Assembly: GCF_028368855.1 (NCBI RefSeq)
Contig: NZ_JAQNCY010000001.1
Coordinates: 1 to 64,000, forward strand
Direction: 5' to 3'
DNA from: Leisingera sp. SS27
GTDB lineage: Bacteria > Pseudomonadota > Alphaproteobacteria > Rhodobacterales > Rhodobacteraceae
Length of the DNA: 64,000 nucleotides
The notes below the pieces were generated by a model that was not told the origin of the DNA, did not search any database, and worked only from the letters and a program-made list of their open reading frames with translations. Shown one piece after another: positions 1-64,000 of the stretch (its first letter is position 1; every line of letters starts with the position of its first letter). The position numbers and the translations under genes were made by a program.

Positions 1-60
1 TAGCTGAACAGCGACCCGCTCGTCTCGTCTGTCCCCCGCATACTCACCCCCGCCGCTAAC

Positions 61-951
61 GTGCTGAGGGTGAATCATGTTCTCAAACCGCTGTCGAGAC
101 AGGACTATTTCAGCAGCCTGTTAAGATTGTCTGATCTGGGAACGCGACTGATTTCCAGTGAGGGCGAGATCAGATTGCTCCAAATTCTCATTCCTGCAGA
201 TGAGACCACCGACACATTGATAACCCGGCTGGCAGGGATGATGGGCGTTCCTGGGAATAGGTCACACTACAAGGTCGCGCATTTCACGGCACTCACCAAG
301 GATGCTGAGGGGAATGACCAGGTCAAGACGTCCTTCTTACTGGTCGACAGCGACAAACTTATCGACGCATCCATTGGATGGAGCGCGAAACCAGGTGGGC
401 ATCCCCTTTTGACCGACGAGCAGGCCTCTGTTGGCGCATGGGCAAATGCCGAGCTCTTCAAGCCCCTGGGCATCAGGGCTCTTCTGCAGATGGGGCTGCC
501 AGCGTATTTTGAGTTTCAGCTCGAGGCTGTGGAAGACAATGTCTTTGACGGAGCCGGCCGACGGCTGGTTGAAGAGGCGCAAGACACGGGAATTTCAGCA
601 AGGAAGAAAACACCTCGTGCCTACAAGCCCAAGATGTTCAAGCTCGTGCGCGCCCTGCGTTACCCGCGCAGGAACCTTGTTCCTGAAGAAATTGGATTTG
701 AAGCAAGGGTTTTGTCTGGATCTCCACGAAAGGAACCGGAGACGCAGGTTTCGGTCAAAGGATTTTGGCGGCGTATTGGAGAGGGTTCGATTGGACGAGG
801 CCCTGATGGCAACCCCGAAGTAGGAAGAACCTGGGTTGCTCCCCATGTGCGATGGGGAGACAAACCGCCAGCTCCTGAGTTGCCATATGCGAAGGAACCC
901 TTGATGCCACATGTGACTGATCCGCGTCGCAAATCCAATTCTTCCTCGTGA
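61..951 (+). CDS. Hypothetical protein at left edge of island
   Basis: About 296 aa with no family I recognise. The N-terminal two thirds look globular and soluble. The last 70 residues are basic and rich in Pro, Gly and Trp, with a VKGFWRRIG segment and then RTWVAPHVRWGDKP. This resembles the Trp/His-rich tails of some uncharacterised phage or plasmid proteins, but that is only an impression. The start is uncertain: GTG at 61 has no good ribosome-binding site and an in-frame TAG lies at the very left of the window. The gene converges on the leftward block that begins at 1014. AT-richer codon use than the chromosome places it in the mobile region. Confidence 0.5.
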   Translation: MLRVNHVLKPLSRQDYFSSLLRLSDLGTRLISSEGEIRLLQILIPADETTDTLITRLAGMMGVPGNRSHYKVAHFTALTKDAEGNDQVKTSFLLVDSDKLIDASIGWSAKPGGHPLLTDEQASVGAWANAELFKPLGIRALLQMGLPAYFEFQLEAVEDNVFDGAGRRLVEEAQDTGISARKKTPRAYKPKMFKLVRALRYPRRNLVPEEIGFEARVLSGSPRKEPETQVSVKGFWRRIGEGSIGRGPDGNPEVGRTWVAPHVRWGDKPPAPELPYAKEPLMPHVTDPRRKSNSSS

Positions 952-1013
952 GGTAAGTGAGCCGAGCTCGGCTTGAGCAAAGTCCGGAACTCGGTTCATA
1001 TTTCTCAGAATCT

Positions 1014-1430
1014 CTACACTGTCCTGGACAGAAAGAGGTCGGCCTCACGAATTGCTGAGAGCTTGTCGTCGAGCGCAATCTTGGCTTTTTTGAACTGCTT
1101 CCAGCGATATGCGAGGTTCACATACTCGACGACTTTCTGATCTTGTTCCCAGACCAGATCCACGTCCTGCGTTATTGCTGTATCACCTTTGCCATCACGA
1201 ATTTCATTCAGGGTTCTGCGGATCTGTTCACCCATGACGTCGATTAGATCCTGGTCGATCTGCTGAAGCCCCTGGCGCTCTCGGAGGGATTGAAGGCTAT
1301 CCAGGATGGTTGATCTAATGGATCCTTTGGGGGTCAGGCTGCCTGCGAGCCATTCTTCGGCCAACAATCGCCCCAGAACGATTGCGTCGAGTGTCAACTT
1401 GTGTACGTCGCGTTCGATTTCGATGTCCAA
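1014..1430 (-). CDS. Small hypothetical protein downstream of recombinase pair
   Basis: 138 aa, charged and predicted mostly helical, with no recognised domain. The TTG start is favoured because an AAGGAG box sits 7 nt upstream of it and no ATG start is available. It is the last leftward gene of the block that starts with the two recombinases (5232 to 1014) and may be co-transcribed with them, although about 100 bp separate it from the 125-aa gene upstream. Function unknown. An accessory role in recombination is possible by position only. Confidence 0.55.
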   Translation of the reverse strand: MDIEIERDVHKLTLDAIVLGRLLAEEWLAGSLTPKGSIRSTILDSLQSLRERQGLQQIDQDLIDVMGEQIRRTLNEIRDGKGDTAITQDVDLVWEQDQKVVEYVNLAYRWKQFKKAKIALDDKLSAIREADLFLSRTV

Positions 1431-1533
1431 TTTGGTCTCCTTCGGTTTGAGAGGTCATCTGTCAGTGGTGAGCCGGCATTGCGCTGGCTCTCAAGTCGCC
1501 AACCCCAGATTGACAGGGGGTGACGCTGCGCCG

Positions 1534-1911
1534 TCATGCGACAGGATCTGTTTCGATCAATGCGATCAGATCCGGGTCCTGGTGCTGACAGATTGCTTCT
1601 TTCAATCCTTCGATGAGTAGACAGAGCTCCTCCATGATGGGCGATGCCGGGTCGATTTCGGCGAAGTATGCCGCTTCGAGAGTCTCGATGTCATGCACAT
1701 TGCTCAGAGACAGAAGACCATGGAGTGCAGCAATCCTGTATCTCAGTCTTCGTGTCAGACTGCGTGCGCTCATGAGGTCGCCGAGTAGGGCCTGCGTCCG
1801 ACGAAGGGCGGGCTGGCCACCTAAAAGGAGGGAAGCATTTTGCAGGGCTTGGTTATGAGACGACATGAAATCCCGAAGGCCTTTCAGTGCGTCCTGGTGA
1901 AAGTCGAACAT
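1534..1911 (-). CDS. Small hypothetical protein in recombinase block
   Basis: 125 aa, predicted all-helical, no recognised domain. A strong TAGGAG box lies 6 nt before the ATG, so this is very probably a translated gene. The TAG of the small ORF upstream lies inside that box, which suggests translational coupling. Tandem recombinase elements such as Tn554 encode a small third protein (TnpC, about 125 aa) next to two recombinases. Similar size and position invite the comparison, but I see no sequence evidence of homology. Confidence 0.6.
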   Translation of the reverse strand: MFDFHQDALKGLRDFMSSHNQALQNASLLLGGQPALRRTQALLGDLMSARSLTRRLRYRIAALHGLLSLSNVHDIETLEAAYFAEIDPASPIMEELCLLIEGLKEAICQHQDPDLIALIETDPVA

Positions 1912-1920
1912 TGTGTTCTC

Positions 1921-2088
1921 CTATGCAGCGCCAAAGCATGATGCCGTGGCTTCAAGGCGACTGAATTTCCTTTCGAATGCGCGGTTGTCGTGTGAGAGGC
2001 TGCTTTTCTCTCGGTTGATGGCTGGGCTGGTTGTTTCTTCGGGGTTCATGTCGAAATCCCGACGAAACACCTGCCGCTGCCAGTTCAT
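1921..2088 (-). CDS. Very small ORF coupled to its neighbours
   Basis: 55 aa from ATG, or 60 aa from an upstream TTG that would overlap the end of the 460-aa recombinase gene. Its stop codon lies within the ribosome-binding site of the 125-aa gene downstream, and its start abuts the recombinase stop, a spacing typical of a coupled operon gene. The product is polar and basic with no recognised domain. It could be a real small protein or just an open spacer. Confidence 0.35.
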   Translation of the reverse strand: MNWQRQVFRRDFDMNPEETTSPAINREKSSLSHDNRAFERKFSRLEATASCFGAA

Positions 2089-2089
2089 C

Positions 2090-3472
2090 CTATTTGAATT
2101 CAAACATCTCGAGCTCTCCCTGGTTGGCTATCTCGCGGAGCTCGGCCTGTCCTTTCATGCGTTGGGCCATCGCCAGAGCTTCACCTTGGTATGCCTCAGC
2201 TGTCGTATGGTTACGTTGTCCGCTGGATGCCATCGCCAGGTCTGTTCCTGCTTGTCCCATTTCTATTCCCATGAAAGTGTGCAGAACCGTACGAGCGATG
2301 TGCTCTCCGGTTCCCACTTCTCGCCGCCAGCAATCCGAAACATATCCATAGGCGACAGGAGTTCCGTCGTTGTTGATAAACAGGGAACGTTTCTCTGCGA
2401 GGCAGGTCTGGCGCATGTGATCGAGCCAAGCTGGATTGGCACCACGCAGGATGAGAGCGTCGATCAGGAAATTGAGCCGTGGATCAATGTCTGTTGTCCA
2501 CGCATAGCCGCTCTTGGAGAGTTCGGTTTCAATGGTGTATTGGGTGCCGGTCCAGAGCAGGTTTTCGCCAAAGACAAATCGCGTGTCAGCAAGGCGGACC
2601 GGCATGACGGAAAACAACGCCAATGCTGCCGCGCGGTTGCGCTGCGCATGGCGGCTTCTTGGGCAGTCGTGTTCTTCAGCACCCTGCAGAGTGTCACGAG
2701 CTTGCTCGATCAGCGCCACCGGCGAGTATCCGGTTTTCTGCAGGTGGTTGAATTTCTTGCCTTTCGTCTTGCGGGCTTGAGCTTCGTAAATTCGAACGAG
2801 ATCGGCCAACAGATCGAGTGTTTCAGTACCAGCCGCCACGTACCGAGCGAACTTTTGCACAGCTGCGAACGAAGACCGGAGGGTTCCCGGGGCCACTCCT
2901 CGATTTCGAAGATCGCGTGCATATGCGCGCACTGCCTCGGTGGACAGAGCATCCGGTAGTCCAGCTGCGCGGGTCGAAAAAAGGAACTGACGCATTTTCA
3001 TTTTGTGGGTATCCATCATTCCTTCTGCAGGGGGTAGTTCTCCGTTTTGATCGAAACCCGCATCCATGTCCGCGAATGCTTTTCGCCAGGCCGACGGCAA
3101 TTGGTTGAACTCCACAGATTTGGACAGCCGGCGCGATTTGGGTTTCGACTTCTTCTTGCGTTTTGCTTCGCGCGATCGGATGGCTTCCTCCAGGGCCAAA
3201 ACCGAAGGGTGGCTCGGGAAAATCGACATGATCGCATGTTTGAGACGACGAAGTCGGCTCTCCGATCCATTCCTGGCATCAAACTTCAGGAATTCCTGTG
3301 CAGACAGGGCTTCCATCGACGAAATTCCGCGTGTTTCGAGATAAGCCAGAAGATCATCGACCAACCTCAATTCCTGAACAGTGGCCGCGGCCAAATTGGG
3401 ATCTCCAATCAGGAGATCCCAGCGTTGAAGCCTAAGAATGTCGTTTTTCGAGCGGTAGTCTGGGGTTTTCAT
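2090..3472 (-). CDS. Tyrosine recombinase-like protein, degenerate member of a pair
   Basis: 460 aa. The C-terminal half has the layout of a phage-integrase fold: a box I arginine in MPVRLADTRF, a box II HIAR (H391, R394) and a candidate nucleophile Tyr428 in TTAEAYQG. The usual box III LGH is SGQ here (Gln419 in place of His), so the catalytic set is altered. The N-terminal part, with a Lys/Arg-rich stretch near residue 120, probably binds DNA. The start overlaps the 587-aa recombinase by ATGA, implying one transcript and probably joint action. Whether it cuts DNA or only helps its partner cannot be told from sequence. Confidence 0.75.
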   Translation of the reverse strand: MKTPDYRSKNDILRLQRWDLLIGDPNLAAATVQELRLVDDLLAYLETRGISSMEALSAQEFLKFDARNGSESRLRRLKHAIMSIFPSHPSVLALEEAIRSREAKRKKKSKPKSRRLSKSVEFNQLPSAWRKAFADMDAGFDQNGELPPAEGMMDTHKMKMRQFLFSTRAAGLPDALSTEAVRAYARDLRNRGVAPGTLRSSFAAVQKFARYVAAGTETLDLLADLVRIYEAQARKTKGKKFNHLQKTGYSPVALIEQARDTLQGAEEHDCPRSRHAQRNRAAALALFSVMPVRLADTRFVFGENLLWTGTQYTIETELSKSGYAWTTDIDPRLNFLIDALILRGANPAWLDHMRQTCLAEKRSLFINNDGTPVAYGYVSDCWRREVGTGEHIARTVLHTFMGIEMGQAGTDLAMASSGQRNHTTAEAYQGEALAMAQRMKGQAELREIANQGELEMFEFK

Positions 3473-5232
3473 CGGCTGAGGCTCGACAGATCCAGAATGA
3501 ATTTTTGAACTTCCGAGCGTTTGGCGCGTTCATTCACCCAGGCATAATTCTTGCGAACGGTTGCGGGGGTGTCGTCGAGCAATCTCTCGAGGAGGTCCCA
3601 TCTGCCTGGGTTATGTTGCAACAGAAGCGAGGCGAGGCCATGCCTGAATTTATGCGGTGTCATTGGCAATCCTGCGCTTCGGGTTTGGCGCTTAAACCAG
3701 CCCAGGAAGGTTCTGTATTCCAGTGCTTCTCCGTATTTGAAACCAGGAAACAGGTGAACGCTTTCTTCGTGGTTGGGAAAGAGGGGGCGAATTTTTTCGA
3801 GATACCAGAGGATGACTTCGAGGCCATTCAAATGGTTGGGCTGTATCGGGGCCCAGATCTCCACATCGTTCTTGGTGTGCTCGGGCCCGAGATCGATTGT
3901 GGCATGCTTGGTTTTTCGTGACGGGAGATGGAAGGTTCTGCCCGGGCCGCGAAATATCAACTCCAAAGCACTTTCGATTCTTATGGGAGCCCCGCGTGTT
4001 TCGAGGGCGCAGATGGCAGCGACCGTTCCGATCTGTCGGATCCGCGTAATCTCCTGCGATTTCGGGTTGAATTCAACGCCAGTAAGCCGGTCGAGCAGTT
4101 CATTGACCTGATTGCGCAAATGAACATGCATCGACAGGAATTTCATGGTCTGCTGTGGTGATGCCAATAGATTCTCACAGAATTTGCGTGAAGTGGGTGA
4201 CATGTCGTTGCTGGCCTTCTTCCCATTTCTCAGGAACCGGTTGGCTCTGAGATGGCTTTTCATGAGGGAAGGATCGACGTCATTTCTGGCCATGACGACG
4301 TAGTTGGATTTGAGGTAGTCATACGCTGTTCTTGCCGAGATATGGCCCTTTTGATCTTCATGTTGGCTCCAAAACCGAACGACATCGGTCGCATACTCAG
4401 GCGTCATGAGGTCCTGTAGACCCAATTTTGTATGTGGCTGTAGCCGACCACTGCGAAAAAGTGTGCTGACGAATTTCCGCATCGCTGCCAGCTTGAAATT
4501 TACGCTCGAGACCGAGGCGGTGTTCACATGTTCCTGCTCAACAGGATCGAATTCGGTCAGCGTGGCGTCGCGCACCCAATCATCGATTTCATCAGCGATA
4601 TGAGGAGGAATGAGATGAAGGTTATCCTGGCGGCGAGGTTCAGGGGAAGGAAAGGGAGCGACGGGAAGATAGCGGCACACATTGTCGTCGTGGCGGAATT
4701 TGTTCAGCGTCTTGAATGCGCGCTGAAGAGTTTTCCACTCGTTGGTTTCCAGGGTTGGCGAAACGGCGTCCAACCAGTCCTGACACACCTGGCTCGGTTT
4801 GATGTCGCTTGCCCGCGCTACGTCAGCCAGCTTCCTGACAGGGATGAGAATCTGTTTGGCGCGGTGTTTCCGTTCGCCTTCTGTGACGGCGTGAGGTTCC
4901 AGGGCGGTCAGAAGTTCCGCCCATTCGTCGACCCGGGCACGGCGTTCTCTGGCTGCTTCAGCTTCGCCTGTCGCGTTTTTGACCGCTGCAATGATCTTTC
5001 GCCTCGTTGCTTTGTAGGCCTTCTCTGATTTGCTGAGAGAGGGATCGAACCCATGGAGTGGCAGTTGCTGTTTTATCAACATCAGATCTGCGGGGATTTG
5101 ATTGAGAACTGCACCATCAGTCAGGTGCGGGTAGCGACCTACAGCGTTGGCGTAGTCATTATTGCCTGCCGCCACCTCTCGGTCTTGAACGTCTTGCAGG
5201 GTCATTGCGGTGATTGGTTTATGAAAGCTCAT
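3469..5232 (-). CDS. Tyrosine-type site-specific recombinase, first of a pair
   Basis: 587 aa, larger than single-element phage integrases (about 350-420 aa) and closer to TnpB-like recombinases of multi-recombinase elements. A box I arginine lies in ETRGAPIRIESAL. Box II is HKFRH (H527, R530), followed by a GRWDLLERLLDD segment and Tyr563 in KNYAWV, so a full catalytic set is present. A GAGG box lies 6 nt before the ATG. It is the first gene of a leftward operon. The 286 bp upstream carry repeated AAATGACAAA-type boxes that could be its binding sites. Target and excision products are unknown. Confidence 0.85.
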   Translation of the reverse strand: MSFHKPITAMTLQDVQDREVAAGNNDYANAVGRYPHLTDGAVLNQIPADLMLIKQQLPLHGFDPSLSKSEKAYKATRRKIIAAVKNATGEAEAARERRARVDEWAELLTALEPHAVTEGERKHRAKQILIPVRKLADVARASDIKPSQVCQDWLDAVSPTLETNEWKTLQRAFKTLNKFRHDDNVCRYLPVAPFPSPEPRRQDNLHLIPPHIADEIDDWVRDATLTEFDPVEQEHVNTASVSSVNFKLAAMRKFVSTLFRSGRLQPHTKLGLQDLMTPEYATDVVRFWSQHEDQKGHISARTAYDYLKSNYVVMARNDVDPSLMKSHLRANRFLRNGKKASNDMSPTSRKFCENLLASPQQTMKFLSMHVHLRNQVNELLDRLTGVEFNPKSQEITRIRQIGTVAAICALETRGAPIRIESALELIFRGPGRTFHLPSRKTKHATIDLGPEHTKNDVEIWAPIQPNHLNGLEVILWYLEKIRPLFPNHEESVHLFPGFKYGEALEYRTFLGWFKRQTRSAGLPMTPHKFRHGLASLLLQHNPGRWDLLERLLDDTPATVRKNYAWVNERAKRSEVQKFILDLSSLSR

Positions 5233-5255
5233 TTGGGCCTCTTTTTTTGTCCGCT

Positions 5256-5410
5256 AAATGACAAATTGGCCGTTATCGCTGAAACCAAAGCGAAAAATGA
5301 CAAAAACCTGCGGATAGTCCGGAACCGAATATTCGGCGGTGTTTGTCATTTTGCCCGCTATCGGTGTCATTGACCGATAATCATCCAATTCCGCGCCGGA
5401 GAGTCATTTT
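5256..5410. repeat. Cluster of AAATGACAAA boxes upstream of the recombinase operon
   Basis: AAATGACAAA occurs at 5256-5265 and 5295-5304. Its reverse complement TTTGTCATTT is at 5342-5351, and a partial inverted copy GTCATTTT is at 5403-5410. Each full copy is preceded by a GCG- or GCT-like flank. Between copies three and four lies TATCGGT-N7-ACCGATA (5359-5379). The boxes fill the gap between the recombinase operon and the next gene. This fits arm-type sites at an element end, or operators controlling the recombinases. Function is inferred from position and repetition only. Confidence 0.5.
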
Positions 5411-5518
5411 GCGAACGGAATATTGTTCAACCTTTTGGCGCTTGGCGTCGCAAAAGATTCCTTAAACGACAGGATGGAAGTGGGTCCAAATGACGGTTCG
5501 TGGAAATTGTTCGGAGAC

Positions 5519-6058
5519 CTATTTTGCTGCGTTCGGAGGGAGAAAAATGGCTGTGACCGATGGGCGTGTGCCTGTGGGAGCAGGTTCATGCCTGGGGTTG
5601 TCCGTCTGGTGCGTTGGTGGCATCTCTCCGCGAAGAAAGGGATGCATAAGCTCATTCTTCCGGACAAATTTGGGTTGGGTGCCTGCGAGCCAAGCCTCAG
5701 CCTCGAAAGGAAAGATCATCCGTTTGCGGGGGCCGAAACGTAAGAAGTTAGTGAAGCTTTTGTCTTTGTGGGCGCCTTCGTACATGCGCCCAATTGTTTT
5801 CTCACATTCTCCTGTCTTCTTCGCTGCTGCTGGAGCATCAAGCAGGGTGCTCCAAATCTCCGGCGCATGGACCGGGTACGGTTGTTCGAACCCAAATGCT
5901 GCGAATATTCGGAGCCTGGGATAACCTTTCCCACGCTTTGGAATGTCGAGGTTTTTCATGAGGTTTCGAGCAAACCCGTCCGTAGAATTTAGAAATCCAG
6001 CAAGATCCTTCGTGCTGATTAGCAGTGCATGATCCTTTGCTGATTGATCTGAACACAT
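5519..6058 (-). CDS. Putative DNA-binding regulator or excisionase-like protein
   Basis: 179 aa from the ATG with AGGGAG six nt upstream, preferred over an upstream in-frame ATG that would give 195 aa. Two short segments look like winged-helix/excisionase motifs: STKDLAGFLNS near the start, and a later RKRMIFPFEAEAWLAG in which a basic strand leads into a helix ending in Trp-Leu-Ala. The last 45 residues are Pro-rich. It is divergent from zorA and shares the 244-bp gap at 6059-6302, so it may regulate the Zorya operon or act as a directionality factor for the nearby recombinases. No family assigned. Confidence 0.5.
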   Translation of the reverse strand: MCSDQSAKDHALLISTKDLAGFLNSTDGFARNLMKNLDIPKRGKGYPRLRIFAAFGFEQPYPVHAPEIWSTLLDAPAAAKKTGECEKTIGRMYEGAHKDKSFTNFLRFGPRKRMIFPFEAEAWLAGTQPKFVRKNELMHPFLRGEMPPTHQTDNPRHEPAPTGTRPSVTAIFLPPNAAK

Positions 6059-6302
6059 TTCGATCTCCCTGACGTCTCGTCGGGAAGATGGGTGCATCGG
6101 CGTCAAACGAAAAACTTCTTTGGGCCTCAGATGGATTGACAGTGCATTGGTTCAAACAGTTGGGCAGCATGCCTTTAGGGCTTTAGGGGATTCTGGTGAA
6201 CAATTAGCGCACTCGTTGGTTGAGTTGCATCAATGAAAGTGGAAAAACTGTGTGCAACAAGAGGGTTGCCAGAAAGACGATACCCTCAGATTTGGAGACG
6301 AA

Positions 6303-7763
6303 ATGGATTTTGAAAGCGTAGGCGTCTGGGTTCGGGACTTTATCCTGTCGGCGGCCAACATGATCGTTGACGAGCACTGGCCTGGAATCATCAGCGCGGT
6401 TCTTTTCACAGCTATGATGCTCTTCGTCATTTGGGTCTCCTTCATTTCGCGGTCGCGCAAGCGAGCGCTTGCTGCCGCGCTGAAAGATGCAGAACGCGCT
6501 TCCGACAGTTCGGGTCATGGCCTGGATGCAGAAGCTCTGAGAGCCGCACTCAAACACCGGAAGGGCGCAGCTGACCGTGCATTGTCGACTGGATTTTCGG
6601 AATATTGTGAAACGCTTACAGTTGTCGGCAGGGGCGACGAGGCGCGGATTCACAACTCAATACGCCCATCAGCATTCTTGAACGTGGATGATCTTGGATT
6701 TTCTTTGAAATCTTTGCGATGGGTTCCGGGAGTCTTCGTTTCCCTTGGTCTGCTATTGACCTTCCTTGGTTTGGTGGCAGTGCTTCAACAGACCCAGGGT
6801 TTATTGAATGGCAACGATGCCGCAACAGTAAGTGCGTTGCGTGAACTTCTGGGGCAAGCTTCAGCCAAATTCACTATGTCTTTGAGTGGGCTGGCCTGTT
6901 CCATCATAATCAATTTTTGTCTGCGGTACTGGTCGACCAAGGTTGAAAAGGGGGCCGATTCCTTTGCCGCTGTACTTGAGAAAAATATGGCGTTCATCAG
7001 CTTGGAGGATCTTGCAGGGAAGCAGCTGAGGGCAATCGAGGACCAAACAGTACAACAGGCTGAACTGAATACACATTTGGTTGCGAAGCTGAGCGAGCCA
7101 TTGAACAGGGTGGTGGAACAGTCGGTGCAGAATGTAGGCACCATGGTCGATCAACTGGGCAAAGACATTACCTCGGGGATTGGCGGTTCGTTGGACTCTG
7201 TTTCAGAGAGGATGGAAGCTGCTGCAAATGCCTTGTCTTCAATCGGAGACGACCTGAACTTGGCGGGTAAACAATTTGATGAGGCTCTTTCTTCTTCCAC
7301 GAAGTCCCTGATTTCCGCACTCTCACGTCTCGAGGACGTGTCCGAAAAGCTGACAAGCGCAAGCGGAATGGTTGGCGACTTGGCCCCAACGGTCATGGAA
7401 ACCGTCAAAGAAGGAAATGCGGCGAACTTGCGGGTAGCCGAAGGCGCAACCGAAATGGTTCACGCCGCCAAGACTGCGATTTCGGAGGAGAAACAGGTCG
7501 TTTTGGAGGCGATGCTGTCTATCAAAGGCCTGATTGAAGCCTTCGAGAGCCGAGCAGCCGCCTATGATGGGCAGCTTGAGAAAGCCTTTCAGACCTACCA
7601 GGTCGAAGTGGGTAAGACGATCGACAAGCTCGAAGATCACGGAAACGGCGTACAGGAGAGGTTCGCCGATGCGTTGTCAACTCTCCAGGCGGTCATAGAA
7701 AATGCGAAGGCGTTCGAGCCGGAAAGCCAGCCCAAGCCCTCGGTTGAGGCAATTGCAGAATGA
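6303..7763 (+). CDS. zorA: Zorya anti-phage system protein ZorA (MotA/ExbB-like motor)
   Basis: 486 aa from ATG 6303, which has GGAG just upstream; a GTG at 6252 would add 17 residues without support. Three membrane segments are visible (about 27-48, 142-162 and 188-207). The TM2-TM3 region reads as a MotA/TolQ/ExbB domain (SLGLLLTFLGLV; AKFTMSLSGLACSI). Residues 210-486 form a long helical cytoplasmic tail rich in Glu, Ala and Lys. In Zorya, ZorA5ZorB2 forms an inner-membrane ion-driven motor that senses infection and signals through the ZorA tail. The E. coli type I ZorA is, as I recall, near 730 aa, so this tail is much shorter. The stop overlaps zorB by ATGA. Confidence 0.93.
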   Translation: MDFESVGVWVRDFILSAANMIVDEHWPGIISAVLFTAMMLFVIWVSFISRSRKRALAAALKDAERASDSSGHGLDAEALRAALKHRKGAADRALSTGFSEYCETLTVVGRGDEARIHNSIRPSAFLNVDDLGFSLKSLRWVPGVFVSLGLLLTFLGLVAVLQQTQGLLNGNDAATVSALRELLGQASAKFTMSLSGLACSIIINFCLRYWSTKVEKGADSFAAVLEKNMAFISLEDLAGKQLRAIEDQTVQQAELNTHLVAKLSEPLNRVVEQSVQNVGTMVDQLGKDITSGIGGSLDSVSERMEAAANALSSIGDDLNLAGKQFDEALSSSTKSLISALSRLEDVSEKLTSASGMVGDLAPTVMETVKEGNAANLRVAEGATEMVHAAKTAISEEKQVVLEAMLSIKGLIEAFESRAAAYDGQLEKAFQTYQVEVGKTIDKLEDHGNGVQERFADALSTLQAVIENAKAFEPESQPKPSVEAIAE

Positions 7764-8836
7764 GGCATGCGTTTCGCCAAAGGTTGTCGGAAGAGGAGGA
7801 AGAATCCGTCTTCGTGTCGATGACGGACATGACAGTGAGCTTTTTGTTCATCGTCATGATTTTGCTCGCCTTCTTCGCCACCCAGATTACGCCAGGGGAA
7901 ACGGTTCCGAAACATATGCTCGATGAAGCAGAAAGCGTCATCGAGCAGCGGGATCTTCAGGTCAGACAGCTCCTTGAGGAGTTGGAAAGCTTTCGTTCAG
8001 GAGGCCCAAGCATCATCCCTAAGTTGCAGGCTGAAAAAGCGCAGCTTGAGGCCAGAGTGCGTGCGCTGGAAGAAGATATCGACGCAATTCATGCAGAGTT
8101 GGAACTGGCGGATGGGGACACCGCCGTGGCACGTATTTCACTGCTCCGAAACGAGCTGCAACGCTTACATGCGCTCTTAGCTGCCAGTTCAGACGAGAAC
8201 TTGATTGAAAGATACAATACCGTTGTCTCTTTGCAGCGAGCCAAGATCCTTCATGTTTTGCGAGAAAGGATCGTTGCGGCTGATCCCTCAATCGATGTCA
8301 GCATTTCGCGCAACCAGGATGCACTCCAATTCAGAGGTGATGGGCTTTTTGCGTCAAATTCAACGACACCATCGCGCCAAGGACGGGCCAAAATGCGGCT
8401 CATTGCTGGTATCCTCCAGGATGTCATAGCTTGTTTCTCTCTGGGAGAACCATCGACGCTGGGCAGTACTTGCAACGAAGATATTGCTGTCATCGATGCG
8501 TTGCAGATTGAAGGTCACGCGGACAGTGTTGGAAGTGATAATCACAACATGGATCTGAGTGCCCGGCGTGGTGCGGCAATCTATGGCGAAATGATTGCGG
8601 CCAACCCGCAGTTGCTTGGGTTTATGAACCTGCGTGCACAGCCTGTGCTTTCCGTGTCAGGCTACGGCGAAGGCCGACCAATTGCTGATGAAGCCTTACC
8701 TGGTGGCCGGGATGCAAACCGGCGTATCGACATTCGTTTCATAATGTTCTCGCCGGTGGATGAAGCTTCGATACCGTCTGGTCTGGATGATCTGGCGCGC
8801 ATTCAAAAACTTCTCCAGGGAGGAGAACTCGAATGA
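7760..8836 (+). CDS. zorB: Zorya protein ZorB (MotB-like stator with OmpA domain)
   Basis: 358 aa. A short acidic N-terminus leads into one membrane segment (about 18-40) of MotB type, SMTDMTVSFLFIVM, with Asp23 as the expected ion-carrying residue. Residues 53-145 are a predicted coiled coil, and 185-330 are an OmpA-like peptidoglycan-binding domain with EGHADSVG, NMDLSARR and GRDANRRIDI. ZorB anchors the ZorA motor to the cell wall. The coiled-coil stalk makes this protein longer than the roughly 250-aa E. coli ZorB I remember. It overlaps zorA and zorC by ATGA at both ends, so the subunits are translationally coupled. Confidence 0.95.
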   Translation: MRHAFRQRLSEEEEESVFVSMTDMTVSFLFIVMILLAFFATQITPGETVPKHMLDEAESVIEQRDLQVRQLLEELESFRSGGPSIIPKLQAEKAQLEARVRALEEDIDAIHAELELADGDTAVARISLLRNELQRLHALLAASSDENLIERYNTVVSLQRAKILHVLRERIVAADPSIDVSISRNQDALQFRGDGLFASNSTTPSRQGRAKMRLIAGILQDVIACFSLGEPSTLGSTCNEDIAVIDALQIEGHADSVGSDNHNMDLSARRGAAIYGEMIAANPQLLGFMNLRAQPVLSVSGYGEGRPIADEALPGGRDANRRIDIRFIMFSPVDEASIPSGLDDLARIQKLLQGGELE

Positions 8837-10143
8837 GCCTGGCCGATCGACTTGTCCTCAAACCTGACTTCAGTGTTGGCGTCAAAGGTGGAGCCCTGGA
8901 TAAGGCCGCAGAACGGATCGCAGAAGCCTTTCCTGGGCTCGAGAAACGCGCGCCAGAGGATGTCCCGATCATTCTTCGTAAAGTAGAGGAGGCATATAAG
9001 GCGGGAATTTGGCAAGGTGTGACGTCCGGCGATGTTGGTATCGCGGTTTATGAGCATCTTCGAGAAAAGATCGAACTCCCACAGGAGTTGCGCCTTTTCC
9101 TGGATCAGGAAATGAAGGTTACAACGAACCCGACCCTGATCGATGCCATGTGCCGGGGATACTTTGTGAGTTGGTCAAAACGAGCGGCCAAGACACGTGT
9201 TCTTTCTAACCTTTTGCTTGAAAAGGCCTCCGTACTGCCGACGCGTTGGAAGACAATATTCGCAAAGCACCCGGCCTTTCTTGATATTGAAGATGGCGCA
9301 GAGAAGATGGCTGCACGAATGGTCGAAGCCTCGACGCCTTACCAGTGGCTCAAGTCTGAAGGTTTACCTGCCCCTCACGAAGAAGGCTTGATGAGAGAAA
9401 CCCATCTCGCATTTCTCAGGCAAACCCCCATGCCACAGACTGAGATGGCCGTGGACAAGCTTCTGGGATGGGTAACGCCGCCAAACCGTCCGAAACTTTT
9501 TGACCCTTGGGCTGCTGAGACTGTCGAAAAAATTCTATCCCCCTGGGTTTCCGCCGACTGCCCTCAGAAGCTGCGCGAATTCAACCTGGAAAGGCTGGTG
9601 AATAGGTTTGGCGACCCTCGGACTGATCGCCCAGCTTTTTGGTCCATGGTCGGGCAGCCATATCGTCGGATCCTGCTGAAATGGTTGGCTCGCAAGAGCA
9701 TGGAGGCGATTTTCGATATTGTAACCAGGGCAGAAGGAGGATCGGAACAGGGGCACCAATGGGCAAATCGAAAACGGTTCTGGATGGGGGTCTATGACAA
9801 GGGCCGTATTGAGGAAGCGTGGGTCGCACTCGGCAGCAAAGCCGTGCCCCATGCAAAGGAACTTTATGCTCGTACGGGTGATCCATCCTACATGAGCTTT
9901 GGCCACCAAGGCACTCGAAGTGATACCTGTCTGCTCATGATGAAGATCGGATCGAAGACAGTTGTCGAAGGCTCGCATAGTTTTCGGGTGCATGTTTTTC
10001 CGACACCATCTCGAGCAACTCCTGAGCTTTATCTCAGCAACTACGATCTTGACGATATCTTGCTGCCAGTGGGCCACCAGGATGCAAGAAGGCATGATCC
10101 ACCCGGGCATTGGATGGAGTGGGTGCAAAGGCGGGTTTTGTAA
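8833..10143 (+). CDS. zorC: Zorya protein ZorC (EH_Signature domain)
   Basis: 436 aa, soluble. The C-terminal third fits the EH_Signature domain: RKRFWMGVYD...EEAWVALG, then CLLMMKIGSKTVVEGSHSF, then a closing HDPPGHW. Glu379 and His421 are the likely signature residues; the E. coli ZorC residues shown to matter are an E/H pair about 43 apart, as here. ZorC is the DNA-binding cytosolic effector component of type I Zorya and is diagnostic of that type. The N-terminal 250 residues are helical and diverged. The gene overlaps zorB by ATGA, and its TAA overlaps the zorD start as TAATG. Confidence 0.92.
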   Translation: MSLADRLVLKPDFSVGVKGGALDKAAERIAEAFPGLEKRAPEDVPIILRKVEEAYKAGIWQGVTSGDVGIAVYEHLREKIELPQELRLFLDQEMKVTTNPTLIDAMCRGYFVSWSKRAAKTRVLSNLLLEKASVLPTRWKTIFAKHPAFLDIEDGAEKMAARMVEASTPYQWLKSEGLPAPHEEGLMRETHLAFLRQTPMPQTEMAVDKLLGWVTPPNRPKLFDPWAAETVEKILSPWVSADCPQKLREFNLERLVNRFGDPRTDRPAFWSMVGQPYRRILLKWLARKSMEAIFDIVTRAEGGSEQGHQWANRKRFWMGVYDKGRIEEAWVALGSKAVPHAKELYARTGDPSYMSFGHQGTRSDTCLLMMKIGSKTVVEGSHSFRVHVFPTPSRATPELYLSNYDLDDILLPVGHQDARRHDPPGHWMEWVQRRVL

Positions 10144-13100
10144 TGCATGAATTCCAGTTTGATATTGGAGAAAATGGCCTTCGAGTACGAATTTCACACC
10201 AAAAGGCAGGGTTGTTTGCACGCTTTCGGAAACGGGAACCTGTAGATCTAAAAACACTTGCAGGCGCTGAAAGAACCCTTGCAATTGCCCTTTCAAGGAT
10301 CCGGGCTTTGGATCGTGACACAGATCATCACGAGCTTTCGGCTGATAACTTGTGGCTGGATCATTGGATGGTGTCGCGGCTGGATGACATGTCAGCTTCT
10401 GTGCTGGGCATACCCGGAAAACTCTCAGGTGTAGTGTTCCATGCGGAAATGCGAGGATCCCTTGGGAGCGAGAGCTTTGCTCTGCAGTGGTGGTGGGAGC
10501 GTGAAAAGCGGCAAATTCGGCTCAATCGTACGGGTGCGATAGTAGAATCTGGCGGCGTTTTCATGCGATTGCCTGCGCAGATTTATGACGCAATCATCTT
10601 GTCTGAAGCCTTCGACAGCGGCAGACCTCTGCCAGAACATTGGCACGCTCTTTCGGAATTTCGCGCGGCATTGGGTGATCTTGAAGATGACGGATTAACG
10701 CGGCCAGAACGTTATCTGGAAAAGGTGGAAATTGTCGCGTGTGACAAGGTGGGGTTGGCTGTCGATCCCGAGGATCCATTGGGATTTGCGCCGTTACCAT
10801 TTGTATCTCAGCAAATCCGGCAAGGAGAAATGGCGTCCGAGGTTTCCGCCGCGCTCCAGGGCAATGAGCTTTCTGCGTTCAAAGACGATTCCAACCGCCG
10901 CGGCGCTCAACCAGCATATCGGGTAGGAGAGAACAGGTTCCTGATCCTGGACAAGTCTGTTGTGCCGGTTGTCGATGTGATTTCGCGCCATGCAAGAGGA
11001 ACAGACCAGGAGAAGAGGAATTTCCTCGAAAATGCAGATCGCTTAGTTGCAGAAGCGATTGAGCAAGCTCTGATAGATGAGGGTCGGCTGAACGAACTGA
11101 TGCCGTCTGCCGATCTGGTAGATGCGGTTGAAACAGAGTTCGAAAAAGCTTGGGCTGAAACGCGGGAGTGGACTGATCGCGTTATCGAGATCAGGAAGTG
11201 GACCAAGCCCGAGATCGAAATTCTTGAAGGATCTGGCACGTCGTGGCTGCCTGAAGACATTGACGCTGTCGTTGGTGAGATCCTGGGTACCATTCCAGAA
11301 GAGGATCTGGATACCGTGTTGAAGGCTCTCCTTGTTGCGCAGGAGAGCGGGGATCTGGAGGTCCTGCTTGAACAAGGAGTTCTTCCTGTCACGGAGTTGG
11401 TTATCCAGGCAGTGAGACGGCGTCTGGAACTGTATCTCAATCGAACCAGCCAGGATCAGGCAGAAGAAGGCGAGGTCACGGCCATTTTGCCGGTGACGCA
11501 TGACAATTTCTGGGAACTCGAATTCCGCGAAAGGTTGCGCGACAGGCCATCAGCAACGGAGCAAGGGTTGCCCAGTTCGCTAAAGACATCTTTGCACGTG
11601 CATCAGAGAAACGCCTTTGATTGGCAAGTATCTGCATGGGAGGCCGGTCTCCCTGGAATCCTGAATGCTGATGAACAAGGCCTTGGAAAGACCGTTCAAA
11701 CGCTTTCTTTCCTGGCTTGGTTGAATGAGAGGATGACGAAAGGTGAGTTGCCCACCAAACCGTTTCTCATTGTCGCCCCCACATCCTTGCTTAGGAATTG
11801 GGAAGATGAAACCAGGAAGCACCTTCTGCCGGGTATTATCGATGAGCCGGTTCGTCTCTATGGCCGCGAACTCAAGGCGTGGCGCGTTCAGGGTGAACGG
11901 GGCAGGGACATTCAGGATGGTCGCGCGAAACTTGACCTCTCCAGTCTTGTTGATTGCTCCGAGCCGCGACTCGTAATTACCACTTACCAAACTTTGGCAA
12001 ATTACGCGGTGACCTTTGCCCAAACTCCTTTCGAAGTCGCCGTGTTTGATGAAATCCAGAATCTCAAGAACCCATCAACGTTGCGTTCGAATGCGGCGAA
12101 GGCTGTAAACGCTGACTTTCGAATTGGTTTGACTGGAACTCCCGTTGAGAATGCTACCCGCGACATTTGGGCTATCATGGATCAGCTGTTTCCCGGGGCT
12201 CTGGGTGCGCTCAACGATTTTCGTATCGCCTTTGACATTCCAAAGCAGGGTAACATGCAAGAGTTGCACCGTGCCGTGTTCTCATCGATCAACGGGTACC
12301 CGGCATTGGGCATTCGACGTACAAAAGAGAAAGCTGCATCGGATCTGCCACCCAAAGTGAGGGTGCTGCATCCACGCATCATGCCAGAGATCCAAGCGCT
12401 CAGATATGATGAGGCTCGTAAACCCGGGCAATCCCTGTTTGGCCTCCTGCACCACATCAGGAGAACATCCTTGCATCCGGGTTTGTTGGAAGGTGAAGCG
12501 CCTGAAACTTTTATCCACGCTTCAGCCCGTATTGAGGCTGCCATGGATGTCCTTCGAGCGATCCAGGCAAAGGGGGAAAAGGCGCTCGTGTTTGTCGAGA
12601 ACAGGGATGTTCAAGCCTGGTTTGCTGAACTGGTCAAAATCGAATTCGGCTTGCCACGCGTCGAAATCATCAATGGATCAACACCGGTGTCGCATCGAAA
12701 GGAAATCACGGACCATTTTCAACGCCACATGCAGCATGATGAAGGTTTCGATGTCCTTGTATTGGGGCCGCGTGCGGCAGGTACGGGGTTGACCCTGACA
12801 GCGGCAAACCACGTGATCCATTTGACTCGCTGGTGGAATCCCGCGGTCGAAGAACAATGCAACGACCGAACTCACCGCATTGGACAGACCCGCCCGGTAA
12901 CTGTGCATATCCCCTTGGCTATACACCCGCGCCTCCAGCGCGGTTCTTTTGATTGCCTGTTGCAGAACTTGATGAAGAACAAAAGATCCCTGGCAGACAG
13001 CGTTCTATGGCCTCCTGAAAGTGATGAAAGCGAGGTCCGCGCGCTTTACGACGCAATCGTTTCCGCTGAGGAGGAGGATGGTCTCGCCACAGATGAGGGG

Positions 13101-13358
13101 CTTGTACTCTCAGGCCGCCCGGACTTGGAAACGCAGGAGCTTGGCGAGAACATACTTCGGGTGTGCCTGAAGGGGGGAGGAGCCTCGGTCGTAGTAGCTC
13201 TGGATGGTGCAGACCTTCAGCGGGTTATCTTAAGGCCAGAGACGGATGCTGCGGCAATCGTCCTTTCTGACTTCCACAATCTTCCTGAAGGCACGAATGT
13301 TCCAACGTCAATTCTGGGTGGGGCTGCGCTCTGGCCAGAGTTCGTATTGCCGGATTGA
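10143..13358 (+). CDS. zorD: Zorya protein ZorD (SNF2-family helicase/nuclease effector)
   Basis: 1071 aa from the ATG overlapping the zorC stop; an upstream in-frame ATG at 10110 would overlap zorC by 34 bp and is not needed. Residues 490-930 form an SNF2-type ATPase: DEQGLGKT (510-517), DEIQ (636-639), GLTGTPVEN and CNDRTHRIGQ (906-915). The N-terminal 450 residues and the C-terminal 150 show no motif I can name. In E. coli, ZorD is an ATP-dependent nuclease-helicase held inactive until ZorAB signals, after which it degrades phage DNA. Length matches the known type I ZorD. A long hairpin lies just after the stop. Confidence 0.93.
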   Translation: MHEFQFDIGENGLRVRISHQKAGLFARFRKREPVDLKTLAGAERTLAIALSRIRALDRDTDHHELSADNLWLDHWMVSRLDDMSASVLGIPGKLSGVVFHAEMRGSLGSESFALQWWWEREKRQIRLNRTGAIVESGGVFMRLPAQIYDAIILSEAFDSGRPLPEHWHALSEFRAALGDLEDDGLTRPERYLEKVEIVACDKVGLAVDPEDPLGFAPLPFVSQQIRQGEMASEVSAALQGNELSAFKDDSNRRGAQPAYRVGENRFLILDKSVVPVVDVISRHARGTDQEKRNFLENADRLVAEAIEQALIDEGRLNELMPSADLVDAVETEFEKAWAETREWTDRVIEIRKWTKPEIEILEGSGTSWLPEDIDAVVGEILGTIPEEDLDTVLKALLVAQESGDLEVLLEQGVLPVTELVIQAVRRRLELYLNRTSQDQAEEGEVTAILPVTHDNFWELEFRERLRDRPSATEQGLPSSLKTSLHVHQRNAFDWQVSAWEAGLPGILNADEQGLGKTVQTLSFLAWLNERMTKGELPTKPFLIVAPTSLLRNWEDETRKHLLPGIIDEPVRLYGRELKAWRVQGERGRDIQDGRAKLDLSSLVDCSEPRLVITTYQTLANYAVTFAQTPFEVAVFDEIQNLKNPSTLRSNAAKAVNADFRIGLTGTPVENATRDIWAIMDQLFPGALGALNDFRIAFDIPKQGNMQELHRAVFSSINGYPALGIRRTKEKAASDLPPKVRVLHPRIMPEIQALRYDEARKPGQSLFGLLHHIRRTSLHPGLLEGEAPETFIHASARIEAAMDVLRAIQAKGEKALVFVENRDVQAWFAELVKIEFGLPRVEIINGSTPVSHRKEITDHFQRHMQHDEGFDVLVLGPRAAGTGLTLTAANHVIHLTRWWNPAVEEQCNDRTHRIGQTRPVTVHIPLAIHPRLQRGSFDCLLQNLMKNKRSLADSVLWPPESDESEVRALYDAIVSAEEEDGLATDEGLVLSGRPDLETQELGENILRVCLKGGGASVVVALDGADLQRVILRPETDAAAIVLSDFHNLPEGTNVPTSILGGAALWPEFVLPD

Positions 13359-13391
13359 TGATTTGAAGTCAGTTGCTTTCCTTCCGCTCGT

Positions 13392-13429
13392 CCTTTCGGA
13401 TCAACACGCATTCTCGTTGATCCGAAAGG
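13392..13429. terminator. Long perfect hairpin between convergent zorD and DUF3987-like gene
   Basis: CCTTTCGGATCAAC (13392-13405) is exactly complementary to GTTGATCCGAAAGG (13416-13429), giving a 14-bp stem with a 10-nt loop. There is no T-run on either side. It lies in the 96-bp gap between two convergent genes, where a bidirectional terminator is expected. A protein-binding palindrome cannot be excluded. Confidence 0.6.
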
Positions 13430-13454
13430 CAGGGCGACTCTGGACACTATCTCT

Positions 13455-15020
13455 TCAACTTGCGGCTTCGAATATTGGGTCTTCATCCTCGCCAAGCGGC
13501 AGTTGGAAGTTCAGTACGTTGGAGGACGTCGATGAAATATGCAAATCTGCCGACCGGTAGGCCTCAAGCACCCTGGCAAGACGCTTCTTATTTCTCCAGT
13601 TTTCCTGTGTGTCTTCGTGCTTCTTGTTTGCCATGTGCCGCGAGTGCAAACGATCTGCAATCGTTTCGTTCTCCTGATTGAACAATGGTTGGTTATTCGG
13701 TTTTTCGAGGCTTTCAAGCAGCTCCATGATTTCCTTGATCTGGGCCGAATTCAGGATCTGACGAGCTTTGGAACTTAGGTTTTTCTGGATTTCTCGAGCA
13801 GTTGGCTCTTTGCCGGTTCTTTCGCGGTGACGCTCCCGCCGCTCAGCTACAATGCGAACCGGGTTTGACCAACCGGTGTCGTATTCCCGGATCATCACCA
13901 ATGCACATTCCATGTGGTACTCTGCATAGCGCGTAGCGATCCGTGCCGTTTCAACGTCGATTTCCTTCTGCGATCTTCCGAGCAGGAAGTGAATGACCAC
14001 CAAATACGACAGGACGGAAAAACCAATCCGGCGAATGAAGGATCCTGGCAGGAGGCTGTTGCCCCAAGTAGGGCGAAGCTCCTGCCACCACGCTTCAATG
14101 AAAGGCAGTGTCTCTGGGGCCAGCGTATAGTCGCCGCAGGAGTTCTTCTGCGCACAAAATGCATGCCACATTTCACGAAGGCCTTCCTGTTCTATCTTGT
14201 TCTTTTCTCCCTGGAAGAAAAGAAAATGATCGAACATGTCGGTGTCGGTCCGATTTTCAGCTATGACATAGTTGAAACGCTGGCAAAGGCCGTCGAGCAT
14301 GCTCGGGAGATCAATGTTCATCTTCCACGTTTCGCGTACTGTTAGGCCCAGAAATGTGAAGTGCGGGTCGGTAACAGTGAGCTTGTTTTCCTCGCTCTTT
14401 AGCCGGTTGGCGATTTCCTCATGAGAGTACGCGTCGAGCATCCATGGTTTGATCCGCGCGTAATTTGAATGAGTTAGAACCAATTTGAAGAATTGGCCCA
14501 CCTCGTCCTGGAACCAATAGGACCCGTTGTTCTCTTTCAGGTCGATAATCCATTGTGCATCGCTGCTGTATTTCGGGAACATCCGAACTGATGTGGTCTG
14601 GCCCTCACCAAACAGAGTGTCCTTAACCCGGTTTGTGGCCAGGGTTTTGGAACTTGCTGAAGAAGCCATGGCGATAGTCCAGAGGATCGGACTATGTGGC
14701 TTCATTCCTGGGATCATCAACGAGGCACCATTTTGTGTCAGCCAGGAAGACGCAATCATGATCAACTGGAACAAGGGGAGGGCGTAGCTGGTGTCTGTGG
14801 CATCGAAGTGCTTAAGCATGCGTTGGATGTAGGAGCCACGAGGCACGAGTGGCAGGATGTCCAGTGCCTCCGGGCGTTCCTTGACCGTGAGCATGGCGAC
14901 GAGGTCGCTTTTCTCCTTCTCGGTCAACGCTCGCTTGCGCTTGCCATCGTTTACCCGAAGATCATTGAACAGGCTCGGCTTGGTCTTACGGGTTGTTGGG
15001 GTCTTGGATTTCTGTGCCAT
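13455..15020 (-). CDS. DUF3987-like P-loop protein
   Basis: 521 aa from the ATG at 15020, which has AAAGG 7 nt upstream. The fold resembles DUF3987/YfjI proteins of mobile elements: a region ASSASSKT where a Walker A loop is expected (near residue 120), a following YWFQDEVGQFF segment resembling Walker B, and a helical end with RRIGFSVLSYLVVIHFLLG and repeated Ala-rich helices. The loop reads S-S-K-T rather than G-K-T/S, so nucleotide binding is doubtful. Such proteins usually act as replicative helicase/primase partners on plasmids and islands. It lies between two defence operons, converges on zorD and diverges from hsdM. Confidence 0.6.
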   Translation of the reverse strand: MAQKSKTPTTRKTKPSLFNDLRVNDGKRKRALTEKEKSDLVAMLTVKERPEALDILPLVPRGSYIQRMLKHFDATDTSYALPLFQLIMIASSWLTQNGASLMIPGMKPHSPILWTIAMASSASSKTLATNRVKDTLFGEGQTTSVRMFPKYSSDAQWIIDLKENNGSYWFQDEVGQFFKLVLTHSNYARIKPWMLDAYSHEEIANRLKSEENKLTVTDPHFTFLGLTVRETWKMNIDLPSMLDGLCQRFNYVIAENRTDTDMFDHFLFFQGEKNKIEQEGLREMWHAFCAQKNSCGDYTLAPETLPFIEAWWQELRPTWGNSLLPGSFIRRIGFSVLSYLVVIHFLLGRSQKEIDVETARIATRYAEYHMECALVMIREYDTGWSNPVRIVAERRERHRERTGKEPTAREIQKNLSSKARQILNSAQIKEIMELLESLEKPNNQPLFNQENETIADRLHSRHMANKKHEDTQENWRNKKRLARVLEAYRSADLHISSTSSNVLNFQLPLGEDEDPIFEAAS

Positions 15021-15352
15021 CTGCACGCCTTTCTACTTTTCTGCGTGCACGAGACGTGTTGTCATGAACCCAGATCAGGTAACTGGGTTTGATAGGGTGT
15101 CGAACTTCGGAAAATGCCAGGGGGCGACGACAACCGACAGTGTTTGTAAGTAACTGATATAAAAATGAAAAACTTGCAATTGCATCGCCGACAAACCGCC
15201 GACAAAATGCTGCTCAACGAGTTGCGGACAGGAAATTCCAACTTTTTTCTTTTCGATCCAGATCATTGAACCAACGATAAAAATCGGCCAAAACTCATCG
15301 CAAGGTTGTTCCGCCTCCAGGGCAGACCAGGAAGAATTTTCAAGGACAGATC
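15021..15352. promoter_or_regulatory. Divergent intergenic region with operator-like repeats before hsdM
   Basis: 332 bp without a gene, between the divergent DUF3987-like gene and hsdM. It holds a palindrome TGCAATTGCA at 15175-15184 and two direct copies of GCCGACAAA at 15187-15195 and 15198-15206, one helical turn apart. Both are good candidates for binding a repressor of the restriction operon or of the divergent gene. No controller gene is adjacent, so the cognate regulator would have to be elsewhere. A clear AAGGA box precedes hsdM. Confidence 0.4.
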
Positions 15353-16873
15353 ATGAGCATCGAAAAGACGTTATTTGCCGCCGCTGACAAGATGCGCGGC
15401 TCCATGGATGCCGGCGAGTACAAACACATCGCCCTGGGTCTGCTGTTTCTGCGTCACGTCTCGATGTCCTTTGAGCGCTTGCACGATCAGCTCTCCAAGG
15501 AAGATTACTCCGACCCGGAGGATCCGGATGAATACCTGGCCGAGAGCATCTTCTGGGTGCCGGAAAAGGCGCGATGGTCGACGCTGGCCAAGCAATCCAA
15601 GGATCCCAAGATCGGGATCATGATCGACGATGCCATGCGGGCGATCGAAGCGGACAATGAAAGTCTCAAGGGCGCGCTGCCCAAAGTCTTCGGCAAGGAG
15701 AGCATCGACCGCACCATGCTCACCGGCCTGATCGACCTGTTCACCAACCTCAAGATGGAAGGGAGCAAAGCTGACTTCGACCTCATCGGACGCATCTACG
15801 AATACTGTATCGGCGAATTTGCCAGTTCCGAAGGCAAGCGTGGCGGCGAATTCTATACGCCCAAATCCGTCGTTGACACGTTGATCGAGATGATTGAGCC
15901 GACCAAGGGCCGTGTCTATGACCCATGCTGCGGCACCGGGGGATTCTTCGTTCAGTCCGAAAAATTCATCGACGCCCACTCCGGCCAGCGCAATGACATC
16001 GCCATCTACGGGCAGGAGCGCAACCACACCACCTTTGGCCTCGCGCGCATGAACCTGGCGATCCGGGGTATTTTTGGCGACATCCGCTGGAATTCCGAGG
16101 GTACCCTGGTTAAGGACGCCTTTGCGGACGAACGGTTCGACTATGTCCTGGCAAATCCGCCTTTCAACATTTCAGACTGGTCGGGCGAGCTGCTGCGCGA
16201 AGATGCGCGCTGGAAGTATGGTGCGCCGCCGGTAGGCAACGCCAACTTCGCCTGGATCCAGCATATCCATCACCACCTTTCGGCATCCGGAATTGGCGGT
16301 GTGGTCATGGCCAATGGCTCCATGTCGTCCATGTCCGGGGGCGAAGGCGACATCCGCCGGGCGCTGGTTGAAGGCGACGCGGTGGATGCCATGGTGGCGC
16401 TGCCGGGGCAGCTGTTCTATGGCACGCAAATTCCGGCCTGCCTGTGGATCATGGCCAAAGACAAATCCAACGGCATTGCCAAGGACGCCAAGCTGCGCGA
16501 CCGGCGGGGTGAGGTGCTGTTCATCGATGCCCGCAAGATGGGTGCGCTGGTACCGGGCAGCCGCAAGCAGAAAGAACTGTCCGAGGAAGAGATCGCTCGT
16601 ATTGCCACCGCCTATCACGCCTGGCGGGGAGAGCCGGACGCAGGCGCCTATGAGGACGTGCCGGGTTTCTGCAAATCGGCGGACAAAGACGAGATCGCCA
16701 AGCACAATTTCGTCCTGACCCCGGGCCGCTATGTGGGGGCAGGGGCCGCCGAGGAGGATGATGAACCCTTTGAGGAGAAGTTCACCCGCCTGATGGAAGA
16801 GCTACGCGGCCAGTTCGCCGAGGGACGCCGGTTGGAGAAGGAGATCGAGGACCGGCTGGGGGTGTTGGGATGA
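15353..16873 (+). CDS. hsdM: Type I restriction-modification DNA methyltransferase subunit M
   Basis: 506 aa, usual HsdM length. A helical N-terminal domain (about 1-150) is followed by an N6-adenine methyltransferase: AdoMet motif I DPCCGTGGFF (190-199) and catalytic motif IV NPPF (268-271). With HsdS it methylates adenines in a bipartite target, and with HsdR it forms the restriction complex. The start has AAGGA 8 nt upstream and the stop overlaps hsdS by ATGA. First gene of a five-gene operon. Confidence 0.96.
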   Translation: MSIEKTLFAAADKMRGSMDAGEYKHIALGLLFLRHVSMSFERLHDQLSKEDYSDPEDPDEYLAESIFWVPEKARWSTLAKQSKDPKIGIMIDDAMRAIEADNESLKGALPKVFGKESIDRTMLTGLIDLFTNLKMEGSKADFDLIGRIYEYCIGEFASSEGKRGGEFYTPKSVVDTLIEMIEPTKGRVYDPCCGTGGFFVQSEKFIDAHSGQRNDIAIYGQERNHTTFGLARMNLAIRGIFGDIRWNSEGTLVKDAFADERFDYVLANPPFNISDWSGELLREDARWKYGAPPVGNANFAWIQHIHHHLSASGIGGVVMANGSMSSMSGGEGDIRRALVEGDAVDAMVALPGQLFYGTQIPACLWIMAKDKSNGIAKDAKLRDRRGEVLFIDARKMGALVPGSRKQKELSEEEIARIATAYHAWRGEPDAGAYEDVPGFCKSADKDEIAKHNFVLTPGRYVGAGAAEEDDEPFEEKFTRLMEELRGQFAEGRRLEKEIEDRLGVLG

Positions 16874-18093
16874 GCGCTTGGTGCAAAACATCCCTTGGTG
16901 AAGTTTTGGAACTTAAAAGGGGGTATGACCTCTCAAAGGCGAAAAGGCTTCCAGGACCTTACCCAGTAATCTCATCCTCTGGCCCCAGTGACTTTCATAC
17001 TGAAGCCAAAGTGGATGGCCCCGGAGTGATCACTGGGCGCTATGGAACCATAGGTCAGGTGTTCTACACTGAAGTTCCGTTTTGGCCTTTGAATACAGCG
17101 CTTTACGTACGTGATTTCAAAGGAAATTGTCCCAGATTTTGTTTCTACTTTCTACAAACTTTGGACTGGAGCAAGTTCAACGACAAAAGCGGCGTCCCTG
17201 GCGTAAACAGAAATGACGCGCATCTGGAGCCTGTTGTGATTCCTCCTGTTGATGAGCAACGCCAAATTGCTGCGATCCTTGGGGCGCTGGATGACAAGAT
17301 CGAGCTGAACCGCAAGACGGCAGCGACTTTGGAAGAGATGGCGCGGGCGCTGTACCGGTCGTGGTTCGTTGATTTCGACCCCGTCCACGCCAAAGCCGCT
17401 GGCCGCGTCCCAGCCCATATGGCGCCCCAAACCGCCGCCCTCTTCCCCGCCAGCTTTGGTGAGGATGGCCTGCCGGAAGGTTGGCAAGTGCAGCCACTAC
17501 TTGAAGTCGTGGAGTTGTTGTCAGGTGGGACGCCGAAAACGTCGGTGCCGGAATTCTGGAATGGCGATATACCCTGGGCCAGTGCAAAAGACGTCAGTCA
17601 GTGCGGAAAGGCTTTCTTGATAACGACTGAGCGTACGATCACAGCGGAGGGCCTGAAGAAGAGTAGCACGAAGATCATTCCAAAGTTTTCCACGGTCGTC
17701 GTCGCTCGTGGGGCCACGACAGGGAGAGCCTGTATGTTTGGCGATGACATTGCGATGAATCAGACCTGCTACGCTCTAAGGTCTCGAAATGATCGACCCT
17801 TCTTTGCCAATTGCCTGTTCATGACCGAAGTCTTGGGCATAACTCTTGCCGCACATGGTTCGGTGTTTGACACGATCACGACGAAGACACTTCAAGCAGC
17901 TTCGGTGGTTTCGCCGTGCGAGGGACTGTCCGAGGTCTTTGAGAGGGAGGTTTCCCCCATGTTCAATCGAATTCTGGATTTGACCCGAGAAAACCAAACC
18001 CTCGCCACCCTCCGTGACACGCTCCTACCGCGCCTGATGTCTGGCGAATTACGTGTTGGAGAGGCGAAAGAGCGGGTGGAGGAGATCGTGTGA
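16870..18093 (+). CDS. hsdS: Type I restriction-modification specificity subunit S
   Basis: 407 aa with the standard two-half layout: target-recognition domain 1 (about 1-125), a conserved helical spacer with DEQRQIAAILGALDDKIELN and YRSWFVDFDPVHAKA, domain 2 (about 205-340), and a C-terminal helix ending LRDTLLPRLMSGEL. Domain 2 begins with the typical GWQVQPLLEVVELLSGGTP. HsdS fixes the DNA target of the M2S and R2M2S complexes; the target sequence cannot be deduced here. Base composition inside both recognition domains is more AT-rich than in the spacer, as expected for exchanged domains. The stop overlaps the next start (TGATG). Confidence 0.95.
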   Translation: MSAWCKTSLGEVLELKRGYDLSKAKRLPGPYPVISSSGPSDFHTEAKVDGPGVITGRYGTIGQVFYTEVPFWPLNTALYVRDFKGNCPRFCFYFLQTLDWSKFNDKSGVPGVNRNDAHLEPVVIPPVDEQRQIAAILGALDDKIELNRKTAATLEEMARALYRSWFVDFDPVHAKAAGRVPAHMAPQTAALFPASFGEDGLPEGWQVQPLLEVVELLSGGTPKTSVPEFWNGDIPWASAKDVSQCGKAFLITTERTITAEGLKKSSTKIIPKFSTVVVARGATTGRACMFGDDIAMNQTCYALRSRNDRPFFANCLFMTEVLGITLAAHGSVFDTITTKTLQAASVVSPCEGLSEVFEREVSPMFNRILDLTRENQTLATLRDTLLPRLMSGELRVGEAKERVEEIV

Positions 18094-18893
18094 TGGCTTT
18101 TTCGCCGGGAGATCTTCGAGACTATCTTCGTCACGTTTCCGCTTGGGTATGGCGAGAGCAGGATGATGCACTTCACTATGGCTTGAAGCTCCAGGAAGAA
18201 ACGATCACTGAAATGCTCCTTCTTCGCATGGCGCGAGAGTGTTCTTCTTCAGGTTTGAACGTCAAGATGTTCAGTCGAACCGAAGAAGGTGGAAACAAGA
18301 AATACAAAAAAATCGGAAACGGAGCTGATTGGGAGTGGTTCGTCGAAACCCCATACTGTTCAGTCGGATTTCGGGTGCAGGCTAAGGTGTTGTCTTCTCG
18401 AATTACTCCCGTAAAACGGAGTTTGTCGTTTGGTAAATACGAGGGTTTTCCCCGTGACAAAAAGCAAACTGACGAGTTGATTTCGAGTGCCAGCAGCGCT
18501 GGGTACAACCCGATCTATGTTTTCTATAACCATCCCTGGATCTCTGACCGATCGATGTTTTCGTCGGCCTCCCACCCATTTTCCATAGCAGGAAGCGATT
18601 GGGGCTGTTCCATTGCTACAGCAAATTTTGTCAAATCTGCTCCAGACTACAAGTTGTCGTCTCTTATCAAAGGGATGTTGCCCTGGCACTTATTTTTTGG
18701 TGTGGATCGTGGATGCGTGACAAAGCGTGCTATGGGACATTTGCCTGGGGGACAAGATTTCATACCCGAAGCACCTCGACCAGAGTGGTTGTACTTTGCA
18801 CATGATGGCCCTCATGCAGTCAATGAATACCTGATCGAGAGAAAACTCTCCGGGGTTGCGTATTTTCAATTTCAAGATTTTTGGGATGAGTAG
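18093..18893 (+). CDS. DUF6615-like putative nuclease embedded in hsd operon
   Basis: 266 aa from the ATG overlapping the hsdS stop. The central GADWEWF (77-83) and, after a short strand, VQAK (95-98), preceded by a helix with Glu36 and Glu40, match my memory of DUF6615, whose members share a GADWEW...QAK core. The spacing E-(x)n-D79-x-E81-Q96-x-K98 looks like a PD-(D/E)xK nuclease fold with a Q-x-K variant. This is inference; no activity is known to me. It is translated with hsdS and followed without a gap by the DUF4268 gene. AT-richer than hsdM, so it may have been inserted into the operon. Confidence 0.6.
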   Translation: MAFSPGDLRDYLRHVSAWVWREQDDALHYGLKLQEETITEMLLLRMARECSSSGLNVKMFSRTEEGGNKKYKKIGNGADWEWFVETPYCSVGFRVQAKVLSSRITPVKRSLSFGKYEGFPRDKKQTDELISSASSAGYNPIYVFYNHPWISDRSMFSSASHPFSIAGSDWGCSIATANFVKSAPDYKLSSLIKGMLPWHLFFGVDRGCVTKRAMGHLPGGQDFIPEAPRPEWLYFAHDGPHAVNEYLIERKLSGVAYFQFQDFWDE

Positions 18894-20030
18894 ATGTTCC
18901 AAGTAGACCTTTCAAAAAACCGTATTCAAAAGCTTGAAGAAAAAAAATTTTCTGACCTCAACCTGCGAGAACGGGAGCATCTCCAGGAATGGCTGGCTGG
19001 GCAGCCGGATGCCTTGGGCGAGGAGTTGCTGATCATCCAGAAAGAATTCGACGGTTTCGCCGACACGCGCGAACGACTCGACCTGCTGGCGCTCGACAAG
19101 GACGGGCAGTTGGTGGTGATCGAAAACAAGCTCGACGACAGCGGACGCGATGTGACCTGGCAGGCGCTGAAATACACCGCCTATGTTTCTGGGCTCACCA
19201 AAACGCAGATCATCGACATCTACCAGCAGTACCTGGACCGGTATTGCGGAGGCGGAAATGCTGCGGCGCAGATCTGCGAATTCCTGGATGTTGAAGAGCT
19301 TGGTGAGGTCATCCTGAATCCGGGGAATGACCAGCGTCTGATCTTCATCGCTGCCAACTTCAGGAAGGAAGTCACATCGACCGTCCTCTGGCTGCGTGAG
19401 CATCGCATTGATGCGCGGTGCTTCAAGGTCGTGCCGTATGCGTTTGGAGAAGAACTCTTTGTTGATATCCAGCCGGTGATCCCCACGCAAGAAGCCGCGG
19501 ATTTCATGATCGGGATGGCAGAGAAAGAGACCGAGGCTAAGACTGTCCAGGGGGTTCAGCGGCGTAGCCACAAGTTGCGCCTTGAATTCTGGACCCAGGC
19601 GCTCGACGCCCTTCGGGCTCGAGGATTGAGCCGCTACAATAACATCAGCCCAACAAAAGATCATTGGTTGAGTTCAGGAACCGGCGTTTCGGGTGTCGTT
19701 TACAGCCTGATCTACTCGAAAGACGAGGCGCGGGTTGAGCTCAGTATCCAGAGAGCGGACAAGGCTGAGAACAAGTGGTTGTTTGACGAATTGAAGGAAG
19801 AGAAGGAAGAGATCGAAAGGGAATTTGGAGCCGAGCTGAATTGGAAACGGATGGACGAAAAAAAATCCAGCCGGATAGAGTACGCAAAGCCGTTTGATGG
19901 ATTTAACAGAGAAAACTGGCCGGAAATGATAGATTGGCTGGCGCAGCACATTGCCAAGCTTGACGGGGCCCTCGGCGATCAATTGAAGCGCCTGAACCAG
20001 TCTCTCAAGTCAGGGGAGAACTTGATCTGA
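18894..20030 (+). CDS. DUF4268 protein with NucS/PD-(D/E)xK-like nuclease domain
   Basis: 378 aa, starting directly after the previous stop (TAGATG) and overlapping hsdR by TGATG. Residues 40-100 carry a nuclease core: D63 in [10 protein letters not shown]77-N-K79 in VVIENKL and Q90xxxY94 in the next helix, the layout of NucS/RecB-like enzymes. The C-terminal half (from about 230, [18 protein letters not shown]) matches DUF4268. Proteins of this type occur singly near defence genes. Here the gene lies inside a type I restriction operon, so a role as accessory nuclease or DNA-end sensor is plausible but unproven. Confidence 0.75.
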
Positions 20031-23000
20031 TGGCCTGGGCAAGCGAAGCGGACCTTGAAGCTGTCTTCATGGAAGACCTTGGGGCGCTGGGGTACTCCGT
20101 CCACCACGGTTCTGAGATTTCGCCTGAAATGCGCAATCCGATGAGAACGAGTTTCCGAGAAACCTTTCTTCTGCCGGTGTTCTTCGATGCGCTGAAACGA
20201 CTGAACCCTGAGCTGCCGGTCACTGCGGTGCAGGAGGCCGCGACGCGGGTACATGATGTCGTGTACGCCACTGACGTTGTCCAGGAAAACCGGCGTCTGC
20301 ATGACCTTCTCGTCAATGGTGTGGCTCTGACCTATTTCGCCGATGGTGAAGAACGCAATGCGCGTGTTCAGATTGTCGATTGGGAAAACCAGAAGAATGA
20401 CTGGCGTGCCGTCAATCAGGTTGATGTAGTCGGAAAGAACCCTCGGATACCGGATGTGGTGCTATTCCTGAACGGCCTGCCACTGGTCGTTGTTGAGCTG
20501 AAGGGGACGGAAGGGGCCGGAATTGACGCCGCCTATCGGCAGATTGACACATACAAAGAAGATATCCCTGATCTGTTTCGCACGTCGCTCCTCACCGTGA
20601 TTTCGGATGGGCTGAACGCCCGCTATGGCTCGTTGTCGGCCGGATTGGATCGTTTCATGCGATGGCGTACCATCGACGGTGAAACCATAGTCGAAGAAAA
20701 AACGTCTCTTGCTCTCAAAACTCTGACCCAAGGGCTTTTGGATCCACAGACGCTTCTGGACCTGATACGCTGGTTTGTAGTGTTCGAGGATGAGGGTAGG
20801 GGACCGGTCAAGAAAATCGCCGGCTACCATCAATTCCATGCAGTACGGAAGGCGATCCAGACGATTCTGACGGCTCAGGGGGGCGATGGCAAAGGCGGTG
20901 TCATCTGGCACACACAAGGGTCTGGTAAGTCTCTGCTGATGACTTTCCTTGCCGGGCGCGTTATGCGGCACCCTGGCCTTGAAAACCCGACCCTGGTGGT
21001 TCTGACTGACCGTAATGATCTGGATAATCAGCTTTTTGCGACCTTCGGTCGGTGCAAGGATCTGTTTGGCGAAGATCCAGTCCAGGCCGACAGCATCAGT
21101 GATCTGAAAGACCTACTTAATCGTGAAGTGGGTGGCGTTGTCTTTTCCACGATTCAGAAATTCCGCCCGGAAACAGGTGAAGTTTTCCCGGAACTGACGG
21201 ACCGGTCCAACGTGATCGTCATGGTCGATGAGGCGCACCGCACTCAATACGGGTTCGAGGCGAAGATGAAGAAGGAGACTGGGGAAGTCCGTCATGGACT
21301 TGCATACCAACTTCGTCAGGCGCTCCCCAATGCTGTTTACATCGCCTTCACAGGAACTCCTGTTGAGTTGGTCGGAGCTAACACAAGGGGTGTATTTGGC
21401 GAATACATTGATGTGTATGACATCGCTCAAGCCGTCGAGGATGGAGCGACGGTTCCAATCTACTATGAAGCAAGAGTTGCCAAGGTCGAGCTGGACGAGG
21501 AGTTTTCCAGGGAACTCGACGAGAAATTCGACGAAGCCACCGAAATAATGGAAGATACTGAGGCGGCGGCGATCGCTCGAAAATGGTCGCGTGTCGAAGC
21601 ACTGGTTGGAGCCAACAAGCGCCTGGATACGGTGGTCGAAGACATCCTGGAGCATTTCGACGCGCGGCTTGAGGCGATGAACGGCAAGGCGATGATTGTT
21701 TGCATGAGCCGACGCATCTGCGTGGAAGTGTACAATAGGATCGTGGAACTGAGGCCTGAATGGCATGGGGACACTGACGAAACTGGTCAGGTCAAAGTCA
21801 TCATGACTGGCAGCGCAACAGATCCCGCAGAATTTCGGCCCCATATTCGCTCGAAGTCCCGCCAGGAAGCGATCAGGAACCGCACCAAGGATCCAGCGGA
21901 TCCGTTGAAGCTCGTCATCGTCCGTGACATGTGGTTGACCGGATTTGATGCACCCTGCATGCATACACTTTATGTCGACAAGCCGATGCGAGGGCATGGC
22001 CTCATGCAAGCTATCGCCCGGGTGAACCGTGTATTTCAGGACAAACCTGCAGGGCTGGTCGTTGATTACATTGGTATCGCTGCGGAATTGAAAAGTGCGC
22101 TTGCTCACTACAGTCAGTCCGACCAGCAACAGACAGGGATCAGTGAAGCCGAGGCCGTCGCGGCTTTCCTGGATGCGCTTGACGTGGCGCGCACCCAGTT
22201 CCATGGGTTTGACTACTCTCAAGCTTTGGGAGGGACGCCTGCGGAACGGCTTCGCGTACTACCGAGTGCTCTCGATCACATTTTGCAAAGCGACAGACTG
22301 GGTGAAGGCGGGGCAGTGAAACGCTTCAACGATGCCACTGCGGCCCTGGTAAAGGCCTTCAAACTCGCCTCAGGCAGTCCTCAAGCCACCGACCACACGG
22401 AAGAAGTAGCCTTTTTCTCTGCCATCAGATCAGGCCTGGAAAAAGTTGGGGCGGCGCCGGTTGGGCGGTCATCCCGGAATCCGGATTTCGCAATTCAGCA
22501 GCTTGTGAATCGTGCAGTTGCGTCAACAGAAGTTGTTGATATCCTTGAAGCTTGCGGCTTCGATCGTCCTGATATCAGCATTCTGTCTGATGCCTTCATG
22601 ATCGAAATCCAAAATATGAAGTACAAGAACCTGGCGGTGGAAGCTCTCAAGAAGCTTCTGAACGGTGAGATCTCTGCGAAGACCAGAACGAATATCGTTC
22701 AGAAAGAGGAGTTTTCCTCTCGTCTGGAGCAAGCGATTGCTAAATATCACAATAGAAGTGTCGACGCCCTTCAGATCCTTCAGGAACTGATCGAAATTGC
22801 GAAGGACCTTCGGGATCAACCTGACGACGGTTTGTCTGCGGAAGAACGCGCATTTTATGATGCCCTGTCGCAAAATGACAGCGCGGTTGAGATCATGGAC
22901 AATGATAAGTTGCGTGTAATAGCCGCGGAACTGGTGAATACGGTACGAAAGAATTCAGGTACGGATTGGTGGCGCCGGGATAATGTGCGAGCCAGGATGC

Positions 23001-23113
23001 GTATTGCAGTGAAGAAAATTCTTCAGCGGCATGGGTACCCGCCTGATCTTGCATCTGAGGCTGTGAAGACCGTTCTTCGTCAAGCCGAAGCCCTGGCAGT
23101 CGAGTTACGTTGA
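20030..23113 (+). CDS. hsdR: Type I restriction enzyme endonuclease/translocase subunit R
   Basis: 1027 aa, usual HsdR length. The N-terminal nuclease has D142 (RIPDVV), E157-L-K159 (VVVELKG) and Q171xxxY175. The motor that follows has Walker A QGSGKS (296-301), DEAH (400-403), FTGTPVEL and a second RecA-like domain (IARVNRVFQ). HsdR translocates unmodified DNA past the bound complex and cuts at a distance. All catalytic residues are intact, so the system should restrict. The start overlaps the DUF4268 gene, confirming a single transcript hsdM-hsdS-X-Y-hsdR. Confidence 0.97.
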
Positions 23114-23297
23114 GCGACACGTTGAACCAAAGAGAGAGGCCTCACGGTCGTATGGTACCTCTTCAACTGTATCAGTTTCTTCTGACGAGCGGTGAGCGCT
23201 CTGTAATCCCGGCCTACGCGTGCCGGTGCAAATCTCATTCCCCAGAGTTTTCCTGGTGATATAGTTTGAGTGTTTTTTTGATGGAAAGAGATGAGCC

Positions 23298-23543
23298 ATG
23301 GATGATAGAGCGCTGATTTCTGAAATTAGCAGAATTTTGGATACGCATGGTCTTGAGCATGGCAAGCGAGACGCGGCTTTGGGTGTGCTTTGGATCGTAT
23401 TGCATCCAAATTCCACGCCGACCTCAAAAAAGAATATTTGCGACGATGGAAGTATCCTCAATAGTCAGCGCTGGACTCTATTCAACAATCAACGTGAGAC
23501 CGAAATGAAAGTCGAACTCCACTATAATACTGACATAAAGTAG
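23298..23543 (+). CDS. Small hypothetical protein after hsdR
   Basis: 81 aa, no family recognised. The ATG is preceded by a purine-rich AAAGAGATGAG stretch and, further up, by an AT-rich segment that could hold a promoter. N-terminal residues look helical (ALISEISRILDTHGL). The remainder is polar. It stands 184 bp after hsdR and converges on the PrtN/IS66-remnant region. Reality of the gene is uncertain. Confidence 0.4.
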   Translation: MDDRALISEISRILDTHGLEHGKRDAALGVLWIVLHPNSTPTSKKNICDDGSILNSQRWTLFNNQRETEMKVELHYNTDIK

Positions 23544-23599
23544 GCTTGCAGTGATTGGACACCGCCCCTTTCTCAGCAAGCTGAAATTGGGACGGCGCA

Positions 23600-23715
23600 T
23601 CTCAAGACGGAGAAAGTGAGGATCCTTCAACCATTCGAAAATGGGGTTCGCATTGGCTGCATATCGCTGCGCCACCAGTGCTACTGAAATCCCCTGCGTC
23701 GTTGCCTGCGCTCAA
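23600..23715 (-). pseudogene. Remnant of IS66-family orfA (TnpA)
   Basis: Translated on the minus strand this reads GISVALVAQRYAANANP followed by IFEWLKDPHFLRL. That is the helix-turn-helix and W-L-R-D-P segment typical of IS66 OrfA proteins. Only about 35 codons are recognisable; neither orfB, the large transposase, nor terminal repeats are present, so it is a dead fragment. It shows that an insertion sequence once sat at this end of the island. It may overlap the end of the small ORF at 23298-23543. Confidence 0.5.
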
Positions 23716-23797
23716 CTCTCGTGCTCTTCTTCGTCCGATTAAAACCCCTGCTTCCGCCCGCCCATAAATCACTCGTCAAGGCGCGGTCAGGTCGGGC

Positions 23798-24082
23798 TCA
23801 ACGGGCGCTTGCGTCGAATGCGGCGTCTTCCCAGATAGAAACGAATTTCTCCTGCGCAGCTGTGAACTGAACGTCAATCAGTCGAGCGAGATCCGTGAGC
23901 TGTATGAATTTCTGAGCCTTCTGGCTGTTGTTCTCTACTCCAGTGTATGGCAAGCGGATGTCGCCGCCGTCGATTTTTTGCTTCAGCGTATCCGGCTTGT
24001 AGTTCAAATACTGCGCTACGTGTTCCAGCGGGATAATCGGATTTCCGCCGAAATGGGCGAGCAGCATGTCGATGGTTTTCAT
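23798..24082 (-). CDS. PrtN-family (pyocin activator) transcriptional regulator
   Basis: 94 aa from the ATG with AAGGAG 6 nt upstream; a longer in-frame start would add 15 residues with no support. It matches the PrtN family in length and pattern: N-terminal MKTIDMLLAHFGGNPIIPL, then a helix-turn-helix-like YLNYKPDTLKQKI, a GDIRLPY turn, KAQKFIQLTDLARLID and a basic end. In Pseudomonas PrtN activates pyocin genes. Small PrtN relatives next to island integrases probably act as element regulators or directionality factors. It lies downstream of the integrase in the same direction. An 8-bp inverted repeat (GATGGCCG, 24157-24184) lies between them. Confidence 0.8.
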   Translation of the reverse strand: MKTIDMLLAHFGGNPIIPLEHVAQYLNYKPDTLKQKIDGGDIRLPYTGVENNSQKAQKFIQLTDLARLIDVQFTAAQEKFVSIWEDAAFDASAR

Positions 24083-24191
24083 CTTGGTCTCCTTTGCTTG
24101 TGGAGAGGAAATGCGTTTCTGCTTCAAAAGGCGGAAAACTGGTTTGATAGGAGTTTGATGGCCGATGCATGGAACCCGGCCATCGGGGTTA

Positions 24192-25454
24192 TCAGTGAAG
24201 TGACTTGCATCTCTCCAGGATCAGTTGATGCCAGTCCCAGTTGGCGAATTTGTCGCCTTCTTCTTCAACGTGTTCGTAGCGGTACAGACATCCACCATTC
24301 TTGTGACCTGAGATTTTTCTGACGAATGAAGCAGACTTTCCCATCTCGAATTGCCGACTGATGGCTTCGTGCCGAAAGTCATGGAAGCGCAGATCGACGA
24401 CTCCGACCTTGTCCCGGTGGCGGCGGTATGCTGTCCCAACCGAGCGCGGATTGTAAGGGAAGATGAACTCAGACGTCCTGGGCATTGCCAGGATAATCTC
24501 CAACGCTTCGCTCGGAAGAGTGCACCAAACGTTGTTTCCCTTTTTTTGCCTGGGATGTTTCATGTCGCGCACGAGGATCGTGCCACTATTCACGCGCAGA
24601 TCATCCCACCTCAGTCTGCAGATTTCGCTCAGACGACGCGCCGAATAGATTGCAAAGACCGCCAGGATGTCTGCAGGTATCTTCTGCCGAGGATTTTCCG
24701 AGATAGCAGTCAGGATTTTGTTCAGCTCACAGAGTTCTGGTCGGCGATCGCGCTCTTCGGATCGAGCCAGAACCTCATCTTCCCAAAGAGTTCGCATGGC
24801 CAGGCTGACCACTTCGATGGGAATCAAAGCTCCTCGGTCCTTGGCCCAGGAGAGTGTCCTCGCCAGGTGAGTCATGTATCCCGCGACAGTCTGCGGCATT
24901 CTTTCACCAGCCGACAATAGATCTGCATAGTCGTATAGCTGTTGCTGGGTCAGCGTTGATACCTTGGTCTTTCCGAACTCGTCGGCCTTGATGAACGTCA
25001 GCACTTGAAGGGCAGATCGGCCAAGGGTTTTTCCGCGCTTCAATCGATCGTCGATGACATCTGAGATTGTAGTTTCCGTCACGACTTGAATTGGAAACCC
25101 GTTTAGCTCGATGTCGCGGAGTTGGTTGTTTCGCCATTTTTTGGCGTTCGGTAAGTGCTTGAAGGTTTTCGTGAGGCTGTGCTGTTTGCCATCCACACGC
25201 TTTCGGATTTGTACCCGGTAGGAGAACTTTCCATTCTTACCTTCAAACCGAGTGATGTTCTGTTCCTCGAATTTTTTCCCAGGGATCTCCTTGCGAGGTT
25301 TCTTTTCTTTCTGCTCGGCCGACGAGATCGGCATGGTGCTTTCTGAAACCCCGGCAGCAGTCACAGTGGTTGCTTGAGAAGGGGAGCGGTGGAAGAGGTT
25401 CTGGGCAGTAATCGCTGCGAGCACATCCGTTGTGCTTTTGTTGATAGTGGTCAT
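24192..25454 (-). CDS. int: Tyrosine integrase of a dusA-targeted element
   Basis: 420 aa from the ATG at 25454 (MTTINKSTTD); the frame stays open another 108 codons into antisense dusA, which I treat as non-coding. An N-terminal arm-binding region (FEEQNITRFEGKNGKFSYRV) is followed by a core-binding domain and the catalytic domain: box I SARRLSEICRLRW, HDFRH (H358, R361), ISGH (H384) and Tyr393 in RYEHV. All residues of an active enzyme are present. It lies beside the 5' end of dusA, pointing away from it, as in integrases that insert elements into the start of dusA. It most likely integrated the whole 1-25.7 kb block. Confidence 0.92.
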   Translation of the reverse strand: MTTINKSTTDVLAAITAQNLFHRSPSQATTVTAAGVSESTMPISSAEQKEKKPRKEIPGKKFEEQNITRFEGKNGKFSYRVQIRKRVDGKQHSLTKTFKHLPNAKKWRNNQLRDIELNGFPIQVVTETTISDVIDDRLKRGKTLGRSALQVLTFIKADEFGKTKVSTLTQQQLYDYADLLSAGERMPQTVAGYMTHLARTLSWAKDRGALIPIEVVSLAMRTLWEDEVLARSEERDRRPELCELNKILTAISENPRQKIPADILAVFAIYSARRLSEICRLRWDDLRVNSGTILVRDMKHPRQKKGNNVWCTLPSEALEIILAMPRTSEFIFPYNPRSVGTAYRRHRDKVGVVDLRFHDFRHEAISRQFEMGKSASFVRKISGHKNGGCLYRYEHVEEEGDKFANWDWHQLILERCKSLH

Positions 25455-25620
25455 GGAATTCGTCCCATCTTGATTTCGATGACAGGGAATTCGGTTCGTC
25501 CACACGAAAAAAGATTCCGGGGTTTGATAGCCAAATTCCGAGGGAAGAAGGGAAGATGGAACCGGTGGTGCCCGGGCCAGGAACCAGCTGCATTTGGGCC
25601 GCTGTTTGTAGGCTTTGGAT

Positions 25621-25700
25621 GTGCTACACCGTAGCACGCTCGAATCGAGAACCTCCGAAAATCCCCGGAAATACGGTGAAATCAGGGGAAATCGTGCTAC
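25621..25700. repeat. GTGCTAC boxes beside the attachment site
   Basis: GTGCTAC at 25621-25627 and GTAGCAC at 25631-25637 form a short inverted repeat, and a third, direct copy lies at 25694-25700. They sit between the integrase start and the dusA coding region, where arm-type integrase sites or int promoter operators are expected. No functional evidence beyond position and repetition. Confidence 0.4.
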
Positions 25701-25731
25701 GCCAAGTTTGGAGCTGAATGGAGTTAACGCT

Positions 25732-25800
25732 TTGAAAAATAACGCACAAAAAGCAGCGCGTTTAAGCGTGGCACCCATGATGGACTGGACCGACCGGCAC
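25732..25800. other. Probable island-chromosome junction (attR) in the dusA 5' end
   Basis: The sequence changes from AT-rich (up to about 25770) to strongly GC-rich from the codons for SVAPMMDWTDRH onward, the conserved dusA 5' segment used as target by dusA-specific integrases. The integrase gene lies immediately upstream. The exact crossover and the length of the repeated core cannot be fixed because the partner attL copy is outside the window. Confidence 0.6.
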
Positions 25801-26727
25801 TGCCGCTATCTGCACCGGCTGCTGAGCCAGCAGACGCTGCTGTATACCGAGATGGTCACCGCGCCGGCGCTGGTCCGGGGCGGCGCGCTGCATCTCTTGG
25901 ACTTCAACGCCGAGGAGCATCCGGTTGCGCTGCAGCTGGGCGGCTCCGATCCTGCCGAGCTGGCAGAGGCCGCGCGGCTGGGGGCGCAGGCGGGCTATGA
26001 CGAGATCAACCTCAACTGCGGTTGCCCCAGCGACCGGGTGCAATCCGGTGCCTTTGGCGCGGTGCTGATGCAGACGCCGGAACTGGTGGCGGATTGCGTG
26101 GCGGCCATGCGCGAGGCGGTTGAGGTCGAGGTCACCGTTAAGTGCCGCATTGGAGTGGACGAGCAGGAGCCGGAGCAAGTGCTTCCGGATTTCCTGGAGA
26201 AGATCCGCGAGGCCGGCTGCCAGCGGGTGACCATTCATGCCCGCAAGGCCTGGCTGCAGGGGCTGTCGCCCAAGGAGAACCGGGACATCCCGCCGCTGGA
26301 TTATAATCTGGTGCACCGGATGAAGGCGGCCTTTCCGGATCTCCATGTCTCGATCAATGGCGGCATAGCCACGCTGGCCGATGCCAAGGCGCATCTGGAC
26401 CAGGGCCTTGACGGGGTGATGGTGGGCCGTGCGGCCTATCACCAGCCTGCGGATGTTCTCTGCGCGGCAGACCCTGAGATTTACGGCATCGGTGCCGCCA
26501 GCAACCCGGCCTATGCTGTGCGGCAGATGCTGCCCTATATCGAGGCACGCCTTACCGAAGGCGCCAAGCTGAACCAGATCACCCGGCATATGCTGGGGTT
26601 GTTTGCCGGCAAGCCCGGCGCGCGCCAGTGGCGGCGGATGCTGTCCGAGGGCGCCTGCCGGGCCGGTGCAGGTCCGGATCTGGTGCTGGAAGCCCTGGCG
26701 CAGGTGGAGAGCCGCGCGGCGGCGTGA
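25732..26727 (+). CDS. dusA: tRNA-dihydrouridine(20/20a) synthase DusA
   Basis: 331 aa from TTG 25732, which has GGAG 8 nt upstream; the frame is open further 5' (to 25615) but those codons look like island DNA. It has the FMN-barrel of Dus enzymes: APMMDWTDRHCRYL at the start, catalytic-Cys segment NCGCPSDRVQSGAFG, CRIGVDEQE, TIHARKAWLQGLSPKENR and SINGGI. It reduces uridine in the tRNA D-loop using NADPH. The conserved body is intact, so after integration the island supplies the start codon, leader and promoter. Expression may therefore differ from the uninterrupted locus. Confidence 0.95.
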   Translation: MKNNAQKAARLSVAPMMDWTDRHCRYLHRLLSQQTLLYTEMVTAPALVRGGALHLLDFNAEEHPVALQLGGSDPAELAEAARLGAQAGYDEINLNCGCPSDRVQSGAFGAVLMQTPELVADCVAAMREAVEVEVTVKCRIGVDEQEPEQVLPDFLEKIREAGCQRVTIHARKAWLQGLSPKENRDIPPLDYNLVHRMKAAFPDLHVSINGGIATLADAKAHLDQGLDGVMVGRAAYHQPADVLCAADPEIYGIGAASNPAYAVRQMLPYIEARLTEGAKLNQITRHMLGLFAGKPGARQWRRMLSEGACRAGAGPDLVLEALAQVESRAAA

Positions 26728-26814
26728 CGCGGCGCCTCACGTGCGAGTGTCTTGTGAAAGAGGGCTGCGGCCGCTAACCCTTTGCCGCAGACGCAAAAGC
26801 CCGAGGTTCCTCTG

Positions 26815-27669
26815 ATGACTGATCCTGCTGTGACCGCAGCCTTGCTGCCAGAGTCCGCTCTGCTGATGCAGATGGCGGCTCTGCTGGTTGTGATCGGCGG
26901 TTTTGCCGGTGTTCTGGCCGGGCTGTTGGGCGTCGGCGGCGGTATCGTGCTGGTGCCCGCCTTCTTCTACGCTTTCCAGACCCTGGGTTATGGTGGCGAT
27001 CAGCTGATGCAGATCTGCCTGGCAACCTCGCTGGCAACCATCATCGTGACGTCACTGCGCTCTGTCATGAGCCACAACAAGAAAGGTGCGGTGGATTGGG
27101 AGATCCTCCGCAGCTGGGGGATCGGCATCGCCTTGGGCGCCGTGGTGGGCGTGCTGGCGGCTTCTGCTCTGCGCTCCACCGTGCTGCAGGGCGTCTTTGG
27201 CGGTCTGGCACTTGTGATCGGCTGTTATCTGGGGCTCGGCCGGTCCGAGTGGCGGCTGGCGGAAGAGATGCCAAAGGGAGCCAAGCGAATGGCGCTGTCG
27301 CCGGCCGTGGGCTTCCTATCGGTGCTGATGGGGATTGGCGGCGGCAGTTTCGGAGTGCCGCTGATGACCCTGCACGGGGTTGCGGTGCACCGGGCGGTGG
27401 CAACCGCTGCCGGGTTCGGCGTGATCATCGCGGTGCCGTCGGTTGCCGGTTTCCTGTTGTTGGACGTGGACCCCGCCACGCGGCCGCCTTTCACCATCGG
27501 GGCGGTCAATCTGGTGGCGTTCTTTATCGTGATTGCAATGACGCTGATCACCGCCCCCTGGGGCGTCAAACTGGCCCATGCGATGGACCCCAAACCGCTG
27601 AAACGGCTGTTCGGAGCGTTTCTGGTGCTGGTGGCGATCAATATGCTGCGCAAAGCTTTCGGGTACTAA
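26815..27669 (+). CDS. TauE/SafE-family membrane transporter (sulfite/organosulfur exporter-like)
   Basis: 284 aa from ATG 26815 with a GAGG box upstream. About eight hydrophobic segments and two internal halves typical of TauE/SafE: GVLAGLLGVGGGIVLVPAFF in the first and SVLMGIGGGSFGVPLMTLHG in the second. Members export or import sulfite, sulfoacetate or other small organosulfur anions across the inner membrane. The substrate here is unknown. It is followed after 4 bp by the dioxygenase-like gene, so they are probably co-transcribed. Confidence 0.88.
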   Translation: MTDPAVTAALLPESALLMQMAALLVVIGGFAGVLAGLLGVGGGIVLVPAFFYAFQTLGYGGDQLMQICLATSLATIIVTSLRSVMSHNKKGAVDWEILRSWGIGIALGAVVGVLAASALRSTVLQGVFGGLALVIGCYLGLGRSEWRLAEEMPKGAKRMALSPAVGFLSVLMGIGGGSFGVPLMTLHGVAVHRAVATAAGFGVIIAVPSVAGFLLLDVDPATRPPFTIGAVNLVAFFIVIAMTLITAPWGVKLAHAMDPKPLKRLFGAFLVLVAINMLRKAFGY

Positions 27670-27673
27670 GAGC

Positions 27674-28471
27674 ATGAATGAGCAGTTTGAACAGTTCCAG
27701 GAGAAGGGCTGGGTGCGTTTTGCCGATGATTTGCAGGTATCGGCCTGGGCGGCGGATGCACTGCAGCATGGGGTGCGGGCGCTGGACGACCCGGCCTGTG
27801 CCGAATGGTTCCAATGCGAGCGGACCTGGTTCATCGGCGTTGATGCCTTGCCGAATGATGCCACCGGGCGGTTGCCGGATGGGCCGCCGCTGGCTGGCGC
27901 GCCGGTGGAGTTCATAACTCAGAACGTCGGCCCCATTCCGGACTTGCACCGGGCACAGGTGTCCTCGGTCTTTCCCGGCTATCCTCGGCCGCGCCCCGGC
28001 GAGGGCGAGGCCGCCTTCCGCTACCGCGTCAAACGCGATGCCGCGCATGTGGACGGGGTCAAAATGTACGGTGAGCACCGCCGCCGCAAGGTGGAGGAGC
28101 CGCATGCCTGGGTGCTGGGCATTCCGCTGAATGAAAGCAGCCCCGATGCTTCGCCCTTGGTGATCTGGGAGGGCAGCCACAGGATCATGCGCCGCGCCTT
28201 TGCAGCTGCGTTTGAGGGGGTATCGCCTGAGGACTGGGCGGATGTGGATGTGACCGATGCCTACACGGCAGCCCGCGCCGAAGTGTTTGAGACCTGTCCG
28301 CGGATCACGGTGCACGCCAAGCCCGGCGAAAGCTACCTGATGCACCGTCTGTGTCTGCACGGGGTTGCGCCCTGGGGCGAGGGGGCAAGCACGCCGGAAG
28401 AGGGCCGCATGATCGCCTATTTCCGCCCGGAGCTGGCGGATTGGACCACGGGGTGGCTGGCGGAAGGGTAG
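27674..28471 (+). CDS. Phytanoyl-CoA dioxygenase-like Fe(II)/2-oxoglutarate oxygenase
   Basis: 265 aa. The double-stranded beta-helix signature is visible: HVDGVK (HxD iron ligands), a distal iron-binding His in LCLHGVAPW and an Arg in EEGRMIAYFRP for 2-oxoglutarate. WVLGIPLNES...LVIWEGSHRIM lies between, as in PhyH-family proteins. The substrate is unknown. The start lies 4 bp after the TauE-like gene, suggesting an operon. Most likely cytosolic, with no signal peptide. Confidence 0.75.
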   Translation: MNEQFEQFQEKGWVRFADDLQVSAWAADALQHGVRALDDPACAEWFQCERTWFIGVDALPNDATGRLPDGPPLAGAPVEFITQNVGPIPDLHRAQVSSVFPGYPRPRPGEGEAAFRYRVKRDAAHVDGVKMYGEHRRRKVEEPHAWVLGIPLNESSPDASPLVIWEGSHRIMRRAFAAAFEGVSPEDWADVDVTDAYTAARAEVFETCPRITVHAKPGESYLMHRLCLHGVAPWGEGASTPEEGRMIAYFRPELADWTTGWLAEG

Positions 28472-28601
28472 GCTTTCTGGGTAACAGAGATACAGCCGCT
28501 GCTTGCCGTGAAGATTCTACTTTGTGTCGAGATGCCGGTTTTCTGAGTCGTTCCAAAGCCGCATGCTCTGAGTCGAAAATACCACCTGCGGAGTTGTGCG
28601 C

Positions 28602-29132
28602 ATGAAAGAAATGACCTGGAACAGCTCTATGAATACGGCCCAGCGGCTGATGCGCTACAAGGCTTGGGCAAACAACCGGACATTGGAATTTCTGGAAACC
28701 TTGCCAGAGGGCACTGCAGAGCAACCGCACAGCACGTTTTTCGGTTCTATCATCCAGACACTGCAGCACAATTACATCGTTGACGACATTTTCCGCTTTC
28801 ATTGGCAGGGGGTGCCGCATGGTTATTCCTCCCGGCGCAGCGGCAATGTTCCTGCGCTGGTGCCGTTCCGGGATCAGGTGCGCGAGATGGATAGGTGGTG
28901 GATAGCTGAGGCAGATGCGCTGACGCCGGAAGCGCTGCATGAAGGAATCGACTTCAGGTTTCTGGACGGCAGCCAGGGGCATATGACCCGGCTGGAGATT
29001 GTTATGCACTTGGTCAATCATACCAGCTATTATCGGGGCTTTGCGGATGAAATCCTGGGGCAGATGGGACATGACGGTCCGGCTTGTGATCTACCTGTCT
29101 ATCTGCAGGAAATGAAAGCGCCGGGCACTTGA
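28602..29132 (+). CDS. DinB-family protein
   Basis: 176 aa from ATG 28602 with GGAG 8 nt upstream. It fits the DinB/YfiT four-helix bundle: RLMRYKAWANNRTLEFLETLP at the start, His ligands in TLQHNYIVDD and HLVNHTSYYRGFADE, and a GSIIQTLQH helix. The three-His metal site is preserved. Family members are metal-dependent, often thiol transferases or of unknown role. DNA-damage induction in Bacillus gave the name and does not imply function here. Monocistronic by spacing. Confidence 0.88.
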   Translation: MKEMTWNSSMNTAQRLMRYKAWANNRTLEFLETLPEGTAEQPHSTFFGSIIQTLQHNYIVDDIFRFHWQGVPHGYSSRRSGNVPALVPFRDQVREMDRWWIAEADALTPEALHEGIDFRFLDGSQGHMTRLEIVMHLVNHTSYYRGFADEILGQMGHDGPACDLPVYLQEMKAPGT

Positions 29133-29190
29133 TGCCGTTGCAGCACCGGATAACTCACGGCCTAGTAGGGTAGGTCAGCATTACTGCCTA

Positions 29191-29212
29191 AATGTTTCGC
29201 GCGCGAAACATT
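29191..29212. promoter_or_regulatory. Perfect 22-bp palindrome
   Basis: AATGTTTCGCG (29191-29201) is followed directly by its exact reverse complement (29202-29212). It lies in the 134-bp gap between the DinB gene and the convergent DUF1289 gene. The inner 16 bp fit GTT-N4-GC-N4-AAC, the pattern I recall for parS-like palindromes of repABC replicons. They also share TGTTTC/GAAACA half-sites with chromosomal parS but with a 2-bp longer centre. It could be a protein-binding site or act as a terminator stem; no function can be assigned. Confidence 0.55.
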
Positions 29213-29266
29213 GGGTCAGTGCTTATTCCGCATGATTGACAAGCGGTTACCTCACTGCGCGCCGCG

Positions 29267-29500
29267 TTAACCGCGCTTTAGCCTCGCGCCGCGGCCGCCG
29301 CGGCGCTTGACCAGTTTGCTGGCGCGGGCGGGCAGGTCGTTCATGATACCGGCGCGCTCTTCATTGGTCATCTTGGACCAGTCGCGGATCTCGTCGATAG
29401 AGCGGTAGCAGCCGGTGCAGATGCGGGCCTCGGGGTGGACGACGCAAATCTTGATGCAGGGGGATTGGATCTCGTCCCGTTTCCAAACGTCGTCAGTCAT
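29267..29500 (-). CDS. DUF1289 domain protein
   Basis: 77 aa. Matches DUF1289 closely: SPCIKICVVHPEARICTGCYRSIDEIRDW, with four cysteines (CxxxC...CxxC) likely to bind a metal, and a basic Arg/Gly/Lys tail. Function unknown. It begins 3 bp after ruvX in a leftward operon ccmI-ruvX-DUF1289. Confidence 0.92.
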   Translation of the reverse strand: MTDDVWKRDEIQSPCIKICVVHPEARICTGCYRSIDEIRDWSKMTNEERAGIMNDLPARASKLVKRRGGRGARLKRG

Positions 29501-29503
29501 CTC

Positions 29504-29977
29504 TCACCCGTTCGTCAAATGCCGCATCCGGTCCAATGCGCCTTGCAAGATATAGGAGGCCGCGACGTGGTCGATAACCTCTGCGCGGCGTTTGCGTGTC
29601 GTATCTGCTTCAAGAAGCGCTTTTTCTGCCGCCACGGTGCTGAGGCGCTCGTCCCAGAAGCTGATCGGCAGATTGGTGAGCTGGCCCAGATTGCGGGCAA
29701 AGGCGCGGGTGGACTGGCAGCGGGGGCCTTCTGAGCCGTCCATGTTGCGGGGCAGGCCCAGCAGGATGCCGCTGATGTCGCGGGCTTGGATGATTTCCAG
29801 CAGGCGCGCGGCATCGAGCGAGAACTTCTTGCGCTTCACGGTTTCCAGTGGCGTTGCCACGGCGCCGATGCGGTCCGAGACGGCAACACCGATGGTCTTG
29901 GTGCCAAGGTCCAGCCCCATCAGCGCGTTCATCGGCGGCAGGGCGGCGGCAAAATCTTCAAAGGCGTCGTGAATCAT
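29504..29977 (-). CDS. ruvX: Putative pre-16S rRNA nuclease / Holliday junction resolvase-like RuvX (YqgF)
   Basis: 157 aa. RNase H-like fold with GLDLGTKTIGVAVSD (first Asp), GILLGLPRNMDGSEGPR and FWDERLSTVAAE, then DHVAASYIL carrying the last acidic residue. YqgF processes the 5' end of 16S rRNA in E. coli and was first named as a Holliday resolvase. The N-terminal extension of about 15 residues before the core is slightly long. Overlaps ccmI by ATGA. Confidence 0.95.
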   Translation of the reverse strand: MIHDAFEDFAAALPPMNALMGLDLGTKTIGVAVSDRIGAVATPLETVKRKKFSLDAARLLEIIQARDISGILLGLPRNMDGSEGPRCQSTRAFARNLGQLTNLPISFWDERLSTVAAEKALLEADTTRKRRAEVIDHVAASYILQGALDRMRHLTNG

Positions 29978-31212
29978 TCTGTCAGTCCTGCCTGTGCGGC
30001 GATGGTTTCCAGCAGTGCCAGCGCTTCGGCGTCCGCCTCAAAGGCGCCGCGGGCCTCGTCATAGACGGTGCGGGCACGGTCGGTTTCGCCCAGAACCGAC
30101 AGGGCACCGATCAGGCGGGCCCATTCCTCGGCGCTGCCGCCTTCGGTTGCCAGCCGGTCGGACAGGCGGGTGACCATGCCGCGGATCATTTCCTGCTGTT
30201 CTTCGGGGGTCAGTTCGCTGGCAGAGGACATCTCCTCCGCACTGGGGCCGGGCAGGGCGGGGGCGGTGCCGCCGCCGGGGGTGATCGGGCGGTATTCTAC
30301 ACCAGCGCGGAAGGCCATTTCCTCGATCTGGCCCTGAATGCCCTTGACCCACAGGGCATCCGCTGGGCCGTCGCGCAGGGTTGCGGCCCATTCGCGGTAT
30401 GCCAGGTCCGGGCGGCCGATCTGGCCCAGCATCAGGCCCCAGTAGTAGCGGGCAGGCCCGTGGCTAGGATCAATGGCGCGGGCTTTTTGCAGGTCGGTCT
30501 GTGCCTCTGGTGACACGTAGCCGCCGGCCGCCATGATCTTGAGTTCGGCCAATTCGGTGAAGTCGCGGGCGTTCACTTTGCCCTCGGCCAGACGGATATA
30601 GTTGGTCTTGGCCTGATAGGCGGCCTTGAAGTTGCCGAGGTTGGCCTCGTGCTGGGCCAGCAGGGCCTGGCCGCGGGCATCATCTTTGCGCTCGCCGGCG
30701 GTTTGGCGCAGCTGTTCGACAAGCTGGAGATAGCCCTCTTCCACCTCGGGCCGCTGGATCGCCGGAACGTCGGCCTCGGCCTCAGCCTGCGAGGGGCGGT
30801 TTTCAGCGCGCTCGCCTGCCAGGCGGATACGGTCCTGCAGGCCCAGATCGCCATAACCCGGGGCGCCCAGCTGCCAGTACAGGCCCAGGGTGCCGCCGGT
30901 GATCAGCAGCGCGGTGGCAATGGCAAAGCCCAGTGACAGGGCACGGGGCTGGGCGGGGCCGGATTTGCGCTTTTGCAATTGCGCGTCAGCGGTCAGAATG
31001 CGGCGCGAGATCTCGGTTCGGATGCGCTCTGCGTCGGCTTCGGCAATGACGCCGCGGGCCAGATCCTTGTCCACTTCGCGCAATTGCTGGCGGTAGACAC
31101 GCAGGTCGTAGGCCGCGGCAGGTTCGCCTTGCTCACGGGCGCGAATAATGATCATTGCCAGCAGCAGCGCGGCTGCAAAGGCGATTAGGGCGGTGACTGT
31201 CCAGAAAATCAT
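29974..31212 (-). CDS. ccmI: Cytochrome c biogenesis protein CcmI
   Basis: 412 aa. Two N-terminal membrane segments (about 1-22 and 95-115, with the QLGAPGYGDLGLQDR motif after the second) are separated by a cytoplasmic coiled coil (LRVYRQQLREVDKDLARGVI). The periplasmic part carries TPR-like helices. CcmI delivers apocytochrome c to the CcmFH haem ligase. The other ccm genes are not nearby, as is common in Rhodobacteraceae. First gene of the leftward operon with ruvX. Confidence 0.93.
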   Translation of the reverse strand: MIFWTVTALIAFAAALLLAMIIIRAREQGEPAAAYDLRVYRQQLREVDKDLARGVIAEADAERIRTEISRRILTADAQLQKRKSGPAQPRALSLGFAIATALLITGGTLGLYWQLGAPGYGDLGLQDRIRLAGERAENRPSQAEAEADVPAIQRPEVEEGYLQLVEQLRQTAGERKDDARGQALLAQHEANLGNFKAAYQAKTNYIRLAEGKVNARDFTELAELKIMAAGGYVSPEAQTDLQKARAIDPSHGPARYYWGLMLGQIGRPDLAYREWAATLRDGPADALWVKGIQGQIEEMAFRAGVEYRPITPGGGTAPALPGPSAEEMSSASELTPEEQQEMIRGMVTRLSDRLATEGGSAEEWARLIGALSVLGETDRARTVYDEARGAFEADAEALALLETIAAQAGLTE

Positions 31213-31400
31213 GCCGTCTCCGAAGTTTGGTTTTCATCTATATGCGGGGCGGGGCGAACAAAAGGGCCAATCTGCCGCGGGATGCTGCAATGCGTCCTTT
31301 CGATATGTCGCAATAACGCAGAAACAGGGCGATAAACGGCACTGGTCAGCCATGCGTTTCGGGCATACCCGCTATCAGACACGAACCATCGGATTCGCTC

Positions 31401-32645
31401 ATGAAACGCTATTCAGTCTTTGCTGTTGCGCGGGAAGCCCTGCGCTATCACACCGGATGGGAGCGCGCCTGGCGCTCGCCGGAACCCAAACGCCACTACG
31501 ATGTCGTCATCGTGGGTGCGGGCGGGCATGGCCTCGCCACTGCCTACTACCTGGGTAAAAACTTCGGCATTACCAATGTCGCAATTATCGAGAAAGGCTG
31601 GCTGGGTGGCGGCAATACGGGCCGGAACACCACCATCATCCGCTCGAACTACCTGCAGGATCCCTCGGCTGCGATCTATGAAAAGGCGCGCAGCCTGTAT
31701 GAGACCATGTCGCAGGACCTGAACTACAACGTGATGTTCAGCCCGCGCGGTGTGATCATGCTGGCCCAGACCGAGCATGAGATCCGCGGCTACAAGCGCA
31801 CCGCGCATGCCAACCAGCAGCAGGGTGTGCAGACCGAATGGATCAGCCCGGAGCGCGTCAAGGAGATCGTGCCGATCATCAACCTGCACGGCCCGCGTTA
31901 CCCCGTGCTGGGCGGCCTCTATCAGGAACGCGGCGGCACCGCCCGTCACGACGCCGTGGCCTGGGGCTATGCGCGTGCCTGCTCCGACATGGGCATGGAC
32001 ATCATCCAGAAGTGCGAAGTTACCGGTGTGCGCACCGAGAACGGCCGCACCGTGGGTGTCGACACCACCAAAGGCCCGATCGATTGCGACAAGATCGGCA
32101 TGATCGTTGCCGGCAACGCCTCAGTGCTGTCGGAAATGGCGGGCTTCCGTCTGCCGATGGAATCCGTTGCCCTGCAGGCGATGGTGTCCGAGCCGATCAA
32201 ACCCTGCATGGATGTGGTTGTGATGGCCAACACCGTGCACGGCTACATGTCCCAGTCCGACAAGGGCGAGATGGTCATTGGCGGCGGCACCGACGGGTTC
32301 AACAACTACACCCAGCGCGGTTCGTTCCACCACATCGAGGAAACCGTGCGCGCCCTGGTCGAAACCTTCCCGATGGTCAGCCGCTTGAAGATGCTGCGCC
32401 AGTGGGGCGGCATCGTGGACGTGACCGGCGACCGTTCGCCGATCATCTCCAAGACCCCGGTCCAGAACTGCTTCATCAACTGCGGCTGGGGCACCGGCGG
32501 CTTTAAATCCATCCCGGGTTCGGGCTGGGCGATGGCAGAGCTGATGGCCACAGGTCATTCGCCGCTGACCGAGGAGTTCTCGATCAACCGCTTCAAAGAA
32601 GGCAAGTTCATCGACGAGAGCGTCGCCGCGGGCGTGGCCCACTAA
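31401..32645 (+). CDS. soxB: Sarcosine oxidase subunit beta
   Basis: 414 aa. FAD-binding dinucleotide fold VVIVGAGGHGLATAYYL (35-51), GRNTTIIRSNY and, near residue 183, ERGGTARHDAVAWGYA, whose His is the likely covalent FMN attachment point of the beta subunit. The closing GGWGTGGFK-type region (NCGWGTGGFKSIPGSGW) is typical. It oxidises sarcosine to glycine and formaldehyde at the FAD/FMN sites of the alpha-beta-gamma-delta complex. First gene of soxBDAG, 188 bp from the divergent ccmI. Confidence 0.97.
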   Translation: MKRYSVFAVAREALRYHTGWERAWRSPEPKRHYDVVIVGAGGHGLATAYYLGKNFGITNVAIIEKGWLGGGNTGRNTTIIRSNYLQDPSAAIYEKARSLYETMSQDLNYNVMFSPRGVIMLAQTEHEIRGYKRTAHANQQQGVQTEWISPERVKEIVPIINLHGPRYPVLGGLYQERGGTARHDAVAWGYARACSDMGMDIIQKCEVTGVRTENGRTVGVDTTKGPIDCDKIGMIVAGNASVLSEMAGFRLPMESVALQAMVSEPIKPCMDVVVMANTVHGYMSQSDKGEMVIGGGTDGFNNYTQRGSFHHIEETVRALVETFPMVSRLKMLRQWGGIVDVTGDRSPIISKTPVQNCFINCGWGTGGFKSIPGSGWAMAELMATGHSPLTEEFSINRFKEGKFIDESVAAGVAH

Positions 32646-32659
32646 TGAACGCGCTGCGC

Positions 32660-32851
32660 TCAATCCAGGCTGCTGCCGCTTCCAAACTTCATGTGGGGAT
32701 GGGTGGTTTCGCCGTTCTTGCCGTAGGCCGTGTCATGGCCGCTGCGGCGGGGTGGCGGGTTGTCCTCCTTCCGGATTTCGGAGCGGAAGATGAACAATGC
32801 CAGAGCGCCGAAAAGCAAAAGAAAACCGAGAACTGTAATCGCTATCTCCAT
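32660..32851 (-). CDS. Putative small single-pass membrane protein antisense to soxB-soxD gap
   Basis: 63 aa on the minus strand, filling the 256-bp gap between soxB and soxD. It opens with MEIAITVLGFLLLFGALALF, a clear membrane segment, then a charged Pro/His/Gly-rich tail. An AGG lies 8 nt before the ATG. The membrane-then-polar layout looks like a real small protein rather than a shadow, and it explains why the sox genes are unusually separated here. An uncoded spacer remains possible. Confidence 0.45.
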   Translation of the reverse strand: MEIAITVLGFLLLFGALALFIFRSEIRKEDNPPPRRSGHDTAYGKNGETTHPHMKFGSGSSLD

Positions 32852-32901
32852 GCCCTCAACCTGGGCGTGCGGTCTGCAATTTTCAAGAGGGGAGTGGCAG
32901 C

Positions 32902-33243
32902 ATGCTGATCCTTGAATGCCCATACTGCGGCGTCAAAGCCGAAGAAACCGAACTGGCCGCGGGCGGCGAAGCGCATCTGAAGCGCTATGGCCCCGGCTCC
33001 TCGGATGATGAGTTCCATGACTACCTGTTCATGCGCGAAAACCCCAAAGGCGTTCACTTTGAACGCTGGCGCCATGCCAACGGCTGCGGCAAGTGGTTCC
33101 ACGCCGCCCGCTGCACCATGACGCTGGAGGTCTTTGGCACCTACACTGCACAGACCTCTGTGCCGACGCAGGAGATCCTGGACAAGATCGCTGCCAAACG
33201 CCCGGGCTGGACCTGGCGCGAATTTGCGGACGGCAAGAAATGA
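32902..33243 (+). CDS. soxD: Sarcosine oxidase subunit delta
   Basis: 113 aa. The zinc ligands are in place: Cys6 and Cys9 (ECPYCG), His58 and Cys62 (RHANGCGKWF), lining up with the Cys6/Cys9/His59/Cys63 set of the characterised enzyme. RCTMTLEVFGTY follows as expected. The subunit is structural, binding the beta and alpha subunits. Second gene of the sox operon. The next gene follows after 49 bp. Confidence 0.97.
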   Translation: MLILECPYCGVKAEETELAAGGEAHLKRYGPGSSDDEFHDYLFMRENPKGVHFERWRHANGCGKWFHAARCTMTLEVFGTYTAQTSVPTQEILDKIAAKRPGWTWREFADGKK

Positions 33244-33292
33244 ACCGCCGCCTGATTGAAACACCCGCTTTTCTTTTGAAAGGTCTGCGCCC

Positions 33293-36200
33293 ATGAGCAC
33301 GCGTCTTGCCAAACACGGCCGGCTGATCGACCGCTCCAAACAGATCGCCTTCACCTTCAACGGCAAATCCATGCAGGGTTTTGCCGGCGATACCCTGGCG
33401 TCCGCTCTGCTGGCCAACGGCCAGGTGATGATGGGCCGCTCGTTCAAATACCACCGCCCGCGCGGCGTCGTGGCATCGGGTTCGGAAGAGCCCAATGCGC
33501 TGATGCAGCTGGGTGTGGGCGACCGTTACGAGCCGAACCAGCGCGCCACCACCACCGAGCTGTTCTCGGGCCTGACCGCGCAGTCGCAGAACCACTGGCC
33601 GAGCCTGGAGTTCGACGTTCTGGCGGTGAACAACAAGCTGTCGCGTTTCCTGACCGCCGGCTTCTACTACAAGATGTTCATCCACCCGCGTCCGCTGTGG
33701 AAACACGTGTATGAGCCGATCATCCGGAAGTCCGCAGGTCTGGGCGCAGCTCCCGACAAGGAACTGAAGGACGCCGACACCTACGAGCATTTCTACTTCT
33801 TTGCAGATGTGCTTGTCATCGGCGGCGGTGTTGCCGGCCTGCAGGCAGCCAAGGCGGCTGCTGCATCGGGTGCCAAGGTTCTGGTGCTGGAGCAGAACAA
33901 CTTCTGGGGCGGCCGCGCACCGGTCGACGGCGGCACCATCGACGGTGAAGCGCCCGAGGCCTGGATCGAAAAGACCCTGGCCGAGCTGCGCGGTATGGAC
34001 AACGTCACCCTGCGCGACCGCTGCATGGGCTCCGGTGTTTATGACCACGGCTATGCCCTGGGCTATGAGCGCCTGACCGACCACGCACCGGGCCAGGGCG
34101 GACCGCGCCACCGTCTGTGGCGGATCCGTGCCTCCCAGATCGTCACCGCAACCGGTGCCATCGAACGTCCGCTGTCTTTTGCCGGCAACGATGTTCCCGG
34201 CGTGATGCTGGCGGCCTCGATGCGCGACTATGTGGTGAACTGGGGCATCAACCCGGGCCAGAAGGTCGTGGTTGCCACCAACAACGACGACGCCTACCGT
34301 ACCGCTCTGGTGCTGCATGATGCAGGCGTCGAAGTGGTCCGCGTGGTCGACACACGCGAAACCGGCGGCGGCGCGCTGATGGAAGCGGTCCGCGAAAAGG
34401 GTATCCGGGTCGAACTGGGCCGGGCCATCGCCAAGGTGAAGGACGGCAAATGCGTGACCGAGGTTGCCATCTGCGCCCAGAACGGTGAAGGCGGCGCGCG
34501 CGAGACCGTGCAGGCTGACGCGGTTGCCATGTCCGGCGGCTGGTCGCCGGTGGTCCACCTGTGGTCCCACTGCGGCGGCAAGCTGATCTGGGACGAGGTG
34601 AACGCCAACTTCCGCCCCGATGCCTCCCGTCCGCCGCTGGGCGACAATGGCCAAGGCTTTGTGGTTCCGGCAGGTGCCGCAAACGGTGAGTTCGGCTTGG
34701 GTGCGCTGCTGGAAGACGCAGCTGCTGCTGGTGTGAAAGCAGCCGAAGCGGCTGGCTTCCCGGCGAAATCCGTTGCGGCTGCCAAGGGCGAGTCCGAGGC
34801 GGAAGCGCAGATGGAAGCGGTCTGGCTGATGCCTGCCAAAGCCGACATCAAGCTGCGCATGAAGTCCTGGCTGGACTATCAGAACGACGTCAAAGTGTCG
34901 GACGTGCAGCTGGCTGCCCGCGAAGGCTACGAAAGCGTCGAGCACACCAAGCGTTACACCACGCTGGGTATGGCCACCGACCAGGGCAAGCTTTCGAACA
35001 TCAACGGCCTGGCCATTCTGGCCGACAGCCTGAACTCGGAAATCCCGCAGGTGGGCACCACAACCTTCCGTCCGCCGTACCACCCGATCTCGCTGGGCGC
35101 GATTGCAGGTGAGGCACGGGCCGAGATCTTCCAGCCGGTGCGCAAGACACCGATTGCCGACTGGCTGGACAAGAACGGCGCGGATTGGGAACCGGTTGGC
35201 CAGTGGCGCCGCCCGTTTGCCATCACCAAACCGGGCGAGGACCGTCATGCCGCGGTGAACCGCGAGGTGAAGAACACCCGCGAGAACCTGGGCCTGCTGG
35301 ACGCCTCGACCCTGGGCAAGCTGGTGGTCAAAGGCCCCGATGCCGGCAAGTTCCTGGACATGATGTACACCAACATGATGTCCACGCTGAAGGTCGGCAA
35401 ATGCCGCTATGGCCTGATGTGCACAGAGAACGGCTTCCTGATGGACGACGGCGTGGTTGCGCGCATCGACGAGGACACCTTCCTGTGCCACACCACCACC
35501 GGCGGCGCCGAGCGCATCCACGGTTGGATGGAAGAGTGGCTGCAGACCGAATGGTGGGACATGAAGGTCTATGTCGCCAACGTGACCGAGCAGTACGCCC
35601 AGATCGCCGTTGTCGGCCCCAACGCCCGCAAGGTGCTGGAGAAGCTGAACGCGGCAGCTGGCGGCGGCATGGATGTCTCGAAAGAGGCGCTGCCGTTCAT
35701 GGAATGGCGCGACGGCAAGATCGGCGAATTCGACGCCCGGGCTTACCGGATCTCCTTCTCGGGCGAGCTGTCCTACGAGATCGCGGTTGCGGCCTCAGAA
35801 GGTCAGGCATTCTGGGATGCGCTGATGGAGGCAGGCAAGGAATTCGGCGTCATGCCTTACGGCACCGAGACCCTGCACATCCTGCGGGCCGAGAAGGGCT
35901 TCATCATGATCGGTGATGAAACCGATGGCACCGTGATCCCGCAGGATCTGGGGCTGCACTGGGCACTGTCGAAGAAGAAGGAAGACTATCTGGGCAAACG
36001 CGCGCAGCAGCGTTCGCACATGGTTGATCCGGAGCGCTGGCAGCTGGTTGGCCTGGAAACCGTCGACGGTTCGGTGCTGCCCGACGGCGCCTATGCACTG
36101 GGTGAAGGCGTCAACGCCAACGGTCAGCGCAACATGATCGGCCGGGTGACCTCGACCTACCACTCCGCGACCCTGGGCCGCGGAATCGCAATGGGCCTGG

Positions 36201-36325
36201 TCAAGCACGGTCCCAAGCGCATGGGCGAAGTGATCGAGTTCCCGGGCACTGACGGCAAGACCTACAAAGCCAAGATCGTTGATCCGGTCTTCTACGATAA
36301 GGATGGAGAGAAGCAGAATGTCTAA
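33293..36325 (+). CDS. soxA: Sarcosine oxidase subunit alpha
   Basis: 1010 aa, full length. Domains: an N-terminal Fer2-like domain (about 15-100, with GRSFKYHRPRGV), an NAD-binding Rossmann region starting near residue 173 (VLVIGGGVAGLQAAKAA), a second nucleotide-binding segment, and a C-terminal GcvT-like aminomethyltransferase domain (from about 620) that binds tetrahydrofolate and converts formaldehyde to methylene-THF. The stop overlaps soxG by 8 bp. A large antisense frame exists here but is a codon-bias shadow. Confidence 0.97.
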   Translation: MSTRLAKHGRLIDRSKQIAFTFNGKSMQGFAGDTLASALLANGQVMMGRSFKYHRPRGVVASGSEEPNALMQLGVGDRYEPNQRATTTELFSGLTAQSQNHWPSLEFDVLAVNNKLSRFLTAGFYYKMFIHPRPLWKHVYEPIIRKSAGLGAAPDKELKDADTYEHFYFFADVLVIGGGVAGLQAAKAAAASGAKVLVLEQNNFWGGRAPVDGGTIDGEAPEAWIEKTLAELRGMDNVTLRDRCMGSGVYDHGYALGYERLTDHAPGQGGPRHRLWRIRASQIVTATGAIERPLSFAGNDVPGVMLAASMRDYVVNWGINPGQKVVVATNNDDAYRTALVLHDAGVEVVRVVDTRETGGGALMEAVREKGIRVELGRAIAKVKDGKCVTEVAICAQNGEGGARETVQADAVAMSGGWSPVVHLWSHCGGKLIWDEVNANFRPDASRPPLGDNGQGFVVPAGAANGEFGLGALLEDAAAAGVKAAEAAGFPAKSVAAAKGESEAEAQMEAVWLMPAKADIKLRMKSWLDYQNDVKVSDVQLAAREGYESVEHTKRYTTLGMATDQGKLSNINGLAILADSLNSEIPQVGTTTFRPPYHPISLGAIAGEARAEIFQPVRKTPIADWLDKNGADWEPVGQWRRPFAITKPGEDRHAAVNREVKNTRENLGLLDASTLGKLVVKGPDAGKFLDMMYTNMMSTLKVGKCRYGLMCTENGFLMDDGVVARIDEDTFLCHTTTGGAERIHGWMEEWLQTEWWDMKVYVANVTEQYAQIAVVGPNARKVLEKLNAAAGGGMDVSKEALPFMEWRDGKIGEFDARAYRISFSGELSYEIAVAASEGQAFWDALMEAGKEFGVMPYGTETLHILRAEKGFIMIGDETDGTVIPQDLGLHWALSKKKEDYLGKRAQQRSHMVDPERWQLVGLETVDGSVLPDGAYALGEGVNANGQRNMIGRVTSTYHSATLGRGIAMGLVKHGPKRMGEVIEFPGTDGKTYKAKIVDPVFYDKDGEKQNV

Positions 36326-36884
36326 GGCTGTTTCCGTACTGAACGGCGCCCGTTTCTCGGGTCTAGCCACCGTCGAGGATGCCGGTCTGCAGGGCATGAT
36401 CACCCTGCGCGGCGATCTGGGGTCCAAAGCGCTGAAGGCGGCTGTAAAAGCCGCCACCGGCGCCGGGGTTCCGGCACAGGGTTCCATCTCGGTTGCCGAA
36501 AACGGCGCCGCTGCGTGGATGTCTCCGGACGAGCTGCTGCTGCTGGTGCCTTATGAGGACGCTGTCGCCAAGACCGCGGAGGTGGCCGAGGCGCTGAAGG
36601 GCGAGCATGCGCTGGCAGTGAACGTCTCCGACGCCCGGGCCTTCTTCCGGCTGTCGGGCGAGGGCGCGCGCGAGGTACTGGGCAAGGTGAGCCCGGTGGA
36701 CTTTGATGCCGCGGCCTTCAAACCGGGCCAGTTCCGCCGCTCGCGCCTGGCACAGGTGGCTGGCGCCTTCTGGTTGAACGAAGACGGCAGCTTCTACATC
36801 GTCTGCTTCCGCTCGGTTGGTGAATATGTGTTCAAACTGCTGAGCGCAGGGGCGCATCCTCAAAGTAAAGTGGGTGTTTACTAA
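36318..36884 (+). CDS. soxG: Sarcosine oxidase subunit gamma
   Basis: 188 aa from the ATG overlapping soxA; an earlier in-frame start would overlap soxA by 47 bp. It is GcvT-like without catalytic residues, with WMSPDELLLLVPYED, VSDARAFFRLSGEGAREVL and a final YIVCFRSVGEYVFKLL. The smallest flavin-free structural subunit after delta, it completes the heterotetramer. A strong terminator follows, so soxBDAG is the full unit; folD, purU or glyA are not attached. Confidence 0.95.
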   Translation: MSKAVSVLNGARFSGLATVEDAGLQGMITLRGDLGSKALKAAVKAATGAGVPAQGSISVAENGAAAWMSPDELLLLVPYEDAVAKTAEVAEALKGEHALAVNVSDARAFFRLSGEGAREVLGKVSPVDFDAAAFKPGQFRRSRLAQVAGAFWLNEDGSFYIVCFRSVGEYVFKLLSAGAHPQSKVGVY

Positions 36885-36928
36885 AATTCTCACTCGCTTT
36901 CTGCTTGTGACGCCTTTGCGCGTCATTT

Positions 36929-36965
36929 ACGGTGCCCTGGAGACCTTCCAGGGCACCGTTTTTTG
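36929..36965 (+). terminator. Rho-independent terminator of the sox operon
   Basis: A stem of about 13 bp (ACGGTGCCCTGGA pairing with TCCAGGGCACCGT) closed by a short loop is followed by a T-run, 45 bp after the soxG stop. Confidence 0.9.
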
Positions 36966-37070
36966 TGGTGGCAGATCCAGGATGGTGTCTGTTGCAGGTA
37001 TTGCAAACGGTTGAATTAAGGCCGTTTCCGAGAGGGGGACGGTGCGTGACGATGTTGCTGGGAGCGCCCC

Positions 37071-37505
37071 ATGGTTCCGCTGAAATGCAGTGTCTTAATA
37101 CTGGTCTTCACGCTTGCCGGGGCTGGTGTCATCGCAGGGCCGCGTTTCCAGTGCAGCTTGAAGCCTATATCGGGAAATGCGTGGATTCCCCGCGAGGTGA
37201 GCTTTCATTTCTCCGATGATTTCAAAACGGCCGAGATTAAAGATCTGGCTTTTGGCGTGCCGGTCACAGCCAGGATTGAGCGCCATAGTGAAACCTCTTT
37301 TGCGTTGAACTGGGCATTGCCGAAGCTGGCCGTAGCCGCAAATGCGGGGCTGCCGGGCCCGCGCTTCCGGGCTGTTCTGAATACCTCAAACCTGAAGATG
37401 AGCATTCAGGCAGTAAGGAAAGACAAGGACGGTGTACTGCCGCGCGGCAGCGGCCACTGCCAAGTGGATCAAAGCTTGTCTCTGCTGGCGCAGAGTGAAG
37501 GCTGA
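37071..37505 (+). CDS. Secreted hypothetical protein, first of three tandem paralogues
   Basis: 144 aa with a signal peptide (VPLKCSVLILVFTLAGAGVIA). The mature part starts with RFQCSLKP and ends with RGSGHCQVDQ, placing one Cys near each end, and contains FRAVLNTSNLKMSIQAV. The next two genes share the same outline (xC(S/E/K)(L/V/I)xP start, F/Y-x-A/V-V/E-L/F-D strand, GxC end), so the three are tandem duplicates. Probably periplasmic beta-rich proteins with one disulfide. Function unknown. Confidence 0.7.
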   Translation: MVPLKCSVLILVFTLAGAGVIAGPRFQCSLKPISGNAWIPREVSFHFSDDFKTAEIKDLAFGVPVTARIERHSETSFALNWALPKLAVAANAGLPGPRFRAVLNTSNLKMSIQAVRKDKDGVLPRGSGHCQVDQSLSLLAQSEG

Positions 37506-37634
37506 TCAACAGGCCGCATTGAGCAGTGCGCTGACATTGCGCTATTTTCGAAGATTTTTTCTAACGCAGGATAACGCTTGCGACTCTTCGTTCCTGTTGC
37601 AATCAGCAGCGGGAAGAATTCGGAGAAATAGACT

Positions 37635-38051
37635 ATGAAACGTTTAGCCCTATACGCGATTACAGCCGCCATTAGCATTTCCGGCCAGATGGCTTTTGCC
37701 GAAACTGTCTATGACTGTGAAGTTAAGCCTGCCACCAACGACGGTGGCGTTGCCCCGCGTGTTATCGTGCTGCTTGACGAAAACGGCGCCGGCGCAATGG
37801 TCTATGACGCCTTTATTCACGAAGCTGAGGGTGAACCGGTCCCGGCCAAGATCAGTCCGCGGAATGCGCACGCCTATGATTTGTCGTGGCGAGTGGATGA
37901 AATCCCGCTGCGGAACCGGGTCAGCACGACCGTTGGGCATTTTTCTGCTGTTCTGGACAAAAAGAAAAACACGCTTTCCGTGAGAGCAACATTTGCCGGT
38001 TTTGAAAACCTGTCGCGCGGCCGGGGCAAGTGCAAGGTCAAGACGGGTTAA
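37635..38051 (+). CDS. Secreted hypothetical protein, second of three tandem paralogues
   Basis: 138 aa with a signal peptide ending ...GQMAFAE. The mature protein begins ETVYDCEVKPAT and ends RGRGKCKVKTG; FSAVLDKKKNTLSVRATFAGF corresponds to strands in both neighbours. A single Cys pair remains. Same direction as its paralogues, with gaps of about 130 and 60 bp. Function unknown, exported to the periplasm by prediction. Confidence 0.75.
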   Translation: MKRLALYAITAAISISGQMAFAETVYDCEVKPATNDGGVAPRVIVLLDENGAGAMVYDAFIHEAEGEPVPAKISPRNAHAYDLSWRVDEIPLRNRVSTTVGHFSAVLDKKKNTLSVRATFAGFENLSRGRGKCKVKTG

Positions 38052-38108
38052 TGCCCGTGACCAATGGCCACTCCGGCTGAAGGCTGGAAATTGAAGGATA
38101 TCTCAAAA

Positions 38109-38552
38109 GTGAAAAAGACAATTTGCGTGCTTGCAAGTTCCGCCGCGTTTTTCTCTGCTGAAATGGCACGCGCTGACACTTCGCCGGCCTCAGCATACTA
38201 TTGTAAGATCGTGCCTTACGGAGGCGGAAAACCCTCTTCTGAAGGAGGCGGCGGATGGATACCGGATACCACTTCATTTGAATTTTCAGACGGCTGGAAA
38301 AGGGTGAAAGTGGAGAACTACATAGTTGAGGCATCCGCAGAAGGCGCAGCGCAAGCTGAAGTCAGGCAGCTCAAAAACGGGCTGGTTAAGTTTAAGTGGC
38401 GTTCGAGCCTGCCGACGACCCTGGATATTCCGACACCGGTTGGCTACCGGGTTGAATTCGATCCGGAGAAACTCACCGGCAGGATGCGGGCCACCGTGGC
38501 AGCGGGATACAGGTCCAGGATTGGCGGCATTATGAGTTGCAAAAAATCCTAG
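38109..38552 (+). CDS. Secreted hypothetical protein, third of three tandem paralogues
   Basis: 147 aa from GTG 38109, with AAGGA about 9 nt upstream; this start gives a proper signal peptide (VKKTICVLASSAAFFSAEMARA), while the ORF's first possible start, GTG at 38064, would bury it. The mature start ASAYYCKIVPYG and end GGIMSCKKS match the Cys pattern of the two upstream genes, and YRVEFDPEKLTGRMRATV aligns with their FSAVLDKKKNTLSVRATF strand. A Gly-rich insert follows the first Cys. Function unknown. Confidence 0.7.
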   Translation: MKKTICVLASSAAFFSAEMARADTSPASAYYCKIVPYGGGKPSSEGGGGWIPDTTSFEFSDGWKRVKVENYIVEASAEGAAQAEVRQLKNGLVKFKWRSSLPTTLDIPTPVGYRVEFDPEKLTGRMRATVAAGYRSRIGGIMSCKKS

Positions 38553-38763
38553 GCAGATGCGGGTCGATCAGGCTGCTGGAAGCGAATTTGAAGAAGCCAT
38601 CGGCCGTCAGAGGCCGGGCTCCGGCAGCCGGCATATGTCCATTCGTTGTTACCAGAAATGCACATAGACCTTGCGGGGAATCTACCCCTAAGCTCTTGAC
38701 CTGATAGCGCCCGCACCGCATGTATCTGCGCAGGAACGCAAACATATTTCACAGGGGGCCCAA

Positions 38764-39363
38764 ATGGCTTTTGAACTTCCCGATCTTCCTTATGCACACG
38801 ACGCTCTGGCTGCCAAAGGCATGTCGGCGGAAACCCTGGAATACCACCATGACCTGCACCACAAGGCCTATGTCGACAACGGCAACAAGCTGATTGCCGG
38901 CACCGAATGGGACGGCAAGTCGCTGGAAGAGATCATTGCCGGCACCTACGACGCCGGTGCCGTTGCCCAAAACGGCATCTTCAACAATATTTCGCAACTG
39001 TGGAACCACAACCAGTTCTGGGAAATGATGGGTCCGGGCGAAAGCAAAATGCCGGGCGAACTGGAAAAAGCACTGGTTGAATCCTTTGGCTCGGTCGATG
39101 AGTTCAAGTCGCAGTTCTCCGCTGCGGGCGCAGGCCAGTTCGGCTCCGGCTGGGCGTGGCTGGTCAAGAACGCCGACGGCTCGCTGGCGGTGACCAAGAC
39201 CGAAAACGGCGTCAACCCGCTGTGCTTCAACCAGACCGCGCTGCTGGGCTGCGACGTGTGGGAGCACTCCTACTACATCGACTTCCGCAACAAGCGTCCG
39301 GCTTACCTGTCGAACTTCCTCGACAACCTAGTGAACTGGGAAAACGTCGCCTCGCGCATGTGA
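38764..39363 (+). CDS. sodB: Superoxide dismutase [Fe]
   Basis: 199 aa. Metal ligands His28 (EYHHDLH), His82 (WNHNQFW), Asp164 and His168 (CDVWEHSYY) are present. Gln78 in NNISQLWNH marks the Fe-type, as opposed to the Mn-type with a C-terminal Gln. It dismutates superoxide in the cytoplasm. A GGGGG box lies 5 nt before the ATG. Monocistronic or read with the phosphoesterase 4 bp downstream. Confidence 0.97.
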   Translation: MAFELPDLPYAHDALAAKGMSAETLEYHHDLHHKAYVDNGNKLIAGTEWDGKSLEEIIAGTYDAGAVAQNGIFNNISQLWNHNQFWEMMGPGESKMPGELEKALVESFGSVDEFKSQFSAAGAGQFGSGWAWLVKNADGSLAVTKTENGVNPLCFNQTALLGCDVWEHSYYIDFRNKRPAYLSNFLDNLVNWENVASRM

Positions 39364-39367
39364 TCGC

Positions 39368-40246
39368 ATGACGCGGAGGAGCTTTCTCCGGGGCCTGCTG
39401 GCGGTGACGCTGGCAGGCCTTTTTACTGCTCTCTACGGGTTTTTCATTGAGCCTGCGCTGCGGCTGCGTGTCAGGAGGTGGAAGATCCGGAGGGAGGACT
39501 GGACTGCACCGCCGCTGCGCATTGCAGTGATAGCGGATCTTCATGCTGGCGAGCCCTGGGTGGGTGAGCGCCGTGTCCGGCAGGTTGTCCGGAGGGTGAA
39601 TGCGGTCAATGCAGATCTGGTGCTGCTGCTGGGGGACTATGCGGCGGGGCACAGGTTCGTTACCAAACCGGTGAAGATCGCGGAAGTGGCGCCAATACTC
39701 GCGGAATGCCGGGCCAGGCACGGGGTTTTTGCTGTTCTGGGCAACCATGACTGGTGGGATGATCTTGCTGCGCAGAAACGGGGTGGAGGTCCGAACCTCT
39801 ATGCCAAGGCACTTGAAACTGCGGGCATCAGCGTGCTGTCCAATCAGGCACTGCGGCTCGACGAGGCGGGCATTTGGCTCGCCGGGCTGGAAGATCAGCT
39901 CGCAATCCGCCGCAACGGCCGCTGGAACGGTCTTGATGACCTGCCGGGCACGCTGGCGCAGGTCACGGACGGTGCGCCAGTGGTGCTGATGGCACATGAG
40001 CCGGACATTTTTCCAAAGGTGCCCGCGCGCGTAGCCCTGACGCTGTCCGGACATACCCATGGCGGCCAGGTCCGGCTGTTCGGCTGGTCGCCGGTGGTGC
40101 CGTCAAGATTCGGCAACCGCTACGCCTACGGCCGCGTTCGGGAACAGGGTCGTGATCTGGTTGTCTCCGGGGGGATCGGCTGTTCGATTCTGCCGGTGCG
40201 CTTTGGATCTGTGCCGGAAGTTACGGTTATTGAAGTATCCTCTTGA
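39368..40246 (+). CDS. Membrane-anchored metallophosphoesterase (YaeI-like)
   Basis: 292 aa. An N-terminal TRRSFLRGLL stretch leads into a hydrophobic helix (Tat-like signal or membrane anchor). The calcineurin-type motifs follow in order: IADLHAG, LLGDYAAG, LGNHDWW, MAHEPD and SGHTHGGQ, so the two-metal site is complete. YaeI-type relatives cleave lipid or nucleotide phosphoesters at the inner membrane; the substrate here is unknown. The start lies 4 bp after sodB. A terminator follows. Confidence 0.9.
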   Translation: MTRRSFLRGLLAVTLAGLFTALYGFFIEPALRLRVRRWKIRREDWTAPPLRIAVIADLHAGEPWVGERRVRQVVRRVNAVNADLVLLLGDYAAGHRFVTKPVKIAEVAPILAECRARHGVFAVLGNHDWWDDLAAQKRGGGPNLYAKALETAGISVLSNQALRLDEAGIWLAGLEDQLAIRRNGRWNGLDDLPGTLAQVTDGAPVVLMAHEPDIFPKVPARVALTLSGHTHGGQVRLFGWSPVVPSRFGNRYAYGRVREQGRDLVVSGGIGCSILPVRFGSVPEVTVIEVSS

Positions 40247-40288
40247 AAGGCTTGCAGCTGCGGGGGAAGGCAGGATACGGATTGCCTG

Positions 40289-40320
40289 CGCCCGGCTTTA
40301 AAACGGGCGTTTCGTGTTTT
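40289..40320 (+). terminator. Probable terminator after the phosphoesterase
   Basis: CGCCCG (40289-40294) pairs with CGGGCG (40304-40309) around a 9-nt loop and is followed by TTTCGTGTTTT. The stem is short. Confidence 0.5.
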
Positions 40321-40370
40321 GGGAAAAGCCCCGTGCGGTATACGCACCCGGCTGAAGCAGATGAGGGGCA

Positions 40371-41282
40371 ATGACCGAGGCAGGCAAAGGTATTCTGGCT
40401 ATGATTGCCTCCTGTACCGTTTGGGGGCTTTCGGGCATCTATTACAAGGCGCTGTCGCATGTGCCGCCGGAGCAGGTTCTGTCGCACCGGGCGCTGTGGT
40501 CCTTTGTGTTTTTTGCCATCGTGCTGCTGTGCCAGGGCCGCATCGCCGAGCTGGCGGCGGCGCTGTCCACCCGCCGCAGCGCGCTCTTACTGGCGTTTGC
40601 CTCGGCGATGATTTCGCTTAACTGGTTCATCTTCATCTCGGCTGTGCAGCTGGGCTATGCGACTGAGGCAAGCCTTGGCTATTACGTCTTTCCGCTGCTG
40701 AGCGTGCTGCTGGGTTGGCTCGCCTTCGGCGAGCGGCTGGCACCGGCGCAAGGGGTGGCGGTATGCCTGGCAGGCCTTGCGGTCGCCGTGCTGTCGTTCG
40801 GGCTGGGGGCCGCGCCCTGGATTCCTCTGGCGTTGAGCTTCAGTTTCACGCTTTACGGTGTTGTAAAGAAACAATTGCCGCTGGGGCCGGTGGTTTCCGT
40901 CACGGCCGAAGTTGCGCTGCTGTTGCCGGTTGCGCTGACAATCATTTGGATGACCGGCGGCGCTGGTTTCCTGGGCGGCGCTGGTGATGCAATGATGCTG
41001 ATGTTTTCCGGCATCCTGACCGGGCTTCCGCTGATCCTGTTCGCCTACGCCGCCCGCAGGGTGCGGCTGGGCACCGTGGGTGTGCTGCAATACTTGAACC
41101 CGACGCTGCAGTTCCTGGTTGCGGTGCTAGTCTTTGCCGAACCTTTCACACCCTGGCACGGAACCGCTTTTGCGCTGATCTGGAGCGCTGTTGCGGTGTT
41201 TTCGGTCTCGGCGCTGCGTCAGGAGCGGGCATCGCGCAGGGCGGCGATGGCGGCCACAGGCGTGTCGGCCCAGATCAGGTAA
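40371..41282 (+). CDS. rarD: EamA-family transporter RarD
   Basis: 303 aa with ten hydrophobic segments. RarD traits: WGLSGIYYKAL near the start, VLSHRALWSF, NWFIFISAVQLGYATEASLGYY and a second EamA half with VLQYLNPTLQFLVAVLVF. Drug/metabolite-transporter superfamily, inner membrane; chloramphenicol-related in name only, substrate unknown. GAGGGG lies 3 nt before the ATG. The last 64 bp overlap the convergent LOG-family gene. Confidence 0.93.
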   Translation: MTEAGKGILAMIASCTVWGLSGIYYKALSHVPPEQVLSHRALWSFVFFAIVLLCQGRIAELAAALSTRRSALLLAFASAMISLNWFIFISAVQLGYATEASLGYYVFPLLSVLLGWLAFGERLAPAQGVAVCLAGLAVAVLSFGLGAAPWIPLALSFSFTLYGVVKKQLPLGPVVSVTAEVALLLPVALTIIWMTGGAGFLGGAGDAMMLMFSGILTGLPLILFAYAARRVRLGTVGVLQYLNPTLQFLVAVLVFAEPFTPWHGTAFALIWSAVAVFSVSALRQERASRRAAMAATGVSAQIR

Positions 41283-41770
41283 TCCGCGGTTTCCTGGCTG
41301 GCAAAACCCTGGCTTACCACCTGGTCCAGCAGGTCGCGCAGCTTGTCCCAGTAGCCGCCGGTGTTCAGGATCACGATCGGTTTGGAGTGCAGGCCCAGCT
41401 GACGCCACGTGAGGGCCTCGAACAGCTCGTCCAGTGATCCGGCGCCGCCGGGCAGCACAACCACCGCGTCGGCGTTCCACAGCATCACCTTCTTGCGCTC
41501 ATGCATGGTCTCGGTCACCACATAGGTTGTGAGGTCGGTCTTACCGACCTCGCGCCGTTCCAGGTGGCCGGGGATCACGCCGAAGGTCTCTCCGCCGGCC
41601 TGCTGTGCCGCGCGGGCAACCTCGCCCATCAGGCCGACATCGCCGGCGCCATAGACCAGCCGCATGCCGTTTTCCGCCAGTGCGGTGCCGAATGCGCGGG
41701 CGGCTTCGGCATAGTCAGGCAGCAGCCCCGCGCGGGATCCGCAGTAGACGCAGACGGATTTGATGCTCAT
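41219..41770 (-). CDS. LOG-family protein (cytokinin riboside 5'-monophosphate phosphoribohydrolase type)
   Basis: 183 aa. Rossmann-type lysine-decarboxylase-like fold with VYCGSRAG at the start, RLVYGAGDVGLMGEVA and the signature PGGAGSLDELFEALTW. Enzymes of this family cleave nucleoside monophosphates to base and ribose phosphate. An AAAGG box precedes the ATG. The 3' end overlaps rarD tail to tail by 64 bp, so neither gene has a separate terminator there. Confidence 0.93.
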   Translation of the reverse strand: MSIKSVCVYCGSRAGLLPDYAEAARAFGTALAENGMRLVYGAGDVGLMGEVARAAQQAGGETFGVIPGHLERREVGKTDLTTYVVTETMHERKKVMLWNADAVVVLPGGAGSLDELFEALTWRQLGLHSKPIVILNTGGYWDKLRDLLDQVVSQGFASQETADYLIWADTPVAAIAALRDARS

Positions 41771-41894
41771 CGGCCAGCCTTTCCGTGGAATATCAAGGTG
41801 AAAACCAATTGGTGTTTTGACCCGTGATAGCGGGGTTGCTAGATTTCCTCAACTAAGCGGAAGGTCACATTCCGCAATTGCCGAAGGGAAAGAC

Positions 41895-43568
41895 ATGGCG
41901 GATGCATCTGGAAGCGGGGGTCTGGGGGCCCTCACACTTGGCGGTATTGCCGGGGCGGTCGTGGTTGTGGGCGGCGTCGTGCTGTATCAGCTGGGCATGT
42001 TTGGCTCAGTAGCACCTGATGGCGGGGCCGTGAGCGAACAGACAGCCGGGCAGGCATCGAATGGCGATGGTGAGTTCTCCGGTGACGGTGATGCATCCGG
42101 CCAGCCCCTGCAGAACCGTGCTGTACAGGACGCCGCCGGCAATCAGGTTGAAGCGGTGGATACGGTTGAGGCTGGCCAGTTGCTGGAAGACGCCGCGGAG
42201 ACCAGCACAAATCAGCAACCGCAGATGCAAGATCAGGCCGGCGCTGTAACAGAAGGGAATGAAACGGAAACTGCCGTTGAAGGCAGAGAGGTTGCAGAGA
42301 CCGCTGAAGGGGAGGCGCCGGAAGAAACCGGTCAGATCTCAGAGCAGGCTTCCCTGTCTGAGCCTGCTGAAACCGCCGTTGCCCCCGAGCTGGTACAAGA
42401 ACCGGAAACAGAGCCTTTGAAGGAAGAGGTATTTGTCCTTCAGGCCCCGGAGCTGGATCTGGTGCGGGTGGACAGCGACGGCGCCGCGGTGATTGCCGGG
42501 CGGGCGCAAGAAGGTGTTCAAGTGTCGGTGCTGCTGGATGGTGAAGTTCTGGATCAGCTTGAGGTGCCCGCCGGTGGCGAATTTGTTTCTCTTGCGACCA
42601 TAGCGCCAAGCGGAGCGGCACAGGTTGTGTCGCTGCGCGCCGAACATGAAGGGGAACAAGCGGCCTCAGGCGCAAGCTTCATCCTGGCTCCGGTCAGCCC
42701 TGTGGCAGCCCTTCCTTCAGAGGAGAACGAGGTGCAGGGTGAAGCGCAAGTTGCTGCGCTGGAGCAGGATGCGCCAGCGGTAGCGCCAGAGGAAGGCGGG
42801 CAAGCGGCAGATCAAGCGGGAGCAACCGGCACTGCACAAGAAACCGTGCAGGCAGGCAGTACCTCCGAAGCCGTGACACAGGCGACAGGTTCTGAGGAGT
42901 CTGTAATTGCTGCGGTGGACGGACAGCACATCACTGGAACCGAAGCCGTCGAAGCTTCACAGAGCCGTCCGGAAACCGCTCCAGAGCCCGAAGCAGCGCA
43001 GCCCCAAGATCAGGCCGTTGCAGTTCTGCGCGCGGACCAGGACGGGATCGAGGTGGTGCAGCCTGCTGTTCCGGCTGATGCTGAACTCAGCAAGGAAGTT
43101 GCGTTGGACGCTATCAGCTATAATGGCACTGGCGGGGTTGAGCTGACGGGCAGGGCGCGCCCCAAGGCGCGCGTGCGTGTCTATGTGGACAATCAGCCGG
43201 TCGCGGAATTGAATGCTGCGGAAGACGGGCAGTGGAACGGACGGCTGGAGGATGTGGCACCAGGTGTCTACACCCTTCGCCTGGATGAAATCGAAGCCGC
43301 AACCGGCAAGGTGGTGAGCCGTCTGGAAACTCCGTTCAAGCGCGAAGCGCCGGAGGCGCTGCCGCAGCCTGAGCCTGAGGAGGATCCGCAGCAGCCTGTG
43401 CCGCTGGTCAGGGCGGTGACGGTGCAGAAGGGCGATACGCTTTGGGCCATCTCACAACAGAAATTCGGCAGCGGTTTTCTGTATGTGCGGCTGTTTGAGG
43501 CCAACAAGGGTGCAATCCGCAATCCGGATCTGATCTACCCGGGGCAGGTTTTCACTATCCCCGAATGA
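41895..43568 (+). CDS. LysM domain protein with membrane anchor and long acidic linker
   Basis: 557 aa from ATG 41895 with AAGGGA upstream. One N-terminal membrane segment (GGIAGAVVVVGGVVLYQLG, about 15-35), then a low-complexity region very rich in Glu, Gln, Ala and Thr. Two Ig-like modules follow (around VRVDSDGAAVIAGRAQEG and ISYNGTGGVELTGRARP). A C-terminal LysM completes the protein: VQKGDTLWAISQQKFGSG...NPDLIYPGQVFTIPE. Probably anchored in the inner membrane and binding peptidoglycan. The acidic linker may span the periplasm. Common in Rhodobacteraceae, function unknown. Confidence 0.88.
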   Translation: MADASGSGGLGALTLGGIAGAVVVVGGVVLYQLGMFGSVAPDGGAVSEQTAGQASNGDGEFSGDGDASGQPLQNRAVQDAAGNQVEAVDTVEAGQLLEDAAETSTNQQPQMQDQAGAVTEGNETETAVEGREVAETAEGEAPEETGQISEQASLSEPAETAVAPELVQEPETEPLKEEVFVLQAPELDLVRVDSDGAAVIAGRAQEGVQVSVLLDGEVLDQLEVPAGGEFVSLATIAPSGAAQVVSLRAEHEGEQAASGASFILAPVSPVAALPSEENEVQGEAQVAALEQDAPAVAPEEGGQAADQAGATGTAQETVQAGSTSEAVTQATGSEESVIAAVDGQHITGTEAVEASQSRPETAPEPEAAQPQDQAVAVLRADQDGIEVVQPAVPADAELSKEVALDAISYNGTGGVELTGRARPKARVRVYVDNQPVAELNAAEDGQWNGRLEDVAPGVYTLRLDEIEAATGKVVSRLETPFKREAPEALPQPEPEEDPQQPVPLVRAVTVQKGDTLWAISQQKFGSGFLYVRLFEANKGAIRNPDLIYPGQVFTIPE

Positions 43569-43577
43569 CGAAGGAAA

Positions 43578-43601
43578 ACGCGCCCTTGCGGCGCGTTTTT
43601 T
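43578..43601 (+). terminator. Terminator after the LysM gene
   Basis: ACGCGC pairs with GCGCGT around a 7-nt loop and is followed by six T, 10 bp after the stop codon. Confidence 0.85.
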
Positions 43602-43664
43602 CTGCGCACCCCTCGCAAAACCGTGAACAGGTGAATATCTGGAGGTGTCTAGCCAGGAACAGCC

Positions 43665-45494
43665 ATGACCCAGACCGATCAGGCCGCAGTGCCGCCGCAA
43701 GCCGACATTGCCCACGATGAACGCCGCTCTGGCCTGCGCACCCTGCGCAAGGTGGGCCCTTATCTTTGGCCCGAAGGCAACCGTGCCGTGAAGATCCGGG
43801 TGATGCTGGCACTGGCGGTTCTGGTTCTGGCAAAGCTGATCGCGGTCTATACACCAATGCTTTACAAGGGCGCTGTCGACAGCCTCGCGGGCGAGGGTGT
43901 TCCGCCGCTGGCACTGGGGGCCGTGGGCCTGACGGTGGCCTATGGCATGGCGCGGATCCTGACCATCGGGTTTCAGCAGCTGCGTGATGCGGTCTTTGCC
44001 CCAGTGGGGCAGCGAGCCTTGCGGCGGCTGGCACTAGAGACCTTCACCCACATTCACCGGCTCTCGATGCGCTATCATATTACCCGCAAGACCGGTGGCC
44101 TCAGCCGGATCATCGAGCGCGGGGTGAAGGGGGTAGAGTTCCTGCTGCGTTTCATGCTGTTCTCGATCGGGCCGCTGATCCTTGAACTCACGCTGGTGGC
44201 CATTATCCTGACAGTTCTGTTCGACGCATGGTATCTGGTTGTCGTGGCTGTCACCATTGGCCTCTATGTCTGGTTCACATTCGCCGTCACCGAATGGCGG
44301 GTGAAGCTGCGCCGGGAGATGAACAAGCAGGACACTGATGCCAATCAGAAGGCCATCGACAGCCTCTTGAACTTCGAAACCGTCAAGTACTTCGTTGCCG
44401 AGAAGCGCGAGGCGGAACGCTATGACAGCGCCATGAGGGGCTATGCGCAGGCGGCGCTCAAGACAGCGTATTCACTGGCGGCGCTGAACTTCGGCCAAAG
44501 CGTGCTGATCACCGCGGGCCTGGTCGGGGTGATGGTGATGGCAGCCATCGGGGTGGAGCAGGGCAATCTGACCGTCGGCGACTTTGTCATGGTCAACGCC
44601 TACATGATCCAGATCACCGTGCCGCTGAACTTCCTTGGCACTGTCTACCGCGAAATCCGCCAGAGCCTGGTGGATATGGGAGAGATGTTCGACCTGCTGG
44701 AGCAACCCGCCGATGTGAGCGACCGCCCCGATGCAGGGACGCTGCAGGTCACCGGAGGGCGCATCACGCTGGAAAACGTGCGGTTCTCATACGATGCCGG
44801 ACGGGAGATCCTGAAGGGTATATCACTGGAGGCAGAACCGGGGCAGACGGTGGCCATAGTCGGCTCAACCGGGTCTGGCAAATCGACCATCGGGCGGCTG
44901 CTGTTCCGTTTCTATGACGTGACAGGCGGAGCGTTGAGGATCGACGGCCAGGACGTGCGAGACGTGACACAGCAAAGTCTGCATGAGGCCATCGGTGTGG
45001 TGCCGCAGGACACGGTGCTGTTCAACGACACCATCCGCTACAATATCGCCTATGGCCGCGACGGTGCCACCCAGCAGGAGGTCGAGCAAGCGGCGCAGGA
45101 TGCGCAGATCCACGATTTCATCATGGCGCTGCCGGAGGGCTATGAAACTCAGGTGGGAGAGCGCGGACTGAAACTGTCGGGCGGTGAGAAGCAGCGGGTC
45201 GGCATTGCCCGGACACTCTTGAAGAACCCGCCGGTGCTCTTGCTGGACGAGGCGACCTCGGCGCTGGACACCGACACTGAACAGGAAATCAAGGAAGCGC
45301 TGGCACGTGCCGGTCAGGGGCGCACGGTAATCACCATCGCCCACCGCCTGTCCACAATTGCCGAGGCCGACCGGATTGTGGTGCTGGAACAGGGGGAGAT
45401 TGCTGAGACCGGCACCCACGAGGAGCTTCTGGCCAAGGATGGCCGCTATGCCCGGCTGTGGCAGCGGCAGCAGGCAGACCAGGACGCAGCCTGA
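43665..45494 (+). CDS. ATM1-type (ABCB) ABC exporter, permease-ATPase fusion
   Basis: 609 aa. Six membrane helices are followed by the nucleotide-binding domain: Walker A GSTGSGKST, signature LSGGEKQRVGIART, Walker B VLLLDEATSALD and switch His in ITIAHRLS. Similarity to mitochondrial Atm1 and the alphaproteobacterial Atm1 of Novosphingobium is suggested by the NFETVKYF and RYDSAMRGY segments. Family members export glutathione-linked metal or sulfur compounds across the inner membrane. AGGAA precedes the ATG. Confidence 0.92.
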   Translation: MTQTDQAAVPPQADIAHDERRSGLRTLRKVGPYLWPEGNRAVKIRVMLALAVLVLAKLIAVYTPMLYKGAVDSLAGEGVPPLALGAVGLTVAYGMARILTIGFQQLRDAVFAPVGQRALRRLALETFTHIHRLSMRYHITRKTGGLSRIIERGVKGVEFLLRFMLFSIGPLILELTLVAIILTVLFDAWYLVVVAVTIGLYVWFTFAVTEWRVKLRREMNKQDTDANQKAIDSLLNFETVKYFVAEKREAERYDSAMRGYAQAALKTAYSLAALNFGQSVLITAGLVGVMVMAAIGVEQGNLTVGDFVMVNAYMIQITVPLNFLGTVYREIRQSLVDMGEMFDLLEQPADVSDRPDAGTLQVTGGRITLENVRFSYDAGREILKGISLEAEPGQTVAIVGSTGSGKSTIGRLLFRFYDVTGGALRIDGQDVRDVTQQSLHEAIGVVPQDTVLFNDTIRYNIAYGRDGATQQEVEQAAQDAQIHDFIMALPEGYETQVGERGLKLSGGEKQRVGIARTLLKNPPVLLLDEATSALDTDTEQEIKEALARAGQGRTVITIAHRLSTIAEADRIVVLEQGEIAETGTHEELLAKDGRYARLWQRQQADQDAA

Positions 45495-45538
45495 CCGGCC
45501 TGGGCGCAGGGGGAACAGCAGCGGTTTCACAGGTGGAC

Positions 45539-45566
45539 AGGCCGGCTCAAAGAACCGGCCTTGTTA
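45539..45566 (+). terminator. Probable terminator after the ABC exporter
   Basis: A GGCCGG/CCGGCC stem with an 8-10-nt loop is followed by TTGTTAATTT. It lies between convergent genes, so it may serve both. Confidence 0.5.
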
Positions 45567-45590
45567 ATTTCACAGATGGTGAAGCCCGGT

Positions 45591-47765
45591 TTAGAAGTCT
45601 TCCCATCCTCCATTGGCTGCCTTGGCTGGCAGCGGTACTGGGCCGTCAAAATCCAAATCGGGGCCGTGTGCACTCGGCAGTTCCGGCGCAGCACTTGCCG
45701 CGGGTTTGCTGGTTACGGGGACCCCGGCCGCGCCAGAGATTTTGAACTGCGCCATCAGCTCTGCCAGCTTGCCCGCATCGCTGTGCAGCATGTGGCCGGC
45801 GGCTGTCGCTTCCTCTACCATAGCGGCGTTCTGCTGGGTGACCTGATCCAGCTGGCCAACACCGGTGTTGATCTCAGTGAGGCCGGTCGACTGTTCCGCG
45901 GCGCCTTCAGCGATGCTGGAAACCAGTTGAGAGATGTCATTGACCCGGTTCACGATGCTGGTCAGTGCTTCGCCCGTTTCACCGACCAGATCGACGCCCT
46001 GCTTCACATGTTTGGAGCTGTCGCCGATCAGGGCCTTGATCTCGGTCGCCGCGTCCGCAGAGCGTTGCGCCAATGCCCGCACCTCGCTGGCAACCACGGC
46101 GAAACCCTTGCCGGCCTCACCGGCCCGCGCAGCCTCGACACCGGCGTTGAGGGCCAGCAGGTTGGTCTGAAAGGCAATATCGTCGATCACCGAGATGATT
46201 TGCGAAATCTTGAGTGAAGACTGTTCAATCTCATTCATCGCCGTCACCGCATTGCGGACAACCTCACCGCTGGCCTCAGCCTCGCCGCGGGCATCCTGCA
46301 TCGTCTGTTCCACCCCGCGGGCACCATCTGCGGAGGATTTGACCGATGCCGTCAGCTCTTCCAGCGCGGCGGCTGTTTCCTCAAGGGTGGCAGCCTGGCT
46401 TTCCGTGCGGCTCGACAGATCGTCGGAAGCGGTGCTGATTTCAGTCGCTCCGTTATGGATGCTGCTGGCCGCTGCCATTACCTGTTCAATGGTTTCCCTG
46501 AGGGTTGCCACAGTGGTGTTGAAGCTTTGCCTCAGCTGCTCGTAGTCTTCCGGGAAGACCTCCTCAATGGTGCAGTCCAGATCCCGGCGGGACAGGCGGG
46601 AGAGGTGGTCATCCAGCTTGCCCACAGCCGCACCGCGGTCGGCGATCCGGCTGGCCTCGATTTTGGCCAGCTTCTCGTCTGCTTCTGAGAGGGCTGCCCG
46701 GGTTTTCTCCATTGCACGGCTGAGCTTGCCGATCTCGGTCGTCGCTCCCAGGTTTGCGGGTTCGAAATTGAATTCTTTGCGGGCGAGCCGGTCCAGGTCT
46801 GCCTGCAAGGCACCGAACTGGCGGGTAAAAGCGGATATCAGGCGCAGCCCGATGGCGGCGCTGACAACCAGAGTCATCACGACCGCTGCAAGGGTTATGA
46901 TCAGCGCTTGCCGGGCCTGGATTGCCTCCGCCGCGGAGATAGCGGTCATTTCGTCTGTTGCGGACATTTCTGCATCGCGAAGAGCGCTGACCCATTGCGT
47001 GGCCCGGCTGAACCAGTCCTTGGCGGCATAGGAGGGTGCCGGCGCGCCCGGTCCTGCCTCCAGAACTTCATCACGTATGCCCGGCAGCCCCGAAGGCGCC
47101 AGCCCCGCACGCAGATCCAATTCGGCCAGGTTTTGACCGAAGGAAAGGCCTGCAATGTCCAGCAATTGGTTTTCTACCGCGCCGGTCCGGGTGAACCAGC
47201 GGTAAAGTGTCAGATTAAAACTGCCCATGTTGAAACCGGCGGCGCCCGCTGCGCGCTGCTGCCCGGCGGCTTCCTTGGCGTATGCAAGGCTGACAAGTCC
47301 GGCACCAAGCTGTGCGATGCGGGCATTCTTCTGCTGCAGCAACAGGGCGCTGGCATCCTGCAAAAGCGATCCGATCATCGCGGAATAACGGCCCCCCATC
47401 TGACCAGGTTCCAGCGTCATGCTGCTGACCGCTTGCCGCAATGCGGTGAGTTCTGAAACGTTCTGAAGGGCCGTTGCTGCGGACTCCGGCACGTTTTGCA
47501 AAGCAGCATCAACCGATGACCGGGCATCTTCCAGCTCCGGCATGGCGGAGGCGCCACCGGAGGACAGGAAAACAGCCGACAATCCGCGTTCGACCTGCAG
47601 GTGGTGAATTACATCCATCAATGCCACAGCGCTTTGGGTTTCGCTCTGCGTTACCTGTGCATTGCTGAAACGCTCCCAGTCGGCTGCTGCCTTGAACCCG
47701 CCAATTGCGGCCAGGGCAATGAAGGGCACCGCGATGAGCGCCAGAATCTGCGCGCGTAGTGACAT
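45591..47765 (-). CDS. Methyl-accepting chemotaxis protein with NIT sensor domain
   Basis: 724 aa from the ATG with GAGGAAA upstream; an earlier TTG lies inside that box. TM1 (about 5-27) and TM2 (about 285-310) flank a periplasmic nitrate/nitrite-sensing (NIT) type helical domain with [20 protein letters not shown] segments follow, then the signalling hairpin with [20 protein letters not shown] and [18 protein letters not shown]. The protein ends GWEDF, resembling the NWETF pentapeptide that tethers CheR and CheB. No che genes are nearby. Confidence 0.94.
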
Positions 47766-48293
47766 CGGCTTTTTCCTCAAATTGAAACACGCTATGCGGG
47801 AGTAATCCCGTTTGGAATGTTCATATGCATGTAAAGAATAACGGTGTGTGAATGATACAATTCAACGGATTGCACGAGGCGCTACTGGGCGCAGCGGTGC
47901 TATGGCAGATGCGGCAAAGTCGGAGACCTGGTGACGCAAATTGCGTTATTGATGTGGATCCGCTGTATGATTTCGGATGGTTGGAGATCTTTATTGCGAG
48001 AAAAGTATAATTAAACCAAGTGCTTGTATATAATATTGGAGCTGAGCATGTAACGTTTGGGGAATGACTAAAATATTTTCATTTTGACGCCGAAGGCAGC
48101 AGACGTTCCTGCTCCTCCTCTCATGAACAGCATCAGACAGCCGGTGTTGCGGGTTGATCGCCAGGGCGGAGGCTTCAAACGGGGAGCATTCAAACAGGAT
48201 TCCCATTGACCGCCTCCCATGCGGCCTTAGGCTATGCGCACTCAGGGCCGTGGCGGCAATTGAGACTGCCGGCCCGAATACAAGGACATGTGT
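47766..48293. other. Long intergenic region between divergent genes
   Basis: About 530 bp without a convincing gene, between the leftward chemoreceptor and a rightward secreted protein gene. It is AT-rich from about 47990 to 48090, with TATAAT hexamers at 48006-48011 and 48029-48034 but no good paired -35. A 71-codon minus-strand frame (47991-48206) has no family resemblance. A small RNA is possible but not shown. Confidence 0.3.
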
Positions 48294-48620
48294 ATGAAGA
48301 CCCTACTGTTTGCAGCCTCCGCGGCTGCTCTGCTTGCCTTTCAAGCGCCCGCTTACGCCGAAGATCTTGAGTTTCTGCTGGTGAATGACAGCAGCGCCGA
48401 TCTGGTTGAGTTCAATGTATCGCCTGCGTCTTCAGACAACTGGGAAGGCAACCTGATGGAAGGCGGCTACCTGGCCCCGGGTTATGAGATCGATGTGGAG
48501 ATTGCGGATGGCGCAACCACCTGCGTCTATGACATCCGCGGACGCTTCTCCGATGGCTCTGAGGCTGAGGACTATGGCCTCGATCTGTGCGATTTGGGTG
48601 AATACACCTTCACCGACTGA
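48294..48620 (+). CDS. Small secreted hypothetical protein
   Basis: 108 aa from the second of two close ATGs, which has AAGGA 7 nt upstream. Signal peptide MKTLLFAASAAALLAFQAPAYA, then an acidic mature protein of about 86 residues with two Cys (TTCVYDIRG and LDLCDLGEY) likely to form a disulfide. NDSSADLVEFNVSPASSDNW looks like a beta-sandwich strand pattern seen in small periplasmic proteins of Rhodobacteraceae. Function unknown. Shares a terminator with the convergent RND gene. Confidence 0.75.
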   Translation: MKTLLFAASAAALLAFQAPAYAEDLEFLLVNDSSADLVEFNVSPASSDNWEGNLMEGGYLAPGYEIDVEIADGATTCVYDIRGRFSDGSEAEDYGLDLCDLGEYTFTD

Positions 48621-48659
48621 TCTTTGCTGTGCGCCGGAACCGGCGGCATGCAGAAAGGA

Positions 48660-48687
48660 AAAGCCCCGCCGGAGCGGGGCTTTTTTG
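48660..48687. terminator. Bidirectional terminator
   Basis: AAAGCCCCGC pairs with GCGGGGCTTT around CGGA; a run of T follows on the plus strand and of A precedes it, so it can end both the small secreted protein gene and the convergent RND gene. Confidence 0.9.
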
Positions 48688-48696
48688 TTTGTCTGG

Positions 48697-51600
48697 CTAT
48701 TCCGCTGCGCGCAAGCGGCCGCTGGGGGCTGGCGGTTGCGGTTCGTCCTCTTCGGCTTCGTTCGCCTTTTCGCCGGTCTCAGGCATGGCGTCTTCCACCC
48801 ACTGGATTTCGGTGGTCGGCAGCTGACGCGCCTTCTTGAACAGCTTGGAGTCCTGCGCGATGCGGCTGGAGCGGCCGCGGGTGATCCGCGACAGCATCCG
48901 GCCGAGGGCCCGCATGTAGGTGGAGAACCACACCCGGATCGACAAGAGCGAGGGCGTCACCACCAGGGTCAGTACGGTAGCGATGCCCAGGCCAAAGACC
49001 ACGGCGGTCGCCAGCTGTTTCCACCACAGCGCGGTGGGGCTGTCGATTGAGTAGCCGCCGTTGATGAAGTCCAGACTGACGCCGAACATCATCGGAGTGA
49101 GGCCCGCCATCGTGGTGATAGTGGTCAGAAGAACCGGACGGATCCGTGCCTCTGCGGTGCGGATGATCGCTTCGATCCGCGGCATCTGCTGGCTGAACTC
49201 CTGATAGGTGTCGATCAGTACGATGTTGTTGTTCACCACAATGCCTGCCAGTGCAACGATGCCGGTGCCGGTCATGATGATCGAGAACGGCTGCTGCATC
49301 ACCATCATGCCGATCAGCACGCCGGTGGTGGACAGCACCACCGCCAGCAGCACCAGCACCGAGTTGTAGAAGCTGTTGAACTGGGCCAGCAGGATAACGA
49401 ACATCAGCGCCAGCGCGCCGGCAAAGGCCTTGGACAGGAAGGCACCGGATTCCTCCTGCTCCTCCTGGTCTCCGGTCCATTCCCAGCCGATGCTGCGCGG
49501 CAGCGGATCACTTTCCAGCCATTCGGTGAGCACCGCGATCCGCTCGTTCGGATTCACGGGGCTGATCTTGGCGCCGCTGTCTATTGCTGCCAGCACCGCG
49601 TCAAAGCTCTCGGCACCTGTCAGTTGCAGCAATTGCATGGTCTTTCCGTTTGGCGCCACCAGGGTATCACCCGTCGCAGCGCTTCCTTCCGGAAGCTCCT
49701 TGAGGACCGCCAGGCGGGTCATTTCACCGCTGTCGGCATCCTCGATCACAACCTTATTCAGGCCCGGCTCCACATCCGCCTTGACGTCATAGAAGCGCTC
49801 CTGGCCAATGCGGTTGATCTGGGCGAGCTTCGGCACCGGCTGGCGGGTCACGAAGTTCGACAGTGGCACCAGCCCGTCCGAGGTGCGGACCTTAAGGTTG
49901 TCGAGCGTTGACAGCACCCTGTCCTGTTCCGGCAGGCGGACGCGGATCTCGATCTCCTCGTCGGAGCTGTCGACCCGCATGGTGTCCAGCAGGATGCCGC
50001 GGGTGACCAGCTGCACCATCGCCCCAACGGTTGCTACATCGGCGCCGTAGCGGCCGGCCTTTTCGACGTCCACGTTGATCTGCCAGTCGATGCCGGGCAG
50101 GGGCAGGCTGTCTTCAATCAGGATCAGGCCGGGTGTGTTTTCGAACTGCTCACGTGCGCTCAGCGCCGCTGTGGTCAGATCCTCCCAGCCGTCACCGCGC
50201 AGGCGCAGATGCACCGGCTTGCCGGAGGCGGGACCCTGCGCCAGGGCGCGGACCTCGACCTCGAAGCCGGGCAGCTTGCCAAGCACCGCGTTCAGCTCGT
50301 CAATCACGGTGTTGCCGTCGTATTCCTCGGCGATCACCTTCTTTTCAAAGCCCAGGTATTTGCTCAGCAGCCCGCCAAACCATCCGTCCAGCGGCTCGCT
50401 CTCGGTGGGGCGTTCCTCCCAGGGGATGATCTCGAACTGGACCTGGCCGATGGTGTCCGGCGGCAGTTGCGCGCCGGAACTGTCGGTGTTGAGGCCGCCA
50501 TCGCCGGCAAAGGAGAAGACGTTGATCACCGCATGGTGATTCAGAATCACCTCTTCGGCGGCGCGGACCATCTCGTCTTTCTCGTGCAGGGAGATGTTGC
50601 CGCGGGCCCGGACATAGGCCGTGGCCTGTTCCGGCTCCGAGTCGACAAAGAATTCAACGCCGTAGTTGTTCTCGCTGAAGGTCGAGAAGACGGTCATGAT
50701 GGCAAAGCCCACAGCGGCGATGGTTACCACGGGCATCACAGGATTGCCCGCAATGAACTTGATCACATGGCCGAACGGGGTGTGGTGGTAGCCGGGGGCA
50801 ACTTCCTGCTCTTCGCGCTCCATCTTGACGGAACTGAGCGTGATCGAGGCCGCAAAGGATGCCAGCGTGAACACCAGCCCGCCGAACAGCACACCCGCCA
50901 TCGGAGCGGCGCCTTCGCCCAGAAGGTAGGTGGGGTTCAGCATCTGCATGGCGCCCGCGAACATGCCCCACATGGCGACCGGCACCAGCACCGCACGCAG
51001 CCACCAAGGCGCAATCATCCGCAGCGCGCGCGAGGCGCCCTCAAAGGTGCGGCTGATGCGGCCGGTGACGCCGCCCATGACGGGCAGGTAGATCAGGGCC
51101 ACCACCAGCGAGGCGGAGAGAACGAAGATCAGCGTCACGGGCAGCATGCCCATGAACTCGCCCGGCACACCGGGCCAGAACAGCATCGGCAGGAAGGCGC
51201 AGAGCGTGGTTGCTGTGGACGACACGATCGGCCAGAACATCCGCTGCGCCGCCTCGACATAGGCGTGCATCGGGCCGGTGCCTTCCTTGATCCGCTTGTC
51301 GGCGTATTCCACCACCACGATGGCACCGTCGACCAGCATCCCCACAGCGAGGATCAGGCCGAACATCACGATGTTGGAGATTGAGATACCCATCAGCGCC
51401 AGGAAGGCGAAGCACAACAGGAACGACGTCGGGATCGCAAAACCCACCAAGAGCGCAGCCCGGCTGCCAAGCGCGGACAGCACCACGATCATCACCAGCG
51501 CGATGGCCGTCAGGACGGAGCCTTCGAGCTGGCTGACCATCGAGCCGACAACCCTGCTTTGGTCGTTGGAGGTGCCGACTTCAATCGCTGCCTGCAGTTC

Positions 51601-52533
51601 CTGCGGCCATTTGGATTTGGATACTTCCAGGGTCTCTTTCACCAGGTTCACGGTGTCGATCAGGTTGTAGCCCTTGCGCTTCACCACCTGCAGGGCAACC
51701 GTGTCCTCGCCGTTGAAGCGGGCGGTGCCCTCGCGGTCCTCGAAGGTAAAGTTGATCTGTGCCAGCTCGCCCAGCTTGACCACACGGTCGCCGTTGGTCT
51801 TGACCGGCAGCTGGTAGATGTCCTGCACGTCGTCGAAAGAGGAGGGGATCTTGACCGAAAACGCGCCCTGGCTGGTTTCGACCTCACCTGCCGCGATCAG
51901 CTGGTTGTTGTTCTGCACAACATTGATCAGCTCCAGTGCGGTGACGTTATAGGCCTCCAGCCGCAACGGATCTATCAGCACCTCAACCATCTCGTCGCGG
52001 TTGCCGGCGATCCCGGCCTCCAGCACGGCATCCAGAGCTTCAAGGTCGTCCTGCAGGTCCTTGGCGATACGCGCCATTGTCCGCTCCGGCACGGCGCCGG
52101 TCAGGTTCACGATGACAATCGGGAACTCGGAGAAGTTGATCTCGGTGATCGAGTATTTCTCGGCGCCTTCCGGGAATTCGGCCTCGGCCTTGTCCATGGC
52201 GTCGCGCACGTCGGCCATGATGGCGGTCTTGTCCCAGCCGAACTCGAACTCCAGCGCCACCCCGGCATAACCCTCGGCGGCGGTTGAGGTCATTTTGTCG
52301 AGCCCGTCGAGGTCGGCAAGCTCGGTCTCCATCACCTTGACCATCAGCGATTCGGCGTCCTCGGCAGAGATGCCGGGGAAGGGGACCGAGATGAACAGGG
52401 CCGGGATTTCAATGTCCGGCTCGCCTTCCTTGGGCAGCATCGAATAGGCGAAGCCGCCGACAAGCAGCGAGATTGCGATAAACGCAAGGACCATCCGGGC
52501 GCGGCCGGCGGCCCAATCGACGATGCCAATCAC
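48697..52533 (-). CDS. RND efflux transporter permease
   Basis: 1278 aa, longer than AcrB (about 1050) because of an inserted segment around the central helices and a C-terminal extension of about 60 acidic and Pro residues. Twelve membrane helices in two halves; TM4 reads LAVGMLVDGAIVVVEYAD with a single Asp where AcrB has two, so the proton relay differs. The N-terminal segment LPKEGEPDIEIPALFISVPFPG is of the HME/HAE type. Expected to export drugs or other compounds with the adaptor gene upstream, which it overlaps by ATGA. No outer membrane channel gene is adjacent. Confidence 0.93.
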   Translation of the reverse strand: MIGIVDWAAGRARMVLAFIAISLLVGGFAYSMLPKEGEPDIEIPALFISVPFPGISAEDAESLMVKVMETELADLDGLDKMTSTAAEGYAGVALEFEFGWDKTAIMADVRDAMDKAEAEFPEGAEKYSITEINFSEFPIVIVNLTGAVPERTMARIAKDLQDDLEALDAVLEAGIAGNRDEMVEVLIDPLRLEAYNVTALELINVVQNNNQLIAAGEVETSQGAFSVKIPSSFDDVQDIYQLPVKTNGDRVVKLGELAQINFTFEDREGTARFNGEDTVALQVVKRKGYNLIDTVNLVKETLEVSKSKWPQELQAAIEVGTSNDQSRVVGSMVSQLEGSVLTAIALVMIVVLSALGSRAALLVGFAIPTSFLLCFAFLALMGISISNIVMFGLILAVGMLVDGAIVVVEYADKRIKEGTGPMHAYVEAAQRMFWPIVSSTATTLCAFLPMLFWPGVPGEFMGMLPVTLIFVLSASLVVALIYLPVMGGVTGRISRTFEGASRALRMIAPWWLRAVLVPVAMWGMFAGAMQMLNPTYLLGEGAAPMAGVLFGGLVFTLASFAASITLSSVKMEREEQEVAPGYHHTPFGHVIKFIAGNPVMPVVTIAAVGFAIMTVFSTFSENNYGVEFFVDSEPEQATAYVRARGNISLHEKDEMVRAAEEVILNHHAVINVFSFAGDGGLNTDSSGAQLPPDTIGQVQFEIIPWEERPTESEPLDGWFGGLLSKYLGFEKKVIAEEYDGNTVIDELNAVLGKLPGFEVEVRALAQGPASGKPVHLRLRGDGWEDLTTAALSAREQFENTPGLILIEDSLPLPGIDWQINVDVEKAGRYGADVATVGAMVQLVTRGILLDTMRVDSSDEEIEIRVRLPEQDRVLSTLDNLKVRTSDGLVPLSNFVTRQPVPKLAQINRIGQERFYDVKADVEPGLNKVVIEDADSGEMTRLAVLKELPEGSAATGDTLVAPNGKTMQLLQLTGAESFDAVLAAIDSGAKISPVNPNERIAVLTEWLESDPLPRSIGWEWTGDQEEQEESGAFLSKAFAGALALMFVILLAQFNSFYNSVLVLLAVVLSTTGVLIGMMVMQQPFSIIMTGTGIVALAGIVVNNNIVLIDTYQEFSQQMPRIEAIIRTAEARIRPVLLTTITTMAGLTPMMFGVSLDFINGGYSIDSPTALWWKQLATAVVFGLGIATVLTLVVTPSLLSIRVWFSTYMRALGRMLSRITRGRSSRIAQDSKLFKKARQLPTTEIQWVEDAMPETGEKANEAEEDEPQPPAPSGRLRAAE

Positions 52534-53642
52534 TGTTCAGTCTCCCGGTAGGTGGCCGCCACGGCGACGCCTTCGGTTACAAAGTCCTGTCCCACCACGA
52601 TCACATCTGCATTCTCTGGCAGGCCGCCCAGCCAGACGCCATCCACATCATCCCGCAGAAGCTGCACGGGGTAGAATACCACGGTGCTGCCGGATCCGAC
52701 AACGCGCACGCCCAGCTGGCCCTCGTTGTTCAGCGTCAGTGCGGATTGCGGCAGCTTGTGCGCCAGCGAACCGGCCGAAGAAATTGCGATGTCAGCGGTC
52801 TGGCCGTCCCGGATGCTGAGGTCAGTGTTCGGAACGGTGATCTCCACCTCAAACGTGCGGGTGGTCGGGTCGGCAGACCGGCTGAGGAAGGTAACCTCGC
52901 CCTGGACCTGCTGGCCGGTGGACAGTTCTGCGCCAGCAATGGCGCCCAGTTCCACCTTATTGACCTCAGCCTCCGGAACATAGCCGACCAGCTTGATGGT
53001 ATCGAGCTGAATGACCGTGCCGCAGAGGCTGCCGGGCTGCAGCAAGCTGCCAAGTTCGGCGGTGTCGCTTTCCAGAAGGCCATCAAAAGGCGCACTGATG
53101 GTCAAATGCCCGATTTCCCTTTCCGCAGCGGCCACTGCGGCTTGCGCGGAACGCTCAGCCGCTTCTGCTGAGGCCAGGCGGGTCTCAGACGCATAACCGC
53201 CTTCCGACAGCTTGGCGGCGGCGGTCAGGTTGATTTCGGCTTCTTTCAGCTGTGCCTGTGCCTGCAGCAGCGATGCAGGCCGGGTGCCGGGATCCAGCTC
53301 GCACAGAAGGTCGCCCTTCTTGACGTGTGCACCCTTGCGCAGGGGTTCAGAAATGACAGTTGAGGTCGTTTCGGCCCGCACCTCCACCTGCCGGATGGCC
53401 TGGGTTTGGCCGCGCAGGATCACCGCATTACCGATGGTGCGCGCCTTGCTTTGAATGGCGACAACTCCGACGCGCGTTTCTTCGGCCTCTGCCAGTTGTT
53501 CGCCTTCTACTGGCGTTTCGGTCCCGGTCGCCTCCGTTGCGTCTTCCCCGCGGGCAAAGGCCATCAGATCGTCGCGCTCGAAAACCACCAGGTAAAGGCT
53601 GGCGGATACCGCCACAGCGGTCAGTATCGGTACAATGCGCAT
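52530..53642 (-). CDS. RND efflux periplasmic adaptor (MFP) subunit
   Basis: 370 aa from ATG 53642 with AAAGG upstream, giving an N-terminal membrane anchor (RIVPILTAVAVSASLYLVVF). Lipoyl halves ...VEVRAETTSTVISEPLRKGAHVKKG and SAPFDGLLESDTAELGSLLQPG flank a short helical hairpin (KEAEINLTAAAKLSEGG...SAEAAERSAQAAVAAAEREI). A beta-barrel and membrane-proximal domain follow. First gene of the pump operon, with an operator-like palindrome about 125 bp upstream. Confidence 0.92.
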   Translation of the reverse strand: MRIVPILTAVAVSASLYLVVFERDDLMAFARGEDATEATGTETPVEGEQLAEAEETRVGVVAIQSKARTIGNAVILRGQTQAIRQVEVRAETTSTVISEPLRKGAHVKKGDLLCELDPGTRPASLLQAQAQLKEAEINLTAAAKLSEGGYASETRLASAEAAERSAQAAVAAAEREIGHLTISAPFDGLLESDTAELGSLLQPGSLCGTVIQLDTIKLVGYVPEAEVNKVELGAIAGAELSTGQQVQGEVTFLSRSADPTTRTFEVEITVPNTDLSIRDGQTADIAISSAGSLAHKLPQSALTLNNEGQLGVRVVGSGSTVVFYPVQLLRDDVDGVWLGGLPENADVIVVGQDFVTEGVAVAATYRETEQ

Positions 53643-53764
53643 GTCGGGCCTTTCCTGTTTTCTGTCTTCTTCCACGTGCGAACGGCTGTTGTCCGTCGGG
53701 CGGGCAGACCTGTTCACAGCGGAGTCGCGCGTATGTGATAGGGCTGATATAGGAGATGTCCATT

Positions 53765-53784
53765 CTAAACTAAGTGGTTTAGTT
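53765..53784. promoter_or_regulatory. Operator-like palindrome upstream of the efflux operon
   Basis: CTAAAC (53765-53770) and GTTTAG (53777-53782) form one inverted repeat, and AACTAA with TTAGTT a second, overlapping one. This nested symmetry is typical of TetR-type operators. It sits between the efflux operon and the divergent TPR gene. No regulator gene is adjacent, so the binder would be encoded elsewhere. Confidence 0.5.
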
Positions 53785-53931
53785 CACATTTCTTGCCTTT
53801 CCGCGGCAAATCACGAAGTTTCTGGTGCAAACGGGCCACTTGGCTTGTCCTTTGAGCCGGGGTAAGAGGGGCGCGACGCATTCAATACCGGTGCGGGCGG
53901 CAGCCCGGGCCGCGCATATCAGGGGCTTTTC

Positions 53932-54603
53932 ATGAGCGATACCGACAGCTTTATCGACGAAGTGACCGAAGAGGTCCGCCGTGACCGGCTTTTCCTGATG
54001 CTGAAACGCTATGGCTGGATCGGCGGTGCTGCGGTGGTGCTGATCGTTGGCGGCGCCGCACTTCGGGAATACAACAAGTCCAAGGACCGGGCCGCAGCGG
54101 AAAAACTTGGGGACGGCATAACGGCTGCACTTAAGATCGACGGCAGCTCGGAACAGGCCGAAGCTTTGAATTCTGTTTCAGCTGAGAGCGCAGGCGGCGC
54201 GGCCATTCTGAACATGCTGGAAGCAGGGGCGCTGGCGGAAGCGGGCAAGACCGCTGAGGCAGTGGCACAGCTGAACGAGGTTGCAGTTGATGGCGGGCTG
54301 CCGCTGATCTACCGCCACGTCGCCAGTTTCAAGGCACTGGCGCTGCAGGCCGGCAGCCTGAGCGTTGCGGACCGACGCGTTCAATATGAAGCGCTGGCCC
54401 AGCCTGGGGCGCCACTGGCGCTGCTCGCCTCGGAGCAATTGGCGCTGCTGGACGTCGAAGAGGGCAACAAAGAGGCTGCCATCAGCCGGTTGCGCGGTAT
54501 CGTTGCGGATGCAACGGTCACTGCAGACTTGAAAGACCGCGCGTCTCAGGTGATTGTGGCGCTTGGCGGCTCGGTCAACGAGGACGCCGCGCCTGAGGGG
54601 TAA
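53932..54603 (+). CDS. YfgM-like TPR membrane protein
   Basis: 223 aa. An N-terminal cytoplasmic stretch (DSFIDEVTEEVRRDRLFLML) leads into one membrane segment (WIGGAAVVLIVGGAAL, about 28-45), then a periplasmic helical-repeat domain of the TPR_21 kind. In E. coli YfgM is an ancillary SecYEG partner encoded directly before bamB and der, and the same order holds here. It probably helps hand proteins from the translocon to periplasmic chaperones. Confidence 0.88.
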   Translation: MSDTDSFIDEVTEEVRRDRLFLMLKRYGWIGGAAVVLIVGGAALREYNKSKDRAAAEKLGDGITAALKIDGSSEQAEALNSVSAESAGGAAILNMLEAGALAEAGKTAEAVAQLNEVAVDGGLPLIYRHVASFKALALQAGSLSVADRRVQYEALAQPGAPLALLASEQLALLDVEEGNKEAAISRLRGIVADATVTADLKDRASQVIVALGGSVNEDAAPEG

Positions 54604-54656
54604 GGCGCTCCGCAGATGGGAACTTGCGGAACAAGTAGGGCAGACAGGGCAGGGCA

Positions 54657-55979
54657 ATGACAATAATTAAAACTTTCTCCCGGGCACGGGTTCTTCTTTG
54701 CACAACCGCAGCTGCGGCCATTCTGGTGGCCTGCGCAGAGAAAGAGGTCATCCTTCGCGGTGAGCGTGAGGACATCCGGCCTGACGCTGCGGTTGAAATC
54801 GTCAACCAGTCCCGCGCTATTTCCCTGCCGCAGCAATCCGCGAACGCAAGCTGGGAACAGGGCCACGGCGCCGAAGCCGGGCGGACCGCGCATCCGGCGC
54901 TGGCTGCTGCGCCGCAGCGCATCTGGTCCGCGTCCATCGGCTCAGGCGACAGCCGCCGCCAGCGCATCACCGCAACCCCTGCCGTGGGCGGCGGTCTCAT
55001 TTACACGCTGGACAGCGCCGCACAGGTTTCGGCGGTTTCGCCGCAGGGCCAGGTCCTGTGGCAGAGCGAGTTTGTTCCGGCAGAGGATGATGAAGGCCAG
55101 GCCACTGGCGGCGGATTGGCTTATGCAGATGGCGTGCTTTATGTCTCTTCCGGCTTCGGCGTGCTGACGGCGCTGAATGCGGCGGATGGCACTTTGGTCT
55201 GGCGGCAGGAACTGGACGCGACCGGCTCCGGCCAGCCGCGGATCAGCGGCGGGCTGGTCTACTTGGTTGCGGGCGACGACACCGGATGGGCCGTGAACGC
55301 CAAGGATGGACGTATTGCCTGGCAGATTGATGCCACGCCCTCGCCAGCCAATGTTCTGGGCGCCCCGGCCCCGGTCGTAACGAGCGATCTCGCGGTCTTT
55401 GCCTTCGGTTCCGGGGACTTGATTGCCACTTTCCGCCGCGGCGGCCTGCGCCGCTGGAGCGCATCTGTTGCGGGCCAGCGCACCGGCCAGACCCTGTCGC
55501 GGATCAGTGATGTGACCGGCGCCCCGGTGGTGTCCGGGGGCCGTCTGTATGCAGGCAACAACTCCGGCCGCACCGTGGCGATCGACCTGGAATCCGGCGA
55601 CCGGCTGTGGACTGCGCGCGAAGGTGCCGCCGGAGCTGCATGGCCTGTTGGCGGCAGCCTGTTCCAGGTCAGCGACCTGAACCAGCTGTTGCGGCTGGAT
55701 GCAGGCAGCGGTGAGGTGATCTGGGCTGTGGACCTGCCGGGCTACCTGAAGGACAAGCCACGGAAGCGCGGCCAGATTCATGTGCACCACGGTCCCGTAG
55801 TGGCGGGCGGCCAGGTGGTTGTTGCATCCAATGACGGGCTGCTGCGCTTCTTCAGCCCTGTTGACGGCAGCCTGGCCCGCACGGTGGAAGTGCCCGGCGG
55901 CGCGACCACAGCACCGGTCGTTGCGGGGCGCACGCTCTATGTTGTTTCTACCAAGGGCGATTTGCTGGCATACCGGTGA
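54657..55979 (+). CDS. bamB: Outer membrane assembly factor BamB
   Basis: 440 aa. A lipoprotein signal with lipobox LVAC (Cys26) is followed by an eight-bladed beta-propeller of PQQ-like repeats (LIYTLDSAAQVSAVSPQGQV, VLYVSSGFGVLTALNAADG, LYAGNNSGRTVAIDLESGD). BamB is a lipoprotein of the BAM complex that supports insertion of outer membrane barrels. A longer linker than in E. coli precedes the propeller. Lies between the YfgM-like gene and der, 71 bp before der. Confidence 0.92.
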   Translation: MTIIKTFSRARVLLCTTAAAAILVACAEKEVILRGEREDIRPDAAVEIVNQSRAISLPQQSANASWEQGHGAEAGRTAHPALAAAPQRIWSASIGSGDSRRQRITATPAVGGGLIYTLDSAAQVSAVSPQGQVLWQSEFVPAEDDEGQATGGGLAYADGVLYVSSGFGVLTALNAADGTLVWRQELDATGSGQPRISGGLVYLVAGDDTGWAVNAKDGRIAWQIDATPSPANVLGAPAPVVTSDLAVFAFGSGDLIATFRRGGLRRWSASVAGQRTGQTLSRISDVTGAPVVSGGRLYAGNNSGRTVAIDLESGDRLWTAREGAAGAAWPVGGSLFQVSDLNQLLRLDAGSGEVIWAVDLPGYLKDKPRKRGQIHVHHGPVVAGGQVVVASNDGLLRFFSPVDGSLARTVEVPGGATTAPVVAGRTLYVVSTKGDLLAYR

Positions 55980-56050
55980 CGGTCTTTCCGGGTGGCACAA
56001 GCCGCGCGGATGCGCTATGAGCCGCGTCTGAATCGCAGAAAGCTGGTCTG

Positions 56051-57514
56051 ATGTCCTTTACCCTCGCCATCGTGGGCCGTCCCAATGTGGGCAAGTCCAC
56101 CCTGTTCAACCGCCTTGTGGGCAAGAAGCTGGCTCTGGTCGATGACCAGCCGGGCGTGACGCGCGACCTGCGCGAAGGCGCGGCGCGGCTGGGTGATCTG
56201 CGCTTTACGGTGATTGACACTGCGGGTCTGGAAGACGCCACCGACAACTCTCTGGAAGGCCGCATGCGCCGCCTGACTGAACGGGCGGTGGACATGGCCG
56301 ACATCTGCCTGTTCATGATCGACGCCCGAACCGGCGTAACCCCGACTGACGAGATCTTTGCCGATATCCTGCGCCGCAAGTCCGCGCATGTGATCCTGGC
56401 CGCCAACAAGGCCGAGGGCAACGCCGCTGAGGCTGGCGTGCTGGAAGCCTACGGCCTGGGCCTGGGCGAGCCGCTGCGCCTGTCGGGCGAGCACGGCGAG
56501 GGGATGCCGGACCTTTACGGCATTCTGCTGCCGCTGGCTGAGAAATTCGAGGCCGCGGCAGAAGAGCACGCGCCGGTCACCGACGTCGAGGTCTATGAAG
56601 AGATTGGCGAGGACGAGGAAGAGGTCATTCCGGTTCCGACCGATGCCAAGCCCTTGCAGGTCGCCGTTGTGGGCCGCCCGAATGCGGGCAAATCCACGCT
56701 GATCAACAAGATCCTGGGTGAGGACCGGCTGCTGACCGGACCCGAGGCCGGGATCACCCGCGATGCGATCTCGCTCAAGATCAACTGGAAAGACACGCCG
56801 ATGCGGGTGTTCGACACCGCCGGCATGCGCAAGAAGGCCAAGGTGCAGGAGAAGCTGGAAAAGCTTTCGGTCTCCGACGGCCTGCGCGCGGTAAAATTTG
56901 CAGAGGTCGTGGTGGTGCTATTGGACGCCAGCATCCCCTTTGAACAGCAGGACCTTCGGATCGCCGATCTGGCCGAACGCGAAGGGCGTGCGGTTGTGGT
57001 CGCGGTGAACAAATGGGACGCTGAGGAGCACAAGCAGGAAAAGCTTCGGGACCTGAAAGAAACCTTCGGCCGCCTGCTGCCCCAGTTGCGCGGCGCGCCG
57101 CTGGTGACAGTGTCCGCCAAGACCGGCAAGGGACTGGACCGGCTCCATGAGGCGATCATGCGCGCCTATGGCACCTGGAACCGCCGGGTCCCCACTGCGG
57201 CGCTGAATCGCTGGCTGGTTGGCATGCTGGAACAGCACCCGCCGCCAGCACCGCAGGGCAAGCGGATCAAACTGCGCTACATGACCCAGGCCAAGAGCCG
57301 TCCGCCGGGGTTCGTGGTGATGTGCTCGCATCCCGACAAGCTGCCGGAAAGCTATACCCGCTATCTGGTCAACGGCTTGCGCGAGGACTTCGACATGCCC
57401 GGAACGCCGATCCGCCTGTACATGCGCGGGCAGGGCGACAAGAACCCCTACAAGGGCAAGCGGGCAAAAAACGCCGGCGCGCTGGAAAAGCACCTGAAAA
57501 AACGCGGCGGATAA
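56051..57514 (+). CDS. der: Ribosome-associated GTPase Der (EngA)
   Basis: 487 aa. Two tandem G domains: GRPNVGKST (first) and GRPNAGKST (second), with [15 protein letters not shown] switch II and NKAE/NKWD specificity motifs. A KH-like C-terminal domain with an [17 protein letters not shown] basic end follows. An acidic linker ([10 protein letters not shown]) joins the G domains. Der matures the 50S ribosomal subunit. A terminator lies about 70 bp downstream. Confidence 0.98.
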
Positions 57515-57583
57515 GGCTGCAAAGAGCAGAGGCTCCCGCCCGGCCAGCGGCATTCACAGAATACCTTGGCCCGTTGGGCCCGG

Positions 57584-57608
57584 CGCCGCCGCAAGGGGCG
57601 GCGTTTTC
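57584..57608 (+). terminator. Terminator after der
   Basis: CGCCGCC (57584-57590) pairs with GGCGGCG (57597-57603) around GCAAGG and is followed by TTTT. Confidence 0.8.
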
Positions 57609-57832
57609 ACGTTGCGAACAGGCGATTCCGTCCCGCCTTCGGCATGCATCCGCCGTCCTGCACCGGCCTGCGCCGGGCTATTCCCTCCAGAGTGGCGCAG
57701 TGATACCCCTATAGTTGAGGTGCGTTGCCTCAGCCTCCTTGTCTTTGGCCGCGCCAGAATTATCTGAGGTCTATCTTGGGTAGACTGCGCCTTTTTGCAT
57801 GTCTGTCACATCGCGCATTTATGGAAGAATTC

Positions 57833-58786
57833 ATGGATCTGAGGGCACATACGCGCAAATTCACGGAAAAGGACAACCGGCTGGCATCGCTCAGCTACTT
57901 TGGAACGTTCGCCGTCTATTTCCTGTCGCTCTGCCTTGCCATCGCCTATGCCGACCGCTGGTATGTGATGCTGCCCGCCGGCGTTGTCTTTGCTTTTGCC
58001 GCGGTGCGCCTTTATGTGCTGCAGCATGACACAGGCCACCATTCCCTGTTCGAGACCCGCCTGCAGAACGAGATTGCGGGCCATGTGCTGTCGCCCTTTA
58101 CCTTTGCGCCGTTTGAGGTGATGAAGCAGAACCACAACCTGCATCATTCCAACATTGGCAATCTGGAGCACCGGGAGACCGGCGAGATTCATACCATGAC
58201 GGTGCGGGAATGGCAGGCCGCGGGGTTCTGGGAGCGGCTGGGCTACCGTCTGTACCGCAACCCGTTTGTGCTGGTGCCGCTGGGCTCGGCCTTCACCTAT
58301 TTCATCCGCTACCGCTGGCCCAAGAACACAACGCAATTCGGTGCTGCCGGTGTCATCCTGCATAATCTGGTGATTGTTGCTCTGCTGGGCCTGCTCTATT
58401 GGGTTGCAGGAATGACCGGCATCTGGATCTGGCTGTCGTTTTCCTTCTTTGGCGGCATGATCGGCGTGTTTCTGGTCTACTTGCAGCACAATTTCGAGGA
58501 CACTTACTGGGACCGCCGCCCGGATTTGAACCCGCAGGTGGCGGCACTGCAGGGATCGTCCTGCCTGGACTTTGGCTGGTTCTTTGACATGGCGGTGGCC
58601 AATATCACCCTGCACGATATCCATCATTACAACGCCCGCATTCCCTCCTACCGGCTGCGCCAGTGCCATTACAGCCTGCCGCCTGAGCTGGGTCTGCGAC
58701 GCATCAAGTTCCCGGAGGCAGTCCGGGCGCTGACGCTAAAGCTTTGGGATGAAGAGAAGAAATGCCTGGTCCCCTTTCCGGCTTGA
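57833..58786 (+). CDS. Fatty acid desaturase
   Basis: 317 aa from ATG 57833 with GGAAG upstream; the frame is open 36 codons further 5' without support. Membrane di-iron enzyme with three His boxes: HDTGHH, HNLHH and HDIHH, plus paired hydrophobic segments. It probably introduces a double bond in membrane acyl chains or a related lipid such as a carotenoid or sphingolipid-type substrate; the exact one is unknown. The gap before it (57515-57832) holds only the der terminator and a likely promoter. Confidence 0.88.
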   Translation: MDLRAHTRKFTEKDNRLASLSYFGTFAVYFLSLCLAIAYADRWYVMLPAGVVFAFAAVRLYVLQHDTGHHSLFETRLQNEIAGHVLSPFTFAPFEVMKQNHNLHHSNIGNLEHRETGEIHTMTVREWQAAGFWERLGYRLYRNPFVLVPLGSAFTYFIRYRWPKNTTQFGAAGVILHNLVIVALLGLLYWVAGMTGIWIWLSFSFFGGMIGVFLVYLQHNFEDTYWDRRPDLNPQVAALQGSSCLDFGWFFDMAVANITLHDIHHYNARIPSYRLRQCHYSLPPELGLRRIKFPEAVRALTLKLWDEEKKCLVPFPA

Positions 58787-58843
58787 GCATTTTTTGCAAT
58801 GATCATCAGGCAAGAAGCGGAATTGGATGGGGGAAGTGGCGGC

Positions 58844-59311
58844 ATGACTGCAATTTTGGAATTGAAAGGGGTGGGGCCGGCGCTGGCCCGCATTCTTCAG
58901 GAGAACGGGGTGCAATCCGTCGAGGCGCTGGCCGGGATGGATGAGCAGCAGTTGCGCAGCATTCCCGGGATTGGCGCCAGCCGGGCGGGCTTGCTGCAAG
59001 ATGCCGCCCGGGCTCACAACGGGTCCGCAGAAGCTGACGGTGCGGACCTGAGCAGCCGCCTGGCTGCCGCGGAAGCAGCGCTTCAGGCGGCTGAGGAAAA
59101 GGCAGCCAAGGCGCAGGCCAAGGCAAAGAAAGCCAAAAGGCAGGCTGCTCAATTGATGGAGGACTTTGCCGAGGCCAAGGTCAAGGCCAAGAAGAAGGCC
59201 AAGAAAGTGAAGGCCAAGGCAAAGAAAGCCATTGAGAAGGAAAAGGCCAAAGCGAAGGCGATTCTGGAAGGTAACGGCACAGAGAAGAAAAAGAAGAAGC
59301 TGAAGAAATAG
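58844..59311 (+). CDS. Helix-hairpin-helix protein with Lys/Ala-rich tail
   Basis: 155 aa from ATG 58844. Residues 1-60 hold two helix-hairpin-helix motifs (LKGVGPALARILQENGV and IPGIGASRAGLLQDAA), as in DNA- or nucleic-acid-binding helical domains. Residues 70-155 form a highly charged Ala/Lys/Glu coiled coil ending in a run of Lys, similar to histone-H1-like tails. It could bind DNA nonspecifically. No enzymatic motif. A strong terminator follows. Confidence 0.7.
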   Translation: MTAILELKGVGPALARILQENGVQSVEALAGMDEQQLRSIPGIGASRAGLLQDAARAHNGSAEADGADLSSRLAAAEAALQAAEEKAAKAQAKAKKAKRQAAQLMEDFAEAKVKAKKKAKKVKAKAKKAIEKEKAKAKAILEGNGTEKKKKKLKK

Positions 59312-59335
59312 CTTCAACCATCTGAACTTAAAAGA

Positions 59336-59366
59336 AAACCGGCGCCACTGGCGCCGGTTTCTGTTT
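59336..59366. terminator. Strong hairpin between convergent genes
   Basis: AAACCGGCGCC pairs perfectly with GGCGCCGGTTT around a 3-nt loop. It lies between the helix-hairpin-helix gene and serS and has A/T runs on both flanks, so it serves both. Confidence 0.88.
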
Positions 59367-59383
59367 GGGGGTGGGGCCTTGGA

Positions 59384-60676
59384 TCAGACCAGATTCCCCT
59401 CAGCTGTCAGGGTCAGCTTGCCGCCCAGGTACGGTGCCAGCACCTCAGGGAGCTTGACAGAGCCATCCGCCTGCTGGCCGTTCTCCAGCACCGCAATCAG
59501 ACAGCGCCCGACAGCCAGGCCGGAGCCGTTCAGCGTATGCACAAACTGCGGTTTGCCGCCATCGGCAGGCTTGAAACGCGCGTTCATCCGGCGGGCCTGG
59601 AAATCGCCGCAGACCGAGACCGAGGAGATCTCACGGTAGGTTTTCTGGCCGGGCACCCAAACCTCGATGTCGTGGGTCTTACGCGCGCCAAAGCCCATGT
59701 CGCCGGTGCACAGAACGATGGTGCGGTAGGGCAGGCCCAGGCGCTCCAGGATGTCCTCGGCGCAGCGCGTCATGCGCTCATGCTCCTCGACGCTCTTGTC
59801 CGGATGGGTGACGGAAACCATCTCGACCTTCTCGAACTGGTGCTGGCGCAGCATACCTGCAGTGTCCTTGCCCGCGCTGCCGGCCTCGGACCGGAAGCAC
59901 TGGGTGTGCGCCACATAGCGGCGCGGCAGGTAGCTTTCCTCGACGGTCAGGCCGTTGACGATGTTGGTCAGCGTCACCTCAGCCGTTGGCACCAGCCACC
60001 AGCCATTGGTGGTCTTGTAGCTGTCCTCGCCGAACTTGGGCAGCTGGCCGGTGCCGTACATCATCTCTTCGCGCACCAGCACAGGGGTCCAGGTTTCCGT
60101 CAGGCCGTTCTCGTCCACATGGGTGTTGATCATGAACTGCGCCAGCGCGCGGTGGATACGGGCGACCGCGCTGGACAGCACCACGAAACGGCTGCCCGAG
60201 AGCTTGGCCGCAACTTCGAAATCCATGCCCGGCTTCACGCCTTCGATCTCGAAATGCTCTTTGGCCTCGAAATCCAGCACTTTCGGCTCGCCCCAGGTGC
60301 GGATTTCGACGTTGTCGTCCTCATCCGCCCCGTCCGGCACATCGTCGAACGCCAGGTTCGGGATGGTCATCAGCATGTCGTTAAGCTGCTGATCCAGCTC
60401 TTTGGCCTCGGTGTTCATCGCCGCCACTTCGGCCTTCTTCTCGGCCACCAGCGCACGCAGACGCTCAAATTCGGCCTCGTCGCCGCGGCCCTTGGCGGCG
60501 CCTACTTCCTTGGAGGCCTTGTTCTGCTCGGCCTGAGCCGTCTCGGCGGCCAGGATCTTGGCGCGGCGCGCCTCATCCAGCGTCAGGATCTCGGATGACA
60601 CGCCCGCATCCCCGCGCCGCGCCACAGCGGCGTCGAAAGCGGCAGGATTTTCGCGGATAGCGCGGATGTCATGCAT
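59384..60676 (-). CDS. serS: Seryl-tRNA synthetase
   Basis: 430 aa. An N-terminal antiparallel coiled coil (about 30-105) contacts the tRNA variable arm. The class II core has motif 2 [20 protein letters not shown] and motif 3 [17 protein letters not shown]. It charges tRNA-Ser and also supplies the Ser for selenocysteine where used. AGGAG lies 7-8 nt before the ATG. Monocistronic, leftward. Confidence 0.98.
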
Positions 60677-60983
60677 GAGAGTCTCTCCTAGCGTTGGAAG
60701 AATTGAATCAGTTCGCCCATCCTATGACGTAAGGGGGCAGGAAGGGGAAGAGGGTGAACTTCGTGGAGCCTCACAGTTCCCGAATTGCAGCTCCCGCCGA
60801 ACCCGGAAAGGGCAAGTTCCTTCTTAAAGAAATGCTGCCCGGGCAGCTTTTGAGCAGAAAAGTTTACCGGCGTGGGAAAGTGACGCTGAAGACCTGCAGA
60901 AAGCCCACGCCAAAGTGATCAATTCTATCTTGCGAAAAGGGGGGCAATATCTGAAACGCTCCTGAATTGGAGGAGGCGCCCGA
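60677..60983. other. Intergenic region between divergent serS and glutaredoxin-like gene
   Basis: 307 bp. Contains a perfect palindrome GCTGCCCGGGCAGC (60834-60847) followed by TTTTGAG and, at its right end, a GGAGGAGG ribosome-binding site for the next gene. Otherwise I see promoter space only. An antisense frame continuing across the glutaredoxin gene is a shadow. Confidence 0.35.
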
Positions 60984-61250
60984 ATGCCCAAGGCCGTACT
61001 TTACCGCATGGATTTGCCCAACTACACCTGTGGCTACGGCACAGGCGCGCGTGATCTGCTGCACCGCGAGAAGTTCGAAGTTGAAGAGCATATCCTTCGA
61101 ACACGGCATGAAACCGATGCGTTCAAAGACAAGCACCATATCACTACAACGCCACTTGTATTTATAGATGGCGTCAGAATTGGCGGCTATTCCGACCTTA
61201 AGAAACACCTCAAGGCGCAAAAGCCCAAGAAACGGTTCTGGAAGCGCTAA
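60984..61250 (+). CDS. Glutaredoxin-like protein with single active-site Cys
   Basis: 88 aa with strong GGAGGAGG before the ATG. The thioredoxin-fold outline of glutaredoxin is present: YRMDLPNYTCGYG, HITTTPLVFIDGVRIGGYSDL and a final basic helix (KPKKRFWKR). Its active site reads TCGYG with one Cys in place of the CPYC or CGFS motif, so disulfide reduction, if any, would be monothiol. The cis-Pro loop TTPLVF and GG-binding region for glutathione are kept. Substrate unknown. Confidence 0.8.
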   Translation: MPKAVLYRMDLPNYTCGYGTGARDLLHREKFEVEEHILRTRHETDAFKDKHHITTTPLVFIDGVRIGGYSDLKKHLKAQKPKKRFWKR

Positions 61251-61515
61251 TTTGCACTGCCTGACGGGTTTCACGCGGACGCAGGTGCATCTCTTAACCG
61301 CAACCTCGCTGATTAGCCATAACGAAGCCCGAAACGCTCAATTGACCAGTGGCGAAAGGGGCGGCCGCCTTAAGATCGGCTAACAACGCATGCTGGAGGC
61401 GGATTTGGTCTCTTTGGGCTTGCTGTGAGCCTTGCAACCCTTCCCCCCAGCGCATAGGTTCCGCTGCAAATTTCCGGCGCTAACGTCTGCGCCGCTTTGA
61501 CAGAAGGAATATCCC

Positions 61516-61800
61516 ATGGACGCTGGCGCAATCGGCCAATTTCTCCCGCTTATCCTGATCTTCGCGATCATGTACTTCCTGCTGATCCGCCCGCAGCAGA
61601 AGAAGATGAAGCAGCATCAGGCGATGGTGGACGGCCTGCGCCGGGGTGACCAGGTGGTGACTCAGGGCGGCGTGATCGGCAAGGTGGCCAAGGTCAAGGA
61701 AGACGGCGAGATCGAAGTTGAGATCGCGGATGGCGTCAAGGTGCGCGTGGTCAAGGCGACCATTGCCCAGGTTCTGAGCAAGACTGAGCCGGCAGCTTAA
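61516..61800 (+). CDS. yajC: Preprotein translocase subunit YajC
   Basis: 94 aa. One membrane segment (FLPLILIFAIMYFLLIRP) is followed by QQKKMKQHQAMVDGLRRGDQVVTQGGVIGKV, the diagnostic YajC sequence. It associates with SecDF at the translocon. AGAAGGA precedes the ATG. secD follows after 33 bp. The upstream 265 bp (61251-61515) show no gene. Confidence 0.97.
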   Translation: MDAGAIGQFLPLILIFAIMYFLLIRPQQKKMKQHQAMVDGLRRGDQVVTQGGVIGKVAKVKEDGEIEVEIADGVKVRVVKATIAQVLSKTEPAA

Positions 61801-61833
61801 GCACCCTGAATAACCATCTGAAAAGGCAGGGCA

Positions 61834-63498
61834 ATGCTGCAAATTGATCTCTGGAAACGGGTGCTGATCTGGCTGGTATGCGCAGCTGGTATCATGCTTG
61901 CCCTGCCAAACGGCTTTTACACCCGCGTCGAACAGGCCAACGACGCGGCCGCCGATATTATTGCCAAGGGCGAAACGCCGGAACGGCTGGAAATTGCAGG
62001 CCAATGGCCGTCTTACCTGCCGTCCGGACTGGTGAACCTCGGGCTCGACCTGCGGGGCGGCGCGCATTTGCTGGCTGAGGTGAAGGTCGAAGATGTCTAT
62101 GAAGCGCGGATGGATGCGCTGTGGCCCGAGGTGCGCGATGCGCTGCGGCCTGAGCGCTCCACTGTCGGCACCTTCCGCCGCCAGCCTGGCCCTGCGGACC
62201 AGATTCGGCTGAAAATTTCCAAACCCGACGGCATGGCCCGCGCGCTGGAAGTGGTGCGCGGTCTGGCCAATCCGGTGACCAGCCTGACCGGGGCCGGGGC
62301 AACCGATATTGAGGTCTCCGCAGATAGCGACATCCTGGTGGTGCAGCTGAGTGAAGCCGAGAAGCTTGCCTCCGACGACCGCACCGTGCGCCAGTCACTG
62401 GAAATCGTGCGCCGCCGCATCGACGAGGTCGGCACACGCGAGCCGACCATCCAGCGCCAGGGTGCTGACCGCATCCTGATCCAGGTGCCGGGCATCGGCT
62501 CTGCCTCGGAGCTGAAAGCGATCATCGGCACCACCGCGCAGCTGACCTTTAACCCCGTTGCCGGTCCCCCCGGAAACGATCCGGACGCGGCGCCGGGGGT
62601 CGGCAACAAGGTGATCCCCTCGCTGGATGAAGAGGGCATCTATTACACCATAGAGGCTGCCGCGGTTGTGACCGGCGAGGACCTGGTGGATGCGCAGCCG
62701 TCGTTTGACCAGAACGGCCGCCCTGCGGTGACCTTCCGCTTCAACACCTCCGGCGCGCGCCGGTTCGGGGATTACACGGCTGAGAACATCGGCTCGCCCT
62801 TTGCCATTGTGCTGGATGACGAGGTGGTGTCTGCCCCGGTAATCCAGTCGCATATCCCGGGCGGCTCCGGCATCATCACCGGTAACTTCACCGTTGAGGA
62901 AAGCACCAACCTCGCCGTGCTGCTGCGCGCAGGCGCTCTGCCCGCCGGGCTGGAGTTCCTCGAAGAGCGGACCATCGGCCCTGAATTGGGTCAGGACAGC
63001 ATTGATGCGGGCAAGATCGCGACTATCGTGGCCTTTGCCGCAGTGCTGGTGTTCATGGGACTCAGCTATGGCCTTTTTGGCCTGTTTGCCAATGTGGCAC
63101 TGATCCTGAACATCGCGCTGATCTTCGGCATGCTCAGCCTCATTGGCGGCACCCTGACGCTGCCGGGCATCGCAGGTATCGTGCTGACAGTCGGCATGGC
63201 GGTGGACGCCAACGTGCTGATCTTTGAGCGTATCCGCGAGGAGCTGAAGGCGGGGCGCGGTCCGGCCAAGGCCATCGACGAAGGCTACTCCAAGGCGCTC
63301 AGCGCCATTCTCGACGCCAATATCACCACCTTCATCACTGCGGTGATCCTGTTCGCCATGGGCTCCGGCCCGGTGCGCGGCTTTGCGATCACCCTTGGCC
63401 TGGGCATCCTGACCTCGGTGTTCACCGCGATCTTTGTGACCCGCCTGATGATCGTCATGTGGTTTGAACGGCGCCGTCCGAAAACGATTGAGGTGTGA
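61834..63498 (+). CDS. secD: Protein translocase subunit SecD
   Basis: 554 aa. TM1 (about 8-28), a large periplasmic domain beginning NLGLDLRGGAHLLAEV, and a C-terminal five-helix RND-like bundle with GPELGQDSIDAGK and TVGMAVDANVLIFERIREEL. SecDF uses the proton gradient to pull secreted proteins through SecYEG. AAAAGG precedes the ATG. secF starts 1 bp after the stop. Confidence 0.98.
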   Translation: MLQIDLWKRVLIWLVCAAGIMLALPNGFYTRVEQANDAAADIIAKGETPERLEIAGQWPSYLPSGLVNLGLDLRGGAHLLAEVKVEDVYEARMDALWPEVRDALRPERSTVGTFRRQPGPADQIRLKISKPDGMARALEVVRGLANPVTSLTGAGATDIEVSADSDILVVQLSEAEKLASDDRTVRQSLEIVRRRIDEVGTREPTIQRQGADRILIQVPGIGSASELKAIIGTTAQLTFNPVAGPPGNDPDAAPGVGNKVIPSLDEEGIYYTIEAAAVVTGEDLVDAQPSFDQNGRPAVTFRFNTSGARRFGDYTAENIGSPFAIVLDDEVVSAPVIQSHIPGGSGIITGNFTVEESTNLAVLLRAGALPAGLEFLEERTIGPELGQDSIDAGKIATIVAFAAVLVFMGLSYGLFGLFANVALILNIALIFGMLSLIGGTLTLPGIAGIVLTVGMAVDANVLIFERIREELKAGRGPAKAIDEGYSKALSAILDANITTFITAVILFAMGSGPVRGFAITLGLGILTSVFTAIFVTRLMIVMWFERRRPKTIEV

Positions 63499-63499
63499 T

Positions 63500-64000
63500 A
63501 TGCGGCTGAGACTTGTTCCCCAAGAAACCTCATTCGATTTCTTCAAACGCGCCAAGCTCTGGCTGGGCATTTCGGCCCTGATGATGGTGGTGGGCTTTGC
63601 CTCCTTCCTGTTTCAGGGGCTGAACTTCGGCATCGACTTCCGCGGCGGCACCACCATCCGCACCGAGGCATCGGAAACCGTGGACGTCGGTGCCTACCGC
63701 GATGCGCTGGCCGTGCACGGTCTGGGTGATGTGTCGATCACCGAGGTGTTCGATCCGGCTTTCGAGGAAGACCAGCACGTCGCCATGATCCGCATTCAGG
63801 CACAGGACGACGGCGAGGCAATCTCCGGCGAGATGATCGAAACGCTGAAGGCCTCGCTGGACGCGGTCGCGCCGGGCATCAAATTCGTGTCCGTCGAATC
63901 CGTTGGCCCCAAGGTCTCGGGCGAACTGATCACAACCGCGATCATTGCGGTCGCCTTGGCGATTGCTGCGGTGCTGGTCTACATCTGGCTGCGGTTTGAG
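63500..64000 (+). CDS. secF: Protein translocase subunit SecF (5' part, cut by window end)
   Basis: The first 167 codons of secF from ATG 63500, one base after the secD stop. It reads MRLRLVPQETSFDFFKRAK, then a membrane segment (LWLGISALMMVVGFASF), NFGIDFRGGTTIRTEAS, and SVESVGPKVSGELITTAI leading into the second membrane helix. Continues beyond the right edge. Confidence 0.96.
   Translation, partial: MRLRLVPQETSFDFFKRAKLWLGISALMMVVGFASFLFQGLNFGIDFRGGTTIRTEASETVDVGAYRDALAVHGLGDVSITEVFDPAFEEDQHVAMIRIQAQDDGEAISGEMIETLKASLDAVAPGIKFVSVESVGPKVSGELITTAIIAVALAIAAVLVYIWLRFE

What the first reader, a model, noticed from the sequence alone, without database searches (positions are those of the whole stretch)
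15353..23113. Type I restriction operon with two extra nuclease-like genes between hsdS and hsdR
Seen: hsdM-hsdS-X-Y-hsdR, each start overlapping or touching the previous stop. X has a GADWEW...QAK core (DUF6615-like). Y has D63, E77-x-K79 and QxxxY with a DUF4268 C-terminus. Two additional PD-(D/E)xK-like proteins translated with the complex suggest a compound defence unit, for example DNA-end processing or backup killing when HsdR is inhibited. I do not know of a description of this exact five-gene unit.
Basis: partly seen in the sequence, partly recalled or inferred. Interest (0 to 1): 0.8.

Follow-up and report, generated by a model that had tools for sequence, protein, structure and literature searches.

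The report
Sensor-swapping nuclease inside restriction operon
A bacterial DNA-restriction operon carries two extra, separately swappable nuclease-like genes, and one of them keeps the same cutting domain while exchanging its other half between strains, which looks like a defence enzyme that changes its sensor to keep up with phages.

Summary
In detail: hsdM-hsdS-X-Y-hsdR (15353-23113) is one tightly overlapping operon in a low-GC island with Zorya I. X is a marginal DUF6615 match, probably PD-(D/E)XK. Y is a NucS/EndoMS-like nuclease domain plus DUF4268 and is already PADLOC candidate PDC-S11. Defence genes between hsdS and hsdR are a published pattern. A five-part machine is not supported: in four related operons with near-constant HsdM and HsdR, two X alleles and two Y alleles occur in all four combinations; near-identical Y also follows type III and BREX genes; 38 of 80 sampled Y genes sit in no recognised same-strand RM or BREX operon. 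New here: within Y the nuclease half is constant while the DUF4268 half is exchanged. Of 62 Y pairs with N-domains at least 95% identical, 24 have C-domains below 50% and none lie at 50-69%; hsdM, hsdR and X show no such split. Best reading: X and Y are independent nuclease cargoes, and Y carries an exchangeable C-terminal sensor, probably for a phage product. Nuclease activity, sensing and trigger are inferred; nothing was tested at the bench.

The parts
15353..16873 (+). hsdM, type I DNA methyltransferase subunit
   Evidence: Pfam HsdM_N 3.3e-22, N6_Mtase 2.7e-103; PADLOC MTase_I 7.8e-176
16870..18093 (+). hsdS, specificity subunit
   Evidence: Pfam Methylase_S 2.5e-32, two stretches; PADLOC Specificity_I 1.7e-109
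18093..18893 (+). X: DUF6615-like, probable PD-(D/E)XK nuclease (E-D-QxK site), swappable cargo gene (alternative GTG start at 18090)
   Evidence: Pfam DUF6615 8.1e-6; invariant E36/D80/Q97/K99 in 14 homologues; model pLDDT 62.6, Hjc/RecU at Z 7.0 and below, under three Rep15 rows at Z 8.4-8.8
18894..19478 (+). Y N-terminal domain (residues about 1-195): NucS/EndoMS-like nuclease, the constant part
   Evidence: VIA-align Z 11.0 to 2vld, 10.8 to 5gke; D63/E77/Q90 in 83 of 83
19479..20027 (+). Y C-terminal part (long helix plus DUF4268, residues about 196-378): the swapped, presumed sensor part
   Evidence: Pfam DUF4268 2.4e-41 at 228-360; nucleotide identity profiles; Z 7-8.7 to DR_1245, YbjN and secretion-chaperone folds
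18894..20030 (+). Y whole gene, PADLOC candidate PDC-S11
   Evidence: PDLC04913 6.3e-176, residues 1-373 of the protein to positions 1-373 of 375
20030..23113 (+). hsdR, type I restriction/translocase subunit (HindI-like C-terminus)
   Evidence: HSDR_N 4.8e-43, SWI2_SNF2 1.8e-76, T1RH-like_C 1.2e-112

Best explanation
X and Y are two separate defence cargo genes carried in the hsdS-hsdR junction of a type I restriction operon on an island, and translated with it. Y is a single-protein nuclease: its N-terminal NucS-like domain is the effector, and its C-terminal DUF4268 domain is an exchangeable recognition domain that probably binds a phage product, most likely a protein, and releases or directs the nuclease against DNA. 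X is a second, optional PD-(D/E)XK-like nuclease that is replaced as a whole gene. Both add a backup layer for phages that escape HsdR. Shown by sequence: operon structure, conserved active-site residues, whole-gene exchange of X, domain exchange within Y, and attachment of the same Y to different systems. Predicted by model: the nuclease folds (good for Y, moderate for X). Inferred: nuclease activity, sensing by DUF4268, a protein trigger, and the target being phage rather than host DNA.
For: Cargo and independence: four operons (window, L012, L030, L031) with HsdM 94-98% and HsdR 98-99% identity (L031 hsdR is split; both pieces 98%) hold two X alleles (99% / 97% within, 43-47% across) and two Y alleles (96% / 98% within, 76% across) in all four combinations. 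The slots beside Y may be empty or hold Fic, DUF3800, FRG or unnamed genes. Domain swap: in those four operons Y starts at 92-98% identity in every pair (300-nt rows from 19004 and 19154), then falls to 51-63% between alleles against 88-98% within (rows 19454-19754) and is back at 95-99% in hsdR. L043/L093: 90-99% through the nuclease part, 77% at the border, 45-56% in the C-part, then 81 and 98% until the L043 contig ends. Of 62 pairs with N (1-140) at least 95%, C (228-372) is below 50% in 24, 70% or more in 38, never 50-69%; controls hsdR 7 of 7, hsdM 13 of 13 and X 4 of 4 such pairs keep both halves at 90% or more. Partner freedom: C-allele A (96-99%, L045 88-90%) sits with type I (L040, L043), type III (L011, L042) and BREX (L039, L041, L045); allele B (97%) with BREX (L091) and type I (L093). 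Nuclease: Z 11.0 to NucS/EndoMS with conserved active-site residues. DUF4268 also occurs on GmrSD proteins (PMC4619093, passage), so it is portable. In a published panel of 100 P. aeruginosa strains, 90% of the 10 carrying PDC-S11 were in the phage-resistant group, a correlation only (PMC10855318, passage).
Against: No activity, binding or phage data were produced here. The swap rests on few groups: 4 of 8 N-domain groups hold two C-classes, three of them with C at 49% or less; pairs are not independent, and the 80 loci are the best-scoring of 398, heavy in Rhodobacterales. Not every pair shows recovery on both sides: after Y, L041/L091 stay unlike (31-42%), L057/L087 recover only to 60-85%, and L085/L107 fall gradually. 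The likeness of DUF4268 to secretion chaperones and YbjN is at Z 7-8.7 with rmsd about 4, a level the tool warns can be a common arrangement, and the Y model has pTM 0.51, so the domain arrangement is uncertain; a protein ligand is weakly based. The X model has pLDDT 62.6 and its top three rows are Rep15, not a nuclease. The coupled gene order would also fit a role with the HsdMS complex.
Confidence: 0.55

Rival explanations
1. Y is a type IV-like, modification-dependent enzyme: DUF4268 reads modified bases in phage DNA and the NucS-like domain cuts, complementing restriction systems that such phages escape, as TgvAB and BrxU do.
For: DUF4268 is found on GmrSD type IV proteins (PMC4619093); TgvAB in the same kind of operon slot targets hypermodified phages (PMC11411939); Y attaches to methylation-based systems; a changing reader domain would also fit varied modifications.
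Against: The predicted DUF4268 fold resembles protein-binding chaperones and YbjN in the rows listed, not a modified-base reader (weak, and absence from that list excludes nothing). No DNA-binding test.
Confidence: 0.22
2. Y is a guard of the RM system: its variable C-domain recognises phage anti-restriction proteins (DNA mimics such as Ocr or ArdA), so it pays to sit beside any system those inhibitors block. This is a special case of the best explanation.
For: Y attaches to several methylation-based systems and its sensor candidate is exchanged independently of them; published precedent that PARIS detects Ocr and that Ocr suppresses BREX (PMC12839542 section 35).
Against: No link to any anti-restriction gene was tested; Y outside recognised RM or BREX operons is common.
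Confidence: 0.2
3. X and Y are working subunits of the restriction complex, docking on HsdM2S for DNA-end processing or replacing an inhibited HsdR.
For: Tight translational coupling; X-Y pairs always beside RM genes (13 of 13; Fisher 1.1e-5 for X with type I Y loci, 13 of 37, against the rest, 0 of 43, not corrected for relatedness).
Against: Near-identical Y sits with type I, type III and BREX genes; 38 of 80 Y outside a recognised operon; X and Y reassort while HsdM and HsdR stay nearly constant; Pfam finds no HsdR-type tail in X or Y, unlike embedded FRG proteins.
Confidence: 0.12
4. X and Y form a toxin-antitoxin pair or an obligate two-protein system.
For: Adjacent genes with no gap; X was next to Y in 13 of 80 loci.
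Against: Y occurs without X in 67 of 80 loci; alleles reassort; an X homologue pairs with an Abi_C gene in L015; X homologues on three plasmids have neither Y nor hsd genes annotated nearby.
Confidence: 0.04

Closest known systems
PADLOC PDC-S11 (phage defence candidate found by guilt-by-embedding)
   Same: Y matches PDLC04913 over its full length (6.3e-176)
   Different: In the sources seen here no mechanism, no X partner and no domain exchange is described (2 papers hold the name; passage seen in one, PMC10855318, the other not opened; the preprint that defined it, Payne et al. 2024, is not held)
TgvAB, two-gene GmrSD system embedded in the V. cholerae VPI-2 type I RM operon
   Same: Five-gene T1RM operon with two embedded defence genes (PMC11411939, passages)
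   Different: TgvAB are DUF262/DUF1524 proteins and need each other; X and Y are PD-(D/E)XK-like and reassort
DarTG2 embedded between hsdS and hsdR (RptR island, EPEC)
   Same: Same slot; [quoted passage not shown]
   Different: A toxin-antitoxin system
NucS/EndoMS
   Same: Nuclease fold of the Y N-domain (Z 11.0) and weak sequence matches (NucS_C E 0.069; PRK04247 1.3e-4)
   Different: Only the C-terminal nuclease domain of NucS is matched; Y carries DUF4268 in addition
Shedu (SduA)
   Same: A PD-(D/E)XK nuclease with a variable sensory module, as described in PMC12839542 section 35; SduA among structural hits (8ps5, Z 6.4)
   Different: Sensor candidate is C-terminal in Y, N-terminal in Shedu by that text; the PADLOC scan of Y listed only PDC-S11 and PDC-S18 profiles
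BREX auxiliary and backup nucleases
   Same: Published idea of extra PD-(D/E)XK effectors beside BREX core genes (PMC12839542, first part of section 35)
   Different: NucS does not occur in that text and the paper is not among those holding DUF4268

Membership tests
Type I restriction-modification system | hsdM, hsdS and hsdR together in one operon | tested here: met
PDC-S11 | Full-length match to its profiles | tested here: met
   PDLC04913 6.3e-176, positions 1-373 of 375
PDC-S11 | Anti-phage activity | not testable with these tools
   no bench data; published correlation only (PMC10855318)
DUF6615 (PF20320) | Score over the curated cut-off | tested here: met
   25.9 against 23.8 bits for X; marginal; the X homologues of L015 and L014 score 29.5 and 34.2
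PD-(D/E)XK nuclease (Y) | Core fold and D...ExK site | tested here: met
PD-(D/E)XK nuclease (X) | Core fold and acidic/ExK-like site | tested here: inconclusive
   E36/D80/QxK invariant in 14; model pLDDT 62.6, Hjc Z 7.0, top rows Rep15 Z 8.4-8.8
GmrSD / TgvAB type IV | DUF262 and DUF1524 domains | tested here: not met
   absent from Pfam results of X and Y at E 0.1
Shedu | SduA nuclease by sequence or fold | tested here: inconclusive
   no Shedu profile among PADLOC hits of Y at E 0.01; structural hit Z 6.4
HsdR-docking effector | HsdR C-terminal (T1RH-like_C) tail | tested here: not met
   not in X or Y; present in FRG proteins of L097 and L044

The most novel reading that the evidence does not exclude
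Y is the prototype of a sensor-swapping guard nuclease: a constant NucS-like effector with a plug-in DUF4268 recognition domain that is exchanged by recombination, travelling between type I RM, type III RM and BREX operons and firing when a phage product, perhaps the anti-restriction protein that disables the host system, is bound. It would do for phage proteins what hsdS target domains do for DNA sites.
Probability: 0.3. Interest if true: 0.82.

Novelty: new variant of a known kind. Interest (0 to 1): 0.62.

Why it matters
Relatives of Y are widespread: 360 of 72,556 plasmid records match at E 1e-5 (226 Klebsiella, 41 Escherichia; 356 of the 360 below 60% identity, many near-duplicates), yet how this family works is not described in the papers found. 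The constant/variable split gives a sharp hypothesis (C-domain = specificity) and natural allele pairs, such as L043/L093 with 100% and 34% identical halves, that make it directly testable by a domain exchange in a laboratory strain. If true, methylation-based immunity systems carry a shared, adaptable second line of defence.

Tried and rejected
Rejected: X-Y as an obligate pair (reassortment; Y without X in 67 of 80). Y as an HsdR-like docking subunit by tail (none found). Gradual fast evolution of the C-domain as the sole cause: identities are two-peaked and the flank recovers after Y in the four window-type operons, in L043/L093 up to the contig end, and in L057/L078 (81-91%); it does not in L041/L091, and L085/L107 decline gradually, so those two pairs do not argue for a clean swap.

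Led nowhere: no solved structure matches the Y profile by sequence (0 at E 1); the X profile gave one chance-level hit (E 0.27). Phage records: 1 partial Y match (35.5% identity, 54% of the query) among 50,697. Viral contigs: 1 X locus and 9 Y loci; 5 of the 9 Y have hsd genes, the other 4 and the X locus show none of my other reference genes and were not examined further, so carriage by phages is not excluded. Promoter and terminator scans gave nothing useful (8 promoter-like against 4.2 expected, 9 terminator-like against 9.6). No attachment-site repeat was called: only 22900-26200 was searched, and the contig starts at window base 1, so the island's left end is not in it. Widening X by Pfam DUF6615 in the phylum (5 of 398 genomes at E 0.001, 4 over the cut-off) and by alignment in the class (5 of 385), both counts including the window's own genome, gave six further homologues that I opened (L141-L143, L150-L152): none has an hsd gene by my references, one (L151) lies near GmrSD and MmeI-type genes. 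Three weak genomes (G002, G320, G808) were not judged.

Counting notes: antisense unnamed ORFs were skipped as probable spurious calls and a gap limit of 400 nt was used; 'other' means no same-strand match to my reference proteins, so unusual RM or BREX types may be missed; L070, L076, L092 and L100 have hsd-like genes on the other strand or further off. BREX in L041, L045 and L091 rests on similarity to the three L039 proteins, of which PglZ and BrxL were confirmed by Pfam. In one search the L031 hsdR entry is its first 504-residue ORF only. HsdR loci have 1.5 kb flanks and some are partial, so their counts are lower bounds.

Literature: 10 of 10 searches used. Seen as passages only: PMC4619093, PMC11411939, PMC12255303, PMC10855318, PMC12988326; passages plus the first of two parts of section 35: PMC12839542. 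Everything else in the listings was seen as listing only. Payne et al. 2024 (bioRxiv 10.1101/2024.01.29.577857) is not held; known only from citations in those papers.
Full report
The observation. The junction hsdS/X reads gtgtgatgg, so X probably starts at ATG 18093 by a TGATG overlap. HsdM, HsdS and HsdR match their families strongly. X is a marginal DUF6615 match. Y is DUF4268 at its C-terminus and PADLOC candidate PDC-S11 over its whole length. The operon lies in a low-GC stretch (about 0.51-0.57 up to 25 kb, against mostly 0.58-0.65 beyond 26 kb) bounded on the right by an integrase and a dus gene, and it follows a complete Zorya I set by PADLOC profiles.

What X and Y are. The Y model (mean pLDDT 85, pTM 0.51) has two domains. 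Residues 26-182 match the nuclease domain of NucS/EndoMS (Z 11.0 and 10.8, rmsd 2.6-3.0); D63, E77 and Q90 are present in 83 of 83 homologues, K79 in 82 of 83. The DUF4268 part gives Z 7-8.7 with DR_1245, YbjN and secretion chaperones, a suggestive but weak sign of a protein-binding fold. The X model is poorer (62.6); below three Rep15 rows at Z 8.4-8.8 come Holliday-junction resolvases, Hjc at Z 7.0 and RecU at 6.2. E36, D80, Q97 and K99 are invariant in 14 X homologues. X is therefore probably, not certainly, a nuclease.

Where they occur. X is rare: 8 of 295 genomes of the family at E 0.001, own genome included. Of the five X proteins with 40% identity or more (own, G201, G241, G073, G112), four lie beside Y in an RM operon and one (G201, L010) does not. 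L012 has M-S-X-Y-R, L013 has a different type I family in the order M-S-R-X-Y, and L011 has type III RM genes followed by X-Y. L014 has distant forms of both in a type I operon; L015 has a distant X with an Abi_C gene in a type I operon. Of 7 plasmid records with an X homologue I opened 4: one sits beside hsdR, three have no RM gene annotated nearby. Y is common: 360 of 72,556 plasmid records at E 1e-5; of 8 regions opened, 7 are M-S-(slot)-Y-R and one is solo. Of these 80, 37 are in type I operons, 1 type III, 4 BREX and 38 other; X is next to Y in 13, all type I. BREX was confirmed by PglZ and BrxL domains in L039. From the other side, 26 of 295 family genomes have a close HsdR (27 loci); Y or a distant Y is beside it in 8 of 27, X or a distant X in 4, Abi_C in 3, and SIR2-like, NYN, IrrE-like and DUF3800-like genes fill the junction in others (some of these labels are my reading of the sequence).

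The junction is a cargo slot. In the 26 loci of the 80 with order S-Y-R, the gaps hold X in 9, other genes in 11 and nothing called in 6. This agrees with print: DarTG2 in the same slot, with the remark that it is a potential recombination hotspot (PMC12255303), and TgvAB (PMC11411939).

Independence of X and Y. The window, L012, L030 and L031 share HsdM (94-98%) and HsdR (98-99%; L031 hsdR is split in two ORFs). X is 99% between window and L031, 97% between L012 and L030, and 43-47% across. Y is 96% between window and L012, 98% between L030 and L031, and 76% across. All four combinations exist, so X and Y have been exchanged separately and need no allele-specific match. The type III locus L042 has no X between Res and Y, while L011, whose Res is 95% identical, has it.

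The new point: Y changes only its C-terminal half. A nucleotide profile of the four operons shows the start of Y at 92-98% in all pairs (rows from 19004 and 19154), then 51-63% between alleles against 88-98% within an allele (rows 19454-19754), and 95-99% again in hsdR. L043 against L093 shows the same, with 81 and 98% after Y up to the end of the L043 contig; L057/L078 recovers to 81-91%; L041/L091 does not recover after Y and L085/L107 declines gradually. Over 83 Y proteins, 62 pairs have N-domains (residues 1-140) at 95% or more; their C-domains (228-372) are below 50% in 24 pairs and 70% or more in 38, with none between. The reverse case, C at 90% or more with N at 70% or less, occurs in 0 of 3403 pairs. 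Split at residue 195, 24 of 59 pairs are discordant (C below 60%), while hsdR (7 of 7), hsdM (13 of 13) and X (4 of 4) keep both halves at 90% or more. The pairs are related to each other: the signal comes from 4 of 8 N-groups, three of them with C at 49% or less. C-allele A is found with type I, type III and BREX genes, and allele B with BREX and type I genes, so the C-allele does not follow the partner system.

Mechanism. A constant nuclease with an exchanged second domain, attached to unrelated systems, is best read as effector plus recognition domain. The fold hint, and the known presence of DUF4268 on GmrSD proteins (PMC4619093), leave two main options for what is recognised: a phage protein (favoured) or modified DNA. 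An anti-restriction protein as trigger would explain why Y sits beside systems such proteins inhibit; PARIS and Ocr are the published precedent (PMC12839542 section 35). A published strain panel reports PDC-S11 mostly in phage-resistant strains (90% of 10, PMC10855318), which is correlation only. None of the mechanism was tested here.

Novelty. Embedded defences in type I operons and PDC-S11 itself are known. In the library searched, no paper holds DUF6615, two hold DUF4268 and two hold PDC-S11 (one opened). A combined search found no paper, and a broader one on hypervariable sensor domains listed seven, of which I opened PMC12839542 only; I saw nothing on domain exchange in this protein. Subscription papers and the defining preprint were not available. 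I therefore file it as a new variant of a known kind.

Noticed in passing
L097 5708-7000 (+) and L044 2555-3838 (+): Genes embedded after hsdS code FRG-domain proteins whose C-terminal ~80 residues match the very end of the HsdR C-terminal domain (T1RH-like_C 4.8e-10, and 2.3e-8), as if to dock on the HsdMS core in place of HsdR. A PADLOC PDC-S15 profile also matches residues 929-1020 of the window HsdR.
   Followed up: partly
window 6252-13358 (+): Zorya type I set ZorA, ZorB, ZorC, ZorD upstream in the same island by PADLOC profiles; NCBIfam ZorA_1 matches ZorA below its cut-off.
   Followed up: no
window 24192-25778 (-) and 25615-26727 (+): Tyrosine integrase ORF overlapping the start of a dihydrouridine synthase (Dus) ORF: the island seems to sit at a dus gene; GC rises from about 0.52 to 0.60 and more there.
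   Followed up: partly
window 23798-24127 (-): Small PrtN-like (pyocin activator) protein gene between hsdR and the integrase.
   Followed up: no
window 13455-15026 (-): DUF3987 gene (marginal, 29.3 against 27 bits) between Zorya and the hsd operon on the opposite strand.
   Followed up: no
window 2090-5232 (-): Two adjacent genes with weak, below cut-off integrase matches near the left end.
   Followed up: no
L101 8155-9174, L020 5987-6997, L050 4874-5995: Fic-family genes recur in the slots beside Y (after hsdS, or between Y and hsdR).
   Followed up: no
L032 6422-6991, L053 2548-3120, L117 3-350: A recurrent ~190-residue gene family in the slot before Y, similar by eye; the L032 member has no Pfam match.
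   Followed up: no
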